Source: Clostridiales bacterium GWD2_32_19 (GTDB lineage Bacteria > Bacillota > Clostridia > Lachnospirales > UBA12420). From it: a stretch of DNA of 61,075 nt. Below, piece after piece: positions 1 through 61,075 of the stretch. The notes beneath the pieces are model-generated. The model searched no databases and was not told where the DNA came from. It saw only the letters and a program-made list of their open reading frames with translations. The stretch spans positions 1 to 61,075 of the forward strand of contig MGOU01000025.1 of assembly GCA_001795385.1 (NCBI GenBank), in the 5' to 3' direction. The translations under genes and the position numbers were made by a program. Numbering within the stretch: the first letter of the stretch is position 1; each line of letters starts with the position of its first letter.

Positions 1-318
1 ATACATACCCGTTAAAATTATAGACCCTATTACAACATAATATGTTAAAATGTTGCTTCCCATCAAAAATGCTTTTGTTATTGCAGCTAACGGTAGTATA
101 CATATTAAAATAATTGCCTTTACCTTATGATCAATTTTCATAAAATACATTATTGTAGAAAATATTACTGCAAAAGCTAATACATATATTGTTCCTGTAG
201 ATGTACTACCTTCACTTTCTACAAGTGCGCCTACTAATAATACAACTGATGCTATGTAAAGAAACTTCAAAACAATTAGGTTGATTTTACTAATATTATA
301 ATCGTAATTTAATTTCAC
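1..318 (-). CDS. Membrane protein, N-terminal part only (cut by window edge)
   Basis: An open frame starts at a GTG (318-316) with a strong GGAGGGG ribosome binding site just upstream and stays open to the window edge for 106 codons. The start MKLNYDYNISKINLIVLKF leads into four or so hydrophobic stretches separated by short charged turns (about residues 15-33, 44-59, 66-85 and 90-105). This is the membrane part of an integral protein. Such N-terminal multi-pass regions precede kinase, cyclase or chemoreceptor domains in many Clostridia, but nothing in the visible part identifies the C-terminal half, so no function is given. The gene is probably missed by ATG-only searches because of its GTG start. 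Confidence 0.6.
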   Translation of the reverse strand, partial: MKLNYDYNISKINLIVLKFLYIASVVLLVGALVESEGSTSTGTIYVLAFAVIFSTIMYFMKIDHKVKAIILICILPLAAITKAFLMGSNILTYYVVIGSIILTGMY

Positions 319-470
319 AACTTCCCCTCCAACCTTATTTAAAAATATTTTTTATATTTATGATACTATTTTACATTATTATTTACTATTTTTCAAGTCT
401 TTTCGAAAAATAAGTCGTATTTTGTCGTTTTATATGTTTAATATACTTTATTTTCCTTATCTATATTATT

Positions 471-501
471 AAAAAAAGCGAGCATTTTGCTCGCTTTTTT
501 T
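471..501 (-). terminator. Intrinsic terminator after the Arg/Gly/Cys-rich peptide gene
   Basis: Perfect 14-bp inverted repeat (471-484 with 488-501) around a 3-nt loop, with A/T runs on both outer ends, so it could act in both directions. It overlaps the stop codon of the 52-codon gene at 500-658. Confidence 0.8.
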
Positions 502-658
502 AATAATATCTACGACGGCTACAATTCCTGCAACCTTCTCTATATCCTTGGCTAAAGCCACGTTGAAAGAAACCTTGGCAACCTCTTCCTCTTCCTCTTC
601 CATAGTCGTAAAAACCATCATAGCCACCTCTTTGGCTTATTTCCATTCCATCTGGCAT
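500..658 (-). CDS. 52-residue Arg/Gly/Cys-rich peptide
   Basis: A short frame from ATG 658 to a TAA at 502-500, preceded by a GAGGAG ribosome binding site about 7 nt upstream and followed directly by a strong terminator. The product starts MPDGMEISQRGGYDGFYDYG, then has three RG pairs (RGRGRGC), aromatic QGFFQRGFSQGY segments and a CRNCSRRRYY tail. It has three Cys, many Arg and Tyr, and no hydrophobic segment. No family is recognised. The composition (RG-rich, Cys- and Tyr-rich, small) resembles structural spore-coat or nucleic-acid-binding peptides; that is inference only. The neighbour at 780-1211 is also a small Cys-containing low-complexity protein on the same strand. Confidence 0.6.
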   Translation of the reverse strand: MPDGMEISQRGGYDGFYDYGRGRGRGCQGFFQRGFSQGYREGCRNCSRRRYY

Positions 659-723
659 ATTTAACACTCCTCTAATAAATTATTTTTAATAAATCTATAT
701 TTTACATATATTACATTAGGGAT

Positions 724-754
724 AAAAAACATTCGCCTTTGGCAAACATTTTTT
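724..754 (-). terminator. Intrinsic terminator after the Glu-Asn repeat protein
   Basis: 14-bp stem (724-737 with 741-754), three of the pairs being G-T wobbles, with a 3-nt loop and an outer A/T run. It lies 26 nt after the stop of the gene at 780-1211 in the minus direction. Confidence 0.65.
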
Positions 755-779
755 ATGTATAGTCTGTATCATTAGTTGG

Positions 780-1211
780 TTACTGTGGCTTTTCTATCCT
801 TAATGTTGCAACTGTTTTTTCACCATTTGTTAAATATAGAGTACTTCCAGTACCATCTGCTAATTCACTTAATAAATTATTAAGTACATCCTCAACTACT
901 ACTGCTACAAAAGTTCCAGTATTTAAAAATGCTATTGGTTTATTTATATTTGTATTTGTATTTTTTATAATATTTTTAGTTTTATTTTCGCTTTCGTTTT
1001 CATTTTCGTTCTCACTATCAATTTCGCTATCAATTTTGTTTGTGTTTTCGTTTTCGTTTTCATTTTCGTTTTCATTTTCGTTTGTGTTTTCATTTTCATT
1101 TTCGTTTGTGTTTTCATTTTCATTTTCATTTCCATTTTCATTTCCAAAAAAACAATGCCTGTCCCAATCGCACTTGCAACATCTACATCCACATTTTCTA
1201 ACTCTTGACAT
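780..1211 (-). CDS. Cys-rich protein with long Glu-Asn tandem repeat
   Basis: A 143-residue product with an ideal AGGAGGTG ribosome binding site next to ATG 1211. Three parts are visible. The N-terminus MSRVRKCGCRCCKCDWDRHC has six Cys in 20 residues and could bind metal or cross-link. The centre (about residues 24-80) is a low-complexity Glu-Asn/Thr-Asn repeat. The C-terminal ~55 residues look like a small folded domain (INKPIAFLNTGTFVAVVVED then a helix and a Val/Thr-rich end). No known family is recognised. Highly charged repeats joined to Cys clusters are seen in spore coat and exosporium proteins, so a spore-surface role is a reasonable guess. The repeat length is likely to vary between strains. 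Confidence 0.75.
   Translation of the reverse strand: MSRVRKCGCRCCKCDWDRHCFFGNENGNENENENTNENENENTNENENENENENENTNKIDSEIDSENENENESENKTKNIIKNTNTNINKPIAFLNTGTFVAVVVEDVLNNLLSELADGTGSTLYLTNGEKTVATLRIEKPQ
1036..1145. repeat. Imperfect tandem repeat encoding Glu-Asn
   Basis: Reiterated 6-bp units (minus strand GAAAAC/GAAAAT with ACAAAC variants) inside the gene at 780-1211. The purine-only strand bias produces long meaningless open frames on the other strand and in the other minus frame. Confidence 0.9.
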
Positions 1212-1387
1212 GATATCACCTCCTATACATTATGTTTTGAAGTTCCCCTTATTTCAAGTAAGAAGAGGGGGAAGGGTAGAGGTTCGTCCAATTTATCTAC
1301 CCACTATAATTATATGAGACAAGCACAAAAAAGGTTACTTACATTAACTGTATAATTTTTATTTATAAAATTTTGTACCATATTTTG

Positions 1388-1416
1388 ATGACATTTATTA
1401 AAATTTGAGTTATAAT
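1388..1416 (+). promoter_or_regulatory. Housekeeping-type promoter of the yprB-like gene
   Basis: ATGACA (1388-1393), a 17-nt spacer and a perfect TATAAT (1411-1416). It leaves a leader of about 100 nt before GTG 1527. The rest of the 315-nt gap between 1212 and 1526 holds the ribosome binding site of the minus-strand repeat protein and nothing else that I recognise. Confidence 0.6.
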
Positions 1417-1526
1417 GTGTTAAATAAAAATATTATAGCTCGCTATTATGTAACTGATTTTTTTCAACAAACCCGCAAATAGAGTGTTGTTTTGTTTCCA
1501 CAACTCACTCGAAAGGATTGATTTAA

Positions 1527-2612
1527 GTGAAAATCATTAATAAGACTTTAAATATAGATTTAGATGTATCAAATTACTTATATGATATAAATAATAACGA
1601 TGTTTTATTTTTTGATATAGAAACCACTGGTTTTATAGCCGATAAGTCTACCTTATATCTAATCGGTTGTGTTTATAACAAAAATGGAAGCTGGATATTT
1701 ACACAATTTTTTGCAGATGATTTTTCTGATGAAGTTTCAATATTAAATAACTTCTTTAATTTATGTAAAGATTTTAAATATACTGTACATTTTAACGGAG
1801 ATACATTTGATACACCCTATATATTAAAAAAATCCATTATATTTAACACCGACCCTATAGACTTTAAGAGCCTAAAAAGTATTGATTTATATAAAATTGT
1901 TAAAAAGTATAAAAATATATTTAAATTGGAAAGTTTAAAACAAAAGACATTAGAGAAATTTATTGATATTAACCGTAATGATAAGTTTTCTGGCGGTGAG
2001 TTGATCGAACAATATAAACTATATACAAAAACTTCTAATAAAATAATAGAACGCAACTTATTGCTTCACAATGAAGAAGATTTATACGGAATGTTAAGTT
2101 TACTAAAAGTTGTTGACTATATCAATTTTATTTCTTCCATTTCACATTTGACAATTGATAATATTACTGATTGTTATGTAGATAGTACATGTTTAAGGGT
2201 AACCTTAACGGTACTTAAGCCTTCACCTTTATCTTTAATAGTACAGCATGGCACTTGGACAATAATATTCACTAAACTATCTGTTGACATATTAATAACC
2301 ATAGATATTTCAGCTGACACCCTCTTATATTTTTTTAGTGATTACCAAAACTATTACTACTTGGTAGAAAAAGATGAATCTGTACATAAATCAATTGGTA
2401 AATACCTCGATCCATCTAAAAGAATACAGGCAAATAAAAGCAATTGTTACATAAAAAAAACAGGCCACTTTATCGAAACCTTTGTCGAACATACAGACAT
2501 TCAGATTTTCAAAAAAGATACCCTGTCAAAAAAATACTATATCTATATTAATAAAGAAGAAATAAACAAAGAATTTATCTTAAAAAATTTAGTGAAAATA
2601 TTAAATAAATGA
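1527..2612 (+). CDS. YprB-type ribonuclease H-like 3'-5' exonuclease domain protein
   Basis: 361 residues. The N-terminal half carries a DEDD-type exonuclease fold: the DIETTG motif at residues 30-35 (metal-binding Asp30 and Glu32), HFNGDTFD at 88-95, and NEEDLYGML with Asp185 as the third motif. This matches the YprB/RNase_H_2 group of uncharacterised exonucleases. The C-terminal ~150 residues are not recognised; in other members a TPR-like region follows, and this one differs. GTG 1527 is chosen because AAAGGATTG lies upstream and no better start exists. It is a single-gene unit behind the promoter at 1388-1416. Its end overlaps tail-to-tail by 38 bp with the small gene at 2575-2817. Confidence 0.8.
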   Translation: MKIINKTLNIDLDVSNYLYDINNNDVLFFDIETTGFIADKSTLYLIGCVYNKNGSWIFTQFFADDFSDEVSILNNFFNLCKDFKYTVHFNGDTFDTPYILKKSIIFNTDPIDFKSLKSIDLYKIVKKYKNIFKLESLKQKTLEKFIDINRNDKFSGGELIEQYKLYTKTSNKIIERNLLLHNEEDLYGMLSLLKVVDYINFISSISHLTIDNITDCYVDSTCLRVTLTVLKPSPLSLIVQHGTWTIIFTKLSVDILITIDISADTLLYFFSDYQNYYYLVEKDESVHKSIGKYLDPSKRIQANKSNCYIKKTGHFIETFVEHTDIQIFKKDTLSKKYYIYINKEEINKEFILKNLVKILNK

Positions 2613-2817
2613 GTATATTCACAAAGAATATCACTGATAAAATTAATACAAAATTTAATATTGTGTTTCTTTGCTTTCTCTTTTTTTCTATTGTTTTCAT
2701 CTGTGAATATTTTTTCATAAATTCATAACTTGCAGTTAGCTTTTCTAACTGTTTTTTCCTTACATAATCATCTATTATTATCTGTGCCTCAAAAACTAAA
2801 TCCTTACGTTTCTGCAT
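2575..2817 (-). CDS. Small C-terminally anchored membrane protein
   Basis: 80 residues from ATG 2817, chosen because AAGGAAGTG is well placed 8 nt upstream; an in-frame TTG six codons earlier has no such site. The first ~55 residues are charged and helical (KKQLEKLTASYEFMKKYSQ), probably a short coiled coil. They are followed by one membrane segment (LNFVLILSVIFFVNILIYLI) at the C-terminus, so most of the protein would face the cytosol. It lies 42 nt downstream of spoIIE on the same strand and may be transcribed with it. No family is recognised. Confidence 0.5.
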   Translation of the reverse strand: MQKRKDLVFEAQIIIDDYVRKKQLEKLTASYEFMKKYSQMKTIEKKRKQRNTILNFVLILSVIFFVNILIYLIFSLNFLR

Positions 2818-2859
2818 TGTTTTCACTTCCTTCAATTGAATTCTTTCTGTCTTTAAATT

Positions 2860-5172
2860 CTAATTTTTTACTACCTTACCCACTAATATCGTTAAGTCAT
2901 CGTCTACCTCATCTTTATATTTTTCTTTTATCCTACACATAATATATTCTGCAATCTCCTGTGGTCCATTATTATATAAATTTTGTAAGACTTCTGATAT
3001 ATATTGTTTGATTTCTTCTGCTTTTATATTTGCAGAAATTGCACCATCTGTCATCGTTACTATTATATCCTCAGTAGAAACTGTTTTTTCTATTATTTCT
3101 ATATTTAAGTCATCTAATACACCTATCGGTGCAGATTCTGAAGTTATTATTTCCACATCATTTTGTTTCTTTATAAATGTAGGAAAAGATCCTACCTTTA
3201 TTATTTCCATTTTTCCTGTATTCCTATCAATTATAAGTAAATCTAGTGTAGCATATAACTCATCATTAGTATTCATAATTAATAGAGAATTTATAGCATG
3301 CATTATAAAATTCTTACTGAAACCTAATTTTATAAATTTTTCTATTAATTCTATAGTCAGTTTACTTTCTCTCTCTGCGTTTGCACCTGTTCCCATTCCA
3401 TCTGATAATACAATTACGCAGTTTCCATCCTCCATATCAATATACTTATAACTATCACCACATATATAACTATTATCTTTGGAACTTTGAGCAGCACCGA
3501 AAAGCACATTGTATTCCTCTTTCTGTACAAACACAATCTTTGTTGTTTCATTCTCCTTGTTATAATATTGTATCTTAAGTTTTTTATTTAGTAAACATTC
3601 CAGTTCCTTAACTATAAAGTCAACCATATTGATATTTTCATTTAGTAAAAGCTCAATCTTATATTTACCATCATTTATCATAACTAGAACTTCCTGAACT
3701 TCAATCTCCATCTTTTCTAAAGCAACTGTTATATTTTCTTCTATGTTGTATATTGTTTCCTTACCAGTCTGTACTTCTTTAGATATGTTTTGAGCCATTT
3801 CTGCTAACTCATAAAGCTGACCTGAAAGTAGTTTTTTATTTTTTTGTATCTTATTCGATAAATATATATTAGACTTATATATTTCAAATAACTCTGTTAT
3901 ATTTTCTAGTAAAACTTTTTCATTTATACACCATGAATTTGACTCCTCTGTCAATGAATTATCTTTTGAAGCATTACCTTTTTCCATCTCATCCATTATC
4001 TCATATAAGTTTCTACTAGTGGTGTAAAAATTTGATTGCCAACATTTATTAAAACATTCACAATTGTTACAAACCTTTTTTATGAGCAGGTTAAATACCT
4101 TTTCTGCCTCGTTCTTATTTATATTTCTTTTATCAACTAATACTTGTTCATATAATCCAGCCAACTGTAAAAATGATTCTGCGTAATTATCTAGTTTAAT
4201 TGCTACTTCAGTTTTTACCTTGCTTATTTCCTTGTCGATTTGTGTTGCACCATTTATTCTAAAAATTTTCTCTAACCCCTTGCTTATGCTTATAGGAAAA
4301 ATATTAAATAATAAAACAGCAATGATTAAGTTTTTAATAAAGTCTAAAACATCAATAATAAATACTGAGTTTAATATGTAAATAAATACAGATATTACAC
4401 AAAAAACTATACTCATCGTTGTTTTACCCAATGTTTTAAACATCCCCGTCAACATACCTACAATCGGAATTAATAAATGATACTGTGAAAAATCATTTCC
4501 TGAAATTACTATTGCCGCGCTCACAACACATCCAGCTAGGGCACCATGCAACATGCCACCGCTGTATCCCATAAGCAATACGAAAATATAGCCTACTATA
4601 TACAACAAATTCAATCCACTAATATTAATATTACCAAAACCTGCGAACATAATGGTAATCAAAAATAATAAGCTTACTACTTCTTCATTATTTATGTTCG
4701 TTCTTTTTTGTCTTCCAAGTGTAACTTTAAAAAATCTATCCGATATACAAATCAAACTAAAAATTGCAATGCTTTCGAGTGTTGTTAACATTATATTATA
4801 TGTAAAAAAAGATTTGTCAAAATAAAGCACTATTAAATCCAAAACAAGATTTATACCTGAAAGCACTATTGCTTTTTTTGGTACACTACTCACTGAATCT
4901 TTTATTTTATCATATAAGTATAGTATAACAACATATTCAATTATTTGAACATTGCTTACTTTACCAATTAAACTAGCCATAATTACTATCTTTAGAAATA
5001 ACTTATTTAAAAATTCTGCTCCAAATACATAAAATATAAATCCAAAAGGATAAGACCAACCTAATATTCCAACCCCTGCAAAAACATATTGTATAAAGTA
5101 CAGAAACAGATTCTTTAGCTTTCTTTTACTTATATTCATTTTCTGAAAATAATTCTTTAATAAACCTTCCAT
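2860..5172 (-). CDS. spoIIE: Stage II sporulation protein E, PP2C-type phosphatase
   Basis: In Bacillus SpoIIE dephosphorylates the anti-anti-sigma factor SpoIIAA, which releases sigma-F in the forespore; it also acts at the polar septum with FtsZ. The 770-residue product fits the family. About ten membrane segments occupy residues 1-320, a Cys motif CNNCECFNKC lies near 367-378, and the C-terminal PP2C phosphatase has SDGMGTG near 588 and MTDGA near 708 (metal-binding Asp-Gly pairs). The start is ATG 5172, where AAAGGAG is correctly spaced; upstream in-frame codons to 5250 run through a repeat hairpin. It follows divIC, yabQ and yabP, the usual spoIIE neighbourhood. Confidence 0.95.
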   Translation of the reverse strand: MEGLLKNYFQKMNISKRKLKNLFLYFIQYVFAGVGILGWSYPFGFIFYVFGAEFLNKLFLKIVIMASLIGKVSNVQIIEYVVILYLYDKIKDSVSSVPKKAIVLSGINLVLDLIVLYFDKSFFTYNIMLTTLESIAIFSLICISDRFFKVTLGRQKRTNINNEEVVSLLFLITIMFAGFGNINISGLNLLYIVGYIFVLLMGYSGGMLHGALAGCVVSAAIVISGNDFSQYHLLIPIVGMLTGMFKTLGKTTMSIVFCVISVFIYILNSVFIIDVLDFIKNLIIAVLLFNIFPISISKGLEKIFRINGATQIDKEISKVKTEVAIKLDNYAESFLQLAGLYEQVLVDKRNINKNEAEKVFNLLIKKVCNNCECFNKCWQSNFYTTSRNLYEIMDEMEKGNASKDNSLTEESNSWCINEKVLLENITELFEIYKSNIYLSNKIQKNKKLLSGQLYELAEMAQNISKEVQTGKETIYNIEENITVALEKMEIEVQEVLVMINDGKYKIELLLNENINMVDFIVKELECLLNKKLKIQYYNKENETTKIVFVQKEEYNVLFGAAQSSKDNSYICGDSYKYIDMEDGNCVIVLSDGMGTGANAERESKLTIELIEKFIKLGFSKNFIMHAINSLLIMNTNDELYATLDLLIIDRNTGKMEIIKVGSFPTFIKKQNDVEIITSESAPIGVLDDLNIEIIEKTVSTEDIIVTMTDGAISANIKAEEIKQYISEVLQNLYNNGPQEIAEYIMCRIKEKYKDEVDDDLTILVGKVVKN

Positions 5173-5195
5173 ACATATTCTCCTTTGTAGTTTTA

Positions 5196-5228
5196 TTCCT
5201 CTCCCTTTGTTGTAGAGAGAGATAGGGA
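5196..5228. repeat. Short dispersed CTCTCCCTTTGTTGTAG palindromic repeat, copy 1
   Basis: Shares TCTCCCTTTGTTGTAG and its inverted GAGAG arm with the copy at 60401-60461. It lies in the spoIIE leader, about 20 nt upstream of the ribosome binding site, so it would be a hairpin in the mRNA. Confidence 0.55.
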
Positions 5229-5243
5229 AAAATAAAAAAATAA

Positions 5244-5292
5244 CATACATATGTATGCTATTATATATAATTAAATTGGCAAAAATTGTAAA
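5244..5292 (-). promoter_or_regulatory. Candidate spoIIE promoter with a palindrome at the start site
   Basis: On the minus strand TTTACA (5292-5287) is followed by TATAAT (5265-5260) at a 21-nt spacing; a weaker TATATA gives a 17-nt spacing. The 14-bp palindrome CATACATATGTATG (5244-5257) covers the expected start of transcription. The Spo0A-controlled spoIIE promoter of B. subtilis is also known for a 21-bp spacer. No clear Spo0A box (TGTCGAA) is seen here. Confidence 0.4.
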
Positions 5293-5306
5293 AACATGGT
5301 TGCGTT

Positions 5307-5579
5307 TTAATTATCTGTAACAAAAATAATATCATTTTTCTTTACCAAGTTTTCTTGCTCTCTTGCTACTTTCTCTATGTATTCATCGGATTTATAATAA
5401 TCTCTTTTATCTATGGTTTGTCTAAGCTCGGCCTTAGACTTTACTAATTCTTTATTATATGTATTAATTTGATCGTTCATCTGACTATTTACATTATTCA
5501 CTTCATATAATTTTATCGACAAAATAAAAGCTATCGCTATTACCATTATAATTATCATTTGATTTTTTTTTGCATACAT
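5307..5579 (-). CDS. divIC: Septum formation initiator, DivIC/FtsB family
   Basis: 90 residues with the standard layout of the family: a short cytosolic N-terminus, one membrane segment (MIIIMVIAIAFILSIKL, about 8-24), then an extracytoplasmic coiled coil (about 28-60) and an EKVAREQENLVKKND region typical of DivIC. In Bacillus it forms a complex with DivIB and FtsL in the division septum. It sits between yabQ and spoIIE, its usual place in endospore formers, 10 nt from yabQ. Confidence 0.88.
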   Translation of the reverse strand: MYAKKNQMIIIMVIAIAFILSIKLYEVNNVNSQMNDQINTYNKELVKSKAELRQTIDKRDYYKSDEYIEKVAREQENLVKKNDIIFVTDN

Positions 5580-5589
5580 AACATCACCC

Positions 5590-6015
5590 TTATTTCATGT
5601 TTTTTTTATTATATAATACCCTTATTTTCTCTGAAAGTAAAGGGATTTTTGAAAAAAAGTTTATGAAATTTAATAGTTTAAATAATTTATTTACTAGATA
5701 ATTTATATATTTGAGAAATATAACTCCCATTTTAAATAAAATATTACTCAAAAGAGAAAAATATAAAATTGATCCTATGACGCAACCTATTAAAATAAAT
5801 CCTCTAAACTCACCTGAATTATTATATCTTAAAAACTCAAATAATATGAAAATAGTAAATACCCAAAATATAAGATCTTCTATATTTATTGCAAGGCTAC
5901 CGTGTTTATATACTCTTCTAGCTATTCTAATAAGATCATATATAACACCAAGAAAAAAACCTACACATACTACAAGTAAAAATACATTTAATTCTGAATT
6001 AATCGATAATATCAC
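5590..6015 (-). CDS. yabQ: Spore cortex biosynthesis membrane protein YabQ
   Basis: 141 residues, mostly hydrophobic, with about four membrane segments. The N-terminal pattern ELNVFLLVVCVGFFLGVIYD and RIARRVYKHG is characteristic of YabQ. In B. subtilis YabQ is made under sigma-E in the mother cell, sits in the outer forespore membrane and is needed for the cortex. The start is GTG 6015 behind AGGGTGAT. It is 9 nt downstream of yabP and probably cotranscribed. Confidence 0.9.
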   Translation of the reverse strand: MILSINSELNVFLLVVCVGFFLGVIYDLIRIARRVYKHGSLAINIEDLIFWVFTIFILFEFLRYNNSGEFRGFILIGCVIGSILYFSLLSNILFKMGVIFLKYINYLVNKLFKLLNFINFFSKIPLLSEKIRVLYNKKNMK

Positions 6016-6024
6016 AATATCACC

Positions 6025-6312
6025 CTACTTAAATAAGCTTTGCAAAAATCCTTTCTTTCTTCTACCAGTATTTGAATCATAATTTAAACTATTAATCTGC
6101 CCAGCTAATTCAATATCTGATGTTTCAAGATTTAACTTATCAATATGCAAATTATTACCTTTTATTATTAACCTTCCTTGTTTTGTATCTATAATAATAT
6201 TACTATCCTCAAATGCAATTACCTCTAGTACTCCACTAGCAAGGAATTTTTGTCTATTTTCTATACTAATACTATGTTTTCCTATAACTTCCTTCTTTTC
6301 ATTAACAACCAT
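6025..6312 (-). CDS. yabP: Sporulation protein YabP
   Basis: 95 residues with the YabP/YqfC fold signature: KHSISIENRQKFLASGV, then short beta strands (EVIAFEDSNIIIDTKQGRLI) and IKGNNLHIDKLNLETSDIEL. It is expressed in the mother cell in Bacillus and is linked to coat and cortex assembly. GCGGAGG precedes ATG 6312. The terminator at 6354-6388 separates it from the vegetative gene rqcP upstream, so yabP-yabQ(-divIC) should start from their own promoter in the 75-nt gap; I could not identify a convincing sigma-E box there. Confidence 0.9.
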   Translation of the reverse strand: MVVNEKKEVIGKHSISIENRQKFLASGVLEVIAFEDSNIIIDTKQGRLIIKGNNLHIDKLNLETSDIELAGQINSLNYDSNTGRRKKGFLQSLFK

Positions 6313-6353
6313 AATAAAACCTCCGCTTTTCAGTTAACTAATATCATTATATT

Positions 6354-6388
6354 TAAAAAAACTCAATTTCATTCCTGAAATTGAGTTT
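6354..6388 (-). terminator. Intrinsic terminator of rqcP
   Basis: Perfect 13-bp stem (6359-6371 with 6376-6388), 4-nt loop, and seven T in the minus direction. The stem begins inside the rqcP stop codon. Confidence 0.85.
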
Positions 6389-6633
6389 TACTCAGTTATA
6401 AGTTTATACATTTCTTTTGAATCTTCTTTTCGTACGAATTCTCTTATGTCTGTTATTTCTGCCTTTAGTGAAGAGTTTCCGAAATTAATTTGAATTATGT
6501 CCCCTATCTTTACTTCATAACTCGCTCTTACACCTCTTTCATTTATTTTTACTCTATTAGCATCACAAAAATCTTTAGCCAATGTTCTTCTTTTTATTAT
6601 GCGTGATACTTTTAGGTATTTATCTAATCGCAT
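6388..6633 (-). CDS. rqcP: Ribosome quality control protein RqcP (S4 domain, YabO family)
   Basis: 81 residues, essentially one S4 RNA-binding domain: MRLDKYLKVSRIIKRRTLAK, then AKDFCDANRVKINERGVRAS and a short tail. The family protein (Hsp15 homologue, YlmH-like role) binds the obstructed 50S subunit and helps RqcH add alanine tails. AAAGGAG precedes ATG 6633. It is flanked by hup and yabP, as in many Firmicutes. Its partner gene rqcH lies 45 kb away in this window (51219-52973). Confidence 0.93.
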   Translation of the reverse strand: MRLDKYLKVSRIIKRRTLAKDFCDANRVKINERGVRASYEVKIGDIIQINFGNSSLKAEITDIREFVRKEDSKEMYKLITE

Positions 6634-6671
6634 GATTTTCTCCTTTCTTACTTTATTGTGTTGAAGTTATT

Positions 6672-6698
6672 ATAGTTTTTATAGTTTTTATAGTTTTT
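6672..6698. repeat. Three 9-bp direct repeats (ATAGTTTTT)
   Basis: Three exact tandem copies in the leader/promoter region of rqcP (minus strand), 40-65 nt upstream of its start. No function is known. Confidence 0.7.
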
Positions 6699-6740
6699 AA
6701 TATATTCTATCATATCTGCTTTGATACTACCTACATTAAG

Positions 6741-6770
6741 AAAAAAAAATCTACACACAAGTGCAGACTT
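6741..6770 (-). terminator. Intrinsic terminator of hup
   Basis: 10-bp stem with two G-T wobbles, TTGT loop and nine T in the minus direction, 6 nt after the hup stop codon. Confidence 0.85.
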
Positions 6771-6776
6771 TTTTAA

Positions 6777-7052
6777 TTATTGGTTTACAGAATCTTTTAA
6801 TGCTTTCCCTGGTTTAAATTTTGGTACTGTAGACGCAGGTATTTCCATAGTTTTTCCTGTTTGAGGATTTCTTCCTGTTCTAGCTGTTCTTGAGCTAGTT
6901 TCGAAAGTTCCAAAACCTACTAATTGAATTTTGCTTCCCGTAGAAAGTTCTTTTGAAACCACATCTTGGAAAGATTTTAAAGCTTGTTCTGCAACTTTTT
7001 TTGTTAATCCTGAATTTTCAGCCATAGCTGTAATTAATTCTGATTTGTTCAT
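6777..7052 (-). CDS. hup: HU-type histone-like DNA-binding protein
   Basis: 91 residues with all HU marks: MNKSELITAMAENSGLTKK, the central VGFGTFE, and the DNA-binding arm GRNPQTGKTMEIPASTVPKF ending in KALKDSVN. It bends and compacts DNA without strong sequence preference. AAGGAGGA is 8 nt before ATG 7052, and it has its own vegetative promoter (7123-7151) and terminator, so it is monocistronic and probably highly expressed. Confidence 0.97.
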   Translation of the reverse strand: MNKSELITAMAENSGLTKKVAEQALKSFQDVVSKELSTGSKIQLVGFGTFETSSRTARTGRNPQTGKTMEIPASTVPKFKPGKALKDSVNQ

Positions 7053-7098
7053 TAGGAAAATCCTCCTTGCATTTAAATTGACTTTTATTAAACACTAG

Positions 7099-7114
7099 GA
7101 TAGTAGATACTATC
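7099..7114. promoter_or_regulatory. Perfect 16-bp interrupted palindrome at the hup start site
   Basis: GATAGTA-GA-TACTATC, with 7-bp perfect arms and a 2-nt centre. It lies just downstream of the -10 box of the hup promoter, so it would cover +1 to about +17 of the transcript. This is the position expected of an operator; the binding protein is unknown. Confidence 0.45.
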
Positions 7115-7122
7115 TTTAACTA

Positions 7123-7151
7123 TTTATACCTTTATTTGGCTGATTTGTCAA
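7123..7151 (-). promoter_or_regulatory. Sigma-A-type promoter of hup
   Basis: Perfect TTGACA (7151-7146), 17-nt spacer, TATAAA (7128-7123) on the minus strand; leader about 65 nt. Confidence 0.85.
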
Positions 7152-7264
7152 GCATTAATTGTTAATTTATTCATTTTTTTTTAGTTTTTTTGTGTTTTTC
7201 TTAAAAAATATCCTGTTTTTTTCATTTTTCTTTGTTTTTGGCTTTATTAACCGTTTATTATTTA

Positions 7265-7816
7265 TTACTGCTCCATCTGTTTTCCTAAAAATCCAGCAGC
7301 AGATTGTGCCAATTTTTCCTCTACTTCACCCATTTTCACTTTACTATCTTCTGATAAAAATATTACCGCACCTATAGCATCACCTTCACTTATTATTGGT
7401 ACAATAAGCTGTGAATTATATCTATTATCTCCTTCACTCGTAAGTACGGGTATATAATGCGTATCATTTTTATTTGCAAGTACTATCGTCCTATCATCGA
7501 TTGCCCTTTCTAATTGTTCACTTATTTCTTTCTTAAGTAGCTCCCTTTTGGATCCTCCTGATACTGCTATTAGTTGATCTTTATCCGCGATACATGTAAT
7601 ATGTCCAGAAACTTGTGAAAGAGCCTCTGCATATTCTTTTGCAAAATTTCCAAGTTCTCCAATTGGAGAGTATTTTTTAAAGATGATTTCTCCATCTTTT
7701 TGAGTAAAAATTTCTAGTGGATCTCCCTCTCTTATCTTAAGAGTTCTTCTTATTTCTTTTGGTATAACAACTCTACCTAAATCATCTATTCTTCTTACTA
7801 TTCCAGTTGCCTTCAT
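7265..7816 (-). CDS. spoVT: Stage V sporulation protein T, forespore transcription regulator
   Basis: 183 residues with the two SpoVT domains. The N-terminal AbrB-type DNA-binding swapped hairpin (MKATGIVRRIDDLGRVVIPK, then EIRRTLKIREGDPLEIF) is followed by a GAF-like sensor domain (about 55-180; TCIADKDQLIAVSGG, DRTIVLANKND, PIISEGDAIGAVIFLS). In Bacillus it is made under sigma-G and tunes late forespore genes. AGGAGG precedes ATG 7816. An inverted repeat, CCAATA-ATAG-TATTGG, lies about 70 nt upstream (7888-7903). The next gene downstream is hup. Confidence 0.96.
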   Translation of the reverse strand: MKATGIVRRIDDLGRVVIPKEIRRTLKIREGDPLEIFTQKDGEIIFKKYSPIGELGNFAKEYAEALSQVSGHITCIADKDQLIAVSGGSKRELLKKEISEQLERAIDDRTIVLANKNDTHYIPVLTSEGDNRYNSQLIVPIISEGDAIGAVIFLSEDSKVKMGEVEEKLAQSAAGFLGKQMEQ

Positions 7817-7921
7817 TATTTTTCCTCCTATTTTTTTAAATTTAATATCCTATTTTTGATATATGCTATCAGAAATACTTACTTATTCCAATAATAGTAT
7901 TGGTTTCTTTGTAAAATAAAA

Positions 7922-7957
7922 TGCATCATTTACCCAAAAAATTGAGTATATGATGCA
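7922..7957 (-). terminator. Probable terminator of uppP
   Basis: 12-bp stem with one mismatch (7922-7933 with 7946-7957), 12-nt loop, followed by T-rich sequence in both directions. It lies between uppP and spoVT. Confidence 0.55.
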
Positions 7958-8072
7958 CTTTTTGAAATTTATTACTATATTTTATAAATTTTTCTTATTT
8001 TTACTCATAAATTTACTATTTCTTCTGATTCATTTATCATTTTCTTTATCTACTACTAATTTTCGTTCTAAA

Positions 8073-8879
8073 CTATACCATTTTAAACGCTATTAATATA
8101 AGCATAACGAATCCCACCACAAGTCTATAATACGCAAAAACTTTTAGTGAGTGTTTAGCAAGAAATTCAAGGAACTTTCCTATAACTATAAATGCCACTA
8201 TAAACGATGTAATAAACCCTACCGCAAGCGCAATCCACTCTACTGTACTTATAGCTGTAAATCCTTTTAATAGCGAATATCCCGTTGCTGCAAACATAGT
8301 AGGTATAGCTAGAAAGAATGAAAACTCTGCTGCAACTTTAACTGATAATCCAACTATCATACCACCCATTATTGTTGAGGCTGATCTAGACATACCTGGG
8401 ATAAGTGCCATACACTGTGCAAAACCTATAACCAGTGACTTTCTTGTACTTATATCAATAATTTCTTCAGAATCTTTATTGGCAAATATTTTCTCAATCA
8501 CAATCATTAGTATTGCACCAACAATTAAAGCAATAGATACCGTAAAGGGAGAGAAAAAATACTCCTCTATATAATCATTCATTAAAAATCCTAGCGTAGC
8601 AGAAGGAATAAAAGCTATAAGTATAATAAGCCATAATTTAAATCCCCACTGTCCCGGTTTTATATTTTTAAGTGACTCCCATATTTTCTTTCTATAGTAA
8701 AAAACTACAGCAAGAATAGCTCCAAGTTGTATAACAATATCAAATAATATTGTAAAACTACCTTCGTTAAATCCTAGAAAATGTCCGAATAAAATAAGAT
8801 GTCCCGTAGATGAGACAGGTAAAAATTCTGTAATTCCTTCTACTATACCTAGTATAATAGCTGTTATAATTAATTCCAT
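8073..8879 (-). CDS. uppP: Undecaprenyl-diphosphatase (BacA/UppP)
   Basis: 268 residues, about eight membrane segments, with both catalytic signatures of the family: EGITEFLPVSSTGHL near residues 15-29 and PGMSRSASTIMGG near 160-172. It removes a phosphate from undecaprenyl pyrophosphate so that the lipid carrier can be reused for peptidoglycan and surface glycans; it also gives bacitracin resistance. AAGGAGG precedes ATG 8879. It stands alone between spoVT and a repeat cluster. Confidence 0.96.
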   Translation of the reverse strand: MELIITAIILGIVEGITEFLPVSSTGHLILFGHFLGFNEGSFTILFDIVIQLGAILAVVFYYRKKIWESLKNIKPGQWGFKLWLIILIAFIPSATLGFLMNDYIEEYFFSPFTVSIALIVGAILMIVIEKIFANKDSEEIIDISTRKSLVIGFAQCMALIPGMSRSASTIMGGMIVGLSVKVAAEFSFFLAIPTMFAATGYSLLKGFTAISTVEWIALAVGFITSFIVAFIVIGKFLEFLAKHSLKVFAYYRLVVGFVMLILIAFKMV

Positions 8880-8902
8880 ATATAGTCCTCCTTTATTTTT
8901 GT

Positions 8903-9070
8903 GGTAGTGTAAAATATTTATAGTACTAAATACTACACTATCCCTTTATATTCAATATATTTTATCAGTATTATCTTCCCTCTCCCTGTCATTGCGGGGT
9001 ACGAAGCAATCTCTCTTTTATTTTCATACTATAGTTTCGTATAAATCCTTCCTTTCTGAATTCATTTTAA
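8903..9070. repeat. Long dispersed repeat (GGTAGTGT... element), copy 1
   Basis: Nearly identical to 55992-56219. It opens with an imperfect palindrome (GGTAGTGTA...TACACTATCC around AGTACT), then an AT-rich part, CCCTCCCTGTCATTGCG and TACTATAGTTTCGTATAAAT. With the next repeat it fills most of the 399-nt gap between uppP and pdp, which contains no gene. Confidence 0.8.
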
Positions 9071-9213
9071 TGAATCTCCCCGCGGCAAGCCGATGGGGTA
9101 TCATTTTGTCATTGCGAGCGTTTTTTGCGAAGCAATCTCATCTTTCAAAAACGAGATTGCTTCGTCGAAAGAACCTCCTCGCAATGACAAATTTGAGGTT
9201 TTCATTTTTTCAT
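9071..9213. repeat. Nested palindromic GTCATTGCGAG repeat, copy 1
   Basis: The 81-bp core (9108-9188) is an inverted repeat: GTCATTGCGAG at one end, CTCGCAATGAC at the other, with GAAGCAATCT and AGATTGCTTC nested inside. The left flank carries CCCCGCGGCAAGCCGATGGGG. Other copies are at 45569-45715 and 56268-56403. Repeats with this core are widespread in bacterial genomes as non-coding, MITE-like elements. Confidence 0.85.
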
Positions 9214-9278
9214 AAAACTTTTGACACTATCATTTTTGTGGTTTTTATCAAGCACAGGCAAGCCTGCGCCCTTTTTAC

Positions 9279-10604
9279 CTAATACCTTAACACTTCAGCT
9301 TTTGTAACTATAGCTTTTATCAGTTTCTCTTTATATTTTTCTACATTTCCTGTCGTATAAGCTTGCTTTATTATGTCCTCAGCTTGCTTTATTTTTTCAT
9401 CATCATTCCCATATATCGTAACAACTACCTCATCCTGCATAATCAAATCGCCTGTCTTCTTATGTACCATTAGTCCTACTGAAAGGTCGATAATACCGTC
9501 TTTTGTTTCACGACCTGCACCAAGAATCATCGCAGCCTTACCTATTGCCTCTGTATCCATCTTATATACATAACCTATGTTATCTAGAATTACTTCTTTC
9601 TTTATTTTTGCAATTTCAAATTTTTCTGGATTGTCTACATAACTTGCATCTCCACCTTGTGCCGTTACCAATTCTTTTAGTTTTAGTAGTCCCTCACCTT
9701 TTTTAAGTTTTTGAACAATTAAATTACGAGCATCTGCAACTGTAGTTGTCATATTAGCAGCAAAAATCATATGTGATGCAAGTTCTATGCACAAATCTTC
9801 TAAATCTTTTGGCCCTTCTCCTTTTAGTGTATTAATAGCCTCAATAACCTCCAGAGTGTTACCCACTGCAACACCAAGTGGCTGATCCATATCTGACAAT
9901 ATTGCTATAGTATTACGCCCTAATGAAGTACCTATTTGTACCATTTCATTAGCTAAACAAATTGCATCATCAAAACTTTTCATAAATGCTCCGCTTCCAA
10001 CTTTTACATCAAGCACTATTGCATCTGCACCTGCTGCAATTTTTTTACTCATTATACTACTTGCTATAAGTGAAATGTTATCAATAGTTGCAGTTACATC
10101 CCTAAGTGCATATATTTTTTTATCTGCTGGTGTGATGTTTGCTGTTTGTGAAACAAGAGCTATTTTGTGTTTATTCACATTTTCTATAAACTTATCAATA
10201 TCAAGCTTTACATTAAAACCTGGAAATGACTCTACTTTATCTATCGTACCACCCGTATGACCTAGTCCCCTGCCTGACATCTTTGCAACAGGTAATCCAC
10301 AAGCAGCAACTAGTGGAGCTATTATTAAAGTAGTCTTATCTCCAACCCCTCCACTACTATGCTTATCGACCTTTACACCATCAATACAAGATAAATTTAA
10401 AATGTCCCCACTACTCACCATAGCCATTGTAAAATATGTAGTCTCTCTTGAACTCATCTTCATAAAATAAATAGCCATGAGAAACGCTGACATTTGGTAA
10501 TCAGGAATTTCACCTTTTGTATATCCATCCACTACATATTTTATTTCATCATTGCTTAATTCATGCCCATCTCTCTTCTTTTGTATTATATCATACATCC
10601 GCAT
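9279..10604 (-). CDS. pdp: Pyrimidine-nucleoside phosphorylase
   Basis: 441 residues, the normal length. It cleaves uridine, thymidine and deoxyuridine with phosphate to give base and (deoxy)ribose 1-phosphate. The family signature SGRGLGHTGGTIDKVES (about 109-125) and the phosphate-binding KHSSGGVGDKTT (about 81-92) are intact, and the C-terminal alpha/beta domain is complete. ACGGAGG precedes ATG 10604. It is not next to other nucleoside genes; repeats lie downstream and a long palindrome upstream. Confidence 0.96.
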   Translation of the reverse strand: MRMYDIIQKKRDGHELSNDEIKYVVDGYTKGEIPDYQMSAFLMAIYFMKMSSRETTYFTMAMVSSGDILNLSCIDGVKVDKHSSGGVGDKTTLIIAPLVAACGLPVAKMSGRGLGHTGGTIDKVESFPGFNVKLDIDKFIENVNKHKIALVSQTANITPADKKIYALRDVTATIDNISLIASSIMSKKIAAGADAIVLDVKVGSGAFMKSFDDAICLANEMVQIGTSLGRNTIAILSDMDQPLGVAVGNTLEVIEAINTLKGEGPKDLEDLCIELASHMIFAANMTTTVADARNLIVQKLKKGEGLLKLKELVTAQGGDASYVDNPEKFEIAKIKKEVILDNIGYVYKMDTEAIGKAAMILGAGRETKDGIIDLSVGLMVHKKTGDLIMQDEVVVTIYGNDDEKIKQAEDIIKQAYTTGNVEKYKEKLIKAIVTKAEVLRY

Positions 10605-10707
10605 AGTAAAACCTCCGTGTTAATTTTTGGGATTATGTGTTAATTAATAAACAATTATAACATATTTTTTGTTTTATTCAATTACTATTCTTCATTTTTT
10701 TACAATA

Positions 10708-10760
10708 AATATACCTTTGTTAAGATATTAATGTATATAATATCTTAACAAAGGTATATT
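10708..10760. repeat. Perfect 23-bp inverted repeat with 7-nt loop
   Basis: The arms 10708-10730 and 10738-10760 are exact reverse complements (core TACCTTTGTTAAGATATTA). The element lies between the zinc-ribbon gene and pdp. There is no clean T-run after it on either strand, so it is not a standard terminator. Confidence 0.9.
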
Positions 10761-10862
10761 CATTAAAAATTACATAATCTTTTAATATTTTTAATAGTAA
10801 TTATGTGTTATTTAACACTAAAACAGAGAGATACCATCTCCATATAAAATAGAACTTGTTTA

Positions 10863-11201
10863 TCAATTCTTTTTACCACAGTTTTGACAAAAAGAAGCAT
10901 CATTTTGCATTTTAGTTCCACAATCTGTACAGTGTTTTGCTTCATTTATCTTCATTCCACATCTCCCACAAAACTTTGCACCCTGTACAATTTTTGCTGA
11001 GCAATTTGTACAAATTGCAGAACTTTGTTCTTCCTTAACAACATATTTTCTTTTATCTGAATCTCGATTGTCATAATCATCGTCATTATCGTCATGGTGA
11101 TTATTCTTGTCATGATAACCTTTGTTTTTATCTCCATGGTTGCCTTTATGTTTTTTCTTTCCTTCAAGTAGATCTCCAAATAAATCATCTAAAAATTCCA
11201 T
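10863..11201 (-). CDS. Double zinc-ribbon protein with His/Asp-rich linker
   Basis: 112 residues. The N-terminal MEFLDDLFGDLLEGKKK helix is followed by a very polar His/Asp/Asn/Lys stretch (about 17-50). Two zinc ribbons come next: CTNCSAKIVQGAKFCGRCG and CTDCGTKMQNDASFCQNCG, each with two CxxC knuckles. The function is unknown; zinc-ribbon pairs of this type often mediate protein contacts. The His/Asp linker may bind metal. AGGAGGTG precedes ATG 11201. It seems to be transcribed with, or just after, the exported protein at 11254. Confidence 0.8.
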   Translation of the reverse strand: MEFLDDLFGDLLEGKKKHKGNHGDKNKGYHDKNNHHDDNDDDYDNRDSDKRKYVVKEEQSSAICTNCSAKIVQGAKFCGRCGMKINEAKHCTDCGTKMQNDASFCQNCGKKN

Positions 11202-11253
11202 ACATACACCTCCTCATATATCTTATATCATATTTCATTTTAAAAATCAACCA

Positions 11254-12273
11254 TTATCTATACTTTTTAGGTAAAACAGTTATACTCCACTCTGAATTAT
11301 TGTTCCACTCTGTTCCTTTTTTTACCTTTGTATCCTCATAGTTTTCATATTTTGAAAAGTATAGTTTATTTGCCATTTTATTAATATCCCAATAAAATGT
11401 TTTTAGTGAATTTTGAAAGTTATCTACCATATTAGAATCAGAAATTGAAGCTTTAAAAATATATTCTGGTTTCTTGTCACCCCACATTATTACAGACAAA
11501 GCCTTCACTTCTCCATAATAATTATTTATGTTTTCATCAGCTAGTGTTTTTCCATACTTTGGGGTCGTTGCAAGATTAGGTGTACCCACAAACCATGCAT
11601 ATCTGCCATATTCTTTACTTATTGGCAACATACTCACATATGATGTACCCATATAGATATCTTTAGTAAATTTGAAATCTGTATCAAGTGATATCTTTGA
11701 TGGTGATATTATATATTCGCGGCTTACATTTGCATATGGAGTATTATTTTCATTTGTAGTCGATAAAATCGTTTCCTCTAGTATTTTAAATCTCTTTACC
11801 GTTTTCTTTTCACCGTTTTTTATTGGTAGAGCTGTACCATCATCCGCATTAAAAAATTTAAAACTTTTTATAAACTCTTTTCCATGACTCCCCCCAGTAA
11901 AAAAATATTTTTCTTTAGGGTTTGTCCTTACTCTAAGTGCATATTCCCAATCTGAGCGTCCTCCTGCCATAAGAGTGTATTTTTTAGATGGGATTTTACC
12001 ATCATTCGATATGTACCAACCACCTATATCCCATGTTCCCCATGCTTTCTTTTGAAATTTCATCATTAATAAATTATCATCGGGAAGTAAGCTATATATC
12101 TGCAATTCTTTATCATCAAAACGGTATAAAATCATTTCATCATCTTTCATCTGACTCTTTTTAGTTTTACTTTTTTCTATAGTTTTTCTTTCCTGCTTGA
12201 CATTCTTAGTCTGTGATACATCTACTTTATCTGAAGTAGTCAATTTAACTGTACTTGCAACTACTATAAGCAT
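11254..12273 (-). CDS. Unknown exported protein, probably membrane-anchored
   Basis: At least 339 residues. After a hydrophobic N-terminus comes a Lys/Thr-rich linker (about 15-45), then a beta-rich domain with many aromatic residues (WGTWDIGGWYISNDGKI, GGRSDWEYALRVRTNP, WSITVLPKKYR). No family is recognised; the pattern would suit a carbohydrate- or wall-binding domain, but that is a guess. ATG 12273 has no ribosome binding site. AGAAGGAG (12344-12337) points instead to ATT 12330 or ATA 12327, which would add 18-19 residues (IRKINTSRILLVIVIIM) and complete a signal anchor. The coordinates given use the conservative ATG. Confidence 0.65.
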   Translation of the reverse strand: MLIVVASTVKLTTSDKVDVSQTKNVKQERKTIEKSKTKKSQMKDDEMILYRFDDKELQIYSLLPDDNLLMMKFQKKAWGTWDIGGWYISNDGKIPSKKYTLMAGGRSDWEYALRVRTNPKEKYFFTGGSHGKEFIKSFKFFNADDGTALPIKNGEKKTVKRFKILEETILSTTNENNTPYANVSREYIISPSKISLDTDFKFTKDIYMGTSYVSMLPISKEYGRYAWFVGTPNLATTPKYGKTLADENINNYYGEVKALSVIMWGDKKPEYIFKASISDSNMVDNFQNSLKTFYWDINKMANKLYFSKYENYEDTKVKKGTEWNNNSEWSITVLPKKYR

Positions 12274-12394
12274 AATTATGACTATAACTAATAAAATCCT
12301 TGATGTATTTATTTTTCGTATTCTTATAATTATTCACTCCTTCTATTATATTTTATTATAATATACTATACCACTTTAAATAATTTTTTACAAC

Positions 12395-12434
12395 AAAAAA
12401 AGACTTGTTTTTAATATTATTTAAGTCTTTTTTT
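12395..12434 (-). terminator. Intrinsic terminator of the rubrerythrin gene
   Basis: 12-bp stem (AAAAAAAGACTT with AAGTCTTTTTTT) around a 16-nt loop, 5 nt after the rubrerythrin stop; symmetrical, so possibly active in both directions. Confidence 0.75.
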
Positions 12435-12439
12435 GTGTA

Positions 12440-13021
12440 TTAATAGTTTTCAACAAATAATTCAAAATAATCTTTTGGATGCTCACATGCTGGACATAAT
12501 TCCGGTGCCTCTGTTCCTTTGTGTATATAACCGCAGTTATTACATTTCCACTCGTGTTCCTCTTCTCTTTTAAAAACTCTTTTGTTATCTATATTCTCAA
12601 CTAATTTGTTATATCTATGTTCATGTCTTGCTTCTACTTCTGCTATTTTTCTAAATGCAACAGCTATATGATGAAAGCCCTCTTCTTCTGCAATCTTCGC
12701 AAATTCTGGATAAATCTCTGTCCATTCTTCATTCTCACCCGCAGCTGCAGCTTTTAAATTCTCCATTGTATCCCCTAACAACACAGGATACGCTGCTGTA
12801 ATATTAATTGTTTCACCTTTTAAATCAGCATTTAAAAATTTAAAGAATCTTTTTGCATGTTCTTTCTCATTCAAAGCAGTTTCTTCAAATATTTTAGATA
12901 TCTGAACATACCCTTCTTTTAATGCAACCTTCGCATAATAATCATATCTCATCCTAGCTTGCGATTCTCCCGCAAACGATTTTAATAAGTTTTCTGCTGT
13001 TCTTGTACCTTTTAATGACAA
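12440..13021 (-). CDS. rbr: Rubrerythrin
   Basis: 193 residues. The ferritin-like four-helix domain (about 1-140) has the diiron ligands in [42 protein letters not shown] and [10 protein letters not shown]. The C-terminal rubredoxin domain has CNNCG and CPACEHP, which bind one iron. It reduces hydrogen peroxide to water in anaerobes. The start is TTG 13021 ([13 protein letters not shown]), because AAAGGAG is 8 nt from it; an in-frame ATG three codons earlier touches the ribosome binding site. It has its own promoter and terminator. Confidence 0.96.
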
Positions 13022-13054
13022 ATATATCATCTCCTTTCAATATTTATATATATA

Positions 13055-13083
13055 ATAATACCATAACATTTGTACTTTTTCAA
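13055..13083 (-). promoter_or_regulatory. Sigma-A-type promoter of the rubrerythrin gene
   Basis: TTGAAA (13083-13078), 17-nt spacer, TATTAT (13060-13055) on the minus strand, about 30 nt before the start codon. Confidence 0.65.
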
Positions 13084-13196
13084 TACCGCTATTTAAAACT
13101 TTATTATAAAATATTAACTTAATAATTTACAATAGAAAACAATAAAATAAATCCCCATTTACTTATTATAATCCTAATGAGAAATTTCCTATAAAT

Positions 13197-13238
13197 AAAG
13201 AGCTTGAATTTTCGATTAAACGACAATTCAAGCTCTTT
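13197..13238 (-). terminator. Intrinsic terminator after the lysis cassette
   Basis: Perfect 14-bp stem (13197-13210 with 13225-13238; AAAGAGCTTGAATT), 14-nt loop, 5 nt after the stop of the endolysin remnant. A T-rich tract follows in the plus direction, and TTTATTTAT in the minus direction. Confidence 0.75.
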
Positions 13239-13243
13239 TATTT

Positions 13244-13782
13244 TTATTCTTTATAACCCTTCAAAATAGCAATGATTTTAAACATTTCCCCGCGAGAAGC
13301 TTTATCGTCAAAACGTTTTTCCTGTATTTCTACTCCGTTATTAATTAGATATGTATAATACTTATCAGCCCAATGTTCATTTGTTATTTTTCCTTCCAAT
13401 TTTGTTACCTCCTCTATCTTAGAATCATATTGAAAATGTGTTAGATCTTTTATTTTCCAACTCCCCCCCCATGTAAGCCCCAGATTTTGTCCTATCTTGC
13501 CTATTTGATCAAATAATTTCAAATTACTATATGTTACTTTACCATTTACAATAGGAACTATATCAAAAGCGCGCCTAGTAGTATGTTTTGATTTTTTAGT
13601 CCATGTTACTACTTTACCAACTGTTGTTCTACCTTTTGCATATAGCTCATTTTGCCTTTCTTGACTTCTATATGTTTCAGTACTCTTATTATTATTTCCT
13701 GTTTTTTACACTCTGATATAAGTTCCATTGCTAATTCATTTACTTTAGGGAGCAACTCTTTCAAATCTTTAACAACTTTCAT
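13244..13782 (-). pseudogene. Frameshifted phage-type endolysin, M15 L-alanyl-D-glutamate peptidase
   Basis: Two frames together give one M15_4-type peptidase of about 179 residues. The first, from ATG 13782 (behind AGGTGG), reads MKVVKDLKELLPKVNELAME to about ECKKQ. The reading then has to shift one base to TETYRSQERQNELYAKGRTT, KKSKHTTRRAFDIVPI (the HxxxxxxxD zinc motif) and GLTWGGSWKIKDLTHFQY (second zinc His). The full span is 539 nt, one base short of 180 codons, so a single-base deletion near GAGTACTG (about 13680) explains it. Left as it is, the downstream frame can only start internally at 13522 and lacks the first zinc ligands. A sequencing error is possible. It follows a holin gene. 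Confidence 0.8.
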
Positions 13783-13816
13783 GCTTTCACCACCTAACTA
13801 TTATTGTTATTTAAAG

Positions 13817-14005
13817 TCAACTTTTGATTGTTGGATCATGTAATATCCCTATTGTTACTAATACCCCTAAAATTAATTGTCCTGCATTTGTAAGTGCATC
13901 CACATTATCTACAGGTATAACATCAATACTTTGAGCAATAAGTATAAATGCTGATATTAAAGAAGCCCACAGAACCTTACTTTTGAATCTGTTTTGTGTT
14001 TTCAT
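13817..14005 (-). CDS. Phage holin, phi-LC3 family
   Basis: 62 residues: MKTQNRFKSKVLWASLISAF, a membrane segment, PVDNVDALTNAGQLILGVLV and the typical C-terminus GILHDPTIKS. Holins of this family form membrane lesions that let the endolysin reach the wall. The start is ATG 14005 with GGGAGG 8 nt upstream. It lies 34 nt before the endolysin remnant. No other phage genes surround the pair, so it is a stranded lysis cassette. Confidence 0.85.
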   Translation of the reverse strand: MKTQNRFKSKVLWASLISAFILIAQSIDVIPVDNVDALTNAGQLILGVLVTIGILHDPTIKS

Positions 14006-14120
14006 AGCAATCACCTCCCTAGTTAAATTTAATAACTTGTATCAGTAAAATAGCTTGTCTTTATTTTACCTTAGTAACATTATATTCATATATGTTAATT
14101 TGGTGTAATATTAAAAGCAA

Positions 14121-14152
14121 TAAAAAATGCTACAATGAAGTTTCACCGTAGC
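14121..14152 (-). terminator. Intrinsic terminator after the ferredoxin gene
   Basis: GCTAC...GTAGC stem of about 10 bp including two G-T wobbles (14129-14152), followed by ATTTTTT in the minus direction. It lies between the ferredoxin gene and the holin gene. Confidence 0.7.
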
Positions 14153-14221
14153 GTCATATAACAATTATCATACCATCAAATCTTTTTTCTTATATCTAAA
14201 ACTTGTAAAAGGGTATTATTA

Positions 14222-14410
14222 TCATTTAACTGTTATTGCACTAGTTGGACACCCTTCTTCTGCTTCTTTAGCACTATCAGTTATATCTTCTGGTATTTCT
14301 ATATCTTCTGCAACAGCCTTCTCATCATCGTCAAACCTAAATATTTCTGGACACACATCTGGACAAAGCCCACAACTTATACATAAATCCTTATCAACAT
14401 TTCCTCTCAT
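14222..14410 (-). CDS. [4Fe-4S] ferredoxin
   Basis: 62 residues with one cluster: CISCGLCPDVCPE supplies three cysteines, with GCPTSAI supplying the fourth near the C-terminus; the remainder is acidic. This is the single-cluster Clostridium/Thermotoga type, a small electron carrier. The start is ATG 14410, which has AAGGAGGAG 6 nt upstream. It is a single gene with its own terminator. Confidence 0.93.
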   Translation of the reverse strand: MRGNVDKDLCISCGLCPDVCPEIFRFDDDEKAVAEDIEIPEDITDSAKEAEEGCPTSAITVK

Positions 14411-14605
14411 AATTATCTCCTCCTTAAAATAATGGTAATGCAAACAGTTATAATTTTTTAACTATAATTACTATATGCCTACTGACTTTTAGTTTTTACA
14501 ATTTTATATAAATTATTTATGATAAACTTTAAATAATAAATTCGAATATATATAATTTAATAAGTTATAATAACATTATATTTTATTAACTCGGAGGTAA
14601 TCATT

Positions 14606-14914
14606 ATGGAAATATCAAATAATCTAATCTGTCCCTCTTGTAATAATAACGATTTCATAGGAAAATACGAAGCTTTATATGTTTATTCGTATTTCATAGA
14701 TTCCAACGCACCCGGACTTAAAAACGATGAGAACTTTTACTCTTTTTTATACGACAAACGGGAGCTTAAAGGCCGTAAACAATATGTAGAGTGTTGTAAC
14801 TGTGGCGCACAATACCCATGTGATTTTACCGAAGGTAATAAAGGCGTAAATTCTAACACTTTAAAAAATATTGTTAATTCAAATTCAACACACAAAGAAA
14901 CTGTAAAACTTTAA
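14606..14914 (+). CDS. Small zinc-ribbon protein
   Basis: 102 residues. CPSCNNND near residue 9 and CCNCGAQYPCDF near 63 supply the two Cys pairs of a zinc ribbon, separated by a ~50-residue aromatic insert (YEALYVYSYFID). The C-terminus is Asn/Thr-rich and looks disordered. No family is recognised. CTCGGAGG precedes ATG 14606. It is divergent from the ferredoxin gene and convergent with the DUF1697 gene. Confidence 0.75.
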   Translation: MEISNNLICPSCNNNDFIGKYEALYVYSYFIDSNAPGLKNDENFYSFLYDKRELKGRKQYVECCNCGAQYPCDFTEGNKGVNSNTLKNIVNSNSTHKETVKL

Positions 14915-14927
14915 TTTGATTATAAAC

Positions 14928-15458
14928 TTAATCAATGAGTTTACTGATTGTTTCCCAGTCTCTAGTAGTTGCAGGTACTCCTAATTCTTTTTCTATAAAA
15001 CTATTAGGAGAATAATACCGTTCATTATTTTCAATAACAATGCTGAGTACTATTTCATTAAATACTTTAAATACTTTTACATCTTTCATAGAGGATACTA
15101 AAGGAAGTTCATATTCTTTAGTAGGTACACTAGCTAAAAAGGTAATGTACATCTTTGCCTTACTTTCGCTACCTATATTTTTAAATGGGCTTTCGTCTAC
15201 CAAGTCTTCTATTTCTTTAATGGTTTTTAATATTACCGTAGGGTTATATCCAAACGCATTATGAATTTCTTTTTCCATTAAATTCACTAACTCAGCCTTA
15301 TTTGATTCATCAGACTCAAACCTCACATTTCCACTTTGAATATAGGTCTTTACTTTTTTTAACCCCAATTTTATAAATAAATCATTCAAATCTCTCACCT
15401 TTATCATTTTTTGTCCACTGACATTAATACCTTTTAAAAATGCTATATATTCCACCAT
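14928..15458 (-). CDS. DUF1697 family protein
   Basis: 176 residues with the standard start of the family, YIAFLKGINVSGQKMIKVRD, then LKKVKTYIQSGNVRFES and the C-terminal TTRDWETISKLI. The family is widespread in bacteria, has a ferredoxin-like alpha/beta fold and no established function. AAAGGAG precedes ATG 15458. It is complete in length and forms its own transcription unit. Confidence 0.92.
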   Translation of the reverse strand: MVEYIAFLKGINVSGQKMIKVRDLNDLFIKLGLKKVKTYIQSGNVRFESDESNKAELVNLMEKEIHNAFGYNPTVILKTIKEIEDLVDESPFKNIGSESKAKMYITFLASVPTKEYELPLVSSMKDVKVFKVFNEIVLSIVIENNERYYSPNSFIEKELGVPATTRDWETISKLID

Positions 15459-15528
15459 TTTAATCTCTCCTTTTTAAATTTTATATTTTCCTATATTTAC
15501 TATAACATCTTTGAATATTTTTTGCAAC

Positions 15529-15570
15529 AAAAAAAGGTTGAATTTTAACGAATTGATTACAACCTTTTTA
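15529..15570 (-). terminator. Intrinsic terminator of the histidine kinase gene
   Basis: AAAAAGGTTG paired with CAACCTTTTT (10-bp stem, long loop), 7 nt after the kinase stop; T-runs on both sides. Confidence 0.75.
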
Positions 15571-15576
15571 TAATAA

Positions 15577-17418
15577 TTAAATATCTGAAAATTCTGTATT
15601 AATCTTTTGTTTCTTTGAATTTATAACTTCAGTTCTACATTCTTCTTCGTTTATTTTATCACACAGATCCATCGGTAATTCTATAATAAATTCACTACCT
15701 TTTCCAAGCTCACTTTTTACATATATTTTACCTTTATGCATTTCGACCAATAACTTTACAATAGATAGTCCTATTCCACTTCCCTCACATCTTCTTGTAA
15801 GAGATTTGTCGACTTGTATAAATTTTTCAAAAATTATATTAATCTTTTCTTTCTCAATTCCTATACCATTATCTTTTACGGAAATGATTGTTTTATCTTC
15901 GCGAGCATGCACATTAATCCATATATTCCCTCCAGGTTCTGTGAATTTTACCGCATTAGAAAGAAGATTAAGTAATATCCTCTCTATTTTATCTGGATCG
16001 CAGGCAATGATTCTTTCCTCTATATCTGTATCAAACTCTAGTGTAATTCCTCTACCTTCTACATACTGAGATGTAGAAAGTGTTATTTCTTCAACTATAT
16101 TAACAATATTACAATTTTGCTTATGTATATCAAAATAACCCAAATCCATCTTTGTTAAATCTACTATGTTGTTGACAAGCTTTAATAGTCTATAAGTGTT
16201 CTGTTTTATTATCTTATGATAACTCGTTTGATGCACACATTCATTACATAGTTCATTATCATCTTTATCATCTTTATCATTTTCTTCTACCTGTAACGCG
16301 GAAAGTATAATATTAAGTGGTGTTCTTAATTCATGTGAAATATTTGCAAAAAACTCAGATTTAATTATCTCCATTTGTTTGCTTTTTTCTAGTTCAACAT
16401 TCATTATTTCAATCTCTTTACGTAAAGTAATATCCTGCGCTGAAATAATGACAATATCTGAATCATAAAGTTTTCTTAAGTTTGATTCAATCCATTTATA
16501 GTTCCCATCCTTGCAAATAAATTTACATTCGTATCCTAAAATATCACTACCTGATGCAAGTTCAATTAATTGTTTTTTTGCTTTCTCTCTATAATCAGGA
16601 TGTACATACTCAACATATGGTTTTGACATAAGCTCTTCCTTAGTCCATCCAAGAACTCTGATCCACTCAGGATTTATCCTTCTAAAATAACCATCAGTAC
16701 CAGCTATTCCCATAAGATTAATAGCCGTATTAAAGTAAAGCTCGATTTCTTCTCTCGTTCGTCTTCTCTCTGTCACATCCTGTCCAGTTGCCAACATTGA
16801 TGTTACATTCCCATTCTTGTCTTGTATTACAGTGTTATTCCAAAGAACATCCCTCTCTGACCCATCTTTACAAATGATATAATTTCTATTTTGAAAAGAT
16901 TCACAACTTCCACTCATCATATATTCATCAAAAATTCTTCTCACATTGTTCAATTCGTAAGACGGTAAGAAATTATCAAACCAGTTTTTCTCATATATTT
17001 CTTCTTCATTATATCCAAGAATATTACATCCTGCCTTATTGACCATTTTTACAGTTCCATTTTTATCTATTATTACCACTATTACTCCAACAATGTTAAG
17101 AAATAACTGATTAGCATTTTCATGTTTAGCAATCTTCTTTCGCATATTAGTAAAAATCTTCTTAATTCCTATTAATGATACAACCATCAATATTGACACA
17201 ATTAATCCAATTATTTCTGAGATAGTTATACATGAAGCCATTATATTTCCTAATGTTAGCTCATAAAGTAAAGAACCCCTCCTTACAACCTGTAAACCCA
17301 TTGCTAATACTAGCAAAGACCAATAAAACTTTTTTTTCGTTATCTTGATTAACAAGATAGCTATTAATGTAGCAGTCAATTGCAGTATAATAGATGCATA
17401 TATAATTATGTAAATCAT
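15577..17418 (-). CDS. Membrane PAS-PAS sensor histidine kinase
   Basis: 613 residues. Three membrane segments occupy about residues 1-90. They are followed by two PAS domains (about 105-215 and 225-335, each ending in a PAC-like ATGQDVTERRR or IISAQDITLRKE), a HisKA domain with the phospho-acceptor in FFANISHELRTPL (His near 361) and an HATPase domain: N box NLLSNAVKFTEPGG near 482, G1 DNGIGI near 515, G2 GSGIGL near 544. A HisKA insert has a Asp/Lys repeat (DKDDKDDNE) and Cys/His residues (CNECVHQTSYH). No response regulator gene adjoins it, so it is an orphan kinase. It is divergent from the sulfur enzyme gene at 17744. Confidence 0.94.
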   Translation of the reverse strand: MIYIIIYASIILQLTATLIAILLIKITKKKFYWSLLVLAMGLQVVRRGSLLYELTLGNIMASCITISEIIGLIVSILMVVSLIGIKKIFTNMRKKIAKHENANQLFLNIVGVIVVIIDKNGTVKMVNKAGCNILGYNEEEIYEKNWFDNFLPSYELNNVRRIFDEYMMSGSCESFQNRNYIICKDGSERDVLWNNTVIQDKNGNVTSMLATGQDVTERRRTREEIELYFNTAINLMGIAGTDGYFRRINPEWIRVLGWTKEELMSKPYVEYVHPDYREKAKKQLIELASGSDILGYECKFICKDGNYKWIESNLRKLYDSDIVIISAQDITLRKEIEIMNVELEKSKQMEIIKSEFFANISHELRTPLNIILSALQVEENDKDDKDDNELCNECVHQTSYHKIIKQNTYRLLKLVNNIVDLTKMDLGYFDIHKQNCNIVNIVEEITLSTSQYVEGRGITLEFDTDIEERIIACDPDKIERILLNLLSNAVKFTEPGGNIWINVHAREDKTIISVKDNGIGIEKEKINIIFEKFIQVDKSLTRRCEGSGIGLSIVKLLVEMHKGKIYVKSELGKGSEFIIELPMDLCDKINEEECRTEVINSKKQKINTEFSDI

Positions 17419-17743
17419 CTTTTAATCCTCCTAATTAAAGTAAATTTCTTACCTTTTCCAGATAAAATAACTTACTCTACTTGTATGTTATCATTGTTCT
17501 TTCAAGAATCCGATACTAATACTACAATTTTTCTTATACTTGAAAATTCACTATAACATTTTTCAATCTTTTTTGCAAGAAAAAGTTTCCTTTTTTATTC
17601 TTTTAGTAAATTGCAGAACAAACGTATTATGTATTTTTCAAAAAAACTATTGCAAAAGTAATTAACTTATTATACTATAATATTATACACAATAATTATT
17701 TTACATATTATATATTATACTTATTAAAAAAGGGGAAATAATT
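17419..17743. other. 325-nt divergent intergenic region
   Basis: Contains the ribosome binding site of the kinase gene (minus) and the promoter zone and AAAAGGGG site of the sulfur enzyme gene (plus). No RNA gene or repeat is recognised. Confidence 0.5.
17650..17678 (+). promoter_or_regulatory. Tentative promoter of the four-domain sulfur enzyme gene
   Basis: TTGCAA, 17-nt spacer, TACTAT running into TATAAT. The region is so AT-rich that other -10 choices exist. Confidence 0.35.
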
Positions 17744-20230
17744 ATGGGAAAAAGAATTTTGATTGTTGGTGGAGTTGCTGGTGGTGCTACTGCTGCCGCT
17801 CGTCTTAGGAGACTCGATGAGTCTTTGGATATTGTGATATTTGAGAGAAGTCCTTATATTTCTTTTGCAAATTGTGGACTTCCATATTATATTGGTGGAA
17901 CTATAAAAGATCGAGATGCGTTATTTGTTCAGACGCCTAAGGCTATGCATTCTAGATTTAATATTGATATTCGGGTAGAAAATGAAGTTATTTCAATCAA
18001 TAGAGAAAAGAAAGAAATAACAGTAAGGGACATAAAAACTTCCACAAAATACACTGAAAAATATGACTGCCTCTTATTATCTCCTGGTTCTACACCTATA
18101 AAACCACAAATACCAGGCATTGATAGTCCTAATATATTCTCTTTATGGAATGTTCCTGATACTGACCATATTAAGGAATTTATTAATTCTAGAAAAGTTA
18201 AAACAGCCACAGTTGTTGGCGGTGGTTTTATCGGTATAGAGATGGTAGAAAATCTTTCTGATTTAGGCATTGATGTAACTTTGGTAGAAATGTCAGACCA
18301 AGTAATGGCACCTTTAGATTTTGAAATGGCCCAGCTAGTTCATAATCATTTATCTGATAAAGGTGTCACACTACAACTTAAAAATGGCGTTAAACGCTTT
18401 AATTATCAAAATGGTGTAACTACTGTAGAACTAAGTGATGGCACACAACTCAAATCAGATATAGTAATTATGTCTATCGGTATCTCGCCAAATAGTGAGC
18501 TTGCCAAAGCATGTGGTTTAGAAATAAATGAACGTGGTGGTATTATTGTTGATGAGCATCTTTTAACATCTGATGAAAATATTTATGCTATAGGTGATGT
18601 AATAGAAGTTACTGATTATATAGAAAAAGGCAAAACTATGATCCCTTTAGCAGGCCCTGCTAATAAGCAAGGACGCATAGTTGCTAATAATATTTGTGGT
18701 AGAGACTCTATATATGAAGGCAGTCAGGGAACTTCAGTAGCAAAGGTTTTTGATTTAACAGTTGCAACAACTGGATTAAACGAAAAACAACTTAATAAAT
18801 TAGCAAAGGCTTATGAAAAAGACTACTTTATGACAATTGTTACTCCTAATTCTCATGCAGGATATTATCCTGGTGCCTTTCCTATGACTTTGAAAGTTAT
18901 TTTTGATACTGCTGGAAAAATTTTGGGGGCTCAAAATATAGGTGTCGAAGGCATTGACAAACGCATTGATGTTATAGCAACAGCCATTCGTTTTGGTGGA
19001 ACAATTTATGACCTACAAAGACTAGAACTTGCATATGCTCCACCCTATTCTTCTGCGAAAGACCCTGTTAATATTGCAGGCTTCGCTGCTGAAAATATTT
19101 TATGTGGAGACCAAAATCCTATACTTTGGAGAGAAATTGATGGTTTAGATTTAGATAAAAATATATTAGTTGATATTCGCGAAACTGTAGAATGGGAACT
19201 CGGAACTATAGAAAATTCCATACACATCCCTGTTAATAATTTAAGAAATTCAAGAGATATTCTTTCAAAGGATAAGACAGTCGTAGTTTTCTGTGCTACT
19301 GGTTTAAGAGGACATATAGCTAGCCGCATTCTAATTCAAATGGGCTATAAAGTCCGTAACCTAATTGGTGGTTATAAGTTATATAAACATTATAGGAAGA
19401 ACAGTAATAGTACAATTTCTATCCCAAAAAATATTTGGGGTAATGTTGGAGATGATGGAGCACCTCTACATAACAATGAGACAATGTTTACAGAAAAGGA
19501 ACTAGAAAATGCTACTATACTTGATGCATGCGGTCTTCAATGTCCAGGACCGATTATGAAACTCAATGATAAAATAAAAGAAATGAGTGATGGTGATATA
19601 CTAAAAATCAGTGCAACAGATCCAGGGTTCGGGTCAGATGCTGAAGCATGGTGTAAAAAGACGGGCAATGCCTTTTTAAAGGCAGAACGGGATAATAAAG
19701 TTTATGTTATATATGTTCAAAAGGGTACACAAAAACATCAAGTTATAAGTACACAAGAACAAAGTGGAACTACAATAGTGATATTCAGTGGAGATTTTGA
19801 TAAAGCACTAGCAGGCATGATTATTGCAAATGGTTCTGCTGCTATGGGTAATACTGTAACATTATTCTTCACTTTTTGGGGATTAAACATCCTTCGAAAA
19901 AACGAACATTCAAAACTTGATAAACCATTTTTAGATAAAATGTTCTCTATGATGATGCCTCGTGGAAGTATGAAACTAACACTTTCAAAACTGAATATTA
20001 TCGGGCTTGGTACTCGTATGATGAAATATGTAATGAAAAAGAAAAATGTTGACAGTCTAGAAAACCTTATACAATCTGCAAAGGCAAACGGAGTTCGTTT
20101 TGTAGCTTGTACTATGTCAATGGACATAATGGGAATTACAAAAGACGAGCTTATAGATGGTATAGAGTTCGGTGGAGTAGCATCCTATCTTGGAAGTACA
20201 GAATCCTCAAATCACAATCTATTTATTTAG
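17744..20230 (+). CDS. CoA-disulfide reductase fused to rhodanese, TusA and DsrE domains
   Basis: 828 residues, four domains in a row. Residues 1-450 form an FAD/NAD(P)H disulfide reductase of the CoA-disulfide reductase/NADH oxidase type (IVGGVAGGATAAARLRR; active Cys44 in FANCGLPYY; AIGDVIEV). Residues 455-555 form a rhodanese (active Cys517 in VVFCATGLRGH). Residues 590-660 form a TusA/SirA domain (Cys596 and Cys600 in DACGLQCPGPIMKL). Residues 665-828 form a DsrE/DsrF-like domain. The chain suggests reduction of CoA disulfide, persulfide or polysulfide with sulfur handed between domains. It is a single gene with a strong terminator, divergent from the kinase. Confidence 0.93.
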   Translation: MGKRILIVGGVAGGATAAARLRRLDESLDIVIFERSPYISFANCGLPYYIGGTIKDRDALFVQTPKAMHSRFNIDIRVENEVISINREKKEITVRDIKTSTKYTEKYDCLLLSPGSTPIKPQIPGIDSPNIFSLWNVPDTDHIKEFINSRKVKTATVVGGGFIGIEMVENLSDLGIDVTLVEMSDQVMAPLDFEMAQLVHNHLSDKGVTLQLKNGVKRFNYQNGVTTVELSDGTQLKSDIVIMSIGISPNSELAKACGLEINERGGIIVDEHLLTSDENIYAIGDVIEVTDYIEKGKTMIPLAGPANKQGRIVANNICGRDSIYEGSQGTSVAKVFDLTVATTGLNEKQLNKLAKAYEKDYFMTIVTPNSHAGYYPGAFPMTLKVIFDTAGKILGAQNIGVEGIDKRIDVIATAIRFGGTIYDLQRLELAYAPPYSSAKDPVNIAGFAAENILCGDQNPILWREIDGLDLDKNILVDIRETVEWELGTIENSIHIPVNNLRNSRDILSKDKTVVVFCATGLRGHIASRILIQMGYKVRNLIGGYKLYKHYRKNSNSTISIPKNIWGNVGDDGAPLHNNETMFTEKELENATILDACGLQCPGPIMKLNDKIKEMSDGDILKISATDPGFGSDAEAWCKKTGNAFLKAERDNKVYVIYVQKGTQKHQVISTQEQSGTTIVIFSGDFDKALAGMIIANGSAAMGNTVTLFFTFWGLNILRKNEHSKLDKPFLDKMFSMMMPRGSMKLTLSKLNIIGLGTRMMKYVMKKKNVDSLENLIQSAKANGVRFVACTMSMDIMGITKDELIDGIEFGGVASYLGSTESSNHNLFI

Positions 20231-20290
20231 TTTTATTTTCTGCTATTTCATTTAATTTTATCCCTCGTTTTTTTCTATATCTTATTTACT

Positions 20291-20343
20291 AAAAAAGTAC
20301 CTCGTATTTTCCTATATAAATGGAGAATACGGGGTACTTTTTT
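20291..20343 (+). terminator. Intrinsic terminator of the sulfur enzyme gene
   Basis: Long stem of about 22 bp with two mismatches (AAAAAAGTACC... with ...GGTACTTTTTT) and a T-run. Confidence 0.85.
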
Positions 20344-20489
20344 CTTTACTAGAAAAGTCTGCCCGATTTTGTCATCCTGGATGTTTTCCAAAACAAAATA
20401 ATTAAAAAACTAATTAGTATGACACACATCTTTTTACTTGTACATATTATATATTAAAACTAATTATTAATATTGCTAGGAGGTGAAGT

Positions 20490-21356
20490 ATGAAAGGTAT
20501 TATTTTAGCTGGTGGGTATGGAACTCGTCTGTATCCTATTACTAAATCTATTTCTAAAAATATATTGCCTATATATGATAAACCTACTGTCTATTATACT
20601 ATAGCGATATTAATGCTCGCAGATATACGGGATATTCTTATTATTTCTACAACACAAGATATTTCAGCATACGAGCGACTGCTCGGGGATGGCAACAAAC
20701 TAGGCCTGAACTTTGTATACAAGATTCAGGAATCTCCATGTGGGCTCGCTGATGCATTTATCATAGGTGAAGATTTTATAGGCAACGATAATGTCGCACT
20801 TATTTTAGGTGACAACATTATATATGGTGAAACATTTCCTGATATATTACATGAAGCTGCAAATCTAAATGAAGGTGCTATTATCTTTGGTTACTATGTG
20901 GATAATCCTAAATCGTATGGGGTAGTGGAGTTTGATAAGAATGGCAAAGTTATATCTTTAGAAGAGAAGCCATCAGCTCCAAAGTCAAACTATGCAGTAC
21001 CCGGAATTTACTTTTATGACAATAAGGTTATAGAGATTGCTAAGAGTGTATTACCCTCCGCACGTGGTGAGATAGAAATAACAGACATCAATAAAGCATA
21101 CTTAGAATTAGGGCAGCTACAAGTAAAGATATTAAATGATATATTGTGGATAGATACAGGTACATATGATAATCTGCTCGACGTTAGCAATTTCATAAGA
21201 TCAATTCAAAGAGAGAAGTCATTATACATAGGAGCTATCGAGCAAATAGCCTACGAAAAAGGATATATAAATAGAGAACAATTACTTGCTTTAGCTGAAT
21301 CAATGTCCAAGTCTGGATATGGAGCATACCTAAAGTCTATAGTAGAAAGGATTTGA
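20490..21356 (+). CDS. rmlA: Glucose-1-phosphate thymidylyltransferase
   Basis: 288 residues. Makes dTDP-glucose from glucose 1-phosphate and dTTP, the first step of the dTDP-sugar route. The nucleotide-binding LAGGYGTRLYPITKS is at residues 6-20, ILPIYDKPTVYYTI follows, LGDNIIYG is near 108 and EEKPSAPKSNYAVPGIYFYD near 155-175. It is a short-form RmlA of normal length. AGGAGG precedes ATG 20490. First gene of the plus-strand arm of the glycan locus, with rmlC 4 nt downstream. Confidence 0.95.
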   Translation: MKGIILAGGYGTRLYPITKSISKNILPIYDKPTVYYTIAILMLADIRDILIISTTQDISAYERLLGDGNKLGLNFVYKIQESPCGLADAFIIGEDFIGNDNVALILGDNIIYGETFPDILHEAANLNEGAIIFGYYVDNPKSYGVVEFDKNGKVISLEEKPSAPKSNYAVPGIYFYDNKVIEIAKSVLPSARGEIEITDINKAYLELGQLQVKILNDILWIDTGTYDNLLDVSNFIRSIQREKSLYIGAIEQIAYEKGYINREQLLALAESMSKSGYGAYLKSIVERI

Positions 21357-21360
21357 AACT

Positions 21361-21912
21361 ATGAGTAAATTTACTGAAACCTACATAAAAGGGCTATATG
21401 TAATAGAGCCCTCTATGTTTAAAGATGCGCGTGGCTATTTTTTTGAATCATATAACCAAAAAGATTTTCATAAAAATGGAATAGATGCAAATTTCAAGCA
21501 AGACAATGAATCATATTCTAGAAAAGGTATCTTAAGAGGATTGCATTTTCAAAAAGAACATCAGCAAGGAAAACTAGTTCGAGTAATAAAGGGAACAGTA
21601 TATGATGTCGCAGTTGATCTAAGGAAGTACTCCCTTATGTACGGAAGATATTATAGCGTAATTTTATCAGAAGAGAACAAAAAACAATTTTATATCCCAG
21701 AAGGCTTTGCACATGGCTTTCTTGTGTTATCCGACGAAGCTATTTTTTCTTATAAATGCACTGATTTTTACTACAAAGATGAGCAAGGCGGAATATTATG
21801 GAATGACCATGATATAGGTATCGACTGGCCTGTAAAGGGAATAAATGAAATAATTTTAAACGAACGAGATCAAAGCTGGTCATTACTACGGGAATGTAGG
21901 GTGGAGTTGTAG
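21361..21912 (+). CDS. rmlC: dTDP-4-dehydrorhamnose 3,5-epimerase
   Basis: 183 residues, cupin fold. Converts dTDP-4-keto-6-deoxy-D-glucose to the L-lyxo form by inverting C3 and C5. Catalytic residues are visible: His in ILRGLHFQ (near 62), the Tyr in FSYKCTDFY (near 138) and Asp in AVDLR. These favour RmlC over the related 3,4-ketoisomerases. GAAAGGATTTG precedes ATG 21361. It lies between rmlA and rmlB. Confidence 0.92.
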   Translation: MSKFTETYIKGLYVIEPSMFKDARGYFFESYNQKDFHKNGIDANFKQDNESYSRKGILRGLHFQKEHQQGKLVRVIKGTVYDVAVDLRKYSLMYGRYYSVILSEENKKQFYIPEGFAHGFLVLSDEAIFSYKCTDFYYKDEQGGILWNDHDIGIDWPVKGINEIILNERDQSWSLLRECRVEL

Positions 21913-21983
21913 AAAAATTGAATATAAAATATATTAAAAACTATCATAATTTTTTAACACTAACTTAAGGACGGTGATAAACT

Positions 21984-22952
21984 GTGAAAACAATTTTAGT
22001 AACTGGCGGAGCTGGATTTATTGGTAGCAACTTTATAAAATATATGTTGAGTAGATATCCCGAGTATAAAATAATTAATCTAGATAGTTTAACATATGCT
22101 GGTGATGAAAAAAATCTTTCTGATATTGAAAATAATCCTAATTATCATTTTATAAAAGGTGATATAACAAATAGTCTATCAGTAGCTAGTATCGTAAAAA
22201 ATGGCGTATATTATATTGTTAATTTTGCCGCTGAATCTCATGTGGACAGGAGTATAGAAAGTCCTCTGATTTTTGCAATGACTAATGTTGTTGGTACTGG
22301 AGTATTGCTAGAAAGTGCACGAAGGTACGGCGTTTGTAAGTTTATTCAGATTAGTACTGACGAGGTTTACGGTAGCCTCGGTCATACTGGCTACTTTACA
22401 GAAAAAAGTATATTAGATCCGAGTAGCCCTTATTCTGCAAGCAAGGCTTCCGCAGATTTGCTCGTGCTTGCATACCATAGGACCTATAATTTATCCGTCA
22501 ACATAACTAGATGCTCCAATAATTATGGGCCTTACCAATTACCTGAAAAATTGATTCCTCGCATGGTATGTAATGCTTATAAGAGCAAGCCTCTTCCTGT
22601 GTATGGCCAAGGCACAAATGTACGTGACTGGATTCATGTAGAGGATCACTGCCGCGCAATAGATCTCGTATTACATAACGGGAAAATTGGTGAGGTCTAT
22701 AATATAGGTTCAAATAATGAAGTGTCTAACATTACTATTGTCAAATCGATCCTGAGTATTTTAGGCAAAGATGAAAGTCTTATAGAATACGTGGAAGATA
22801 GAAAAGGTCATGATTTCAGATATGCAATAGATTTTACGAAAATAAAAACCGAGTTAGGTTTTGAACCTAAATATGAGTTCGATAGTGGTTTAAAAGAAAC
22901 TGTGGAGTGGTATCTAGAAAATACTGATTGGTGGATGAGAAAGATTAGCTAA
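21984..22952 (+). CDS. rmlB: dTDP-glucose 4,6-dehydratase
   Basis: 322 residues, extended SDR. Converts dTDP-glucose to dTDP-4-keto-6-deoxyglucose with bound NAD. The Rossmann motif GGAGFIGSNFIKYM is at the N-terminus, STDEVYGSLG near 122 carries the catalytic Asp/Glu, and YSASKASAD has the YxxxK pair. The start is GTG 21984 behind AAGGACGGTG. No rmlD (final reductase to dTDP-rhamnose) is found in the window; an aminotransferase comes next instead. Confidence 0.95.
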   Translation: MKTILVTGGAGFIGSNFIKYMLSRYPEYKIINLDSLTYAGDEKNLSDIENNPNYHFIKGDITNSLSVASIVKNGVYYIVNFAAESHVDRSIESPLIFAMTNVVGTGVLLESARRYGVCKFIQISTDEVYGSLGHTGYFTEKSILDPSSPYSASKASADLLVLAYHRTYNLSVNITRCSNNYGPYQLPEKLIPRMVCNAYKSKPLPVYGQGTNVRDWIHVEDHCRAIDLVLHNGKIGEVYNIGSNNEVSNITIVKSILSILGKDESLIEYVEDRKGHDFRYAIDFTKIKTELGFEPKYEFDSGLKETVEWYLENTDWWMRKIS

Positions 22953-23017
22953 GGGAAGTCATTACGGCAAAAAATGTGCTGTCGCACGTTTGTCGTTATT
23001 TGAACGAATCGCCCCCG

Positions 23018-23067
23018 CCACATCATCCAGAGGAGAGTGTTCTTCTTGACGTGCTCCTCAGTATGAC
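23018..23067. repeat. Fragment of a CATCC(A/T)GAGGAG palindromic repeat
   Basis: CATCCAGAGGAG and CTCCTCAGTATGAC form an imperfect inverted repeat in the 185-nt gap between rmlB and the aminotransferase gene. A related TTGTCATCCTGGATG scrap lies near 20370. Looks like a decayed dispersed repeat. Confidence 0.35.
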
Positions 23068-23137
23068 GTATAGGGGAGGGCTTTTCTATTAAACAAAAAA
23101 CTGTGCTTTGCACATCAAAAAAAGGAGTTGAAAATTT

Positions 23138-24271
23138 ATGGGTATACAATTATTTGTTCCTACTTTTAGAGTAGAGGAATGCTTAAATGAAATACGGGAA
23201 TGTCTGGAAAAGGGTTGGACCGGTCTAGGATTTAAGACTGTCGAGTTCGAGAATAAGTGGAAAGAATATACTGGGCATGAGAATGCACATTTTTTAAACT
23301 CTGCAACTGCAGGGTTGCATCTTGCGGTGAATATTTTAAAAGAACAGTCAGGATGGCTAGATAATGATGAAATAATTACTACACCACTTACATTTGTGTC
23401 TACAAACCATGCTATTTTATATGAGAATTTGAAGCCTATTTTTGCCGATATTGATGAATATCTATGCCTAAATCCGGCTGATGTTATAAAAAAAATAACT
23501 TCTAAAACAAAAGCTATAATGTTTGTTGGCATGGGAGGCAATGTAGGAAGGTATGAAGAGATCGCACAAATATGCAAAGAAAACGATTTGAAGCTTATAC
23601 TTGATGCCGCACACATGAGTGGTACGAGATATGCTGGAGATATCGTAGGCAAGGAAGCTGACGTCGTTATCTACTCTTTTCAAGCGGTTAAAAACCTGCC
23701 TACTGCTGATTCTGGCATGATATGTTTTAAAAACAAAGAATATGATGACATCGCGCGTAAGTATAGTTGGTTAGGTATTAATAAGGATACTTATTCTCGC
23801 TCAGGTAATAAAGGAAATTATAAATGGGAGTACGATGTAGACTATCTAGGGTATAAATATCACGGAAACTCCATTATAGCTAGTCTTGGCTTAGTACAGC
23901 TAAAGTATTTAGATCAAGATAATGCATATAGAAAACAGATTGCTACCTGGTATAACGATAATTTTAGAGAATATACTGATAAAATAAAGGTAGTGCCTAT
24001 ACCCGATAAATGCGAGTCATCTCACCATTTATATATTATCGAAGTTAATAACAGAGATGAATTATTGGAAAAATTAAATGAAAACGAAATATATCCAGGT
24101 GTACATTACAAAAATAATATTGAATATAGTTTATACAATTATGCAAAAGATACCTGCCCGAGTACAGATAGAATATCGCACAGAATATTATCGCTACCTA
24201 TGCATATGAAACTCGCCAAAGCCGATGTAGATTATGTAGCAGAAACTGTTATAAGGTACGCAAAACAATGA
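23138..24271 (+). CDS. DegT/DnrJ/EryC1-type sugar aminotransferase (PLP)
   Basis: 377 residues. PLP-dependent transfer of an amino group to a nucleotide keto-sugar. The fold-type I pattern is clear: LNSATAGLHLAVNIL, DEIITTPLTFVSTNHAILY, PIFADIDEYLCLNP, LILDAAHMSGTRY (the AH that stacks on PLP), and the Schiff-base lysine in YSFQAVKNLPTADSGM (near 185-200). AAAAAGGAG precedes ATG 23138. Its stop overlaps the next start by 4 nt. With rmlA, rmlB and rmlC upstream, the likely substrate is a dTDP-4-keto-6-deoxyhexose. The exact position and stereochemistry cannot be read from sequence. Confidence 0.9.
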   Translation: MGIQLFVPTFRVEECLNEIRECLEKGWTGLGFKTVEFENKWKEYTGHENAHFLNSATAGLHLAVNILKEQSGWLDNDEIITTPLTFVSTNHAILYENLKPIFADIDEYLCLNPADVIKKITSKTKAIMFVGMGGNVGRYEEIAQICKENDLKLILDAAHMSGTRYAGDIVGKEADVVIYSFQAVKNLPTADSGMICFKNKEYDDIARKYSWLGINKDTYSRSGNKGNYKWEYDVDYLGYKYHGNSIIASLGLVQLKYLDQDNAYRKQIATWYNDNFREYTDKIKVVPIPDKCESSHHLYIIEVNNRDELLEKLNENEIYPGVHYKNNIEYSLYNYAKDTCPSTDRISHRILSLPMHMKLAKADVDYVAETVIRYAKQ

Positions 24272-24774
24272 AACACGAATATATTATAAAGGGCGATAAT
24301 ATTCTGCTTAGACCTTTAGAAGAGAACTACATAGAAATTTTAAGGTGTTGGAGAAATAAAAAAGAAATACAAAAATGGTTTTTAAATAGTAGGGTAATAA
24401 ATAAGGAAGAACAAATCAAGTGGTTTGAGAACTATATAAATAATAATGACGAAATAATGTTTATAATAGAATCCTCTGATTTAAATATTCCTGTTGGAGC
24501 AATTGCATTGTGTAATATCGACAGGGAAAATAATATGGCAGAGCCTGGGAGATTAATGATTGGCGAGGAAATTGCACGTGGAAAATTTATGGGCACTAAA
24601 GCGCTTAAATTACTTTGTAATTTTGCACTTTCCGAATTAAATATGAAGGAAATATATATAAATGTAATTGCTAATAATCGTGCTATAAAAATATATGAAA
24701 GATTAGGTTTTAAACATGTCTGCAAGTACGTGCATGAGGACAAAGATGTAGTAAAGATGAATATGGTTAGATAG
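24268..24774 (+). CDS. GNAT N-acetyltransferase, probably acting on a nucleotide amino sugar
   Basis: 168 residues. RimJ/RimL-like GNAT: ILLRPLEENYIEILRCWRN at the start, acetyl-CoA region PGRLMIGEEIARGKFMGTKAL and the C-terminal VIANNRAIKIYERLGF. ATG 24268 overlaps the aminotransferase stop (ATGA), which signals translational coupling. Members beside DegT aminotransferases (WecD, PseH, FdtC-like roles) acetylate the new amino group, so a dTDP-acetamido-dideoxyhexose is the expected product (inference). Confidence 0.88.
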   Translation: MKHEYIIKGDNILLRPLEENYIEILRCWRNKKEIQKWFLNSRVINKEEQIKWFENYINNNDEIMFIIESSDLNIPVGAIALCNIDRENNMAEPGRLMIGEEIARGKFMGTKALKLLCNFALSELNMKEIYINVIANNRAIKIYERLGFKHVCKYVHEDKDVVKMNMVR

Positions 24775-24778
24775 AATT

Positions 24779-24809
24779 AATGGGGAAGGCGTGAAAAGCC
24801 TTCCTCATT
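24779..24809. terminator. Hairpin between the two convergent glycan arms
   Basis: GGAAGGC/GCCTTCC stem extended by AATG/CATT pairs with one mismatch; 7-nt loop; located between the ends of convergent genes. No long T-run, so only a probable terminator. Confidence 0.5.
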
Positions 24810-24818
24810 GCTATATTG

Positions 24819-26114
24819 CTATAAACTCCAATATATGAACTCATTTATAATATCACCTTTTTTATAAAATATGTTTTTAGTATCTATTATTATTGCATTA
24901 TTTGCGACAGTTAGTTTTTGTAGTTGTTCTAGTTTTAGATTCAAGTACTCTTTATGGGCTGTGCATATAATAATGGAATTTACATTTGTAACTGTATCTA
25001 TATCTGTTAGCTCCGTGTCATATATTGATTTGACCACTTCTGGTGAAGCATACAGGTCTGAGATGATTACTTCGATATCTTTTTTCTTTAGTTCATCGTA
25101 GATATCTTTTGATCTTGAGTTTCTTAGATCACCTACATTTTCTTTAAATGTAAGCCCCAGAAGCAATACTTTGCTTTTATTTAATTCATGTCCATATTTT
25201 TGTAATAATTCTATCGTTTTCTCTGCAACATATTTTCCAATCGAATCATTTATCTCCCTCACCGACATTAATAAATTAGGAGATATGCCAAGCTCTTTAG
25301 CTTTATAAATAAGATAGTACGGATCCACCCCTATACAATGCCCACCTACAAGCCCAGGCGTGAATTTCAAGAAATTCCATTTTGTTGCTGCGGCCTCTAG
25401 TACTTCATATGTATTTATATCTAACTTATCAAAAATAAGTGCTATTTCATTCATGAATCCAATATTTGTGTCTCTTTGTGCATTTTCAATCACTTTAGCC
25501 GCTTCTGCTACTTTTATCGAAGAGGCTTCATACAAGCCAGCTTTTATAATTCTGCCGTACACTTCTTTGATGATTTTCAAGCTATCTTGGTCTGATGCTG
25601 ACACAATTTTTACAATTTTATCTAAAGTATGGACTTTATCTCCACTATTAATCCTTTCTGGCGAATATCCTACACCAAACTCTTTTTTATACTTTAAATC
25701 TGACATTTTCTCTAGCACTGGCACGCATATGTCTTCCGTAACTCCTGGATATACAGTCGATTCATATACCACAATGTCTCCTATTTTAAGATTTACTCCT
25801 ACTATCTCTGAAGCTTTTATTAAAGGCTCCACATCTGGGATATTCTTTTCGTCTACTGGAGTCGGTACGGTGATAATATAAAAATTAACTTTTTTAAGCT
25901 TGTTTATATCAGATGTAAAATTGATATTTCTTATCCCTTTCAAATGTTTATCACCCACTTCATCTGTACAGTCTTCACCACTTATATATCGTTTTATTTT
26001 ATCTTCATTTAAGTCAAACCCTATAACTTCAAAGCCACTTTCTGCAAAATGTACAGCAAGCGGCAATCCTACATATCCTAAGCCTATAACAGCTATTATA
26101 TGTTTTTTATGCAT
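24819..26114 (-). CDS. Nucleotide sugar 6-dehydrogenase (TviB/WbpO type)
   Basis: 431 residues. NAD-dependent four-electron oxidation of a UDP-hexose or UDP-HexNAc to the uronic acid. The N-terminal NAD motif is VIGLGYVGLPLAVHFAESG, the centre has YESTVYPGVTED and the catalytic Cys is in GLVGGHCIGVDPYYLIYKA (near 265). The C-terminal part has LGLTFKENVGDLRNSR. These motifs favour the UDP-N-acetylhexosamine group over UDP-glucose dehydrogenase. AAAGAGGTG precedes ATG 26114. Last gene of the minus-strand arm. Confidence 0.92.
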   Translation of the reverse strand: MHKKHIIAVIGLGYVGLPLAVHFAESGFEVIGFDLNEDKIKRYISGEDCTDEVGDKHLKGIRNINFTSDINKLKKVNFYIITVPTPVDEKNIPDVEPLIKASEIVGVNLKIGDIVVYESTVYPGVTEDICVPVLEKMSDLKYKKEFGVGYSPERINSGDKVHTLDKIVKIVSASDQDSLKIIKEVYGRIIKAGLYEASSIKVAEAAKVIENAQRDTNIGFMNEIALIFDKLDINTYEVLEAAATKWNFLKFTPGLVGGHCIGVDPYYLIYKAKELGISPNLLMSVREINDSIGKYVAEKTIELLQKYGHELNKSKVLLLGLTFKENVGDLRNSRSKDIYDELKKKDIEVIISDLYASPEVVKSIYDTELTDIDTVTNVNSIIICTAHKEYLNLKLEQLQKLTVANNAIIIDTKNIFYKKGDIINEFIYWSL

Positions 26115-26130
26115 TTTTTATCACCTCTTT

Positions 26131-27213
26131 TCACATTTCTACTAATTCGTCATGCTCCATGATTTGCTTTACACACATCTCATACACATCATACTCTTTA
26201 TAATTTTTATACCACTCTGATGTTTTCTCTATAGCATCATCTATACTCCACTTAGGCATCCATCCTAAAACATGCTTTGCCTTAGAAATATCTAGATTAA
26301 GCAGTTTTGCTTCATGCAATTTGCTCACATTCTCTGGATACGTGATGTGTCCGCTTCCCCAATATTTAATTATCTTCTCTACAATTTCCTGAACAGTTAC
26401 AATATTATCTGATTTTGGTCCAAAATTCCATGCACCAGAGTATTCCACCCCATGTTCCATTAATTTAGCTCCTAAAAGCAAATATCCACTTAAAGGATCG
26501 AGAACGTGTTGCCACGGTCTTATTGCATTTGGATTTCTCACTAATATTTCACGTCCGTTATCTAGTGAATTCACAGTGTCAGGAATTATTCTATCTTTTG
26601 CCCAATCTCCGCCACCAATTACATTGCCAGCCCTTACTGAGGTCAAAACTTTTCCATGTTCATTATATCTATCTACATTAAAAAACGAGTTTCTATAACT
26701 ATCTACAATTAATTCAGCACATGCTTTGCTACAACTGTAAGGATCAATCCCTCCTAATCGTTCATTTTCCCTATAACCCCATAACCATTCTTTATTTTCA
26801 TAACACTTGTCACTTGTAATAATAATTCCAACTTTTGTTTCATCAGTTGACTTTACTGCATCTAGGACATTTACAGTTCCCATTACATTAGTGTCGAAAG
26901 TATATTTAGGCATTTCATACGAGGTTCTCACAATAGGCTGAGCTGCTAGGTGAAATACAATTTCAGGCTTATATTTTTTAAATATATTATCAACCAAATC
27001 AGTATTTCTGATGTCCCCTCTTATGTCCGTTATATGGTCTTTGATTTGAGATAACACGAAATTATCTCGTTCTGAATAAGGATCTAAGCTATATCCTATT
27101 ACATTAGCTCCAAGCTTATGAAGCCAAATTGAAAGCCATGAGCCCTTAAACCCTGTATGTCCTGTCACTAGAACATTTTTACCTTTATACGAATTTTCAA
27201 GTAGCGTGTTCAT
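26131..27213 (-). CDS. rfbG: CDP-glucose 4,6-dehydratase
   Basis: 360 residues. SDR enzyme that turns CDP-glucose into CDP-4-keto-6-deoxyglucose. VTGHTGFKGSWLSIWLHKLG binds NAD; the family-typical TSDKCYENKEWLWGYRENE (near 128-146), DPYSCSKACAELI with YxxxK, and IRPWQHVLDPLSGYL identify the CDP-specific branch. AAGGAGG precedes ATG 27213. It works with rfbF upstream in the same operon (30332-31069). Confidence 0.95.
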   Translation of the reverse strand: MNTLLENSYKGKNVLVTGHTGFKGSWLSIWLHKLGANVIGYSLDPYSERDNFVLSQIKDHITDIRGDIRNTDLVDNIFKKYKPEIVFHLAAQPIVRTSYEMPKYTFDTNVMGTVNVLDAVKSTDETKVGIIITSDKCYENKEWLWGYRENERLGGIDPYSCSKACAELIVDSYRNSFFNVDRYNEHGKVLTSVRAGNVIGGGDWAKDRIIPDTVNSLDNGREILVRNPNAIRPWQHVLDPLSGYLLLGAKLMEHGVEYSGAWNFGPKSDNIVTVQEIVEKIIKYWGSGHITYPENVSKLHEAKLLNLDISKAKHVLGWMPKWSIDDAIEKTSEWYKNYKEYDVYEMCVKQIMEHDELVEM

Positions 27214-27230
27214 TATACAACCTCCTTATT

Positions 27231-28202
27231 TCAAAGATAATGCTTCCTGTTCTCTTTAAACCATTCAACCGTTCTTCTAATGCCTTCTTCAAGTCCAACC
27301 CTTGGGGCCCATCCTAACATAGCTTTAATCTTAGTTATATCTGGCTCAGGATTCCACATTTCATTTTTTCTGTAGGGAATTGCGCCATATTTTGGCTTTT
27401 TATCAGTTTCCATATACTTAAATATTAAATCGATATAATACTTTAATTGATATGAAACACCAGTTCCAATGTTAACAACTTCATTTTTCATTGTATCATT
27501 TAAGGCTGCAAGAATGAGCCCATCTATAATATTTTCAATGTAGCAGTAATCTCTATACTGCTCGCATTTTGTTAGTTCTACATCTTTATTTTCTAGTAAA
27601 GTTACTATTACATCACAGAAAAATTTGTGTCGTTCCTCACCTTCACCAAATATTCCAAAAGGCCTTATGGTTACGATATTTATATCATTATCTCTAGCTA
27701 TTTGGTGAGAAATCATTGTAGCCGCTGCTTTTGTACTACCATAAATATTTAGTGGAGTAAGAAACATGCCTTCATGCATGTTTCTTTTCTTATCTCCATA
27801 CTCGGCAGAGCTCCCAATATTGATGATTTTTTTGCAACCTATGTCCCTAATAGAGTTTAGAATGTTTATAATTCCGGTTATATTAACGTTTACAGCTTTG
27901 ATGTATTCTTTTTTTGCTGAATCAACGCCATAAGCAGCTAAGTTGAATACGTACTCTGGCTTTACTGATTTTACACAATTATTAACCTCCGAAGTATTAA
28001 TTATATCGATATTGTACAAATCAACATTATTAATTTCATCTTTTAATCTCCATGGATTAGAATTATTGCTGAGTATTGAAATATTTGCACCTAAGGTTCT
28101 CAATCTTTTTACAAGATGAGAGCCTACAAAACCGAATCCCCCAGTAATAAGTACATTTTGATTTTTAAAGGAACCAGTACTAAAATTTTCTTCTACATCC
28201 AT
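27231..28202 (-). CDS. NAD-dependent epimerase/reductase of a CDP-sugar
   Basis: 323 residues, extended SDR: ITGGFGFVGSHLVKRL, NIGSSAEYGDKKRNMHEG, YGSTKAAATMI (YxxxK), and the C-terminal LGWAPRVGLEEGIRRTVEWF. Located between the CDP-glucose dehydratase and a glycosyltransferase, it most likely reduces or epimerises CDP-4-keto-6-deoxyglucose (RfbJ-like role). No RfbH-type dehydrase is present, so a 3,6-dideoxysugar is not expected. The start is ATG 28202 behind GAGGAGG; its first 23 bases overlap the end of the upstream gene. Confidence 0.88.
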   Translation of the reverse strand: MDVEENFSTGSFKNQNVLITGGFGFVGSHLVKRLRTLGANISILSNNSNPWRLKDEINNVDLYNIDIINTSEVNNCVKSVKPEYVFNLAAYGVDSAKKEYIKAVNVNITGIINILNSIRDIGCKKIINIGSSAEYGDKKRNMHEGMFLTPLNIYGSTKAAATMISHQIARDNDINIVTIRPFGIFGEGEERHKFFCDVIVTLLENKDVELTKCEQYRDYCYIENIIDGLILAALNDTMKNEVVNIGTGVSYQLKYYIDLIFKYMETDKKPKYGAIPYRKNEMWNPEPDITKIKAMLGWAPRVGLEEGIRRTVEWFKENRKHYL

Positions 28203-30318
28203 AATCAACCTCCTCGCTCTGCAAAAATTTAGAATTAAAATAATTTACAACTTTATTTATATCATTATTACTATAAAATTCTTCTATATAACTTCCTACA
28301 TATGGCTTCAACTTTTGGGTTGTATCTCTTACAGCATTAATGTATGGAATGTAAATATTGTTTATTATGTTACCATTAAATGTTAGCGGTCTTAGCTTCC
28401 ATAAATCATACTCATTTTCATTGTAAAATACCATACTTCCAAAATGATAAAATATCAGCTCATCATTTTCCACATATACTTTATCATTTATTTTTTCTAT
28501 TTTATAATCATTATTAAAAACAACATTCCATGGAGCAGCATTAATGCCTAAATTATTCTCTATTTTGATTCCTATAAATTTCATTGGTATCTCGTCTAGA
28601 TATTTTTGATCGCCCCATCTTTCAAACTCTGGCTGTGGGTCGTCGAAGCACCATTCGATACATTTTTTTCTCCACCAGTCAAGTACTCTGAAAGATTCCG
28701 CTTCTTTTTTAAAACCAATGAAACCTGCCTGAAAACCTCCATGTACCCTTTCAAGTTCAGAAGCACCTCTTTGTCTACATATATAAATATAATAGCCCTT
28801 CCAATTTTCAAAAATAGTCTTTGGATCATCAAAGAAAAACAAGTCAGCATCACAATAAATAACACCATCTATATCAAAATTCTTAAGTATATAATCCACT
28901 AAAGGCGCTTTCAACGTCCAGCAAAATTCATTCATATCCCTTTTTTCTTTAACTGCCCTTATCTCATCATCTTCTATATCCTGTAGTGGAATTAGGGTAA
29001 CATTTTCAAGCTCCATATTCGAGAGCGTACTATAACTTATATCATCGACACAACACATCCAAAAATGAAACTTTTCTGTGTTCTTTTTCATAGAATAGTA
29101 AAGCGTTAATCCTCTTATTAAATACTCTTTACTAACTATAGTGCAAAAACAGTAAGAATCGTCTTCTATGTCTACTCTATATTTTGGTAATAGGTATTTA
29201 TAATAAGTCTTTGCTTCAGTCACATCAGTTTTACTATATAAAAAATTCATGCTAGATTTCATTTTGTCTATACATTCTCTAATTGCAGTCAGATAAGGTA
29301 GATAAATCTTATTTTTTATAATACTTTGTATTGGTATATAATTAAAATTCCATAAGTCAAATTCTGAATCATTAAATATATTAATACATGCAAAGTGAAA
29401 TGCTACTAACTTGTGATTTTCTATATACATACAACTGTCTTTTTCATAAATATTATAATAATTATTATATACCAAATTCCATGGGGCAGCATCTACACCC
29501 AAATTTTCGCTAATTTTCACCCCTTCAAACATAAGAGGAAATTCGTCTATATACTTTTGATCCCCAAACCTATTATTATCAGTATCCGGAGTTCCCGAAC
29601 ACCACTCAAGGCATTTGCTTCTCCAAAAAGTTAAACATTTTCTAGCATTCTCATCATTTTTAAAACCTATTAATCCTGCTTGGTATTTCCCATACATATT
29701 TTCAACCCACTCTAAGTCTCTTTGTGGGCATAGAAAGATTGAGTAGCCTTCCCATTCATGGTAAATTTGGGAAGGATCAGAAAAGAAATATATATCTGAG
29801 TCACAATATATACAATCATTTACTCCATAGTTATCCAAAACATACTGAATTAATGGAGCTTTTAAAGTCCAACAATATTCATTTGTTTTTCTATCACCTT
29901 TAACTTTTAAAAGAGCCCTATCCTCTATCTTATCTAGTGTAATAATCTCTACACTATCTAACTCCATACCTGATAAACTCACATATGCTATCTCATCTAT
30001 GCAACATATCCATAACTTAAAGCTATCGCTATTCTTTTGTAGTGATTGGTGAAATGCCAATACCTTAAACAAGTATTCCTTGCCGACAATTGTACAAAAA
30101 TGGTGAAGAGCAGGATCCTTTGATACTTGCTCTTGTTCCAAATTTCTACTAAACTCCTGCGTTTCTACCCCGTCAAGTATATGTTTAGATTCATTGTTTT
30201 CATATGTAAAATATAGTTGTACATCCGAAGCTAGATCTTCCTTTATATCTGTTTCCTCATCCGTAAATATATTTTTTATATAATTTGCCACCTTAGTTAT
30301 AAAATTTTCTCGAGACAC
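28180..30318 (-). CDS. Tandem-duplicated GT-A nucleotide-diphospho-sugar transferase
   Basis: 712 residues with two homologous halves. Copy 1 (about 75-360) has CTIVGKEYLFKVLAFHQSL, WTLKAPLIQYVL, DSDIYFFSD and RFGDQKYIDEFPL. Copy 2 (about 390-690) has CTIVSKEYLIRGLTLYYSM, WTLKAPLVDYIL, DADLFFFDD and RWGDQKYLDEIPM. Both keep the DxD metal/nucleotide motif, so both may be active. A ~70-residue acidic N-terminal region precedes them. The likely role is sequential transfer of two sugars. The start is GTG 30318, with GAGGAGG 8 nt upstream; another GTG at 30327 touches the site. Confidence 0.85.
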   Translation of the reverse strand: MSRENFITKVANYIKNIFTDEETDIKEDLASDVQLYFTYENNESKHILDGVETQEFSRNLEQEQVSKDPALHHFCTIVGKEYLFKVLAFHQSLQKNSDSFKLWICCIDEIAYVSLSGMELDSVEIITLDKIEDRALLKVKGDRKTNEYCWTLKAPLIQYVLDNYGVNDCIYCDSDIYFFSDPSQIYHEWEGYSIFLCPQRDLEWVENMYGKYQAGLIGFKNDENARKCLTFWRSKCLEWCSGTPDTDNNRFGDQKYIDEFPLMFEGVKISENLGVDAAPWNLVYNNYYNIYEKDSCMYIENHKLVAFHFACINIFNDSEFDLWNFNYIPIQSIIKNKIYLPYLTAIRECIDKMKSSMNFLYSKTDVTEAKTYYKYLLPKYRVDIEDDSYCFCTIVSKEYLIRGLTLYYSMKKNTEKFHFWMCCVDDISYSTLSNMELENVTLIPLQDIEDDEIRAVKEKRDMNEFCWTLKAPLVDYILKNFDIDGVIYCDADLFFFDDPKTIFENWKGYYIYICRQRGASELERVHGGFQAGFIGFKKEAESFRVLDWWRKKCIEWCFDDPQPEFERWGDQKYLDEIPMKFIGIKIENNLGINAAPWNVVFNNDYKIEKINDKVYVENDELIFYHFGSMVFYNENEYDLWKLRPLTFNGNIINNIYIPYINAVRDTTQKLKPYVGSYIEEFYSNNDINKVVNYFNSKFLQSEEVDYGCRRKF

Positions 30319-30331
30319 CTCTATCACCTCC

Positions 30332-31069
30332 TCACATATTCCATTTTTGGTTTGCCTCTATTAAATCTTTATACGTATCTATTGCCATCCATATCCCTTT
30401 ATGCTCATATACCGCTAGCTCTCCATCATTTGCAAGTCTACTGAGCGGCTCGTTTTCCCATATACATTCATCATCTTCACTTAAATAATCAAAAACTTTC
30501 TTGTCTAGTACAAAGAATCCTCCATTTATCAATCCGTCAAGTGACGTTTTTTCATTGAATGACTCTGCTATACCATCTTTGACACTTAAAACTCCATACT
30601 GCGTTTTCCTTTCAACTCCTGTGACAGTAGCAATATTCCCTTTATACATATGAAAATTAATTAAATCATCAATATCTATGTCAGCAAGGCCATCACCATA
30701 GGTCAGCATAAAAGTATCCTCTTTTATGTATTTCTCAATTTTTTTAATTCTTCCACCTGTCATTGTTTCAAGCCCAGTATTTACAAATGTTATATTCCAT
30801 TTTTCATGTTCTTCAAGAAGTTCTATCCTATTTTCACTACCTATTTTCATAAAATCATGATTCATCCAATCATAATGCATGAAATATTCTTTTATTTTAT
30901 CTCCTTTATATCCTAGCGGAAGGATAAACTCATTAAAACCAAATTTACTATAAATTTTCATTATGTGCCATATAAGTGGTTTTTCATTTACTAAAGCCAA
31001 CGGTTTTGGAATATCCTCGTTTGTTTTTAATCTAGTTCCTTTTCCACCACACAAAATTACTACCTGCAT
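30332..31069 (-). CDS. rfbF: Glucose-1-phosphate cytidylyltransferase
   Basis: 245 residues. Makes CDP-glucose from CTP and glucose 1-phosphate, the first step of the CDP branch. VILCGGKGTRLKTNEDIPKP, FILPLGYKGDKIKEYF, VNTGLETMTGGRIKKIEKYI and MLTYGDGLADIDI are the family landmarks. The start is ATG 31069, with AAAGGAGG 7 nt upstream. An earlier in-frame ATG has no site and lies in the preceding gene. It follows the GT2 gene with 4 nt between. Confidence 0.95.
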   Translation of the reverse strand: MQVVILCGGKGTRLKTNEDIPKPLALVNEKPLIWHIMKIYSKFGFNEFILPLGYKGDKIKEYFMHYDWMNHDFMKIGSENRIELLEEHEKWNITFVNTGLETMTGGRIKKIEKYIKEDTFMLTYGDGLADIDIDDLINFHMYKGNIATVTGVERKTQYGVLSVKDGIAESFNEKTSLDGLINGGFFVLDKKVFDYLSEDDECIWENEPLSRLANDGELAVYEHKGIWMAIDTYKDLIEANQKWNM

Positions 31070-31073
31070 ATTT

Positions 31074-32027
31074 TTACCTCCTTTCGTTAATCTTGTTTTG
31101 AAGTTCTTTATATTTTTCACCTAGATAGGGATGTTTTCTAATATCTGTTACTTTATCATTTTCAGATCCACATTTTGAATATTCTCTATATACTTCAAAA
31201 AGCATACTATCCATATTTTCCTCTGATATCGTGAAGTTATCAAGGATATAATTTTTTAAACAAAATAAGTCCTCATAATAAAAACTACTTCTGCGATACT
31301 TTGCTATTATACTTTCGTTATGTCGCCTGTGGCAATTAAGAACCGTAGAACAGTAGCATATTTTGCCTTCCCTTAGAGCATACACATACATAATCCAGTC
31401 ATAGAAAACCTTAAATTGTTTCATATATTTTTCAACACCTTTAAGTGCATTTTTCTTGAAGACAACAGAACTGATATTGTAAACAGTGTTTTTTATACAT
31501 AGACTATTTTCAACAAAACTCTTACCATCTGCGCAAAAATCATCGGGAAGTTCTTTTTCGTCACTATAGTAATGTGCCAATTTATTATTACGTTCATCCA
31601 CAGGAATTGACTTGCAAAAATATACATTAGTCGTATCATCTTTATACATTTTTTTTATATTTTCTAAAAACTTATCACTGCAATAATCATCTTGTTCAGC
31701 AATCCAAACAAAATCACCTTTAGATTCATTTATCCCCCTAATAATCTGCCTTGCACAACCTTCATTACACCAATTTGCAATTATCCGGTATTTTATTTTA
31801 CTAGATTTTAATATTTTTTTTGCCAATTTTAAGCTCTTATCAGTCGATGCATCGTCTAGAAAAACTATCTCATCTGGCTTGCTTGTCTGATTAATTATAC
31901 TGCTAATCCTGTCCCTCAAATATCTTTCGCCATTATAGCACAGTACAACAGCACTTACTTTCATTTGTGCATCTTCGGCATTTTTAAAACCAATTTTTTC
32001 TAAAAAACTATTTATTATACTAATCAC
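31074..32027 (-). CDS. Family 2 glycosyltransferase
   Basis: 317 residues. GT-A fold: SAVVLCYNGERYLRDRISSI, VFLDDASTDKSLKLAKKI, NEGCARQIIRGINESKGDF and the metal-binding region VWIAEQDDYCSDKFLENI. The remaining ~150 residues form the acceptor part. The start is GTG 32027 behind AAGGAGGTG; an overlapping ATG at 32031-32029 is followed at once by a stop and cannot be used. It is the promoter-proximal gene of the minus arm, divergent from the propeller gene. Confidence 0.9.
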   Translation of the reverse strand: MISIINSFLEKIGFKNAEDAQMKVSAVVLCYNGERYLRDRISSIINQTSKPDEIVFLDDASTDKSLKLAKKILKSSKIKYRIIANWCNEGCARQIIRGINESKGDFVWIAEQDDYCSDKFLENIKKMYKDDTTNVYFCKSIPVDERNNKLAHYYSDEKELPDDFCADGKSFVENSLCIKNTVYNISSVVFKKNALKGVEKYMKQFKVFYDWIMYVYALREGKICYCSTVLNCHRRHNESIIAKYRRSSFYYEDLFCLKNYILDNFTISEENMDSMLFEVYREYSKCGSENDKVTDIRKHPYLGEKYKELQNKINERR

Positions 32028-32172
32028 ATGTTCACCTCCTTAAGTATATAATTTCTAGTACTTATAATCCTATCTATACTAATTATATGTACAAGTTTGC
32101 CTTATTGTTACCTTAATAGATCATTCTTGTTCTAAAACAGCTTGTCACAAATAGGAAATGTCTACATATATA

Positions 32173-32206
32173 ATATTATACTAGTGTATATCAACTGGTA
32201 TAATAT
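32173..32206 (+). promoter_or_regulatory. 13-bp inverted repeat covering the -10 box of the propeller gene
   Basis: ATATTATACTAGT (32173-32185) and ACTGGTATAATAT (32194-32206) are inverted copies with one mismatch and an 8-nt centre. The right arm contains TATAAT (32199-32204), a probable -10 box 24 nt before ATG 32228. The layout suggests an operator controlling this gene. Confidence 0.5.
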
Positions 32207-32227
32207 AAATTAAAGGAGTGATTCACT

Positions 32228-34213
32228 ATGGCAGAGCCATATATACCCTATGCTATACTGGCAAACGAAAGTGACTGTAGTCTTTACCTTATTGATTTAA
32301 ACGACTACACTGTTTTTTATAACCTTGAACTCCCTTACAATCCTGTCGGTATAGATATAGCACGTAAAAGTTCGGGTACACTTTCCCTGAAAGATAGTAT
32401 GATTGCTATTATAAGCAGTCGGGCAAATAAAAAATTTATGACTGTAGATTTGGGATTACGTACGCCTATCCTTAAAGATACAGAAGATGTTAATTTTCCA
32501 ATCACATCCATACGAAATGTAAATTTTCTTTATAATCCAACGCAAGTTCGTGCTGTTGGAGTTGGTACAATTAACGACCCAGGTATTGCAAGTTATACAA
32601 TCTCTGTAAGAAACACTATATACACAGACTCCATTCCAGGGCAATGCGTTTTTCTAAGTCTAAATGAAGATGAATATCATCGGTTATATTTTTTTGTAAC
32701 AGATTATACATCAAAGACACTTACTCTTTTTTGGTTGCACCAAAATGGAATTATCGAAAAAGACCATGTAGTCGACACATACACAGAACATCCTGTTTAT
32801 GTGGACCTTGCTTATGGTTGTATATTTGTTCTAACTGAAGAAGGAACTCTCTATGGCTATAAATATAATGGGTCAGGAAATATAAGTCTAGTAACGCAGA
32901 CAACTACTAATAATATCGCTCATTCATTTACCCAAAATAGTAGTGTGCAGGCTATCTACATTTTATCAGAGCACACCATAGAAGCATTTGAGTTTAACTC
33001 GAGTACATATCAATTAACCAAAGTTAACTCTTTCGAGCACGGAAGCACAGTTAATGTTCCCATCGGTATAAGAGGTATCGCTTTCAGTAATCCAGCTCAG
33101 AAGCTGGTGGTAAGCCTTGCGCCTTATGCTAAGGTGTTCGATTCAAATGGAGTACTTCTAAAAGAGTTGGATAATATTGAAGGTGAAACAAAAGGTATTG
33201 CTATATTTGAAAAGCAGGGAATTATTGAGCCAAACGAGATTTTACTTGCTACTTCCAGTGATGATACATTGTACAAAATAGATACAAATACCTTTGATGT
33301 TCTATCAACAACCGCTCTTAAAGAACACCTTTATCCCCCTCTAAATGCTACAAGTATAGCAGTACCGGAAAACGGAACGACCTGTGTAGTTATGGGTGAA
33401 AAAGGATGGTATACAAAAGTTTTTATTGGTGCAGAACAGCCATACATTACTTTCCACTTTATGTCTTATGTTAGTGCACATAGCGTTAAATACGGCAAAT
33501 ACGCTTTACTTGCTAGTGGTGGATATAATGAAAATGACGGTATCGACTGGATAGATGGATATAGCCACGTATATGCGGATGTACAAGGTGTTGAAGAATG
33601 CAATCTTATTTATGGGATATTTTATAAGACTAATCGTATAAAAGCGTATGGCGTTTACTATAAAGGTAACATTGGAAGTGTGTATGTAGGTGAAATACAG
33701 AACAAAAAAATACCTGCCGAAATTATGGTAAGTGACTCCCCAATAAATATAACCTTGACTCCTGATGAAAATTTTCTGTTAGTAGCATGTTACACTAGTA
33801 ACAAAGTAGACATTGTTGATATAAGCAATATTGAAAATGTATGCATTCCAATGTACTATATCCCTTGTCCACCAGAACATAAATATTTCGGTGTTGCCCA
33901 CTCTGTACTAACCAATGAAAAGCCGCAAACAATATTATATAGTAAAGTAAAAGACAAAGTATTTGTTTTAACAAAAGATTTTGTGGAAATTTATACGTTT
34001 GATTCCGTGGCAAAGACTTTAAATAAAGTATTTGAATTTATGCATTATCAAATTATTAACCCAATATATGGCGTAAACCAGATGACTATATCTAAAGATG
34101 GTAATCGCACATATATATTAGGAAGTGGTGTCATTAGCGTATTTGACACTAACAATGGTCAATATATTAGAAATATAACAGGTATCGACTTTACAAGTAT
34201 TTTTATATATTAA
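32228..34213 (+). CDS. Large beta-propeller (YVTN/WD-like) protein
   Basis: 661 residues without a signal peptide or membrane segment. The sequence is a series of four-stranded beta repeats, with motifs such as LYLIDLNDYTVFYNLELPYN, DTLYKIDTNTFDVLSTTAL and KVDIVDISNIENVCIPMYY. This suggests one or two propellers of about seven blades each (inference). The last ~200 residues include KDKVFVLTKDFVEIYTFD. No catalytic residues are evident, so binding or scaffolding is likely. AAAGGAG precedes ATG 32228. It is transcribed alone from the centre of the glycan locus, with a possible operator and a perfect palindromic terminator. Confidence 0.75.
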   Translation: MAEPYIPYAILANESDCSLYLIDLNDYTVFYNLELPYNPVGIDIARKSSGTLSLKDSMIAIISSRANKKFMTVDLGLRTPILKDTEDVNFPITSIRNVNFLYNPTQVRAVGVGTINDPGIASYTISVRNTIYTDSIPGQCVFLSLNEDEYHRLYFFVTDYTSKTLTLFWLHQNGIIEKDHVVDTYTEHPVYVDLAYGCIFVLTEEGTLYGYKYNGSGNISLVTQTTTNNIAHSFTQNSSVQAIYILSEHTIEAFEFNSSTYQLTKVNSFEHGSTVNVPIGIRGIAFSNPAQKLVVSLAPYAKVFDSNGVLLKELDNIEGETKGIAIFEKQGIIEPNEILLATSSDDTLYKIDTNTFDVLSTTALKEHLYPPLNATSIAVPENGTTCVVMGEKGWYTKVFIGAEQPYITFHFMSYVSAHSVKYGKYALLASGGYNENDGIDWIDGYSHVYADVQGVEECNLIYGIFYKTNRIKAYGVYYKGNIGSVYVGEIQNKKIPAEIMVSDSPINITLTPDENFLLVACYTSNKVDIVDISNIENVCIPMYYIPCPPEHKYFGVAHSVLTNEKPQTILYSKVKDKVFVLTKDFVEIYTFDSVAKTLNKVFEFMHYQIINPIYGVNQMTISKDGNRTYILGSGVISVFDTNNGQYIRNITGIDFTSIFIY

Positions 34214-34235
34214 CAAACAAATATTAATATAACAC

Positions 34236-34275
34236 AAACGTGACAGGCTTGCCAATTGGCAAGCCTGTCACGTTT
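34236..34275. terminator. Perfect 40-bp palindrome, bidirectional terminator
   Basis: Two exact 20-bp arms with no loop (AAACGTGACAGGCTTGCCAA and its reverse complement). It lies between the convergent propeller gene and a GT4 gene and includes the first base of the GT4 stop codon (34274-34276). Confidence 0.8.
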
Positions 34276-35497
34276 ATTGTTTATGAACCAATTTTAAAGT
34301 GTCAAAAGCATATTGTTGCATGAGAGTATGCTTTGTTTGTGTTCTATATAAACTGTATATTAAATCAGTTATTTTTTTCTTGGCAACTTTCCCATCAAAG
34401 TAGGTTTTGTACACCTTATATCCGGCTTCGCCCATTGCCTTAGCTTTATTTTTGTTATTTAATATATATATCATTTTAAGAGCAAGTTCTTCGCTATTTC
34501 CTTGCTCGAAATGAAATCCGGTTTTTCCGTCCTGGACGATATCTTCTGGGTCTGCCGTGTTTGCAGCGATAACTGGCCTTTTATGAGCCATAGCCTCAAT
34601 ATTTGTTCTTCCAAATGATTCATAAAATGATGGTTGAATTAAGGCTGAACAGTCATTATAAAGTTTAGATACATTTTCTGTAGGTGGATTTATTGATACA
34701 TAATCATTTATTTCCAGCTCACTTATCTGATTACTAAGATTTTGTGATTCATAACCATTACCATATAAGTTTACATGCGTCTTTATTCCTTTATCTTTTA
34801 TAATCTTCACAGCATCTACAAGTATGTTGTTACCTTTTTTAGGATCAAATGAATTTAAACAAATAAAGTTATTGATAGCCTCATTATAAGGCATACTTAC
34901 AGAAGGCTCAAATGCATAGTTTTGTATAGTTATTACATTATTTTTATCTGTAATATGCTCAAATCTTTTTTCTGTCCAATTTGAATTCATAACAACTTTA
35001 CTGCTTAAATTTATTATTGTTCTATCAATAAATGATTGGTATGTGGCATCTATTTCAGGAATAAACGCAGGTTCGAGTACACCACATATCCATGATATAA
35101 TAGGCAAATTCAAGGTGAATGCTGCAATATGTGGTATGAAATTAGTTAAGGTATTTACAATAACTATATCTGCCTTAGCTTCTTTAAATAGATTTATAAA
35201 TGTCTTTGTGTCTTCTCTTATACTTTCACAAAATATATCAAACTCTTGTGCATTCTTTGGTGATTTGTATATATACCACGGATTAGGAGGAGTATATACC
35301 ACTTCATACCCACTTTTTTGTGCAATACTTGCCATTTTCCCATTTTCAAGTGCTGGTATCATCAAAATAGGATGTATATTATTGTTATTGAAAAGAGTAA
35401 TACCAAATTTTCTATAAAATAGCTCAGCCAAACTGAGAAGTGAACGTTCAGCACCATGCAAATGATGACTATGCGATACTAAAGCGACATTTATCAT
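34274..35497 (-). CDS. Family 4 glycosyltransferase
   Basis: 407 residues, GT-B fold. N-terminal MINVALVSHSHHLHGAERSL is typical of GT4. The C-terminal donor-binding domain has CLNSFDPKKGNNILVDAVKI, YGNGYESQNL, and the E-x7-E motif region IQPSFYESFGRTNIEAMAHKRPVIA-like around residues 285-310. A donor with an NDP group is expected. GGAGG precedes ATG 35497. It follows the 601-residue glycosyltransferase with only 3 nt between, so the two form an operon. Confidence 0.9.
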   Translation of the reverse strand: MINVALVSHSHHLHGAERSLLSLAELFYRKFGITLFNNNNIHPILMIPALENGKMASIAQKSGYEVVYTPPNPWYIYKSPKNAQEFDIFCESIREDTKTFINLFKEAKADIVIVNTLTNFIPHIAAFTLNLPIISWICGVLEPAFIPEIDATYQSFIDRTIINLSSKVVMNSNWTEKRFEHITDKNNVITIQNYAFEPSVSMPYNEAINNFICLNSFDPKKGNNILVDAVKIIKDKGIKTHVNLYGNGYESQNLSNQISELEINDYVSINPPTENVSKLYNDCSALIQPSFYESFGRTNIEAMAHKRPVIAANTADPEDIVQDGKTGFHFEQGNSEELALKMIYILNNKNKAKAMGEAGYKVYKTYFDGKVAKKKITDLIYSLYRTQTKHTLMQQYAFDTLKLVHKQ

Positions 35498-35500
35498 TTT

Positions 35501-37306
35501 TCATTCCTCCTTTACCCTCTCTCTTTGTTTTATTACTTTATCTATCATCTTGCAAAACTTTTTTATTACTTTCTCCGTTGAATATCGTTTTTTTACATTG
35601 CTATGGCATTGGTTTTTTATTTTTGAGAGCAGATTTTTATTATTAATAAGTAAAGTGATTTTTTCTTCCCATGCGGATACGGTATTATCAGGCACGAGTA
35701 ATCCATCAATGCCATCTTTAACAACTTCATTATATGGATACATATCTGTATAAATTCCCGCAGCTTTTATTGCTCCTATTTCTAGATATTTATTAGGGCA
35801 CTTAGACATGGCACTTCTATTGTTAATTAAAGGTGCAAGCAACACATCTGGAGTTAAGTCTTTTATAGTTTTGCAATATATTTGATATGGCATATGTTCT
35901 ATCGTAATAATGTCAATCCCTTCAAATAATGACCTTTGCCTCTCACTCAAACCTCCAAACAATAAAACCCTAACGTTATCATATTTACGTGCAACATTTG
36001 ATAAGGCTGCAAAAGCAACATCGTCGTGTCTTAAAGAACCTGCATAGCCTATAAGCATCTTATCATTTGGGTTATTCTTACGAAATTTCGTTTTGCTATC
36101 CATATAAAAATCTAGATTTATATTTAATGGAAAAAGTATTGTGTTTTTGTTGTATATACTTATATCATCACAAAGAAATTTATTATAAGTTATTACGAAA
36201 TCGCATATTTTTATAGCTTCTATAAAAGTATCATATTGCGGGTTACCTTTAACGAATAGTTGTCCATAAACTTCTTTTAAATCTTCAGCTATACTTAGCC
36301 AATTATCGTCAATCATATACAAAGTTCCAATATTGTCTTTCTTGCATTTGTTAATAATCTCCAATATATTAGTGTTTCTACTCCGTACAATTATTACTAA
36401 ATCTGAACCTTCAACATCGTGAGGAGCTGATATATCATCTAAAAGCATTTTATATGTAGCAAATCCTTTACCATATAATTTATCTAAATAATTTAGAAAT
36501 GCTAATTGACTATGATGATATTCCCAATAACCTCCTATAATAGTTATTTTATAGCCTCTCAAATCTTTATAAAAACTTTTTTCCGTATTTTTATTTTGTG
36601 TATAAGGTACTTTCCTGTTTCTTAACACATATCGATGTACAATATCATTATTAAAATCAAAGCTTTCTTTAAAAGGATACTCCTTTAAGTTAATAATATT
36701 GTTTTTCACTTCCGTACCAATTATTGTGAAAGTAAAATATCTTGCTAGTCTAAGTATCCATTCCCAATCGAAATCTTTTTGCAGAAGATTTGACTCATCA
36801 AATTCACCTATCATTTTCCATGCTTCCTTAGATATAATAAGGTTACTTAATGCGAATAGCCTTGTACACTGTGACCATCCATAAATTAATGACTGATTTA
36901 TGGGCATAGGAATTTTATACTGTGTTTGACTATTTATTGCATATACATAAGAGTCTTCCATAGGATTCTTGGCAAATTCTTGTATACGATTTTCAAGATA
37001 ACAACCCGCCCATAAAAATGATAAATATGGAGTGCTTACATGTTTAAAAGCTATATTTAGTAGTTTTGCTGGTACATTTCTTTCCTCTTCAAATCTAATA
37101 AATTCTATATATTTAAATTGTGTTTTCAAATTTTGTATTAGTGAAGAGTCAGATAAATATATTCCCTCTGTTACCACAATAAGCATAATATTATCTTTTA
37201 CTATGCTCAAACTTTCTATAGTTTTCATAAGCATCTCTTCTGTTTCTAATGCTTTACCAAAGCATGCTAATATAACCGTTAATTTTATATTTTCATTTTC
37301 AATCAT
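35501..37306 (-). CDS. Two-domain glycosyltransferase (GT2-like plus GT4-like)
   Basis: 601 residues. The N-terminal ~230 residues look like GT2 (TVILACFGKALETEEMLMKT, FLWAGCYLENRIQEFAKN). Residues 255-601 form a GT-B half: YKITIIGGYWEYHHSQLAFL, MLIGYAGSLRHDDVAFAALS, LAPLINNRSAMSKCPNKYLE and AWEEKITLLINNKNLLSKIK. Such two-part enzymes add more than one sugar to a surface glycan or glycoprotein. AGGAGG precedes ATG 37306. First gene of a two-gene operon with the GT4 gene. Confidence 0.85.
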   Translation of the reverse strand: MIENENIKLTVILACFGKALETEEMLMKTIESLSIVKDNIMLIVVTEGIYLSDSSLIQNLKTQFKYIEFIRFEEERNVPAKLLNIAFKHVSTPYLSFLWAGCYLENRIQEFAKNPMEDSYVYAINSQTQYKIPMPINQSLIYGWSQCTRLFALSNLIISKEAWKMIGEFDESNLLQKDFDWEWILRLARYFTFTIIGTEVKNNIINLKEYPFKESFDFNNDIVHRYVLRNRKVPYTQNKNTEKSFYKDLRGYKITIIGGYWEYHHSQLAFLNYLDKLYGKGFATYKMLLDDISAPHDVEGSDLVIIVRSRNTNILEIINKCKKDNIGTLYMIDDNWLSIAEDLKEVYGQLFVKGNPQYDTFIEAIKICDFVITYNKFLCDDISIYNKNTILFPLNINLDFYMDSKTKFRKNNPNDKMLIGYAGSLRHDDVAFAALSNVARKYDNVRVLLFGGLSERQRSLFEGIDIITIEHMPYQIYCKTIKDLTPDVLLAPLINNRSAMSKCPNKYLEIGAIKAAGIYTDMYPYNEVVKDGIDGLLVPDNTVSAWEEKITLLINNKNLLSKIKNQCHSNVKKRYSTEKVIKKFCKMIDKVIKQRERVKEE

Positions 37307-37439
37307 TCCAATCCTCCTGTCACGCCTTTCTTTTTACCTTCTATATTATTATATTTAAAAATTTCAAGAACAGTGACAAGCATGCAAATAAAAACATGTA
37401 TATTTTTCCCTAGATATTATTTGCAGAGAACTATCCTAA

Positions 37440-38042
37440 AAACCTAAGTCAGATATTATCAAATACAGCTCCAAGTTATTATATAGAGCCCAATTCAAGA
37501 ATACTACCTATATTAAGTGTATAGTTTCAAATATAAAAGTTTTTGCTAATGGTAATAAACTTCTAGAAGCAGGTGTGGGAGCTGGAGAAATGATATCAGT
37601 TGCAAAAGAAATGCTATTTGATGTTACAGGTCTAGACATAAGACCTATATACGCCCAAAAGGTATCGGAAAGGTTTAATGTTCCGGTGTATGCCTCAGAT
37701 ATTATGCAACTTGAGACCGAAGAACAATTCGATGTTGTAGTATTAGGTGATATCATTGAGCATATTCAAAATCCTGTAGCGATGTTAAAGAAATGCTACA
37801 ACTTATTAAATGAAAACGGTGTTATATGGATTTCTACTCCTAACTTTGAAAGTGCGTTTTCTTATATTATGAAAGATAAAGATCCTATGTGGCGAGTATG
37901 TGAACATTTAAATTATTTTTCATATGATTCTCTAAAAAAGGTATTAGGTAATATTGGTTTCGAGGTCAAAGATTATAAAATATCACAACATTATAATGGT
38001 TCTATGGAAATAACCGCAATAAAAAAGCTTGAATTTTTGTAA
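37440..38042 (+). pseudogene. Decayed class I SAM-dependent methyltransferase
   Basis: The open frame runs from a stop at 37437 to 38042 but has no start codon with a ribosome binding site. The first possible start, GTG 37575, falls inside SAM motif I (NKLLEAGVGAGEMISVAKEM), which would lose its first strand. The later motifs are intact: VTGLDIRPIYA, DVVVLGDIIEHIQNPVAML and GVIWISTPNFES. In another frame upstream (about 37418-37521) a plausible N-terminal piece, SYYIEPNSRILPILSV, ends in a stop, so a frameshift near 37510 is likely. It lies between glycosyltransferase genes and a strong terminator and may once have modified a sugar. Confidence 0.6.
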
Positions 38043-38064
38043 TACAAAGATTCAAGCTTTTTTT
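38021..38064. terminator. Bidirectional terminator
   Basis: AAAAAAGCTTGAAT paired with ATTCAAGCTTTTTT around about 16 nt; overlaps the end of the methyltransferase remnant and faces the GNAT gene end at 38089. Confidence 0.8.
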
Positions 38065-38088
38065 GTAAATATATATGATGACTATATT

Positions 38089-38493
38089 TTATATACAAGC
38101 TAATTCTATATTAACTTTGAAACTTGGATTTATTTTATAGTATATATTCTCTTCACCTTTTTCAAAATTATTATTCAACGCAACTTTTTGACTTGCCATA
38201 TTTCCATTTTCTATTTTAAGTTCAATTGTCTTAATATCAGAATTATCAAATATGTCTTTAGATAATATTTGTAATCCCAATGTCGCAAGCCCTTTTCCTC
38301 TATATTTCTTATCAGTTATATATTCGACAGTACATTTACTTTCATCTTTCTTTATAGTCGCCCAAAACTTCGAGATGATTCTATCTTCAAATTCAAATAC
38401 ATAGTTCTTATAAACCTTATCTCCTGACTCTTTGTAATACATTTCTTTTAATTTTAGTGTATCAATTTCTACTTTTATGTCTTTTAAGGACAT
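38089..38493 (-). CDS. GNAT-family acetyltransferase
   Basis: 134 residues. The acetyl-CoA motif YRGKGLATLGLQILSK (near 78-93) and the C-terminal NMASQKVALNNNFEKGEE are typical of GNAT proteins. The protein is a little short and the substrate is unknown. GAGGTGAGAGA precedes ATG 38493. It lies 56 nt from the MORN gene on the same strand; no functional link is known. Confidence 0.8.
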   Translation of the reverse strand: MSLKDIKVEIDTLKLKEMYYKESGDKVYKNYVFEFEDRIISKFWATIKKDESKCTVEYITDKKYRGKGLATLGLQILSKDIFDNSDIKTIELKIENGNMASQKVALNNNFEKGEENIYYKINPSFKVNIELACI

Positions 38494-38548
38494 TCTCTCA
38501 CCTCGTATTTTATCTGCTACAAATGCTTAATACTTAATAAGAGGCATC

Positions 38549-38923
38549 TTATACTCTATTATTATTCTCAAATTTCCCCTGATACGTTACTTCTCCAGTA
38601 ACCATACTATATTCTCTGCCGTAACCATGTCTATTATCATCAGAAAATTCACCTTCATATATTACTTTACCATCTTGTGTAAACAGTTTTCCTACCCCAT
38701 GTCTCTTATTGTCACAGAACTCTCCTTGATATGCAATCTTGCCATCAGTATAAAATATTTTTCCTACACCATGAAATTTGTTTTCCTTATACTCACCTTC
38801 GTATGAAGCATTACCATTTTCATAAAACGATTTACCTTTTCCATGGTATACATTGTCATCATTAACTTCACCCAAATATCTTATTTTTCCGCTTTCATAA
38901 TGCAATTCTTTTAAATCTGACAT
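38549..38923 (-). CDS. MORN-repeat protein
   Basis: 124 residues made of about four MORN repeats of 23 residues: GEVNDDNVYHGKGKSFYENG, GEYKENKFHGVGKIFYTDGK, GEFCDNKRHGVGKLFTQDGK and GEFSDDNRHGYGREYS. Bacterial MORN proteins are usually of unknown role; the repeats can bind lipid or protein. No signal peptide is visible. AGGGGGT-type site before ATG 38923. Transcribed with or before the GNAT gene. Confidence 0.85.
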   Translation of the reverse strand: MSDLKELHYESGKIRYLGEVNDDNVYHGKGKSFYENGNASYEGEYKENKFHGVGKIFYTDGKIAYQGEFCDNKRHGVGKLFTQDGKVIYEGEFSDDNRHGYGREYSMVTGEVTYQGKFENNNRV

Positions 38924-39086
38924 CTATCATACCCCCACCATATCAATTTTTACTGACTATCAACGAATTTAATTTTAACCTGAATAGCCTTATTCTTGAT
39001 TGCTAATTATACATTATTATATTAAAATTGTAAAGAAGTATTTTCCTCTTTCTAATTGAAATGCATCAACACTATATATAGCTAAT

Positions 39087-40181
39087 CTATTTTATAACTT
39101 TTGCAAGCATATCAGCAAATGGCTCCATTGCATTTTTTGCTTCTTCTAATGTATTATTTTGGGCACCTACTTCAACAAGTAGCGATTTAGGCTTCATAAA
39201 TAAGCTATATCTATATGGTTTAATTAATATCTTTCTCATTAAATTTGGATATATTTCATTTGCTTGTAGCTGCATTTGCAAACTAAATGACATATTTTCA
39301 GAAATAAAGTTATTAGCCAAATTATTAATTTTTTCCATCTTTCCATTAGTAATCTTCTCACATATACCATTTACGAACATTAGTTTTGCTGTTCTCTTTT
39401 TATTTACTTCTGTTACAAGTTTCAGATTATCTGGGATACCATCTCTATGTATATCTATAACTATCTCTATTTGTGGATTAGATTTTAATAGTTTCTGTAT
39501 TTTTTCACTAGCTCTTGTGTAACTACCATCTCTTTTTAATTTTCCATTAACTACATCATATTTACCTTTGTCATGAATTGCTCTTATTTTATATTTTTTA
39601 TATAAAACTTCTGCTAGTTTATTACCTACACCTATAATACTATCTTCTTCCTTTCCTACTTTACTATCTATAAATGTTTCTTGGGAATGAGTATGAAATA
39701 TTAATATCTTAGGTTTTTCATCATTAACATTCACTTTTAAACTTTTACTTGATAACTCATTTAACTTCATATCTTGTGCATTAACAGAAACACTGCTTTC
39801 AAATACATATAGGCTTCTGACTATCTTTTCTAAATCTTTTAAATCAGTATGAACTGGTAATTTCGATATAATTTGTTCGGTACTATCAGTCTTATTTGCT
39901 TCTAACTGGTCTTGTTTTATTTGATATTCCTCATTCTCCTGCACCTCGTTAATACTGTTTTTAGGTAAGATTACATCAGTGCTATTTACTCCATAATGTT
40001 TCATCACATCCACTGTCTTTACAGCAACTTTTCCTGCTCCTTGTATATAACTTCCTACATTTCTTATGTCTGGCACATAATTAAAATTATATATCATTTT
40101 TACTAAAGTAAGCCCTATTGCAATAGAAAAAAATATCACACAAAAAATTGTGAATTTGTATATATGCCAACTAATGTTCAT
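39087..40181 (-). CDS. spoIIP: Stage II sporulation protein P, peptidoglycan hydrolase
   Basis: 364 residues. N-terminal membrane anchor (YKFTIFCVIFFSIAIGLTLV, about 8-28), then a linker and the amidase/endopeptidase domain: KILIFHTHSQETFIDS (zinc/active His pair), IEIVIDIHRDGIPDN and SLLVEVGAQNNTLEEA near the C-terminus. With SpoIID it degrades septal peptidoglycan during engulfment. ATG 40181 has no site of its own; AGGAGGG (40212-40206) is 6 nt before an in-frame CTG at 40199, which would add six residues. It follows gpr, its usual partner. Confidence 0.95.
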   Translation of the reverse strand: MNISWHIYKFTIFCVIFFSIAIGLTLVKMIYNFNYVPDIRNVGSYIQGAGKVAVKTVDVMKHYGVNSTDVILPKNSINEVQENEEYQIKQDQLEANKTDSTEQIISKLPVHTDLKDLEKIVRSLYVFESSVSVNAQDMKLNELSSKSLKVNVNDEKPKILIFHTHSQETFIDSKVGKEEDSIIGVGNKLAEVLYKKYKIRAIHDKGKYDVVNGKLKRDGSYTRASEKIQKLLKSNPQIEIVIDIHRDGIPDNLKLVTEVNKKRTAKLMFVNGICEKITNGKMEKINNLANNFISENMSFSLQMQLQANEIYPNLMRKILIKPYRYSLFMKPKSLLVEVGAQNNTLEEAKNAMEPFADMLAKVIK

Positions 40182-40265
40182 GTTATTATACTTTATCAGA
40201 TTTATCCCTCCTGTCTTCTTTAGTGAAAGTCTTTATATCATTATATTGTAGACAGGCTGGAAATA

Positions 40266-41228
40266 TTACAAATATTCTCTTACATCTTCTATACTAACCC
40301 CGTGATGTGCATATATATTAATAGAATCCGATATTATATTTCTCAATCTTTTTATTACCATATCCTCTTCCTTTGGTGTAACACATAGATTTTGGAAGTC
40401 TGTTAATAACAGTTCATTTATTATTTTGTGTTTTTCTTCCTCTGGTATACTAAGCTTATTTGAGCCATTTAAAACTTTATTTACATTATCGATAACATCA
40501 CTAACTAATGTCACCGCATTTACTACAGTTGGTACTCCTATAGCTATTACTGGCACGCCTACCGTATCCTTATTTATTTCTTTTCTTGCATTACCTACCC
40601 CAGAACCTGGATGTATTCCTGTGTCTGTTATCTGTATAGTTGTGTTTAGCCTTCCCACATTTCTAGCTGCAAGAGAATCAATTACTATTAACAAATCTGG
40701 CTCTGTCTTCTCAACTATACTCTTTACTAATTCACTTGTCTCCATACCTGTAATACCCATAACCCCTGGAATAAAGGCACTTACACACCCAAATGTTTTA
40801 CTAATTTCATCTTTCATATAATCATACAAATGCCTTGTGACTATTGTTTTCGACACAACCTTTGGACCTAGTGAATCGGCTGTTACATTCCAATTCCCTA
40901 ACCCTGCTACAAAAACCTTTTTATCTTTTTTCATGTCAAAAAGTTGTTTCAGCTCAACAGAAATAATTTTTGATATCTTTTTATGCATATCAGATTCATT
41001 CTCTTTTATTAGGTCAGATTCAATCGTAATGTAGTTCCCTATAGGCTTACTCATATTTTTGCTACCTACTTCATTAAATATATTAACTCTTGTAACCTTA
41101 ATACTTTTATTCTCCTTCTCCTCTATTTCAACTTTTACTCCCTCTATTTCTACATCTTTTTTATCGCTTACCATCTCTTTTGTTTCAATGGCAAGGTCTG
41201 TTTGTATTTTATATTTATCTAGATTCAT
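40266..41228 (-). CDS. gpr: Germination protease GPR
   Basis: 320 residues. Aspartic-type endopeptidase that degrades small acid-soluble spore proteins when spores germinate. The N-terminus YKIQTDLAIETKEM contains the autoprocessing region, and VFVAGLGNWNVTADSLGPKV, HLYDYMKDEI, PGVMGITGMETSELVKSIVE and VIDSLAARNVGRLNTTIQIT are family landmarks, with the active-site Asp in VIDS. The length is normal. GGAGG precedes ATG 41228. In Bacillus it is under sigma-F/G; a fitting promoter lies at 41259-41287. It is followed by spoIIP with an 84-nt gap. Confidence 0.97.
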   Translation of the reverse strand: MNLDKYKIQTDLAIETKEMVSDKKDVEIEGVKVEIEEKENKSIKVTRVNIFNEVGSKNMSKPIGNYITIESDLIKENESDMHKKISKIISVELKQLFDMKKDKKVFVAGLGNWNVTADSLGPKVVSKTIVTRHLYDYMKDEISKTFGCVSAFIPGVMGITGMETSELVKSIVEKTEPDLLIVIDSLAARNVGRLNTTIQITDTGIHPGSGVGNARKEINKDTVGVPVIAIGVPTVVNAVTLVSDVIDNVNKVLNGSNKLSIPEEEKHKIINELLLTDFQNLCVTPKEEDMVIKRLRNIISDSINIYAHHGVSIEDVREYL

Positions 41229-41258
41229 ATTTTATACCTCCATTTTATTTCTCATTTC

Positions 41259-41287
41259 TATTTTTCTCATCTTTTTTCCATTTATGC
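41259..41287 (-). promoter_or_regulatory. Candidate forespore (sigma-F/G) promoter of gpr
   Basis: On the minus strand GCATA (41287-41283), a 14-nt spacer and GAGAAAAATA (41268-41259), close to the sigma-F/G pattern with one -10 mismatch. It stands back to back with the rpsT promoter. Confidence 0.35.
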
Positions 41288-41288
41288 A

Positions 41289-41317
41289 TTGACAATTGCC
41301 AAAAAATATATTAAAAT
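41289..41317 (+). promoter_or_regulatory. Sigma-A-type promoter of rpsT
   Basis: Perfect TTGACA (41289-41294), 17-nt spacer, TAAAAT (41312-41317); leader about 58 nt. Confidence 0.8.
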
Positions 41318-41380
41318 AGGGACATCGACTTTGTATGAAAATACCGTCATTTAAATAAATCTTTAAGGAGGTCATGAAAC

Positions 41381-41647
41381 GTGGCTAATATAAAATCAGC
41401 GAAAAAAAGAATCAAAATTATTGCAAGACAAACTTTAGAGAATAAGATAGTTAAATCTCAAGTTAAAATGGCTATTAAAAAAGTTACAGCAGCTACTATG
41501 TCAAAAGATAAAACAGCAGCAAATGAAGCTTTTACAAATGCTATGTCAACAATCAGTAAAGCTCGTACTAAAGGCGTTTTCCACAAGAAAACTGCTGCAA
41601 GAAAAATATCTCGTTTAGCAAAAAGAGTAAATAAAATAGAAGCATAA
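41381..41647 (+). CDS. rpsT: 30S ribosomal protein S20
   Basis: 88 residues, very basic and helical: ANIKSAKKRIKIIARQTLEN, SQVKMAIKKVTAA, GVFHKKTAARKISRLAKRVN. It binds 16S rRNA early in 30S assembly. AAGGAGG precedes a GTG/ATG-type start at 41381. It is divergent from gpr, a common arrangement in endospore formers, and has its own promoter and terminator. Confidence 0.97.
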   Translation: MANIKSAKKRIKIIARQTLENKIVKSQVKMAIKKVTAATMSKDKTAANEAFTNAMSTISKARTKGVFHKKTAARKISRLAKRVNKIEA

Positions 41648-41680
41648 AAAAAGTGGTGCAGATTGCACCTTTTTTTTTTA
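41646..41680 (+). terminator. Intrinsic terminator of rpsT
   Basis: GGTGCA-GAT-TGCACC stem extended by A/T pairs with a 2-nt bulge, followed by nine T. Confidence 0.85.
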
Positions 41681-41707
41681 TGCTTCTATTTTATTTGTAA
41701 ATTTGTT

Positions 41708-41911
41708 TTAACTAAGAGAATCATCTTCTAATTCTATTTCAGACATTGTTATCTCGTCCATCAACCTTCTATAAAGTTTTTCTAATGTTTCCTTTCCTTC
41801 TTCATTCTCTAATTCTTCTTTTTGTTCTGCAGTAACAGCTCGTCTACTACCATTACTTAACACTACTAAATACAAGTCTTTATCTGAATACCTAGCTGAA
41901 CTGTTTCCCAT
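41708..41911 (-). CDS. Small acidic protein of unknown function
   Basis: 67 residues: MGNSSARYSDKDLYLVVLSN, then GSRRAVTAEQKEEL and an acidic helical C-terminus ending MSEIELEDDSLS. No membrane segment, no Cys. AGGTGACGAC precedes ATG 41911. It follows hisS by 27 nt on the same strand and ends at the rpsT terminator, so it is probably the last gene of a hisS operon. No family is recognised. Confidence 0.6.
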   Translation of the reverse strand: MGNSSARYSDKDLYLVVLSNGSRRAVTAEQKEELENEEGKETLEKLYRRLMDEITMSEIELEDDSLS

Positions 41912-41938
41912 ATGTCGTCACCTCATAGGTCTTTTTCT

Positions 41939-43183
41939 TTAATTATATATCGTTTGTAAAATTTTGTCAAGTGTTATCTCTTTTTCTTCTCCTGTGTTCA
42001 TGTTTTTCAGTTTAACTATACCCGTTTCTATTTCAGTATCACCAACAATAACAACATGTTTTGCGCCTATTTTATCTGCATATTTCATTTGTGCCTTAAC
42101 ACTTCTGTTTAGATGCTCTACTTCAACTGTTATGTTGTTGTCTCTTAAATGACTCGCCAATATTTGTACTTCTTCGCAAGCTTTGTCTCCTATGTAGCCA
42201 ATAAAGATGTCTATATCGTTCTCTATTGTCGGTAGCGTATTTTCTTCCGTTAAAGCTAGTATTAATCGTTCTACACCCACACCAAATCCAACAGCAGGTA
42301 TGCTCTTACCACCTATTTCTTCAACCAAATTATCATATCTTCCTCCACCACAAATAGTACTACCTCGTCTATCTATAAATTCAAATACCGTTTTCGTGTA
42401 ATAATCTTGACCTCTAACAATATCTTTATCTATTTCATATGGTATGTTTTGTACTTCTAAAAGTCTTTTCAGCTTCTCAAAATGTTCTTTGCACTCGTCA
42501 TCTAAATAGTCAAGTATCCTAGGGGCGCCATTTGCAATATCTTTGCATTGTTTATTTTTGCAATCAATTACTCTCATAGGATTTTTATACATTCTCTCAC
42601 GACAAGTATCACATAAATGCTCTTTATTTTCTTCCAAGTATTTTATAAATTTTTCATTATATTCTCGTCTGCAGCTTTTACATCCTATACTGTTTATATG
42701 TAACTTTACATCTGGTAATTTTAGTTTGCTAAACAACTTTATAAGCAGCGTTATAACTTCCACATCTGCTGTAGGTAGAGTGGAACCAAAATATTCGACT
42801 CCAAACTGATGATGTTGTCTCAGCCTACCAGACTGAGGCTTCTCATACCTAAACATAGGCATTATATAAAACATTTTAGTTGGTTGAATATTTGCATACA
42901 TATTATTCTGAATAAAAGCCCTAACCGCTACAGCAGTTCCTTCTGGCTTTAATGTTATACTCCTATCACCTTTATCCATAAATGTATACATTTCTTTTTG
43001 AACAATGTCAGTAGTGTCTCCTACCCCTCTCTCAAATAGTTCAGTATACTCAAAAACTGGTGTATCTATTTCCTTTATATTAAATAACCTACACAGCTCT
43101 CTTTCAATATTCTCTATATATCTTCTTACCTCTATATCGTTACCGAACCAATCCTTCGTCCCTCGTGGTAATTGTATCTCCAT
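41939..43183 (-). CDS. hisS: Histidyl-tRNA synthetase
   Basis: 414 residues, class II synthetase charging tRNA-His. Motif 1 region EYTELFERGVGDTTDIV, motif 2 FRYEKPQSGRLRQHHQFGVE, His-specific GGGRYDNLVEEIGG, motif 3 AVGFGVGVERLI and the C-terminal anticodon-binding domain (about 325-414) are complete. A Cys-rich insert near 180-200 (CKSCRREY, CDTCRERM, CKNKQC) suggests a zinc site, as in some Clostridia. AAAGGAG precedes ATG 43183. No T-box leader is visible upstream. Confidence 0.97.
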   Translation of the reverse strand: MEIQLPRGTKDWFGNDIEVRRYIENIERELCRLFNIKEIDTPVFEYTELFERGVGDTTDIVQKEMYTFMDKGDRSITLKPEGTAVAVRAFIQNNMYANIQPTKMFYIMPMFRYEKPQSGRLRQHHQFGVEYFGSTLPTADVEVITLLIKLFSKLKLPDVKLHINSIGCKSCRREYNEKFIKYLEENKEHLCDTCRERMYKNPMRVIDCKNKQCKDIANGAPRILDYLDDECKEHFEKLKRLLEVQNIPYEIDKDIVRGQDYYTKTVFEFIDRRGSTICGGGRYDNLVEEIGGKSIPAVGFGVGVERLILALTEENTLPTIENDIDIFIGYIGDKACEEVQILASHLRDNNITVEVEHLNRSVKAQMKYADKIGAKHVVIVGDTEIETGIVKLKNMNTGEEKEITLDKILQTIYN

Positions 43184-43244
43184 ATTTTTCTCTCCTTTAC
43201 AGATTCAATTTCGCTTATTTTTACTTAACTTAATTTTTTACTCT

Positions 43245-43478
43245 TTAATACTCTTTTTTAATATCTTCTATCTTTAATCCTATTGTATTATTCCCTTGTC
43301 GGAATTCTTTGCAATCGTACTTAGGATTATATAATCCTAAATAGAACCCACCTTCACTTTGGAAATCTGCCCATCTATTTTCATTTCTGTTAGTAATTTT
43401 TAGTTCTAACAACTCTTCATAAAACTTTATAGACTTATCCATATCTGTTACACTAACATATATATGATCCAATTTCAT
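43245..43478 (-). pseudogene. Truncated VOC/glyoxalase-fold protein
   Basis: 77 residues: MKLDHIYVSVTDMDKSIKFY, LELKITNRNENRWADFQSEG and GLYNPKYDCKEFRQGNN, a typical vicinal-oxygen-chelate first half. It stops after IEDIKKEY where family members continue for about 40-50 more residues, and no other frame downstream holds the missing part. The ribosome binding site AAAAAGGAG before ATG 43478 is good, so a short protein may still be made. Lies between asnS and hisS on the same strand. Confidence 0.6.
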
Positions 43479-43548
43479 CTTATAAACTCCTTTTTACTTT
43501 TATCATATGTGTTTTAATAATTATTTTTATAATTTACTAATCACCTAT

Positions 43549-44940
43549 CTAAAATTCAGCATGCCCTACCGTCCTTGGAAATGGTATTACATCTCGTATG
43601 TTTGCCATTCCTGTTATATACATTACCATTCGTTCAAATCCCAGCCCAAAGCCTGCATGTCTTGCTGTCCCAAATCTTCTAAGGTCTAGGTACCACTCAT
43701 ATTCTTTTATGTTAAGATTCATATCAGCTATTCGTTTCTCTAGCTTTACTAAATCTTCTTCCCTTTGACTACCACCTATTATCTCACCTATTCCTGGTAC
43801 AAGTAAGTCCATCGCTGCTACTGTTTTATTGTCATCATTTAATTTCATGTAAAAAGCCTTTATATCCTTTGGATAATTTGTAACAAATAAAGGTTTCTTA
43901 AAATGCTCTTCCGTCAGGTATCTTTCATGTTCTGTTTGTAAGTCACATCCCCACTCTACTGGGTATTCAAATGTTTTTGTGGCCTTCTTTAATATTTCGA
44001 TTGCCTCTGTATATGTAACCATGCCAAAATCAGAATCTACAACATGATTCAATCGTTCTAGTAGTCCTTCATCTATAAATTTATTAAAGAATTCCATTTC
44101 TTCTGGTGCATTTAGAATTACATATTTTATTATATACTTCATCATGCTTTCCGCTAAAATCATATTATCCTTTAAATCAGCAAATGCTATTTCTGGCTCA
44201 ATCATCCAAAACTCTGCTGCATGTCTCGCTGTATTTGAATTTTCTGATCTAAATGTTGGACCAAAAGTATATACATTCTTAAATGCCATACAAAATGTTT
44301 CTACTTCTAGCTGTCCACTAACTGTAAGATTTGTAGACTTTGCAAAAAAGTCCTCTTTAAAATTAACACTTCCTTCTTCATCTCTTGGTAACTTGTCAAA
44401 ATCTAAAGTTGTGACCTTAAACATTTCACCTGCACCTTCAGCATCACTGCCTGTAATTATAGGCGCATGTACATACACAAAGCCTCTTTCTTGAAAAAAT
44501 TTGTGTATAGCAAAAGCCACTAATGATCTCACTCTAAATACAGCTGAGAACGCATTGGTTCTAGGTCTTAGGTGAGCTACAGTTCTTAAATACTCAAAGG
44601 TATGCCTTTTCTTTTGCAATGGGTAACTCTCGTCAGCTGCACCCTCTATACTTATTTTCTCTGCCTTTAGTTCTACCTTTTGCCCTGCTCCTTGCGACTC
44701 AACCAAGGTTCCATCCACTATTATTGCAGAACCCAGAGTTAGCTTTGATACATCTTCAAAGTTATTCATCGTATCATCGAAAACTATCTGAATATTCTCA
44801 AAAAAGGTCCCATCGTTCATTTCTATAAAACCAAAGTTCTTAGAAAGTCTTTTGGTTCTTATCCATCCTGCAATAGTAATTTTTTTATTTGTGTACTCTT
44901 CCGTATTTCTAAATATTTTTTTAACCTCTATGTGATTCAA
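43549..44940 (-). CDS. asnS: Asparaginyl-tRNA synthetase
   Basis: 463 residues. Charges tRNA-Asn. An OB-fold anticodon domain comes first ([20 protein letters not shown], ending near 115), then the class II core: [20 protein letters not shown] (motif 2), [20 protein letters not shown] and [16 protein letters not shown] (motif 3), ending [10 protein letters not shown]. The start is taken as TTG 44940 because AGGGGG is 7 nt from it; ATG 44946 lies too close to that site. A family palindrome lies just upstream (44967-45043), and no T-box is seen. Confidence 0.95.
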
Positions 44941-44966
44941 AGTCATACCCCCTAAAGATTTAAATT

Positions 44967-45043
44967 AGAGGACATCGGGGACGGTTCTTAATGTCCTCTA
45001 ATTTAACATAATAGGACATTAAGAACCGTCCCCGATGTCCTCT
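44967..45043. repeat. Perfect 30-bp inverted repeat containing GGGGACGGTTCTTAATGTCC
   Basis: The arms 44967-44996 and 45014-45043 are exact reverse complements around a 17-nt AT-rich loop. The core sequence is a dispersed repeat seen in many Firmicutes genomes. It fills the gap between dut and asnS and may fold as a strong hairpin in the dut transcript. Confidence 0.9.
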
Positions 45044-45049
45044 TTAGTT

Positions 45050-45523
45050 CTACTCCGTGCTTCCAAATCCGCCTTTTCTTTCTCCGTTTGCTTCATCAAC
45101 ATCCACTTTTAAAAATTTCTGAAATACCGCCTGTGCTATTCTTTCACCTTTTTTTATGTTTATATCAACTGGAAAGAAATTATAAAAAGGTATTAATATT
45201 TCTCCATCATTACTTTCATTACCATAATAATCACATTCAAATACCCCTGTGCCAAGTGAAAATACCATTCCCCTCTTTATAGGATTACTTGATCTATTAT
45301 ATATATATGCTACCTCATCTTCCATAAAATATACCTTAACACCAGTCTTTAATATAGTTGGTTTTACTTCCTTCCCACTCATTACAAGCTTCCATAAAGA
45401 AGGTATCACCGCATCTTCTGCAGCTTCTATATCATATCCAACGCTATGTGCTGTTTGTCTTTTAGGTAGATTTATATTTTTATCTTCGTATCCTTTACAA
45501 ACTTCGAAACCACGATTCCTCAT
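45050..45523 (-). CDS. dut: dUTP diphosphatase, trimeric type
   Basis: 157 residues. Hydrolyses dUTP to dUMP and pyrophosphate, keeping uracil out of DNA. Motifs of trimeric dUTPases are visible: SVGYDIEAAEDA (motif 1), YIYNRSSNPIKRGMVF (motif 2), GTGVFECDYYGN (motif 3), IKKGERIAQAVFQKF (motif 4) and the C-terminal RKGGFGSTE (motif 5). GGGGGGAT precedes ATG 45523. It lies between two repeat elements. Confidence 0.93.
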   Translation of the reverse strand: MRNRGFEVCKGYEDKNINLPKRQTAHSVGYDIEAAEDAVIPSLWKLVMSGKEVKPTILKTGVKVYFMEDEVAYIYNRSSNPIKRGMVFSLGTGVFECDYYGNESNDGEILIPFYNFFPVDINIKKGERIAQAVFQKFLKVDVDEANGERKGGFGSTE

Positions 45524-45568
45524 AAGTTTTATCCCCCCACTATTTTATGTATTATTATATTTTTATAT

Positions 45569-45715
45569 GAATCTCCCCGCGGCAAGCCTACGGGGTATCA
45601 TGTTGTCATTGCGAGCGTTTTTTGCGAAGCAATCTCATCTTTCAAAAACAAGATTGCTTCGTCGAAAGAACCTCCTCGCAATGACAAGAACGCGGCAAGC
45701 CGACGGGGAATTAAA
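45569..45715. repeat. Nested palindromic GTCATTGCGAG repeat, copy 2
   Basis: 81-bp core 45605-45685, with CCCCGCGGCAAGCCTACGGGG on the left and CGCGGCAAGCCGACGGGG on the right. In the same orientation as copy 1. Confidence 0.85.
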
Positions 45716-45764
45716 CCCAAAGTGATTAAAAAATAATCTGGAAAATACAAATATTCCTTCAGCT

Positions 45765-46400
45765 TCACCCCTTATGTTTCAAAAAGTAATTATTATTCAC
45801 TTCACTCTCAATTGTTGTATATGATCCGTGTCCTGGATATACAATTGTTGAGAGTGGCAAGGTAATTAATTTTTCTTTTATATTTTTTACTAGTAAATCA
45901 TGATCTCCATATGGAAATATATCTGTTATTCCTATCGTGTCTTTAAAAAGTGTATCTCCTGTAAATACGATGTTCTCACTTTCTATATAGTAACATACAC
46001 TTCCAGGCGCATGTCCTGGAACATGTAATGCTTTTATGTCAATGTTCCCTAACTTTATTATATCGTATTCTTTTACTATTTGATCATTTATTGCCGAAAC
46101 CGAGCGTCCACTAAAAAATCCACCATTTAGCATTTCACTATCTAAAAATGGAACTGCTTCCTCATGACAAATCACTTTAGCTGTGTACTTATCTCTTATT
46201 TTATTTACTTCTGCTATATGATCATAATGACCATGAGTTATCAGGATATAGGTAGGCTTTAAATTATATTTTTCAAGAGTATCTACTATATATTCATAGT
46301 CATCCCCTGGATCTATTACTGCACATTCCTTTGTGTCCTCATCTGCAATTATATAACAATTCGTTCTTAGTTGCCCAACTTTTACATCAGTTAAAAACAT
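45765..46400 (-). CDS. MBL-fold hydrolase, glyoxalase II-like
   Basis: 211 residues. Metallo-beta-lactamase fold with the metal motif THGHYDHIAEV (near 55-65), further ligands in HVPGHAPGSVCYY and FTGDTLFKDTIGITD, and YPGHGSYTT near the end. Proteins of this size and motif set hydrolyse thioesters such as S-lactoylglutathione analogues, but the substrate is not known here. GAGGAG precedes ATG 46400. It is the last gene of the remA-to-fmt block, 4 nt after fmt. Confidence 0.9.
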   Translation of the reverse strand: MFLTDVKVGQLRTNCYIIADEDTKECAVIDPGDDYEYIVDTLEKYNLKPTYILITHGHYDHIAEVNKIRDKYTAKVICHEEAVPFLDSEMLNGGFFSGRSVSAINDQIVKEYDIIKLGNIDIKALHVPGHAPGSVCYYIESENIVFTGDTLFKDTIGITDIFPYGDHDLLVKNIKEKLITLPLSTIVYPGHGSYTTIESEVNNNYFLKHKG

Positions 46401-46404
46401 ATCT

Positions 46405-47346
46405 TCACTCCTCTATATCAAGTATTTCTCCAATTTCTATCTTATGCCCTCTCATATAGTCCACAACTTTCATCGTTTTTGAGTTCTGCATTTGTATTTT
46501 TGTAACCACTATACTTCCGTCACCCGTTTTCACTATAAAACCCCTATCATTTATTGCCACTATTTCTCCATTTTTATTTTTTTCATATATCTCAGTTGAT
46601 TTTTCCACTTCCAAAATTTTCATCATTTGTTCTTTATAATATGTATATGCACTAGGCCATGGTGTCAAACCTTTGATGAAGTTTATAATCTCGCCTGATT
46701 TTTTATGCCAATTAACAAACCCCATCGATTTATCAATGATTTTAGTATGTGTTGCCTCAAGTTCGTTTTGTTTTATTCTAGTTACTGTTCCTTCTTCGAG
46801 CTGTTTTAGCGTCTCAATCAGAAGATTAGCTCCAATAATGGCAAGCTTATCATGTAAGCTCCCTGTGGTATCATTCTCATCTATATCAACTTTGGTTGTT
46901 AATAGTATATCCCCAGTATCGAGTCCTTCATCCATATACATTGTAGTAACACCCGTATATTTATCACCATTTAATACTGCATGGTGTATTGGCGTTCCTC
47001 CTCTATACTTTGGTAATAGCGAAGGGTGAACATTTATACAACCGTATTTAGGCATGTTGATTATTTCAGGTGGAAGAACTTTCCCATAAGCTGCAACTAC
47101 TATAACATCTGGATTCATTAATTTCAGTGTATTTATAAATTGTATATCTCTCAAATTTTTAGGCTGTAATATATCCAAATCTCTTTCTATTGCTATATAT
47201 TTTACTGGTGTGAATTCTAGCTTATGCCCTCTACCTTGTGGCTTATCCTCTTTTGTAACCACTAGTTGGACAAGATGTCCTGCTGTAATTATCTTTTCTA
47301 GTATCGATACTGCATATAACGGTGTTCCCATAAAAACTACTTTCAT
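46405..47346 (-). CDS. fmt: Methionyl-tRNA formyltransferase
   Basis: 313 residues. Formylates Met on initiator tRNA using 10-formyltetrahydrofolate. VVFMGTPLYAVSILEKIITA at the N-terminus, INVHPSLLPKYRGGTPIHHA with the catalytic Asn and His, and TTMYMDEGLDTGDILLT are all present; the C-terminal OB domain begins near 205. GTGGAGG precedes ATG 47346, directly after def (1-nt gap), its usual partner. Confidence 0.97.
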   Translation of the reverse strand: MKVVFMGTPLYAVSILEKIITAGHLVQLVVTKEDKPQGRGHKLEFTPVKYIAIERDLDILQPKNLRDIQFINTLKLMNPDVIVVAAYGKVLPPEIINMPKYGCINVHPSLLPKYRGGTPIHHAVLNGDKYTGVTTMYMDEGLDTGDILLTTKVDIDENDTTGSLHDKLAIIGANLLIETLKQLEEGTVTRIKQNELEATHTKIIDKSMGFVNWHKKSGEIINFIKGLTPWPSAYTYYKEQMMKILEVEKSTEIYEKNKNGEIVAINDRGFIVKTGDGSIVVTKIQMQNSKTMKVVDYMRGHKIEIGEILDIEE

Positions 47347-47347
47347 A

Positions 47348-47806
47348 TTATTCCTCCACTCTTTCTAAATTGGACGCCTTATCTATAAATAAGATTCCTT
47401 CTAAATGATCTAACTCATGACATATGGCTTGTGCCATAAATTCCTCTGCTTCTAATAAAAACTCTTTTCCATGTCTATCTAACGCCTTAACTTTTATTTT
47501 ACAAGGTCTTATTACTTGCCCATAAATACATGGAACACTTAAGCAACCCTCTTTACAAACCTTTTCATCATATGATTCAATTAATACTGGATTGATAAGT
47601 TCTATTACTCCTTCTCCAATGTCTACAACCACTACTCTCTTCAGAACTCCGACTTGCGGTGCTGCAAGACCTACCCCATCATATTTATACATAGTTGCTG
47701 TCATATCGTCTAAGAGCTGCAATAACTTCTTATCTATTTTTGTCACTTCTTTTGAAATCTTTCTTAAAATTTCATCGCCTTCTATCCTTACCTTACGTAA
47801 AGCCAT
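47348..47806 (-). CDS. def: Peptide deformylase
   Basis: 152 residues. Removes the formyl group from nascent proteins. The three signature motifs are intact: [10 protein letters not shown] (near 44-53), EGCLSVP (near 90-96) and [17 protein letters not shown] (near 127-143), giving the metal ligands Cys, His and His. GGGAGTGTG precedes ATG 47806. Part of the operon after priA. Confidence 0.97.
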
Positions 47807-47822
47807 ATTATCACACTCCCTT

Positions 47823-50048
47823 TCAATTTATGTCTATCTGTATTTTTACATCTTTAACTTTTTCTTTTTCATTAAACTTGTTAATCGAATATTTAACAAA
47901 GTTCTTTACCTTTTCTTCATCCGTTCCCTTAATTACTAATCTCCATCTATAATTATCATTTATTTTTTTAATAAAGTTAGGTGCAGGACCAAGAATTTTA
48001 TAGTTTCCTTTTATATTATAATATTCTAGATATTTTTTCAACCCATTTATGTAAATAATAATTTTTTTTTCATTTTCACCTATTAGTGTTATTATGCATA
48101 TATTTGAAAATGGTGGGTTTTCTAGCTGTTCACGCAACATTATTTCATTTTTGTAAAATTTCTCATAGTCATAATTTTTTATACACTCAAGTACATAATT
48201 TTTTTCTTCGTAGGTTTGTATGTAGACTGCTGAATCTTTTCCACTTCTACCAGCCCTCCCAGCTAATTGAGTAAAAAGCTGAAATGATCTCTCGTATGCT
48301 CTGAAATCCTGAATATTTAGACTCATATCTGCTGCAAGTATCACTACCATCGTTACATTCCTAAAATCATGCCCCTTCGCAATCATCTGGGTTCCTATCA
48401 ATATATCAGCTCTGCCTTCATTAAAATCAGTCAATATAGCATCGTGTGAATTCTTTTTTGATGTAGTATCAGCATCCATCCTAAGTATTCTTGCATTTTT
48501 AAACAGTCCTTGTATATCATCTTCTACCTTTTCAGTTCCGAGTCCAAAGAACTTTATATATTTAGAGTTACATTCGGGACACATATTTACATTTCTTATG
48601 GATTTACCACAGTGGTGACATGCTAGCGTATCTGTATCGTAATGATATACATATGGCATATCGCAATTATAACATTTCATTACATATCCGCACTTCCTAC
48701 ATGAAACAAAAGTTGAAAACCCTCTTCTGTTTATAAAAATAAGTATTTGCTCGCCTTTATTTAGTTTATCTTGTATCTGTTTATGTACTTCGTGGCTTAT
48801 TATCGTAGTATTACCGTTTTTTAGTTCTTCTTTCATATCAACTATATGTATCGTAGGATTGTCCGCTTCATTCACCCTTTTATTCAACCTTATTAGTTCT
48901 ATCTCTCCATTTTGAGCTCTATAATAGGTTTCTATTTTGGGTGTTGCTGAACCATATAGTAAAACTGCATTATTATTCTCGCATATGAATCTTGCAACTT
49001 CTTTTGCATCATATTTGGGCGTATTTTCAGATTTATAGGCACTATCATGTTCTTCATCTATAACGACTATACCTACATCATCAAATGGAGCAAATACTGC
49101 CGAACGAGGGCCCACCATTACGCTTACTTCCCTTTTCTTAATCCTATTCCACTGATTATACTTTTCAGTATCAGATAATTTGCTATGCATTACGACTACA
49201 CCGTCTCCAAAATGTTGTTTAAATCTCCGTACAATTTGAGGTGTAAGTGCTATTTCGGGCACCAGTACTATACCCTGCCTGCCTTGCTTTATTACTTCCT
49301 TGATTGCTTCTATGTACACCTCTGTTTTCCCACTACTTGTCACACCAAAGATGAGCATTTCTGAAAATACTTTAGCTTCTATCTTTTCTTTTATTTTTTC
49401 CACTGCAACTCTCTGCTCATTATTTAAAACAAAGTCTACTGTATTATTTTTTAAAACTTTATATATGTCTAGTTTTTTGTCTTGTCTAGAAACTTCAATT
49501 AGTTCATTTTTTATTAAAGTCTTTATTGGTGAATCAGTAATTTTCAAATCATTTTTCAAATCTGAAAGTTTAACTACTGAGTTTTCTTTTAAATAACTTA
49601 GAACCTGTATTTGAGCTTTATATTTTTCCTTACTCTCGTTTTTTATGATAAAACTATCTATCTCATCTTCTGATACTTTTATACCCAGATATTTATCCGT
49701 ATTACTCTCTGCCGTTACATTTTTTATTCCACCCGGCATTATTATATTGATAGCATCTACCATATTACACATATACTTTTCTTTAATAAAATCTGCAAGT
49801 TTTAAAGTTTTCAAATCAAATAAAGGGAAATCATCGATAACCTCAATGATTTCCTTTATTTGATAATCTATATTGACATGTTCTAATTTTTCAAGGATAT
49901 AACCATTCTCTGGTTTATTTTTTGCACCAAAAGGAACTAAAACCCTTTTACCTATTTCCACCTTGCATTCAAGCTCTGTTGGCACTTTGTAAGAAAAAGT
50001 TTTATTAAGTTTCGAATTTGAACGATTGATCAATATATTAACATACAT
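47823..50048 (-). CDS. priA: Primosomal protein N' (PriA helicase)
   Basis: 741 residues. DNA helicase that restarts stalled replication forks. The N-terminal 3'-DNA-binding domain is followed by Walker [12 protein letters not shown] near 230, the DEEH box [14 protein letters not shown] near 330, zinc-binding cysteines ([30 protein letters not shown]) at about 443-492, and helicase motifs [17 protein letters not shown] and QLAGRAGRS. The start is ATG 50048 with AGGTG 7 nt upstream; GTG 50057 has no site. It follows rpoZ, in the conserved remA-gmk-rpoZ-priA-def-fmt order. Confidence 0.97.
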
Positions 50049-50071
50049 ATAAAACACCTAAATTCTATTTT

Positions 50072-50296
50072 CTATTCTGTAACAACTCTATTTACTACTA
50101 TCTTTTGTGCATATATCTCTTTTATAGCCTTTGAAACTGGCTTAACTATTTTATCAGTACTTGTGTCGTTTTCTAATATTATTTCCCTTGCCCTCTTTGA
50201 TATGGCTATAACAACAGAATATTTACTGTCAAACTTTTCTTCGCCAGTCGTTTCGTTTATTTTACTAAGAATATCCTCATATGATGGTCGTAACAT
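50072..50296 (-). CDS. rpoZ: DNA-directed RNA polymerase omega subunit
   Basis: 74 residues. Small subunit that stabilises the RNA polymerase beta' chain. The N-terminus MLRPSYEDILSKI, SKYSVVIAISKRAREI and KPVSKAIKEIYAQKI match omega. AAGGAGG precedes ATG 50296. It lies between gmk and priA, the usual position. Confidence 0.93.
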   Translation of the reverse strand: MLRPSYEDILSKINETTGEEKFDSKYSVVIAISKRAREIILENDTSTDKIVKPVSKAIKEIYAQKIVVNRVVTE

Positions 50297-50310
50297 TTTT
50301 TAGTCCTCCT

Positions 50311-50850
50311 TTATATTATTTCTTTAGATTTCAATTCTTTAACTACCTCTTCATATACCTCTTCTTTAGTTAACTTCGTTGTGTCTATTATAAAGTCATA
50401 TGTCTCACTTTCATATTTATATTCACTTTCTATTTTGAACCTCTTTTCTATTTCTTCTTGACTTTCGCCTCTTCTTTTCATACGCCTAAGTCTTTCTTCA
50501 TCATTTGCATATAAATAGATTGAAACTATCCTTTCGTCTTCAAAATCTTTTTTTATCCTTTCGAATCCAACTAAATCAATATCTATAATTAATTTACTTA
50601 AGTCTTTTATGTTTTCTCTTGGAGTTCCATAATAGTTTCCTTTTGTACAGGTCCACTCGTATATCTCTCCATTGTCAATTTTATTTTTAAACTCTTCTTC
50701 CGTTATAAAGTAATAATCTATTCCTTCTTTTTCATTAGGCCTTATAGGTCTGCTAGTACATGAAACAGATTCTACAAATCCATAATTTTCGACAAGACTA
50801 GTAATTATATAACTTTTACCCGTTCCAGATCTACCTAAAAAAAGTAACAC
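50311..50850 (-). CDS. gmk: Guanylate kinase, compact form
   Basis: 179 residues, about 25 fewer than the usual ~205. Phosphorylates GMP to GDP. P-loop GRSGTGKSY (near 6-14), GMP-binding SCTSRPIRPNEKEGIDYYFI, EWTCTKGNYYGT, LIIDIDLVGFERIKKDF and the lid ERLRRMKRRGESQEEIEKRF are present. The residues normally found between P-loop and GMP motif are fewer (LVENYGFVESV). The start is GTG 50850, 7 nt after GGAGGG. It lies between remA and rpoZ, the standard order. Confidence 0.9.
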   Translation of the reverse strand: MLLFLGRSGTGKSYIITSLVENYGFVESVSCTSRPIRPNEKEGIDYYFITEEEFKNKIDNGEIYEWTCTKGNYYGTPRENIKDLSKLIIDIDLVGFERIKKDFEDERIVSIYLYANDEERLRRMKRRGESQEEIEKRFKIESEYKYESETYDFIIDTTKLTKEEVYEEVVKELKSKEII

Positions 50851-50865
50851 GCCTCATCCCTCCAA

Positions 50866-51099
50866 TCATTCTAGTCTACTTGCTATAGTATCAACTTGAA
50901 CTGAAGAAAGTATAATGTGATCACTATCTGTAACAATTACCGCTCTTGTTTTTCTACCATATGTTGCATCTATTAACTTTCCACTTTCTTTTGCATCCTG
51001 AATTATTCTCTTTATTGGAGCCGATTCTGGACTTACTATCGTAATGATCCTTTTAGTATGTACTACATTCCCGAATCCTATATTAATAACACTCATCAT
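50866..51099 (-). CDS. remA: Extracellular matrix regulatory protein RemA (DUF370)
   Basis: 77 residues: [60 protein letters not shown], the complete DUF370 pattern. In B. subtilis RemA binds DNA upstream of biofilm matrix and osmoprotection genes as a ring. The start is ATG 51099, which has AAAGGAG 9 nt upstream; ATG 51105 is only 3 nt from that site. Conserved first gene of the gmk-rpoZ-priA block, divergent from rqcH. Confidence 0.95.
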
Positions 51100-51218
51100 T
51101 AGCATAATCTCCTTTACTAACTTTCTATTGCATTCCTCTCATTGATAATGTATAATATCGTTATACATTATATATTACCACTAATATATTAAATTGTAAA
51201 GTGAAAGGCGTGATTTTT

Positions 51219-52973
51219 TTGTCATTTGATGGTATAATTTTAAATAATTTAAAACATGAACTTGAATCAACTATTTTAGACGCTAGAATAGAAAAAATAT
51301 ATCAACCTGAGAAAGATGAATTAGCTGTATTCCTTAGAAGCAGTAATACAAATTTAAAACTACTACTTTCTTCAGATGCCAAATACCCTAGGATTCACTT
51401 ATCTGATTCAAACAAGACGAATCCGATGGCTGCTCCTCTATTTTGTATGATACTCAGAAAACATCTTACTGGGGGGCGAATAATAAAATTTAATCAACCC
51501 AACTTTGAAAGAATACTCGAAATATATATAGAAGTCATTGATGAATTTCGTGATTTAGTTATAAGAAAACTTATCATCGAAATCATGGGTAAACACAGTA
51601 ATATCATTTTAACCGACGAAAACAATCTTATTATTGATAGTATTAAACATATTTCAGAAAATATAAGTTCCGTTAGAACTATTTTGCCTCACATTACTTA
51701 TGTCTACCCTCCAAATCAAGGTAAAATAAATCCAATCCTTATAACCAAAGATAGCTTCCTTTCTGCATTTACTAAAACGATTTCAAATGAAACTATAGAG
51801 AAGTTTTTTTACACAACATTTACAGGCATAAGCCCTCTAATCGCAAATGAGATATGTATAGCTAGTAATATATCCAAAGATACTCCTATCACAACTCTTT
51901 CTACTCAAAACCTCGAAAACCTATACTCGACTTTTGAAAAAATAATCACACAAGTTTTAGGCAAGAATTTTGCGGGGTATATCATATACAACGATCAAAA
52001 GCAACCTATAGACTTTTATTCTCTCAGTCTTACTAGCATCGTGGAAAAAAACAAAGTTTATTTTAAGAGTCTGTCAGAAACACTCGACACATATTATCAC
52101 CAAAAAGATAATTCAGATAGGATTAAGCAAAAATACAGTGACATAAAGAAACTAATAGAAAATTACCTAGATCGTGCAAAAAAGAAAAAAGTTATCCTTC
52201 TAAAATCAATAGATGATACTAAAAACGCAGACGAATATAAACTTCAAGGTGACCTTATACTATCTTACATATATATGATAGAAAAAGGCTCAAAAGAAAT
52301 AGAAGTTGTAAACTTTTTTAGTGAACAGCAAGAAAAGATAAAAATAACTTTAGATAAAGACCTCTCACCATCTAAAAATGCCCAAAAGTTTTTTGCACGC
52401 TATAATAAAATGAAGAGGACCGAAATAGCAGCCGCCACCCAACTAAATGAGGTAAATAACGAGCTCTTATACCTCGAATCCCTCATGGCATCTCTCGACT
52501 CGGTTGAAAACGAACATGATATATCAGATATAAAACAAGAATTACGAGACCAAGGATATTTAAAACATTCAAAAGAAAAAGTTAAAAAAATCAAATCTGA
52601 ACCTTTACACTATATGTCAACTGATGGTTTTGATATTTATGTAGGCAAAAACAATTATCAAAACGACAACCTAACCATGAAATTTGCAAAACCAAATGAC
52701 CTATGGCTTCATACAAAAGATATACCCGGTTCTCATGTTATTATTCGTTCAGACAATAAACCTATACCAGATACTACAATATACGAGGCAGCGTTACTTG
52801 CTGCATACTACAGTAAATCAAAACAAGGAAGTAATGTACCTGTTGATTACACAGAAAAAAGAAATGTGAAAAAGCCCAATGGTGCTAAACCAGGCTTTGT
52901 GATATATTTAACCAATAAAACTATGTATGTAACTCCTGATGAAGATGATGTGGGTAAAATAAAGAAAAAATGA
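51219..52973 (+). CDS. rqcH: Ribosome quality control protein RqcH (NFACT, Rqc2 family)
   Basis: 584 residues. Binds obstructed 50S subunits and recruits tRNA-Ala to add C-terminal alanine tails that mark the nascent chain for degradation. NFACT-N (about 1-130: SFDGIILNNLKHELESTILD, DELAVFLRSSN, MAAPLFCMILRKHL), then a coiled coil (about 300-430) and the NFACT-R domain near the end (YMSTDGFDIYVGKNNYQND, NDLWLHTKDIPGSHVII, EKRNVKKPNGAKPGFVIY). The start is TTG 51219, the usual MxFDG start; AAAGG lies 10 nt upstream, with GTGs at 51201 and 51210 as alternatives. It has its own terminator. Confidence 0.95.
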   Translation: MSFDGIILNNLKHELESTILDARIEKIYQPEKDELAVFLRSSNTNLKLLLSSDAKYPRIHLSDSNKTNPMAAPLFCMILRKHLTGGRIIKFNQPNFERILEIYIEVIDEFRDLVIRKLIIEIMGKHSNIILTDENNLIIDSIKHISENISSVRTILPHITYVYPPNQGKINPILITKDSFLSAFTKTISNETIEKFFYTTFTGISPLIANEICIASNISKDTPITTLSTQNLENLYSTFEKIITQVLGKNFAGYIIYNDQKQPIDFYSLSLTSIVEKNKVYFKSLSETLDTYYHQKDNSDRIKQKYSDIKKLIENYLDRAKKKKVILLKSIDDTKNADEYKLQGDLILSYIYMIEKGSKEIEVVNFFSEQQEKIKITLDKDLSPSKNAQKFFARYNKMKRTEIAAATQLNEVNNELLYLESLMASLDSVENEHDISDIKQELRDQGYLKHSKEKVKKIKSEPLHYMSTDGFDIYVGKNNYQNDNLTMKFAKPNDLWLHTKDIPGSHVIIRSDNKPIPDTTIYEAALLAAYYSKSKQGSNVPVDYTEKRNVKKPNGAKPGFVIYLTNKTMYVTPDEDDVGKIKKK

Positions 52974-52994
52974 AAAATGGACTTTCTAGTAAAT

Positions 52995-53035
52995 AAAAAA
53001 TGAGATTACTTCTTGATGAAGCGTTCTCATTTTTT
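52995..53035 (+). terminator. Intrinsic terminator of rqcH
   Basis: AAAAAATGAGA paired with TCTCATTTTTT (11 bp), 19-nt loop, 22 nt after the stop; symmetrical. Confidence 0.8.
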
Positions 53036-53103
53036 GCATTAATTCATTGACAATATTTAACTAAAATTTTATACAATGTTACTTTTTTAATATCCTACAA
53101 ATA

Positions 53104-54162
53104 TCACGCTTCTTGCAATTCTAGCTTTAATGTTTCCATTAGTTCTTTAACACTAATTATCTTATCACATCTATATGCATTGCTTCCGACAAAAAGTAAT
53201 GCATTATCCACATTCCCTTTCACCGCATTTACTAATGCTTTTGTGATACAATATGGTATTTCAGCTGGGTTACATTCACGAAGGCAACCATAGCATTTTG
53301 TTATTTTATCTTTTTCTGTCTCTATTTTCTTTATGAAATCATTTCTTATTGCCCTGCCTGGCATTCCTACTGGACTTTTTATTATTTGTATATCTTCTTT
53401 CTTAGCATTTATGTACGCTTGTTTATACTCATCACTTGCATCGCACTCATGTGTAGTAACAAATCTTGTAGCCATTTGTACTCCTGATGCGCCTAATTTT
53501 AAATATTCAGCGATGTCTTTACCTGTAAATATCCCACCTGCGGCTATAACTGGGATTGAAAGCTTTAGTTCTTTCAAATACTCAAGTATATCTTTTACTA
53601 TATCTTTTAAATCATGTTTCTCTATTTGATCAAGTTCTTCTTTTTTAAATCCTAAGTGACCTCCCGCTTCTGGTCCTTCAACTATTATAGCATCGGGTCT
53701 CCTGTTAAATCTCTTTTGCCACACTTCAACTATCAGCTTCGCAGCTTTCCTTGATGAAACGATTGGTGCTATCTTAACACTTGAGTTTTCCACCAATTTT
53801 GGTAGCTCGATAGGTAATCCTGCACCTGCAATAATTAAATCTATTTTTTCTTCAACTGCTACCTTAACATACTCTGCATAATTTTTCAGAGCAACCATTA
53901 TATTAACGCCTATTATTTTGTCTCCACTCATTTCTTTAGCTTTTTTTATCTCTTTTCTTAATGCTCTCTTATTTGCTTCAAAAGTATTTGTTTCAAAATC
54001 TGGTTCTTCGAATCCTATTTGTGCACCAGATATAATACCAATACCCCCTTCTTTAGCAACAGCAGCGGCAAGATTTGAACGTGATATACCTACTCCCATT
54101 CCACCTTGTATTATAGGTATATTTGCAATTAAATCTCCAATTTTTAGTTCAGGTATATTCAT
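53104..54162 (-). CDS. Flavin-dependent oxidoreductase, nitronate monooxygenase/FabK family
   Basis: 352 residues. TIM barrel binding FMN: PIIQGGMGVGISRSNLAAAV, IGVNIMVALKNYAEYVKVA, IVEGPEAGGHLGFKKEELDQ, VIAAGGIFTGKDIAEYLKLG and GVQMATRFVTTHECDAS. A Cys cluster in KCYGCLRECNPAEIPYC near 305-325 is typical of the clostridial subgroup. Members are nitronate monooxygenases or FabK enoyl reductases; without fab genes around, the first is more likely. The start is ATG 54162, with AAAGGAGG 7 nt upstream. It stands as a single gene. Confidence 0.9.
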   Translation of the reverse strand: MNIPELKIGDLIANIPIIQGGMGVGISRSNLAAAVAKEGGIGIISGAQIGFEEPDFETNTFEANKRALRKEIKKAKEMSGDKIIGVNIMVALKNYAEYVKVAVEEKIDLIIAGAGLPIELPKLVENSSVKIAPIVSSRKAAKLIVEVWQKRFNRRPDAIIVEGPEAGGHLGFKKEELDQIEKHDLKDIVKDILEYLKELKLSIPVIAAGGIFTGKDIAEYLKLGASGVQMATRFVTTHECDASDEYKQAYINAKKEDIQIIKSPVGMPGRAIRNDFIKKIETEKDKITKCYGCLRECNPAEIPYCITKALVNAVKGNVDNALLFVGSNAYRCDKIISVKELMETLKLELQEA

Positions 54163-54285
54163 AGTATCCTCCTTTAGTTTGAACATCAAAGCAATTATAG
54201 CATAATATGAAATATTATACAAGTGAAAAGTTGAAAAAGTCATAAGAATGGAAAGAGCAATTTGTAAAAGCAATTATTTGCTGCC

Positions 54286-54334
54286 CTAAAAACACTAAGT
54301 TCTCCACATTTCCTAGAGTCCTTAGTGTTTTTAG
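54286..54334 (-). terminator. Intrinsic terminator of the TipAS protein gene
   Basis: Perfect 14-bp stem (54286-54299 with 54321-54334; CTAAAAACACTAAG) with a 21-nt loop, 20 nt after the stop codon. Confidence 0.65.
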
Positions 54335-54354
54335 AGCAGTGCTATAATGAAAGA

Positions 54355-54780
54355 TTACATTAAATTCCTACAATAAATAAATATCGCATCACTAAAGAAT
54401 TTGGCCAATCCGGGCTTATTCTTATCTATATTTTCAGAAAAGTGTGCATCGTTAATATATAATTCAGCCATTCCCAATAATATTTCAGGTGTACAGTTAT
54501 AGAAATTCTCAGTAATATGTTGTCTGAATTCCTCTACCGCATCTTGAACTACTGGATCAGCTGCCCCTTTATCCATATTTTTTATAATTTTTTGGTTTAT
54601 TTCTTCAGCCCTTATCGTAATTCTATCCCAATCCTCTGTTGTATACCTTGATGTATTCTTCATGCTTTCCTTCTGTTCATCTGCATCATCATACTCAGAG
54701 TTTACTTCTTCTTCATAATGTTCATCATCTTTTTCTATTTCAGTTACATCACAATCTTCCAACCCTTTTTCTTTTTCCAT
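54355..54780 (-). CDS. Stand-alone TipAS-like (antibiotic-recognition) domain protein
   Basis: 141 residues. After an acidic N-terminal tail (about 1-40, VTEIEKDDEHYEEEVNSEYD) come the marks of the TipAS fold: YTTEDWDRITIRAEEINQKI, ADPVVQDAVEEFRQHI, and LAELYINDAHFSENIDKNKP-like segments ending in GLAKFFSDAIFIYC. TipAS normally follows a MerR DNA-binding domain and binds thiopeptide drugs. No MerR domain is present or adjacent here. The start is ATG 54780, with AAGGAG 6-8 nt upstream. It has its own terminator. Confidence 0.8.
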   Translation of the reverse strand: MEKEKGLEDCDVTEIEKDDEHYEEEVNSEYDDADEQKESMKNTSRYTTEDWDRITIRAEEINQKIIKNMDKGAADPVVQDAVEEFRQHITENFYNCTPEILLGMAELYINDAHFSENIDKNKPGLAKFFSDAIFIYCRNLM

Positions 54781-54837
54781 AGTTTCACTCCTTTTATTGA
54801 TTTTTATTGTGTATATTTCATTATATTTAATCGCAAA

Positions 54838-54861
54838 CAAAAAAAGCCCAACGGCTTTTTT
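54838..54861 (-). terminator. Intrinsic terminator of the small membrane protein gene
   Basis: AAAAAAAAGCC-CAAC-GGCTTTTTTT; compact stem with T-runs both ways; 15 nt after the stop of the 72-residue gene. Confidence 0.75.
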
Positions 54862-54875
54862 ATTTTATATTTATT

Positions 54876-55094
54876 TTATTCACCATCATCTGTTTTGACT
54901 TTATCGTTTACTTTTTTTCTAGCATTTTTAATGAATTGTGGAGCTAAAAATATAGATATTATAGATACTTGAGCCATTGTTTGAATATAAGTGTCAAAAC
55001 TAATACTAGTACGTTTTACAAACAATATAAATATAAGTATAAGTGCAGCTAACATTAAAAAAATCTCCATTGTATTTTCTTTAGAATGTTTCAT
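54876..55094 (-). CDS. Small two-segment membrane protein
   Basis: 72 residues with two hydrophobic segments (IFLMLAALILIFILFV, about 11-26, and TMAQVSIISIFLAPQFI, about 39-55) and a charged C-terminus (KKVNDKVKTDDGE). AAAGGGG precedes ATG 55094. It forms its own transcription unit. No family is recognised; nothing in the context gives a role. Confidence 0.6.
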   Translation of the reverse strand: MKHSKENTMEIFLMLAALILIFILFVKRTSISFDTYIQTMAQVSIISIFLAPQFIKNARKKVNDKVKTDDGE

Positions 55095-55192
55095 TTTAAA
55101 ACCCCTTTCTATTATATAATATTTATTATCAACTATTGTATTTTTATTATACCATTATGTATATAAAATACAATAGTATTCTAAAAAATAAT

Positions 55193-55507
55193 CTATATAA
55201 CTTCAATTTTCATTCTATATACCTTTAAATCTACATTATCATCCTCATCAAAATCTATTCCTTCTTCTTGCAAGAGTCGTTTCTGAATATTGGCTCCACC
55301 AAAAACAAAACTCTTACTTAATTCCCCTTTGTTATTTACTACTCTATGACACGGCACTATACCTTGATATGGATTGCTATGTAATGCCCATCCTACAGCA
55401 CGTGATGCTTTTGGATTTCCCAACATCTTTGCGATATCTCCATATGTAGCTACTTTTCCCCTAGAAATAGTCTTTACTACCTCATATACTCTCTCAAAAA
55501 AATTCAT
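55193..55507 (-). CDS. MGMT/alkyltransferase-like DNA repair protein
   Basis: 104 residues, the C-terminal alkyltransferase domain alone: FFERVYEVVKTISRGKVATY, GDIAKMLGNPKASRAVGWAL and the reactive motif IVPCHRVVN with Cys present. Many stand-alone domains of this size (ATL proteins) have Trp in place of Cys; this one keeps Cys, so it could transfer alkyl groups from O6-alkylguanine. The ribosome binding site before ATG 55507 is weak (GAAAGG at 13 nt). The rhodanese gene ends 12 nt upstream. Confidence 0.9.
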   Translation of the reverse strand: MNFFERVYEVVKTISRGKVATYGDIAKMLGNPKASRAVGWALHSNPYQGIVPCHRVVNNKGELSKSFVFGGANIQKRLLQEEGIDFDEDDNVDLKVYRMKIEVI

Positions 55508-55518
55508 ATTATTATTTT

Positions 55519-55968
55519 CTACCTTTCTCCACTTTCAGTTTCATATGGCCAATCTTGTATTCCGCCTAAATCATAAACATTGGCATATCCCATTTTTACT
55601 AATTCAGTTGCAGCAGTTTGACTCCTATTACCACTTCTACAATATACATAAACAATATCCTCTTTATCTCTTATTTTCGCTTCTACTTCTACTTTTATAT
55701 TATCAACAGGTATAAGTATACTTCCAGGTATGTGCGAAACTATATATTCCTCTTTTGTCCTAACATCAAGCAATATTATATTTGAATCGTTTTTCAAATT
55801 TTTCTTAGCCTCTTCTGGTTTAATGCTATTTACCATATTAACATTCAGTGTCATTTTGGAATTAGCTGTCTCTGTATAACTTCCAATTATAACTACAGAA
55901 TACACTGTTATAAATATCGATATAGCAAGTGCACACGATAGAAAAAATATTTTAACTCTTTTATTCAT
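55519..55968 (-). CDS. Membrane-anchored rhodanese-like protein
   Basis: 149 residues. N-terminal signal anchor (KIFFLSCALAISIFITVYSV, about 5-25), then one rhodanese domain: IILLDVRTKEEYIVSHIPGS and the active loop VYVYCRSGNRSQTAATELV with Cys. It faces outside the membrane and may transfer sulfane sulfur or act in redox work. The start is ATG 55968 with AAGGGAG 7 nt upstream. It lies just upstream of the MGMT-like gene and may share its transcript. Confidence 0.9.
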   Translation of the reverse strand: MNKRVKIFFLSCALAISIFITVYSVVIIGSYTETANSKMTLNVNMVNSIKPEEAKKNLKNDSNIILLDVRTKEEYIVSHIPGSILIPVDNIKVEVEAKIRDKEDIVYVYCRSGNRSQTAATELVKMGYANVYDLGGIQDWPYETESGER

Positions 55969-55991
55969 TATTTCACTCCCTTTTATGTTTG

Positions 55992-56219
55992 GGTAGTGTA
56001 AAATATTCATAGTACTAAATACTACACTATCCCTTTTTATTCAATATATTTTATCAATATTGTCTTCCCCTCCCTGTCATTGCGACATCCTAAGACTTGG
56101 TTTGTGTATTGTGCAAACTTAGACATAGGGGTCCTCTAGGGGAGGGTGTACGAAGCAATCTCTCTTATATTTCTATACTATAGTTTCGTATAAATCCTTC
56201 CTTTCTGGATTCATTTTAT
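55992..56219. repeat. Long dispersed repeat (GGTAGTGT... element), copy 2, with an insertion
   Basis: Matches 8903-9070 except for about 63 extra bases (56085-56147) placed inside the GTCATTGCG...ACGAAGC segment. The extra part itself has a weak inverted repeat. With the next element it fills the 436-nt gap between the rhodanese and endonuclease V-like genes; no gene is there. Confidence 0.8.
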
Positions 56220-56267
56220 TAACTAATTCATCTTTTTGTTTTCTTGATCCACCTTTTAATCTCTTTG

Positions 56268-56403
56268 GCTTTAATTCCCCGTCGGCTTGCCGCGTTCTTG
56301 TCATTGCGAGGAGGTTCTTTCGACGAAGCAATCTCGTTTTTGAAAGATGAGATTGCTTCGCAAAAAACGTTAGCAATGACAAATTTGAGGTTTTCATTTT
56401 TTT
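56268..56403. repeat. Nested palindromic GTCATTGCGAG repeat, copy 3
   Basis: 81-bp core 56300-56380 in the opposite orientation to copy 2; its right flank AAATTTGAGGTTTTCATTTT is identical to the right flank of copy 1, and its left flank CCCCGTCGGCTTGCCGCG is the reverse complement of copy 2's right flank. Confidence 0.85.
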
Positions 56404-56404
56404 A

Positions 56405-56821
56405 CTACCCATATCCGTCACAATCTAGTCTAATATTAATCCCTTTACCTTTCAAATTTTCCAAACACTCTTTCATGTACTCATCATTATGCTCTTCAAA
56501 AAATTGAATTTTTTTCTCTTTATATTCATTTAAAAGTTTTAACGCATCATCATCCCGCAAATATTCATTTTCTATAATTTCACTAACATTAAATTTTCTT
56601 CGCTTCATTTCTTCTATTACCAACAAACCATATGCGTGCAAATGACTGAGAGAATAGTCGTTGGCATATTTTACAGTAGAATGATTAACTTTCCCATATT
56701 TTTTAAGTATAGCTAATATCATTCGTACTTCCGTATGTTGTCCTCCGAGCTGATTACTAGCCCCTTTGAAATCTTTTACGCTTGGTAAATATGTGATTAA
56801 ATCCGCATGCCACAGCCTCAT
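56405..56821 (-). CDS. Pyrimidine dimer glycosylase/endonuclease V-like protein
   Basis: 138 residues. MRLWHADLITYLP at the N-terminus, GQHTEVRMILAILKKYG, then SLSHLHAYGLLVIEEMKRRK match the family of T4 endonuclease V-like proteins (TIGR02328/Pyr_excise group), which cut DNA at UV-induced dimers. The last ~35 residues are charged and specific to this protein. The start is ATG 56821, with GAAGGAG 8 nt upstream. The corA gene ends 26 nt upstream. Repair activity is an inference from family only. Confidence 0.8.
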   Translation of the reverse strand: MRLWHADLITYLPSVKDFKGASNQLGGQHTEVRMILAILKKYGKVNHSTVKYANDYSLSHLHAYGLLVIEEMKRRKFNVSEIIENEYLRDDDALKLLNEYKEKKIQFFEEHNDEYMKECLENLKGKGINIRLDCDGYG

Positions 56822-56846
56822 ATATCCCACTCCTTCTATCTTTAAC

Positions 56847-57899
56847 TCATATCCACTTCTTAAATCTAAATGTACCATACAACCCTGCTCCGATAGCTCC
56901 AGATGCAATCCAGAAAATATAGTATCCAGATTTATACCCAAGCTCAGGCATATACTGAAAATTCATCCCATACACCCCTGCAAAAAAGGTAAGCGGTATA
57001 AATATTGCAGAGAATACAGTAAGAGTTGTCATAATTTGATTCATTCTATTACTTGAATTCGATAGCTGGGTATCTAATAGCCCCGTAAGAACTTCTCGGT
57101 ATATAACAACAAAGTCCATAATTTGAATAATATGGTCATTTACATCTTTAAAATACTCTTTTATATTCTGGGGAAATAGCTCTTCATCCCTCATCATGTA
57201 GTTAATAATATCTTTAAGTGGCCATATAGATGTCTTACATAAAAGTAGCTCTTTTCTTAATCCATATATTTCTTTTAGTGATTTTGAATTCATATTTTCC
57301 ATTATATCAGCTTCTAGTACTTCAATCTTTTCTTCTATTTCATCCAAAAGTAAATAATATTGGTCTACAATAGTATCCATTATTGTATATAACAAATAAC
57401 TTTCGTTTTTCTTTCTTATTCCACCAACATCATATTGTATTCTTTCTTTTACTGGTGCGAAAGTATTCGAATCAAACTCTTGAAAAGTTATTAAAATATT
57501 GGGAAACAAAAGAAAAGAGAGTTGCTCATGATTTATATTTTTCTTTTCTTGATCGTGCAATATCATATTGAAAACAACAAATATATATTCTTTAAACACT
57601 TCTATCTTAGGCCTCTGTCCTATATGAACTATATCCTCTAATATCAATGTGTTAATTTTCAAGTAATCCCCTATATACTTTATATATTCCGTATCTGCAA
57701 GACCAGATATATTTAGCCATTTAACATCATTTGAAGCTAAATTTATCTCTTCTATACCTTTTATTTCGCTAACTTTATATTCTGCTTCATTATACTCCAT
57801 TAACTGCATTTTAAGACTGGCATCAGGTTTTTTTCCGGTATATATTACACTCCCTGGTGGCTTACCAATCTTATTTTTATTATGCTTTCGTTTTATCAT
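56847..57899 (-). CDS. corA: CorA-type magnesium/cobalt transporter
   Basis: 350 residues. Large cytosolic domain, then two C-terminal membrane segments with the channel signature YGMNF (in FFAGVYGMNFQYMPELG, near 310-318), ending in the basic tail RFKKW. It forms a pentameric Mg2+ channel. The start is ATG 57899 behind AAGAAGG; an in-frame GTG three codons earlier is possible. It lies 23 nt after truA and is probably cotranscribed. Confidence 0.95.
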   Translation of the reverse strand: MIKRKHNKNKIGKPPGSVIYTGKKPDASLKMQLMEYNEAEYKVSEIKGIEEINLASNDVKWLNISGLADTEYIKYIGDYLKINTLILEDIVHIGQRPKIEVFKEYIFVVFNMILHDQEKKNINHEQLSFLLFPNILITFQEFDSNTFAPVKERIQYDVGGIRKKNESYLLYTIMDTIVDQYYLLLDEIEEKIEVLEADIMENMNSKSLKEIYGLRKELLLCKTSIWPLKDIINYMMRDEELFPQNIKEYFKDVNDHIIQIMDFVVIYREVLTGLLDTQLSNSSNRMNQIMTTLTVFSAIFIPLTFFAGVYGMNFQYMPELGYKSGYYIFWIASGAIGAGLYGTFRFKKWI

Positions 57900-57922
57900 A
57901 TGACTCACACCTTCTTATAATT

Positions 57923-58660
57923 TTAATATCTTACCTTTTCTAAATAAAGTCCACACGCATCCGCCATATCTCCTGTTTGATCTCGTTTTCCTGACTCGAA
58001 TATTTTAGGTATTTCATCTGCTTTTTTTCTACCTACCCCTATGTCTATCAATGTACCAACTACTCTTCTCGCCATGTTATGCAAGAATCCATCGCCTCTA
58101 AGTCTTATCTCAATAAATCCATCTACATCGTTTATAGCTATGCTTTCTATTGTTCTTACCTTTGATTTTGTTTTAGATTTTGCATTTGTAAATGCCGTGA
58201 AATCATGTTCTCCAATAAGGTATTTAGTTGCCAATATCATTTTTTCTAAATCTAGCTTTTCTTTAACATACATACTGTATTTTCTCATAAATGGGTTTGT
58301 ACATTCTTTGTTCCAAATCTTATATAAATATGTTTTATTCTTTACATTAAATCTTGCATGAAAATTTTCAGAAGCTTCATCTACTTCATTTACACATATA
58401 TCCATAGGTAAATATTTGTTTAGGTAATCTTTAACCTTATCTGCATCCAATTTCTCAGCTATCTTAAAATTAGCTATCTGTGCAAGTGCGTGGACACCCG
58501 CATCAGTCCTACTCGAGCCTATTATTTCTATCTTTCTTCCAATCATCTCAGATAATATATGTTCTATCTTCCCTTGTATAGTATTATCATCATCACCAAG
58601 TCTCTGCCAACCCTTATATTTACCGCCATCATACTGTATTTGTAATCTATAATTATTCAT
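57923..58660 (-). CDS. truA: tRNA pseudouridine synthase A
   Basis: 245 residues. Makes pseudouridine at positions 38-40 of tRNA anticodon arms. YRLQIQYDGGKYKGWQR, the catalytic SSRTDAGVHALAQIANF (Asp in RTDAGV) and GDGFLHNMARRVVGTLIDIG are present. The start is ATG 58660, with AAAGGAG 10 nt upstream; ATG 58669 abuts that site. It overlaps tcdA by 8 nt. Confidence 0.96.
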   Translation of the reverse strand: MNNYRLQIQYDGGKYKGWQRLGDDDNTIQGKIEHILSEMIGRKIEIIGSSRTDAGVHALAQIANFKIAEKLDADKVKDYLNKYLPMDICVNEVDEASENFHARFNVKNKTYLYKIWNKECTNPFMRKYSMYVKEKLDLEKMILATKYLIGEHDFTAFTNAKSKTKSKVRTIESIAINDVDGFIEIRLRGDGFLHNMARRVVGTLIDIGVGRKKADEIPKIFESGKRDQTGDMADACGLYLEKVRY

Positions 58661-59402
58661 AATTTTCATTCTCCTTTAGTTTATTTTTAGCAACATATAT
58701 AATGTCTTTTACTACTTCACTCGCTATTATCAGTCCTGCAACCGATGGCACAAATGATATACTTCCGGGTGTTTGCCTTTTTTTACTCGTTTTATCTTCT
58801 ATAATTTGTTTTGCCTTTATGGGTTCCTCTTTTGAGTAAACTACCTTTAGAGTGTTTATACCTCTCCTCTTAAGTTCTTTTCTCATCACTTTAGCTAAAG
58901 GGCATACCGAAGTTTTTGATATGTCGCTTACTTCTAGCATCGTTGGGTTTAGTTTATTTCCAGTGCCCATAGAGCTTATAATTGGTATATTAAGTTTTGC
59001 TGCTTCTAACACTAAATCAATCTTTGCAGTCACTGTATCAACCGCGTCCACGATATAATCATATGTGTCATTTACTAACTCATCTCTTGTTTCAGGAAGA
59101 TAAAACTTTTGATGTATAGTGACATTTGCGTTAGGATTTATATCTAGAATCCTTTCGCGTGCCAACTCTACCTTCGATTTCCCTAAAGTGCTTGTCGTCG
59201 CAATAATCTGTCTATTTATATTCGTGATAGACACTTCATCGTCATCTACTAACACAAAGCTACCTACTCCACACCTTGCAAGCCCTTCGACCACATATCC
59301 TCCTACTCCGCCTATTCCAAATATCGCAACCTTGCTTTGTCTTAGTTTCTCTACTGCTTCTGTTCCTATTATTATCTCCATCCTTGAAAATTCATGTACC
59401 AT
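58653..59402 (-). CDS. tcdA: tRNA threonylcarbamoyladenosine dehydratase
   Basis: 249 residues, E1/ThiF-like. Uses ATP to cyclise t6A to ct6A at tRNA position 37. The nucleotide motif FGIGGVGGYVVEGLARCGVG, LVDDDEVSITNINRQ, and the TcdA-typical TPGSISFVPSVAGLIIASEV near the C-terminus distinguish it from ThiF and MoeB. AGGAG precedes ATG 59402. It follows the CDF gene and is coupled to truA, another tRNA-modification gene. Confidence 0.92.
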   Translation of the reverse strand: MVHEFSRMEIIIGTEAVEKLRQSKVAIFGIGGVGGYVVEGLARCGVGSFVLVDDDEVSITNINRQIIATTSTLGKSKVELARERILDINPNANVTIHQKFYLPETRDELVNDTYDYIVDAVDTVTAKIDLVLEAAKLNIPIISSMGTGNKLNPTMLEVSDISKTSVCPLAKVMRKELKRRGINTLKVVYSKEEPIKAKQIIEDKTSKKRQTPGSISFVPSVAGLIIASEVVKDIIYVAKNKLKENENYE

Positions 59403-59412
59403 GTTTTCACTC

Positions 59413-60369
59413 CTAACAATTACAATCCTTTGATATTATATCTAATTTTTCACAACACCCCATTTCAAACTGTATTGTAACATGCTTTACACTATACATT
59501 GCTACCACTTTTTTTATTTCCTCTAGTATTTTCACTGTTTCACTCACTTTAATATCATATTTAACATTTACATGCGCTTCAAAAAACAACTCATCTTCTG
59601 TCATACACCAGAAATGGACATGGTGTACATCATCAACATTTTCCACCTTTTGAATCTCATTTACTAATTCATCTATACTTATTCTTTCTGGTGTTGATTG
59701 CATTAAAATGGCCATTGTTCTATTTATTATTCCCAATGTCTCTCTTATAATATAAAGTGCTATGAGTACTGTTAATACTGTGTCTATCCAATATATATGC
59801 CAAATATATATCACTACACCTGCTACTATAACTGCAAGAGATGATAACATATCGCTTAACATATGTAGATATGCAGATTTTATATTAATGTTTTTCTCTC
59901 CCTTATTCATAAGCAACTTCATAGATATAAAGTTCGCAACGAATCCTATAAGGGCAACTACAATAACAATTGCACCGTTTACACTTTCCGGTCTTATAAA
60001 CTTATGATATGCTTCCACAAGTAAATAAACTGATATTCCCATAAGCACCAATGAATTAATGAATGCAGCAAGTATTTCTGCTCTTTTATATCCAAAGGTA
60101 TTATTTTTATTCTTAGGCTTTTTACCTATCTTTATAGCAAAGTAACTTATAACTATAGCTATTACATCACTAAGGTTATGTAGCGCATCGGATATAAGTG
60201 CTAGACTTCCCGATATTATACCACCGATTATTTGTGATATAGTTATAATTATGTTGAGTAAAATTACCCAAAATAACCGCTTTTCGCTCACATTTGATAT
60301 ATCATGTGTATGAGAGTGTTGATGGTCAGCGTGAGTATGTTTACACTCATGTTCCTTATGTTCTTGCAT
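59413..60369 (-). CDS. CDF-family metal cation exporter with His-rich N-terminus
   Basis: 318 residues. Cation diffusion facilitator that exports Zn2+ (or Co2+/Cd2+) in exchange for protons. The His-rich start (HKEHECKHTHADHQHSHTHD) may bind metal. Six membrane segments follow, with the metal-site pairs in SDALHNLSDV and YLHMLSDMLSS, and a cytosolic C-terminal domain (about 220-318, VHHVHFWCMTEDELFFEAHV). This is the CzcD/ZitB type. AAGGAGG precedes ATG 60369. First gene of the CDF-tcdA-truA-corA run. Confidence 0.94.
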   Translation of the reverse strand: MQEHKEHECKHTHADHQHSHTHDISNVSEKRLFWVILLNIIITISQIIGGIISGSLALISDALHNLSDVIAIVISYFAIKIGKKPKNKNNTFGYKRAEILAAFINSLVLMGISVYLLVEAYHKFIRPESVNGAIVIVVALIGFVANFISMKLLMNKGEKNINIKSAYLHMLSDMLSSLAVIVAGVVIYIWHIYWIDTVLTVLIALYIIRETLGIINRTMAILMQSTPERISIDELVNEIQKVENVDDVHHVHFWCMTEDELFFEAHVNVKYDIKVSETVKILEEIKKVVAMYSVKHVTIQFEMGCCEKLDIISKDCNC

Positions 60370-60400
60370 AAAAACCTCCTTAGTAGATAAGCTCTCGTGT

Positions 60401-60461
60401 GGTTCCCCTCTCCCTTTGTTGTAGGGAGAGGGTCAGGGTCAGGATGAGGGTGAGGGTAACC
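60401..60461. repeat. Short dispersed CTCTCCCTTTGTTGTAG palindromic repeat, copy 2
   Basis: CCCTCTCCCT and AGGGAGAGGG arms around TTGTTGT, followed by GGTCAGGGTCAGGATGAGGG and a GGTAACC end that pairs with GGTT at the start. Related to 5196-5228. It lies just upstream of the CDF gene. Confidence 0.6.
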
Positions 60462-60616
60462 AATTCTAGTTTTTCATATTATTTTATATTAGATTTATAC
60501 TATTATTTATCACTATAACTTTTCCCATTTAACTATACCATTATTATGTATATTTTTCAATTAAAAATAAATTTAAAATTGAAAAATATTTTATTTTATT
60601 TAAGATTTTATACAAA

Positions 60617-60644
60617 TAAAAAAAGTCAAGCATTTCTACCTGAC
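60617..60644 (-). terminator. Probable terminator of yqeY
   Basis: GTCAGG/CTTGAC 6-bp stem with one mismatch and an 8-nt loop, followed by seven T in the minus direction, 21 nt after the yqeY stop. Confidence 0.5.
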
Positions 60645-60665
60645 CTAAATTAGTTAAAAATTATT

Positions 60666-61075
60666 TTATGAGTTTAAAATGTTTCTTATCATTTGACTCA
60701 CTCTATCATTTTCGGCTTTACCTTTAACTTTAGATATTATCGCTGTCATCACTTTACCCATATCTTTTATTGATGTCGCTTTTTGTTCATTTATAGTATC
60801 GCTTACTACCTGTATTAGTTCATCATCTGATAATTGCTCAGGCAGATATCCTGTTAGTATCTCTATTTCTTCTTTTAATTCATTAATTAAATCGTCTCGT
60901 GTACTTTTTTCATATTCAACTAATGAACTCTTACGCTTTTTTAATTCCTTAGCAATTATTTCCACTACACTTGCATCATCATCCAAAACGACCATTTTGT
61001 CTTTTTCATAGTTAAGAATGGCTGCCTTGAGCATCTGGACGGCATTTTTCCTAACTATGTCTTTTTCTTTCATGG
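60666..61075 (-). CDS. yqeY: YqeY family protein (GatB/YqeY), 5' end outside the window
   Basis: At least 136 residues are visible. The family is small, resembles the tail domain of amidotransferase subunit GatB and has no settled role; it may touch tRNA or ribosome. EYEKSTRDDLINELKEEIEI, LTGYLPEQLSDDEL and the C-terminal MGKVMTAIISKVKGKAENDR are typical. The first visible Met (61073) corresponds to an internal AMKEKDxVRKN motif found about 12 residues into family members, so the true start is beyond 61075. Confidence 0.93.
   Translation of the reverse strand, partial: MKEKDIVRKNAVQMLKAAILNYEKDKMVVLDDDASVVEIIAKELKKRKSSLVEYEKSTRDDLINELKEEIEILTGYLPEQLSDDELIQVVSDTINEQKATSIKDMGKVMTAIISKVKGKAENDRVSQMIRNILNS

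Follow-up and report, generated by a model that had tools for sequence, protein, structure and literature searches.

Gene content of the glycan locus

The stretch of DNA analysed here, referred to below as the window, comprises 61,075 nucleotides from Clostridiales bacterium GWD2_32_19, whose genome consists of 47 contigs with a total of 1.97 Mb. Sporulation genes are present inside the window (SpoIIE, SpoIIP, GPR, YabQ and SpoVT) and on other parts of the genome (SpoIVA and DpaA). Only one full-length relative of the propeller protein described below was located, in the sibling species G001 (a congener; MAG contig DMOI01000054.1). It is 91% identical and occupies the corresponding place in the glycan locus of that species. 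The main components of the window locus are as follows:

20490-22952, plus strand: rml-type operon of three genes, rmlA, rmlC and rmlB (gene names read from the sequences)
26131-27213, minus strand: sugar-nucleotide 4,6-dehydratase type (family search; CDP-glucose is a by-eye reading)
27231-28208, minus strand: NAD-dependent epimerase/dehydratase (family search)
28180-30327, minus strand: 715-aa putative glycosyltransferase with tandem halves (role assigned by eye)
30332-31120, minus strand: nucleotidyltransferase, sugar-nucleotide type (family search)
31074-32027, minus strand: GT2 glycosyltransferase, first gene of the divergent operon (family search)
32228-34213, plus strand: propeller gene, ORF of a 661-aa protein without signal peptide, read as a tandem double beta-propeller
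34236-34275, both strands: 40-bp perfect palindrome, terminator-like, between convergent genes
34274-35497, minus strand: GT4-type glycosyltransferase, convergent with the propeller gene and missing from the corresponding place in the sibling (L002)
35501-37306, minus strand: 601-aa glycosyltransferase, 71% identical to the orthologous 613-aa protein adjoining the propeller in L002

The gene order agrees with the earlier note in placing the propeller gene between groups of glycosyltransferase genes. Here, the divergent glycan operon begins across a gap of 200 bp with the GT2 gene (31074-32027, minus), and the convergent glycosyltransferase (34274-35497, minus) lies on the other side. The halves of the 715-aa putative glycosyltransferase are 45% identical across 297 residues, and no Pfam family exceeded its cut-off in this protein.

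Hydropathy analysis of all genes coding for at least 90 aa in the glycan locus (20490-38493) revealed no multi-pass membrane protein, each gene having at most one 19-residue stretch with a mean hydropathy above 1.6. Therefore, no flippase or polymerase is seen in the locus, and the acceptor of its enzymes is probably cytosolic.

The perfect 40-bp palindrome said to end the propeller unit is indeed present. The RNA fold of 34225-34290 reaches -35.5 kcal/mol (z -10.6), and none of 200 shuffles was equally good. The convergent gap of the sibling contains a different sequence, which also folds (z -3.4) and is missing from the output of the terminator scan. The palindrome was rejected as a special element, since the sibling gap is filled by a different folding sequence; the window copy is most simply taken as a terminator that works in both directions.

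At 37417-38042 (plus strand) there is a remnant of a 704-aa GT2-TPR-methyltransferase with a frame change near 37512-37518. The sibling copy (L017:713-2827) is intact and lies directly before rmlA.

The propeller protein and its relatives

The ORF of 661 residues has the length and position claimed for it (32228-34213, plus strand). The predicted absence of a signal peptide also holds, the top 19-residue mean hydropathy starting within the first 30 positions being 0.79. The protein had been described as a single propeller; its assignment to the propeller fold family stands, but instead of one propeller it appears to contain a tandem of two, about 330 residues each. No second copy was found in the genome of the window at E <= 0.001.

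Family searches gave only distant matches. In Pfam, residues 495-632 match the Lactonase family (PF10282) of Lactonase/YVTN-type beta-propellers weakly, with 19.3 bits against a curated cut-off of 21.7. Both NCBIfam matches were far under their cut-off, and the best E in the PHROGs search was only 0.92.

The solved structure closest by sequence is 3U4Y, the Dtox_1751 protein of Desulfotomaculum acetoxidans, whose function is unknown (E 1.7e-11, residues 503-654); by profile, the match of the C-terminal half had E 7.8e-12. The N-terminal half is linked to 3U4Y by sequence only via L018, a single-domain relative of 316 aa from another genome, which matches 3U4Y end to end with E 2.7e-59. By BLAST (composition correction off, set of five sequences), residues 1-319 of the propeller align to residues 1-305 of L018 (E 3e-12), and residues 457-654 align to 134-304 (E 2e-12). 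The hhalign probability for residues 1-320 against 1-306 of L018 was 91%, and the N-terminal match was weak in phmmer, with a domain E of 0.005. The two halves also align to each other, in register near the start and the end, with a local score of 86 (mean 40 and maximum 71 in 300 shuffles).

The full-length structure model built from two sequences had a pLDDT of 31.9, and the N-half model was also of low confidence (pLDDT 47.4, pTM 0.48). A fold search with this low-confidence N-half model placed 3U4Y first and second, with E 2e-9, TM-scores of 0.37-0.40 and rmsd near 16. Thus 3U4Y is the nearest solved structure for both halves, for the C-terminal one by sequence and for the N-terminal one by this fold search. 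We read the protein as a probable tandem of two 3U4Y-type propellers. 3U4Y itself, which we take to be seven-bladed, consists of one unit (331 residues), whereas the window protein would have two such units in tandem within a glycan locus.

The propeller was found in 2/39 genomes of relatives and in 1/391 genomes of the class sample, in each case counting its own genome. A two-sequence profile detected it in 7/398 genomes of the phylum sample, again including its own, and the other six were stretches of 42-84 residues only. Plasmids, phages and viral contigs contained no match, and a phage, plasmid or viral origin was rejected on this ground. Two adjoining proteins of 460 and 464 aa at L019:7200-10037, each with a propeller behind an N-terminal domain, are weakly related to it.

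The earlier note had named propeller homologues lying apart from glycan genes as an observation that would speak against its proposal, and this was found in part. By eye, no glycan gene was recognised among the ORFs in 15 kb around L018, and in view of these surroundings the propeller fold family as such has no fixed link to glycans. Among the genomes searched, only this locus has the two-domain form. The single-domain relative occurs in only 1/63 genomes of its class, namely its own, so that the family cannot be linked to sporulation through it.

Two of three congeners have the propeller, in an equal locus position. The sibling retains the order dehydratase, epimerase, glycosyltransferase, nucleotidyltransferase, GT2, propeller and 613-aa glycosyltransferase, and it differs from the window by an extra 135-aa gene ahead of the propeller and by the lack of GT4 behind it. 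The third congener, G002, has neither the propeller nor the 715-aa glycosyltransferase. There, spoIIP is accompanied by hrcA, grpE and dnaK (names read by eye), and no glycan locus is found at that place. Over three genomes, the co-occurrence of propeller and 715-aa glycosyltransferase is only suggestive.

The extra gene of the sibling (L002:7440-7847, minus strand), situated between GT2 and propeller, is preceded by an AC-N17-CATAGTAT of its own; searches with its 135-aa product gave no family in Pfam or NCBIfam and no viral relative. In addition, a gas-vesicle cluster (L016, about 7198-11998) separates the glycan locus of the sibling from spoIIP/gpr, with GvpA-type and, read by eye, GvpN and GvpF/L genes. 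A link between propeller and gas vesicles was rejected: the Gas_vesicle family is not present in the genome of the window, yet it is present, on a different contig, in G002, which itself has no propeller.

If the propeller has been kept in two species, then we can ask: How much has its sequence diverged in comparison with that of its neighbours? The promoter-like element and the ORF form one block (32129-34213) with 91.8% identity between window and sibling, and neither immediate flank aligns in continuity with it by blastn. The propeller gene has a dS of 0.18 and a dN/dS of 0.27, compared with a dS of 0.33-1.07 and a dN/dS of 0.07-0.20 in ten neighbours. At fourfold sites, 31/241 (13%) differ in the propeller gene, 14/54 (26%) in GT2 and 18-53% in nine other genes. 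By these ratios the propeller is evidently under purifying selection. Its low synonymous divergence points to recent cassette exchange or to strong expression. A recent exchange could carry the promoter along without selection on the promoter, and the propeller with its promoter is known from two close species only.

Promoter-like elements and the inverted repeat

Three promoter-like elements and one inverted repeat lie upstream of the glycan operons and of the propeller gene:

20424-20450, plus strand: AC-N17-CATATTAT, element of the rml-type operon, kept in sibling stretch L017
32082-32108, minus strand: AC-N17-CATATAAT, element of the divergent GT2 operon, kept in L002
32147-32172, plus strand: AC-N16-CATATATA, element of the propeller gene, mother-cell type, kept in L002
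32173-32206: inverted repeat with 13-bp arms (32173-32185 and 32194-32206) and a spacer of 8 nt

In sequence form, and by a consensus taken from C. difficile, AC-N16-CATATATA has the shape of a mother-cell (sigma-K/E) sporulation promoter. In the promoter descriptions consulted in PMC3789822, the sigma-E promoter of C. difficile spoIIID is given as ATA-N16-CATATATA and the sigma-K promoter sigK P2 as AC with CATATAAT; the same descriptions treat CATATTAT as a canonical mother-cell -10 element and call a spacing of 16-18 bp more classical. Between window and sibling, the stretch from GTTCTAAAA through CATATATAATATTATACTAG has few changes. The region upstream of GT2 has diverged elsewhere, with AC-N17-CATATAAT retained. 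In total, AC...CATA is retained at 3/3 orthologous units (propeller, GT2 and rmlA).

Upstream regions of up to 200 nt and at least 50 nt were scanned for AC-N16/17-CATATWWW. The motif was found on the same strand in 4/38 regions of the window, whereas Markov simulation gave a mean of 0.365 and 0/1000 simulations reached four. The backward control gave 0/38 and the opposite strand 2/38, the latter because the divergent gap is shared and has one site on each strand. The whole window has nine sites on both strands, five of them outside those upstream regions. In G002 the motif was absent from all units of two stretches (0/13 and 0/6); in three overlapping stretches of G001 it preceded 2/4, 2/7 and 0/8 (L016) units, namely rmlA, GT2 (counted twice) and propeller.

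The four motif-bearing regions of the window belong to the propeller, GT2, rmlA and a 143-aa protein (780-1211, minus strand), the last with AC-N17-CATATAAT at 1309-1335. With a long NENEN-type repeat and six Cys among its first 24 residues, this 143-aa protein resembles a spore-surface or coat protein in composition; only low-complexity matches were returned when it was searched against the families.

At the genome level the motif counts are mixed. The motif is short, and the genome is rich in AT. Exact copies of the GT2 or propeller pattern stand at 48 sites, 41 of which are within mechanical ORFs with a minimum length of 100 aa. Three of the remaining seven are intergenic without a following ORF, and four lie just upstream of an ORF, three of these in the window. 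The upstream sites have small independent weight because the patterns were derived from two of them, and the ORF behind the single site elsewhere in the genome, 89 aa long, is doubtful. Compared with their backward controls, the CATATATA pattern has fewer sites (26 vs 32) and the CATATAAT pattern more (22 vs 11). In 3/3 genomes, the 300 nt ahead of the mechanically assigned start codons of the control mother-cell genes spoIVA and dpaA contained no strict motif.

Sigma-A-like sequences were also found at these elements. The GT2 site of the window fits GTAACA-18-TATAAT at 10/12 positions, with a -35 match of 3/6 in the sibling. In the sibling, TAGAAA-16-TATTAT (9/12) overlaps the conserved propeller element, and the window version has 3/6 in the -35 hexamer. 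The propeller element also includes a conserved TATAAT whose -35 reaches at most 2/6, and the -35 hexamers of rmlA reach at most 3/6. The sigma-70 scans listed no sigma-A-like site common to both species at these elements. A weak sigma-A-like site may be present there.

The inverted repeat had been described as near-perfect, covering the -10 box and giving the propeller its own operator and separate control. Its arms are indeed complementary at 12/13 positions. The rest of the description is not supported. The sigma-70 scan lists no plus-strand site spanning the repeat, and for the TATAAT inside its right arm the best -35 hexamer at 16-18 bp matches 3/6. In the ortholog the left arm and the promoter element are retained and the right arm is absent, which argues against an operator and led us to reject the repeat as a conserved one. 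Separate control is also opposed by the two neighbouring glycan operons, which bear promoter-like elements of one class with that of the propeller. The RNA fold of 32165-32227 reaches -15.1 kcal/mol (z -3.4, 1/200 shuffles equally good), but the sibling leader has no comparable fold (z -0.1), and a leader hairpin was rejected too. With the usual spacing, moreover, a start site about 7 nt past CATATATA would lie within the left arm. A single sibling genome was thus sufficient to tell a conserved promoter from a non-conserved repeat.

Possible functions of the locus

The features above may be combined in one mechanism. The propeller would be a soluble protein that the sporulating mother cell produces from the sigma-K-like (or sigma-E/K-like) promoter AC-N16-CATATATA. 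With promoters of the same class on the GT2 and rml operons, the mother cell would produce it in its cytosol jointly with the activated sugars and the glycosyltransferases. There the propeller could be glycosylated, or serve as a scaffold, or both, and then be deposited on the outer spore surface. As the protein has no signal peptide and the locus no visible flippase or polymerase, cytosolic glycosylation and/or a scaffold role is the likeliest route.

The proposal in the earlier note, a glycosylation target, sugar-binding component or spore-surface protein, gains support in its link to glycans and spores from the conserved mother-cell-type elements at propeller, GT2 and rml, from the equal locus position and from the lack of a multi-pass protein. 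Its choice among roles stays as wide as before, as acceptor, scaffold and lectin would all fit the evidence alike. That the propeller is a spore-surface protein made in the mother cell alongside the sugar machinery we judge to have about an even chance of being right; sigma factor identity, timing, spore location and glycosylation are what we infer in it.

A vegetative cell-surface glycan locus with sigma-A promoters has a smaller, though real, chance. Here the propeller would serve glycan assembly in the cytosol as a scaffold or regulator, with CATA elements that are due to chance in AT-rich DNA. The 10/12 fit of the window GT2 site, the TATAAT or TATTAT inside each conserved element, the lack of the CATA motif at spoIVA and dpaA and the location of 41/48 exact genome sites inside ORFs are all consistent with this. 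However, the scans list no sigma-A-like site shared by the two species at these elements, the -35 of rmlA reaches at most 3/6, AC...CATA is kept at 3/3 orthologous units, and neither flippase nor polymerase is seen in the locus.

A narrower form of the spore-surface proposal is unlikely. In this form the double propeller would be a spore-surface component of a type not described before, namely the dedicated cytosolic glycosylation substrate (or a glycan-reading scaffold) of a sigma-K-controlled sugar locus. It would pass between species as a promoter-plus-gene cassette and fill the role that belongs elsewhere to the collagen-like BclA proteins.

Quite improbable, in our estimation, is a metabolic or sensing propeller (a lactonase-like enzyme or ligand binder) that is unrelated to glycans, occupies the gap by chance and moves as a cassette. 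The sub-threshold Lactonase match, the ORFs around L018 without a recognised glycan gene (by eye), the low dS and the conservation of a block whose flanks cannot be aligned would agree with it. Against it, the position between GT2 and the 601/613-aa glycosyltransferase is held in both species despite rearranged surroundings, the promoter class is common to propeller and glycan operons, and G002 lacks propeller and 715-aa glycosyltransferase alike (n=3). Very improbable is an inverted repeat working as a lineage-specific operator or leader hairpin that tunes the propeller separately, for its 12/13 arms and window fold (z -3.4, 1/200 shuffles) are countered by the ortholog without right arm, by the sibling leader (z -0.1) and by a 34-bp pattern found in no other of 82 loci, except three which are this very place.

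Among known systems, the spore-surface reading is closest to two. The excerpt of PMC7439481 reports that the sps genes of Bacillus subtilis, which serve the spore crust with legionaminic acid and other sugars, are transcribed in the mother cell from sigma-K promoters. The sugar operons of the window similarly have sigma-K-like elements, with the difference that here sigma control is deduced from sequence and that a propeller gene belongs to the locus. Sigma-K control of spore glycans being already known, the two-domain propeller would be the new element in such a locus. Among the papers that searches of the open-licence PMC literature listed, no title or abstract opening describes a beta-propeller in a spore glycan locus, and the "propeller" in the excerpt of PMC5434927 is an electron-microscopy shape.

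The second system is sgtA-bclA3 of Clostridioides difficile, where a glycosyltransferase gene adjoins that of a spore-surface (exosporial) protein, much as glycosyltransferase genes flank the putative spore-surface protein here. According to the excerpt of PMC7157674, SgtA adds O-GlcNAc to BclA3 peptides, a reaction for which we infer a cytosolic setting. The first nine residues of the sibling's 704-aa GT2-TPR-methyltransferase equal those coded by the SgtA primer, which is a lead and not a homology test. BclA3 is collagen-like and O-glycosylated, whereas the window protein is a double propeller with putative glycosylation.

In Firmicutes, most of the glycoproteins described from the spore surface are either collagen-like or small coat proteins rich in Cys. 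If the propeller is the carrier or scaffold here, the locus would provide a concrete gene set (propeller, sugar-nucleotide enzymes and tandem glycosyltransferase) by which uncultured clostridia glycosylate the surface of their spores. The 3U4Y family, solved but functionally unknown, would then also gain a role.

One further locus may be mentioned (L082, G000:C37 near 18358), where a mechanical ORF gives a translation with repeated VSIHAPARGAT, which we take to resemble a translated CRISPR repeat.
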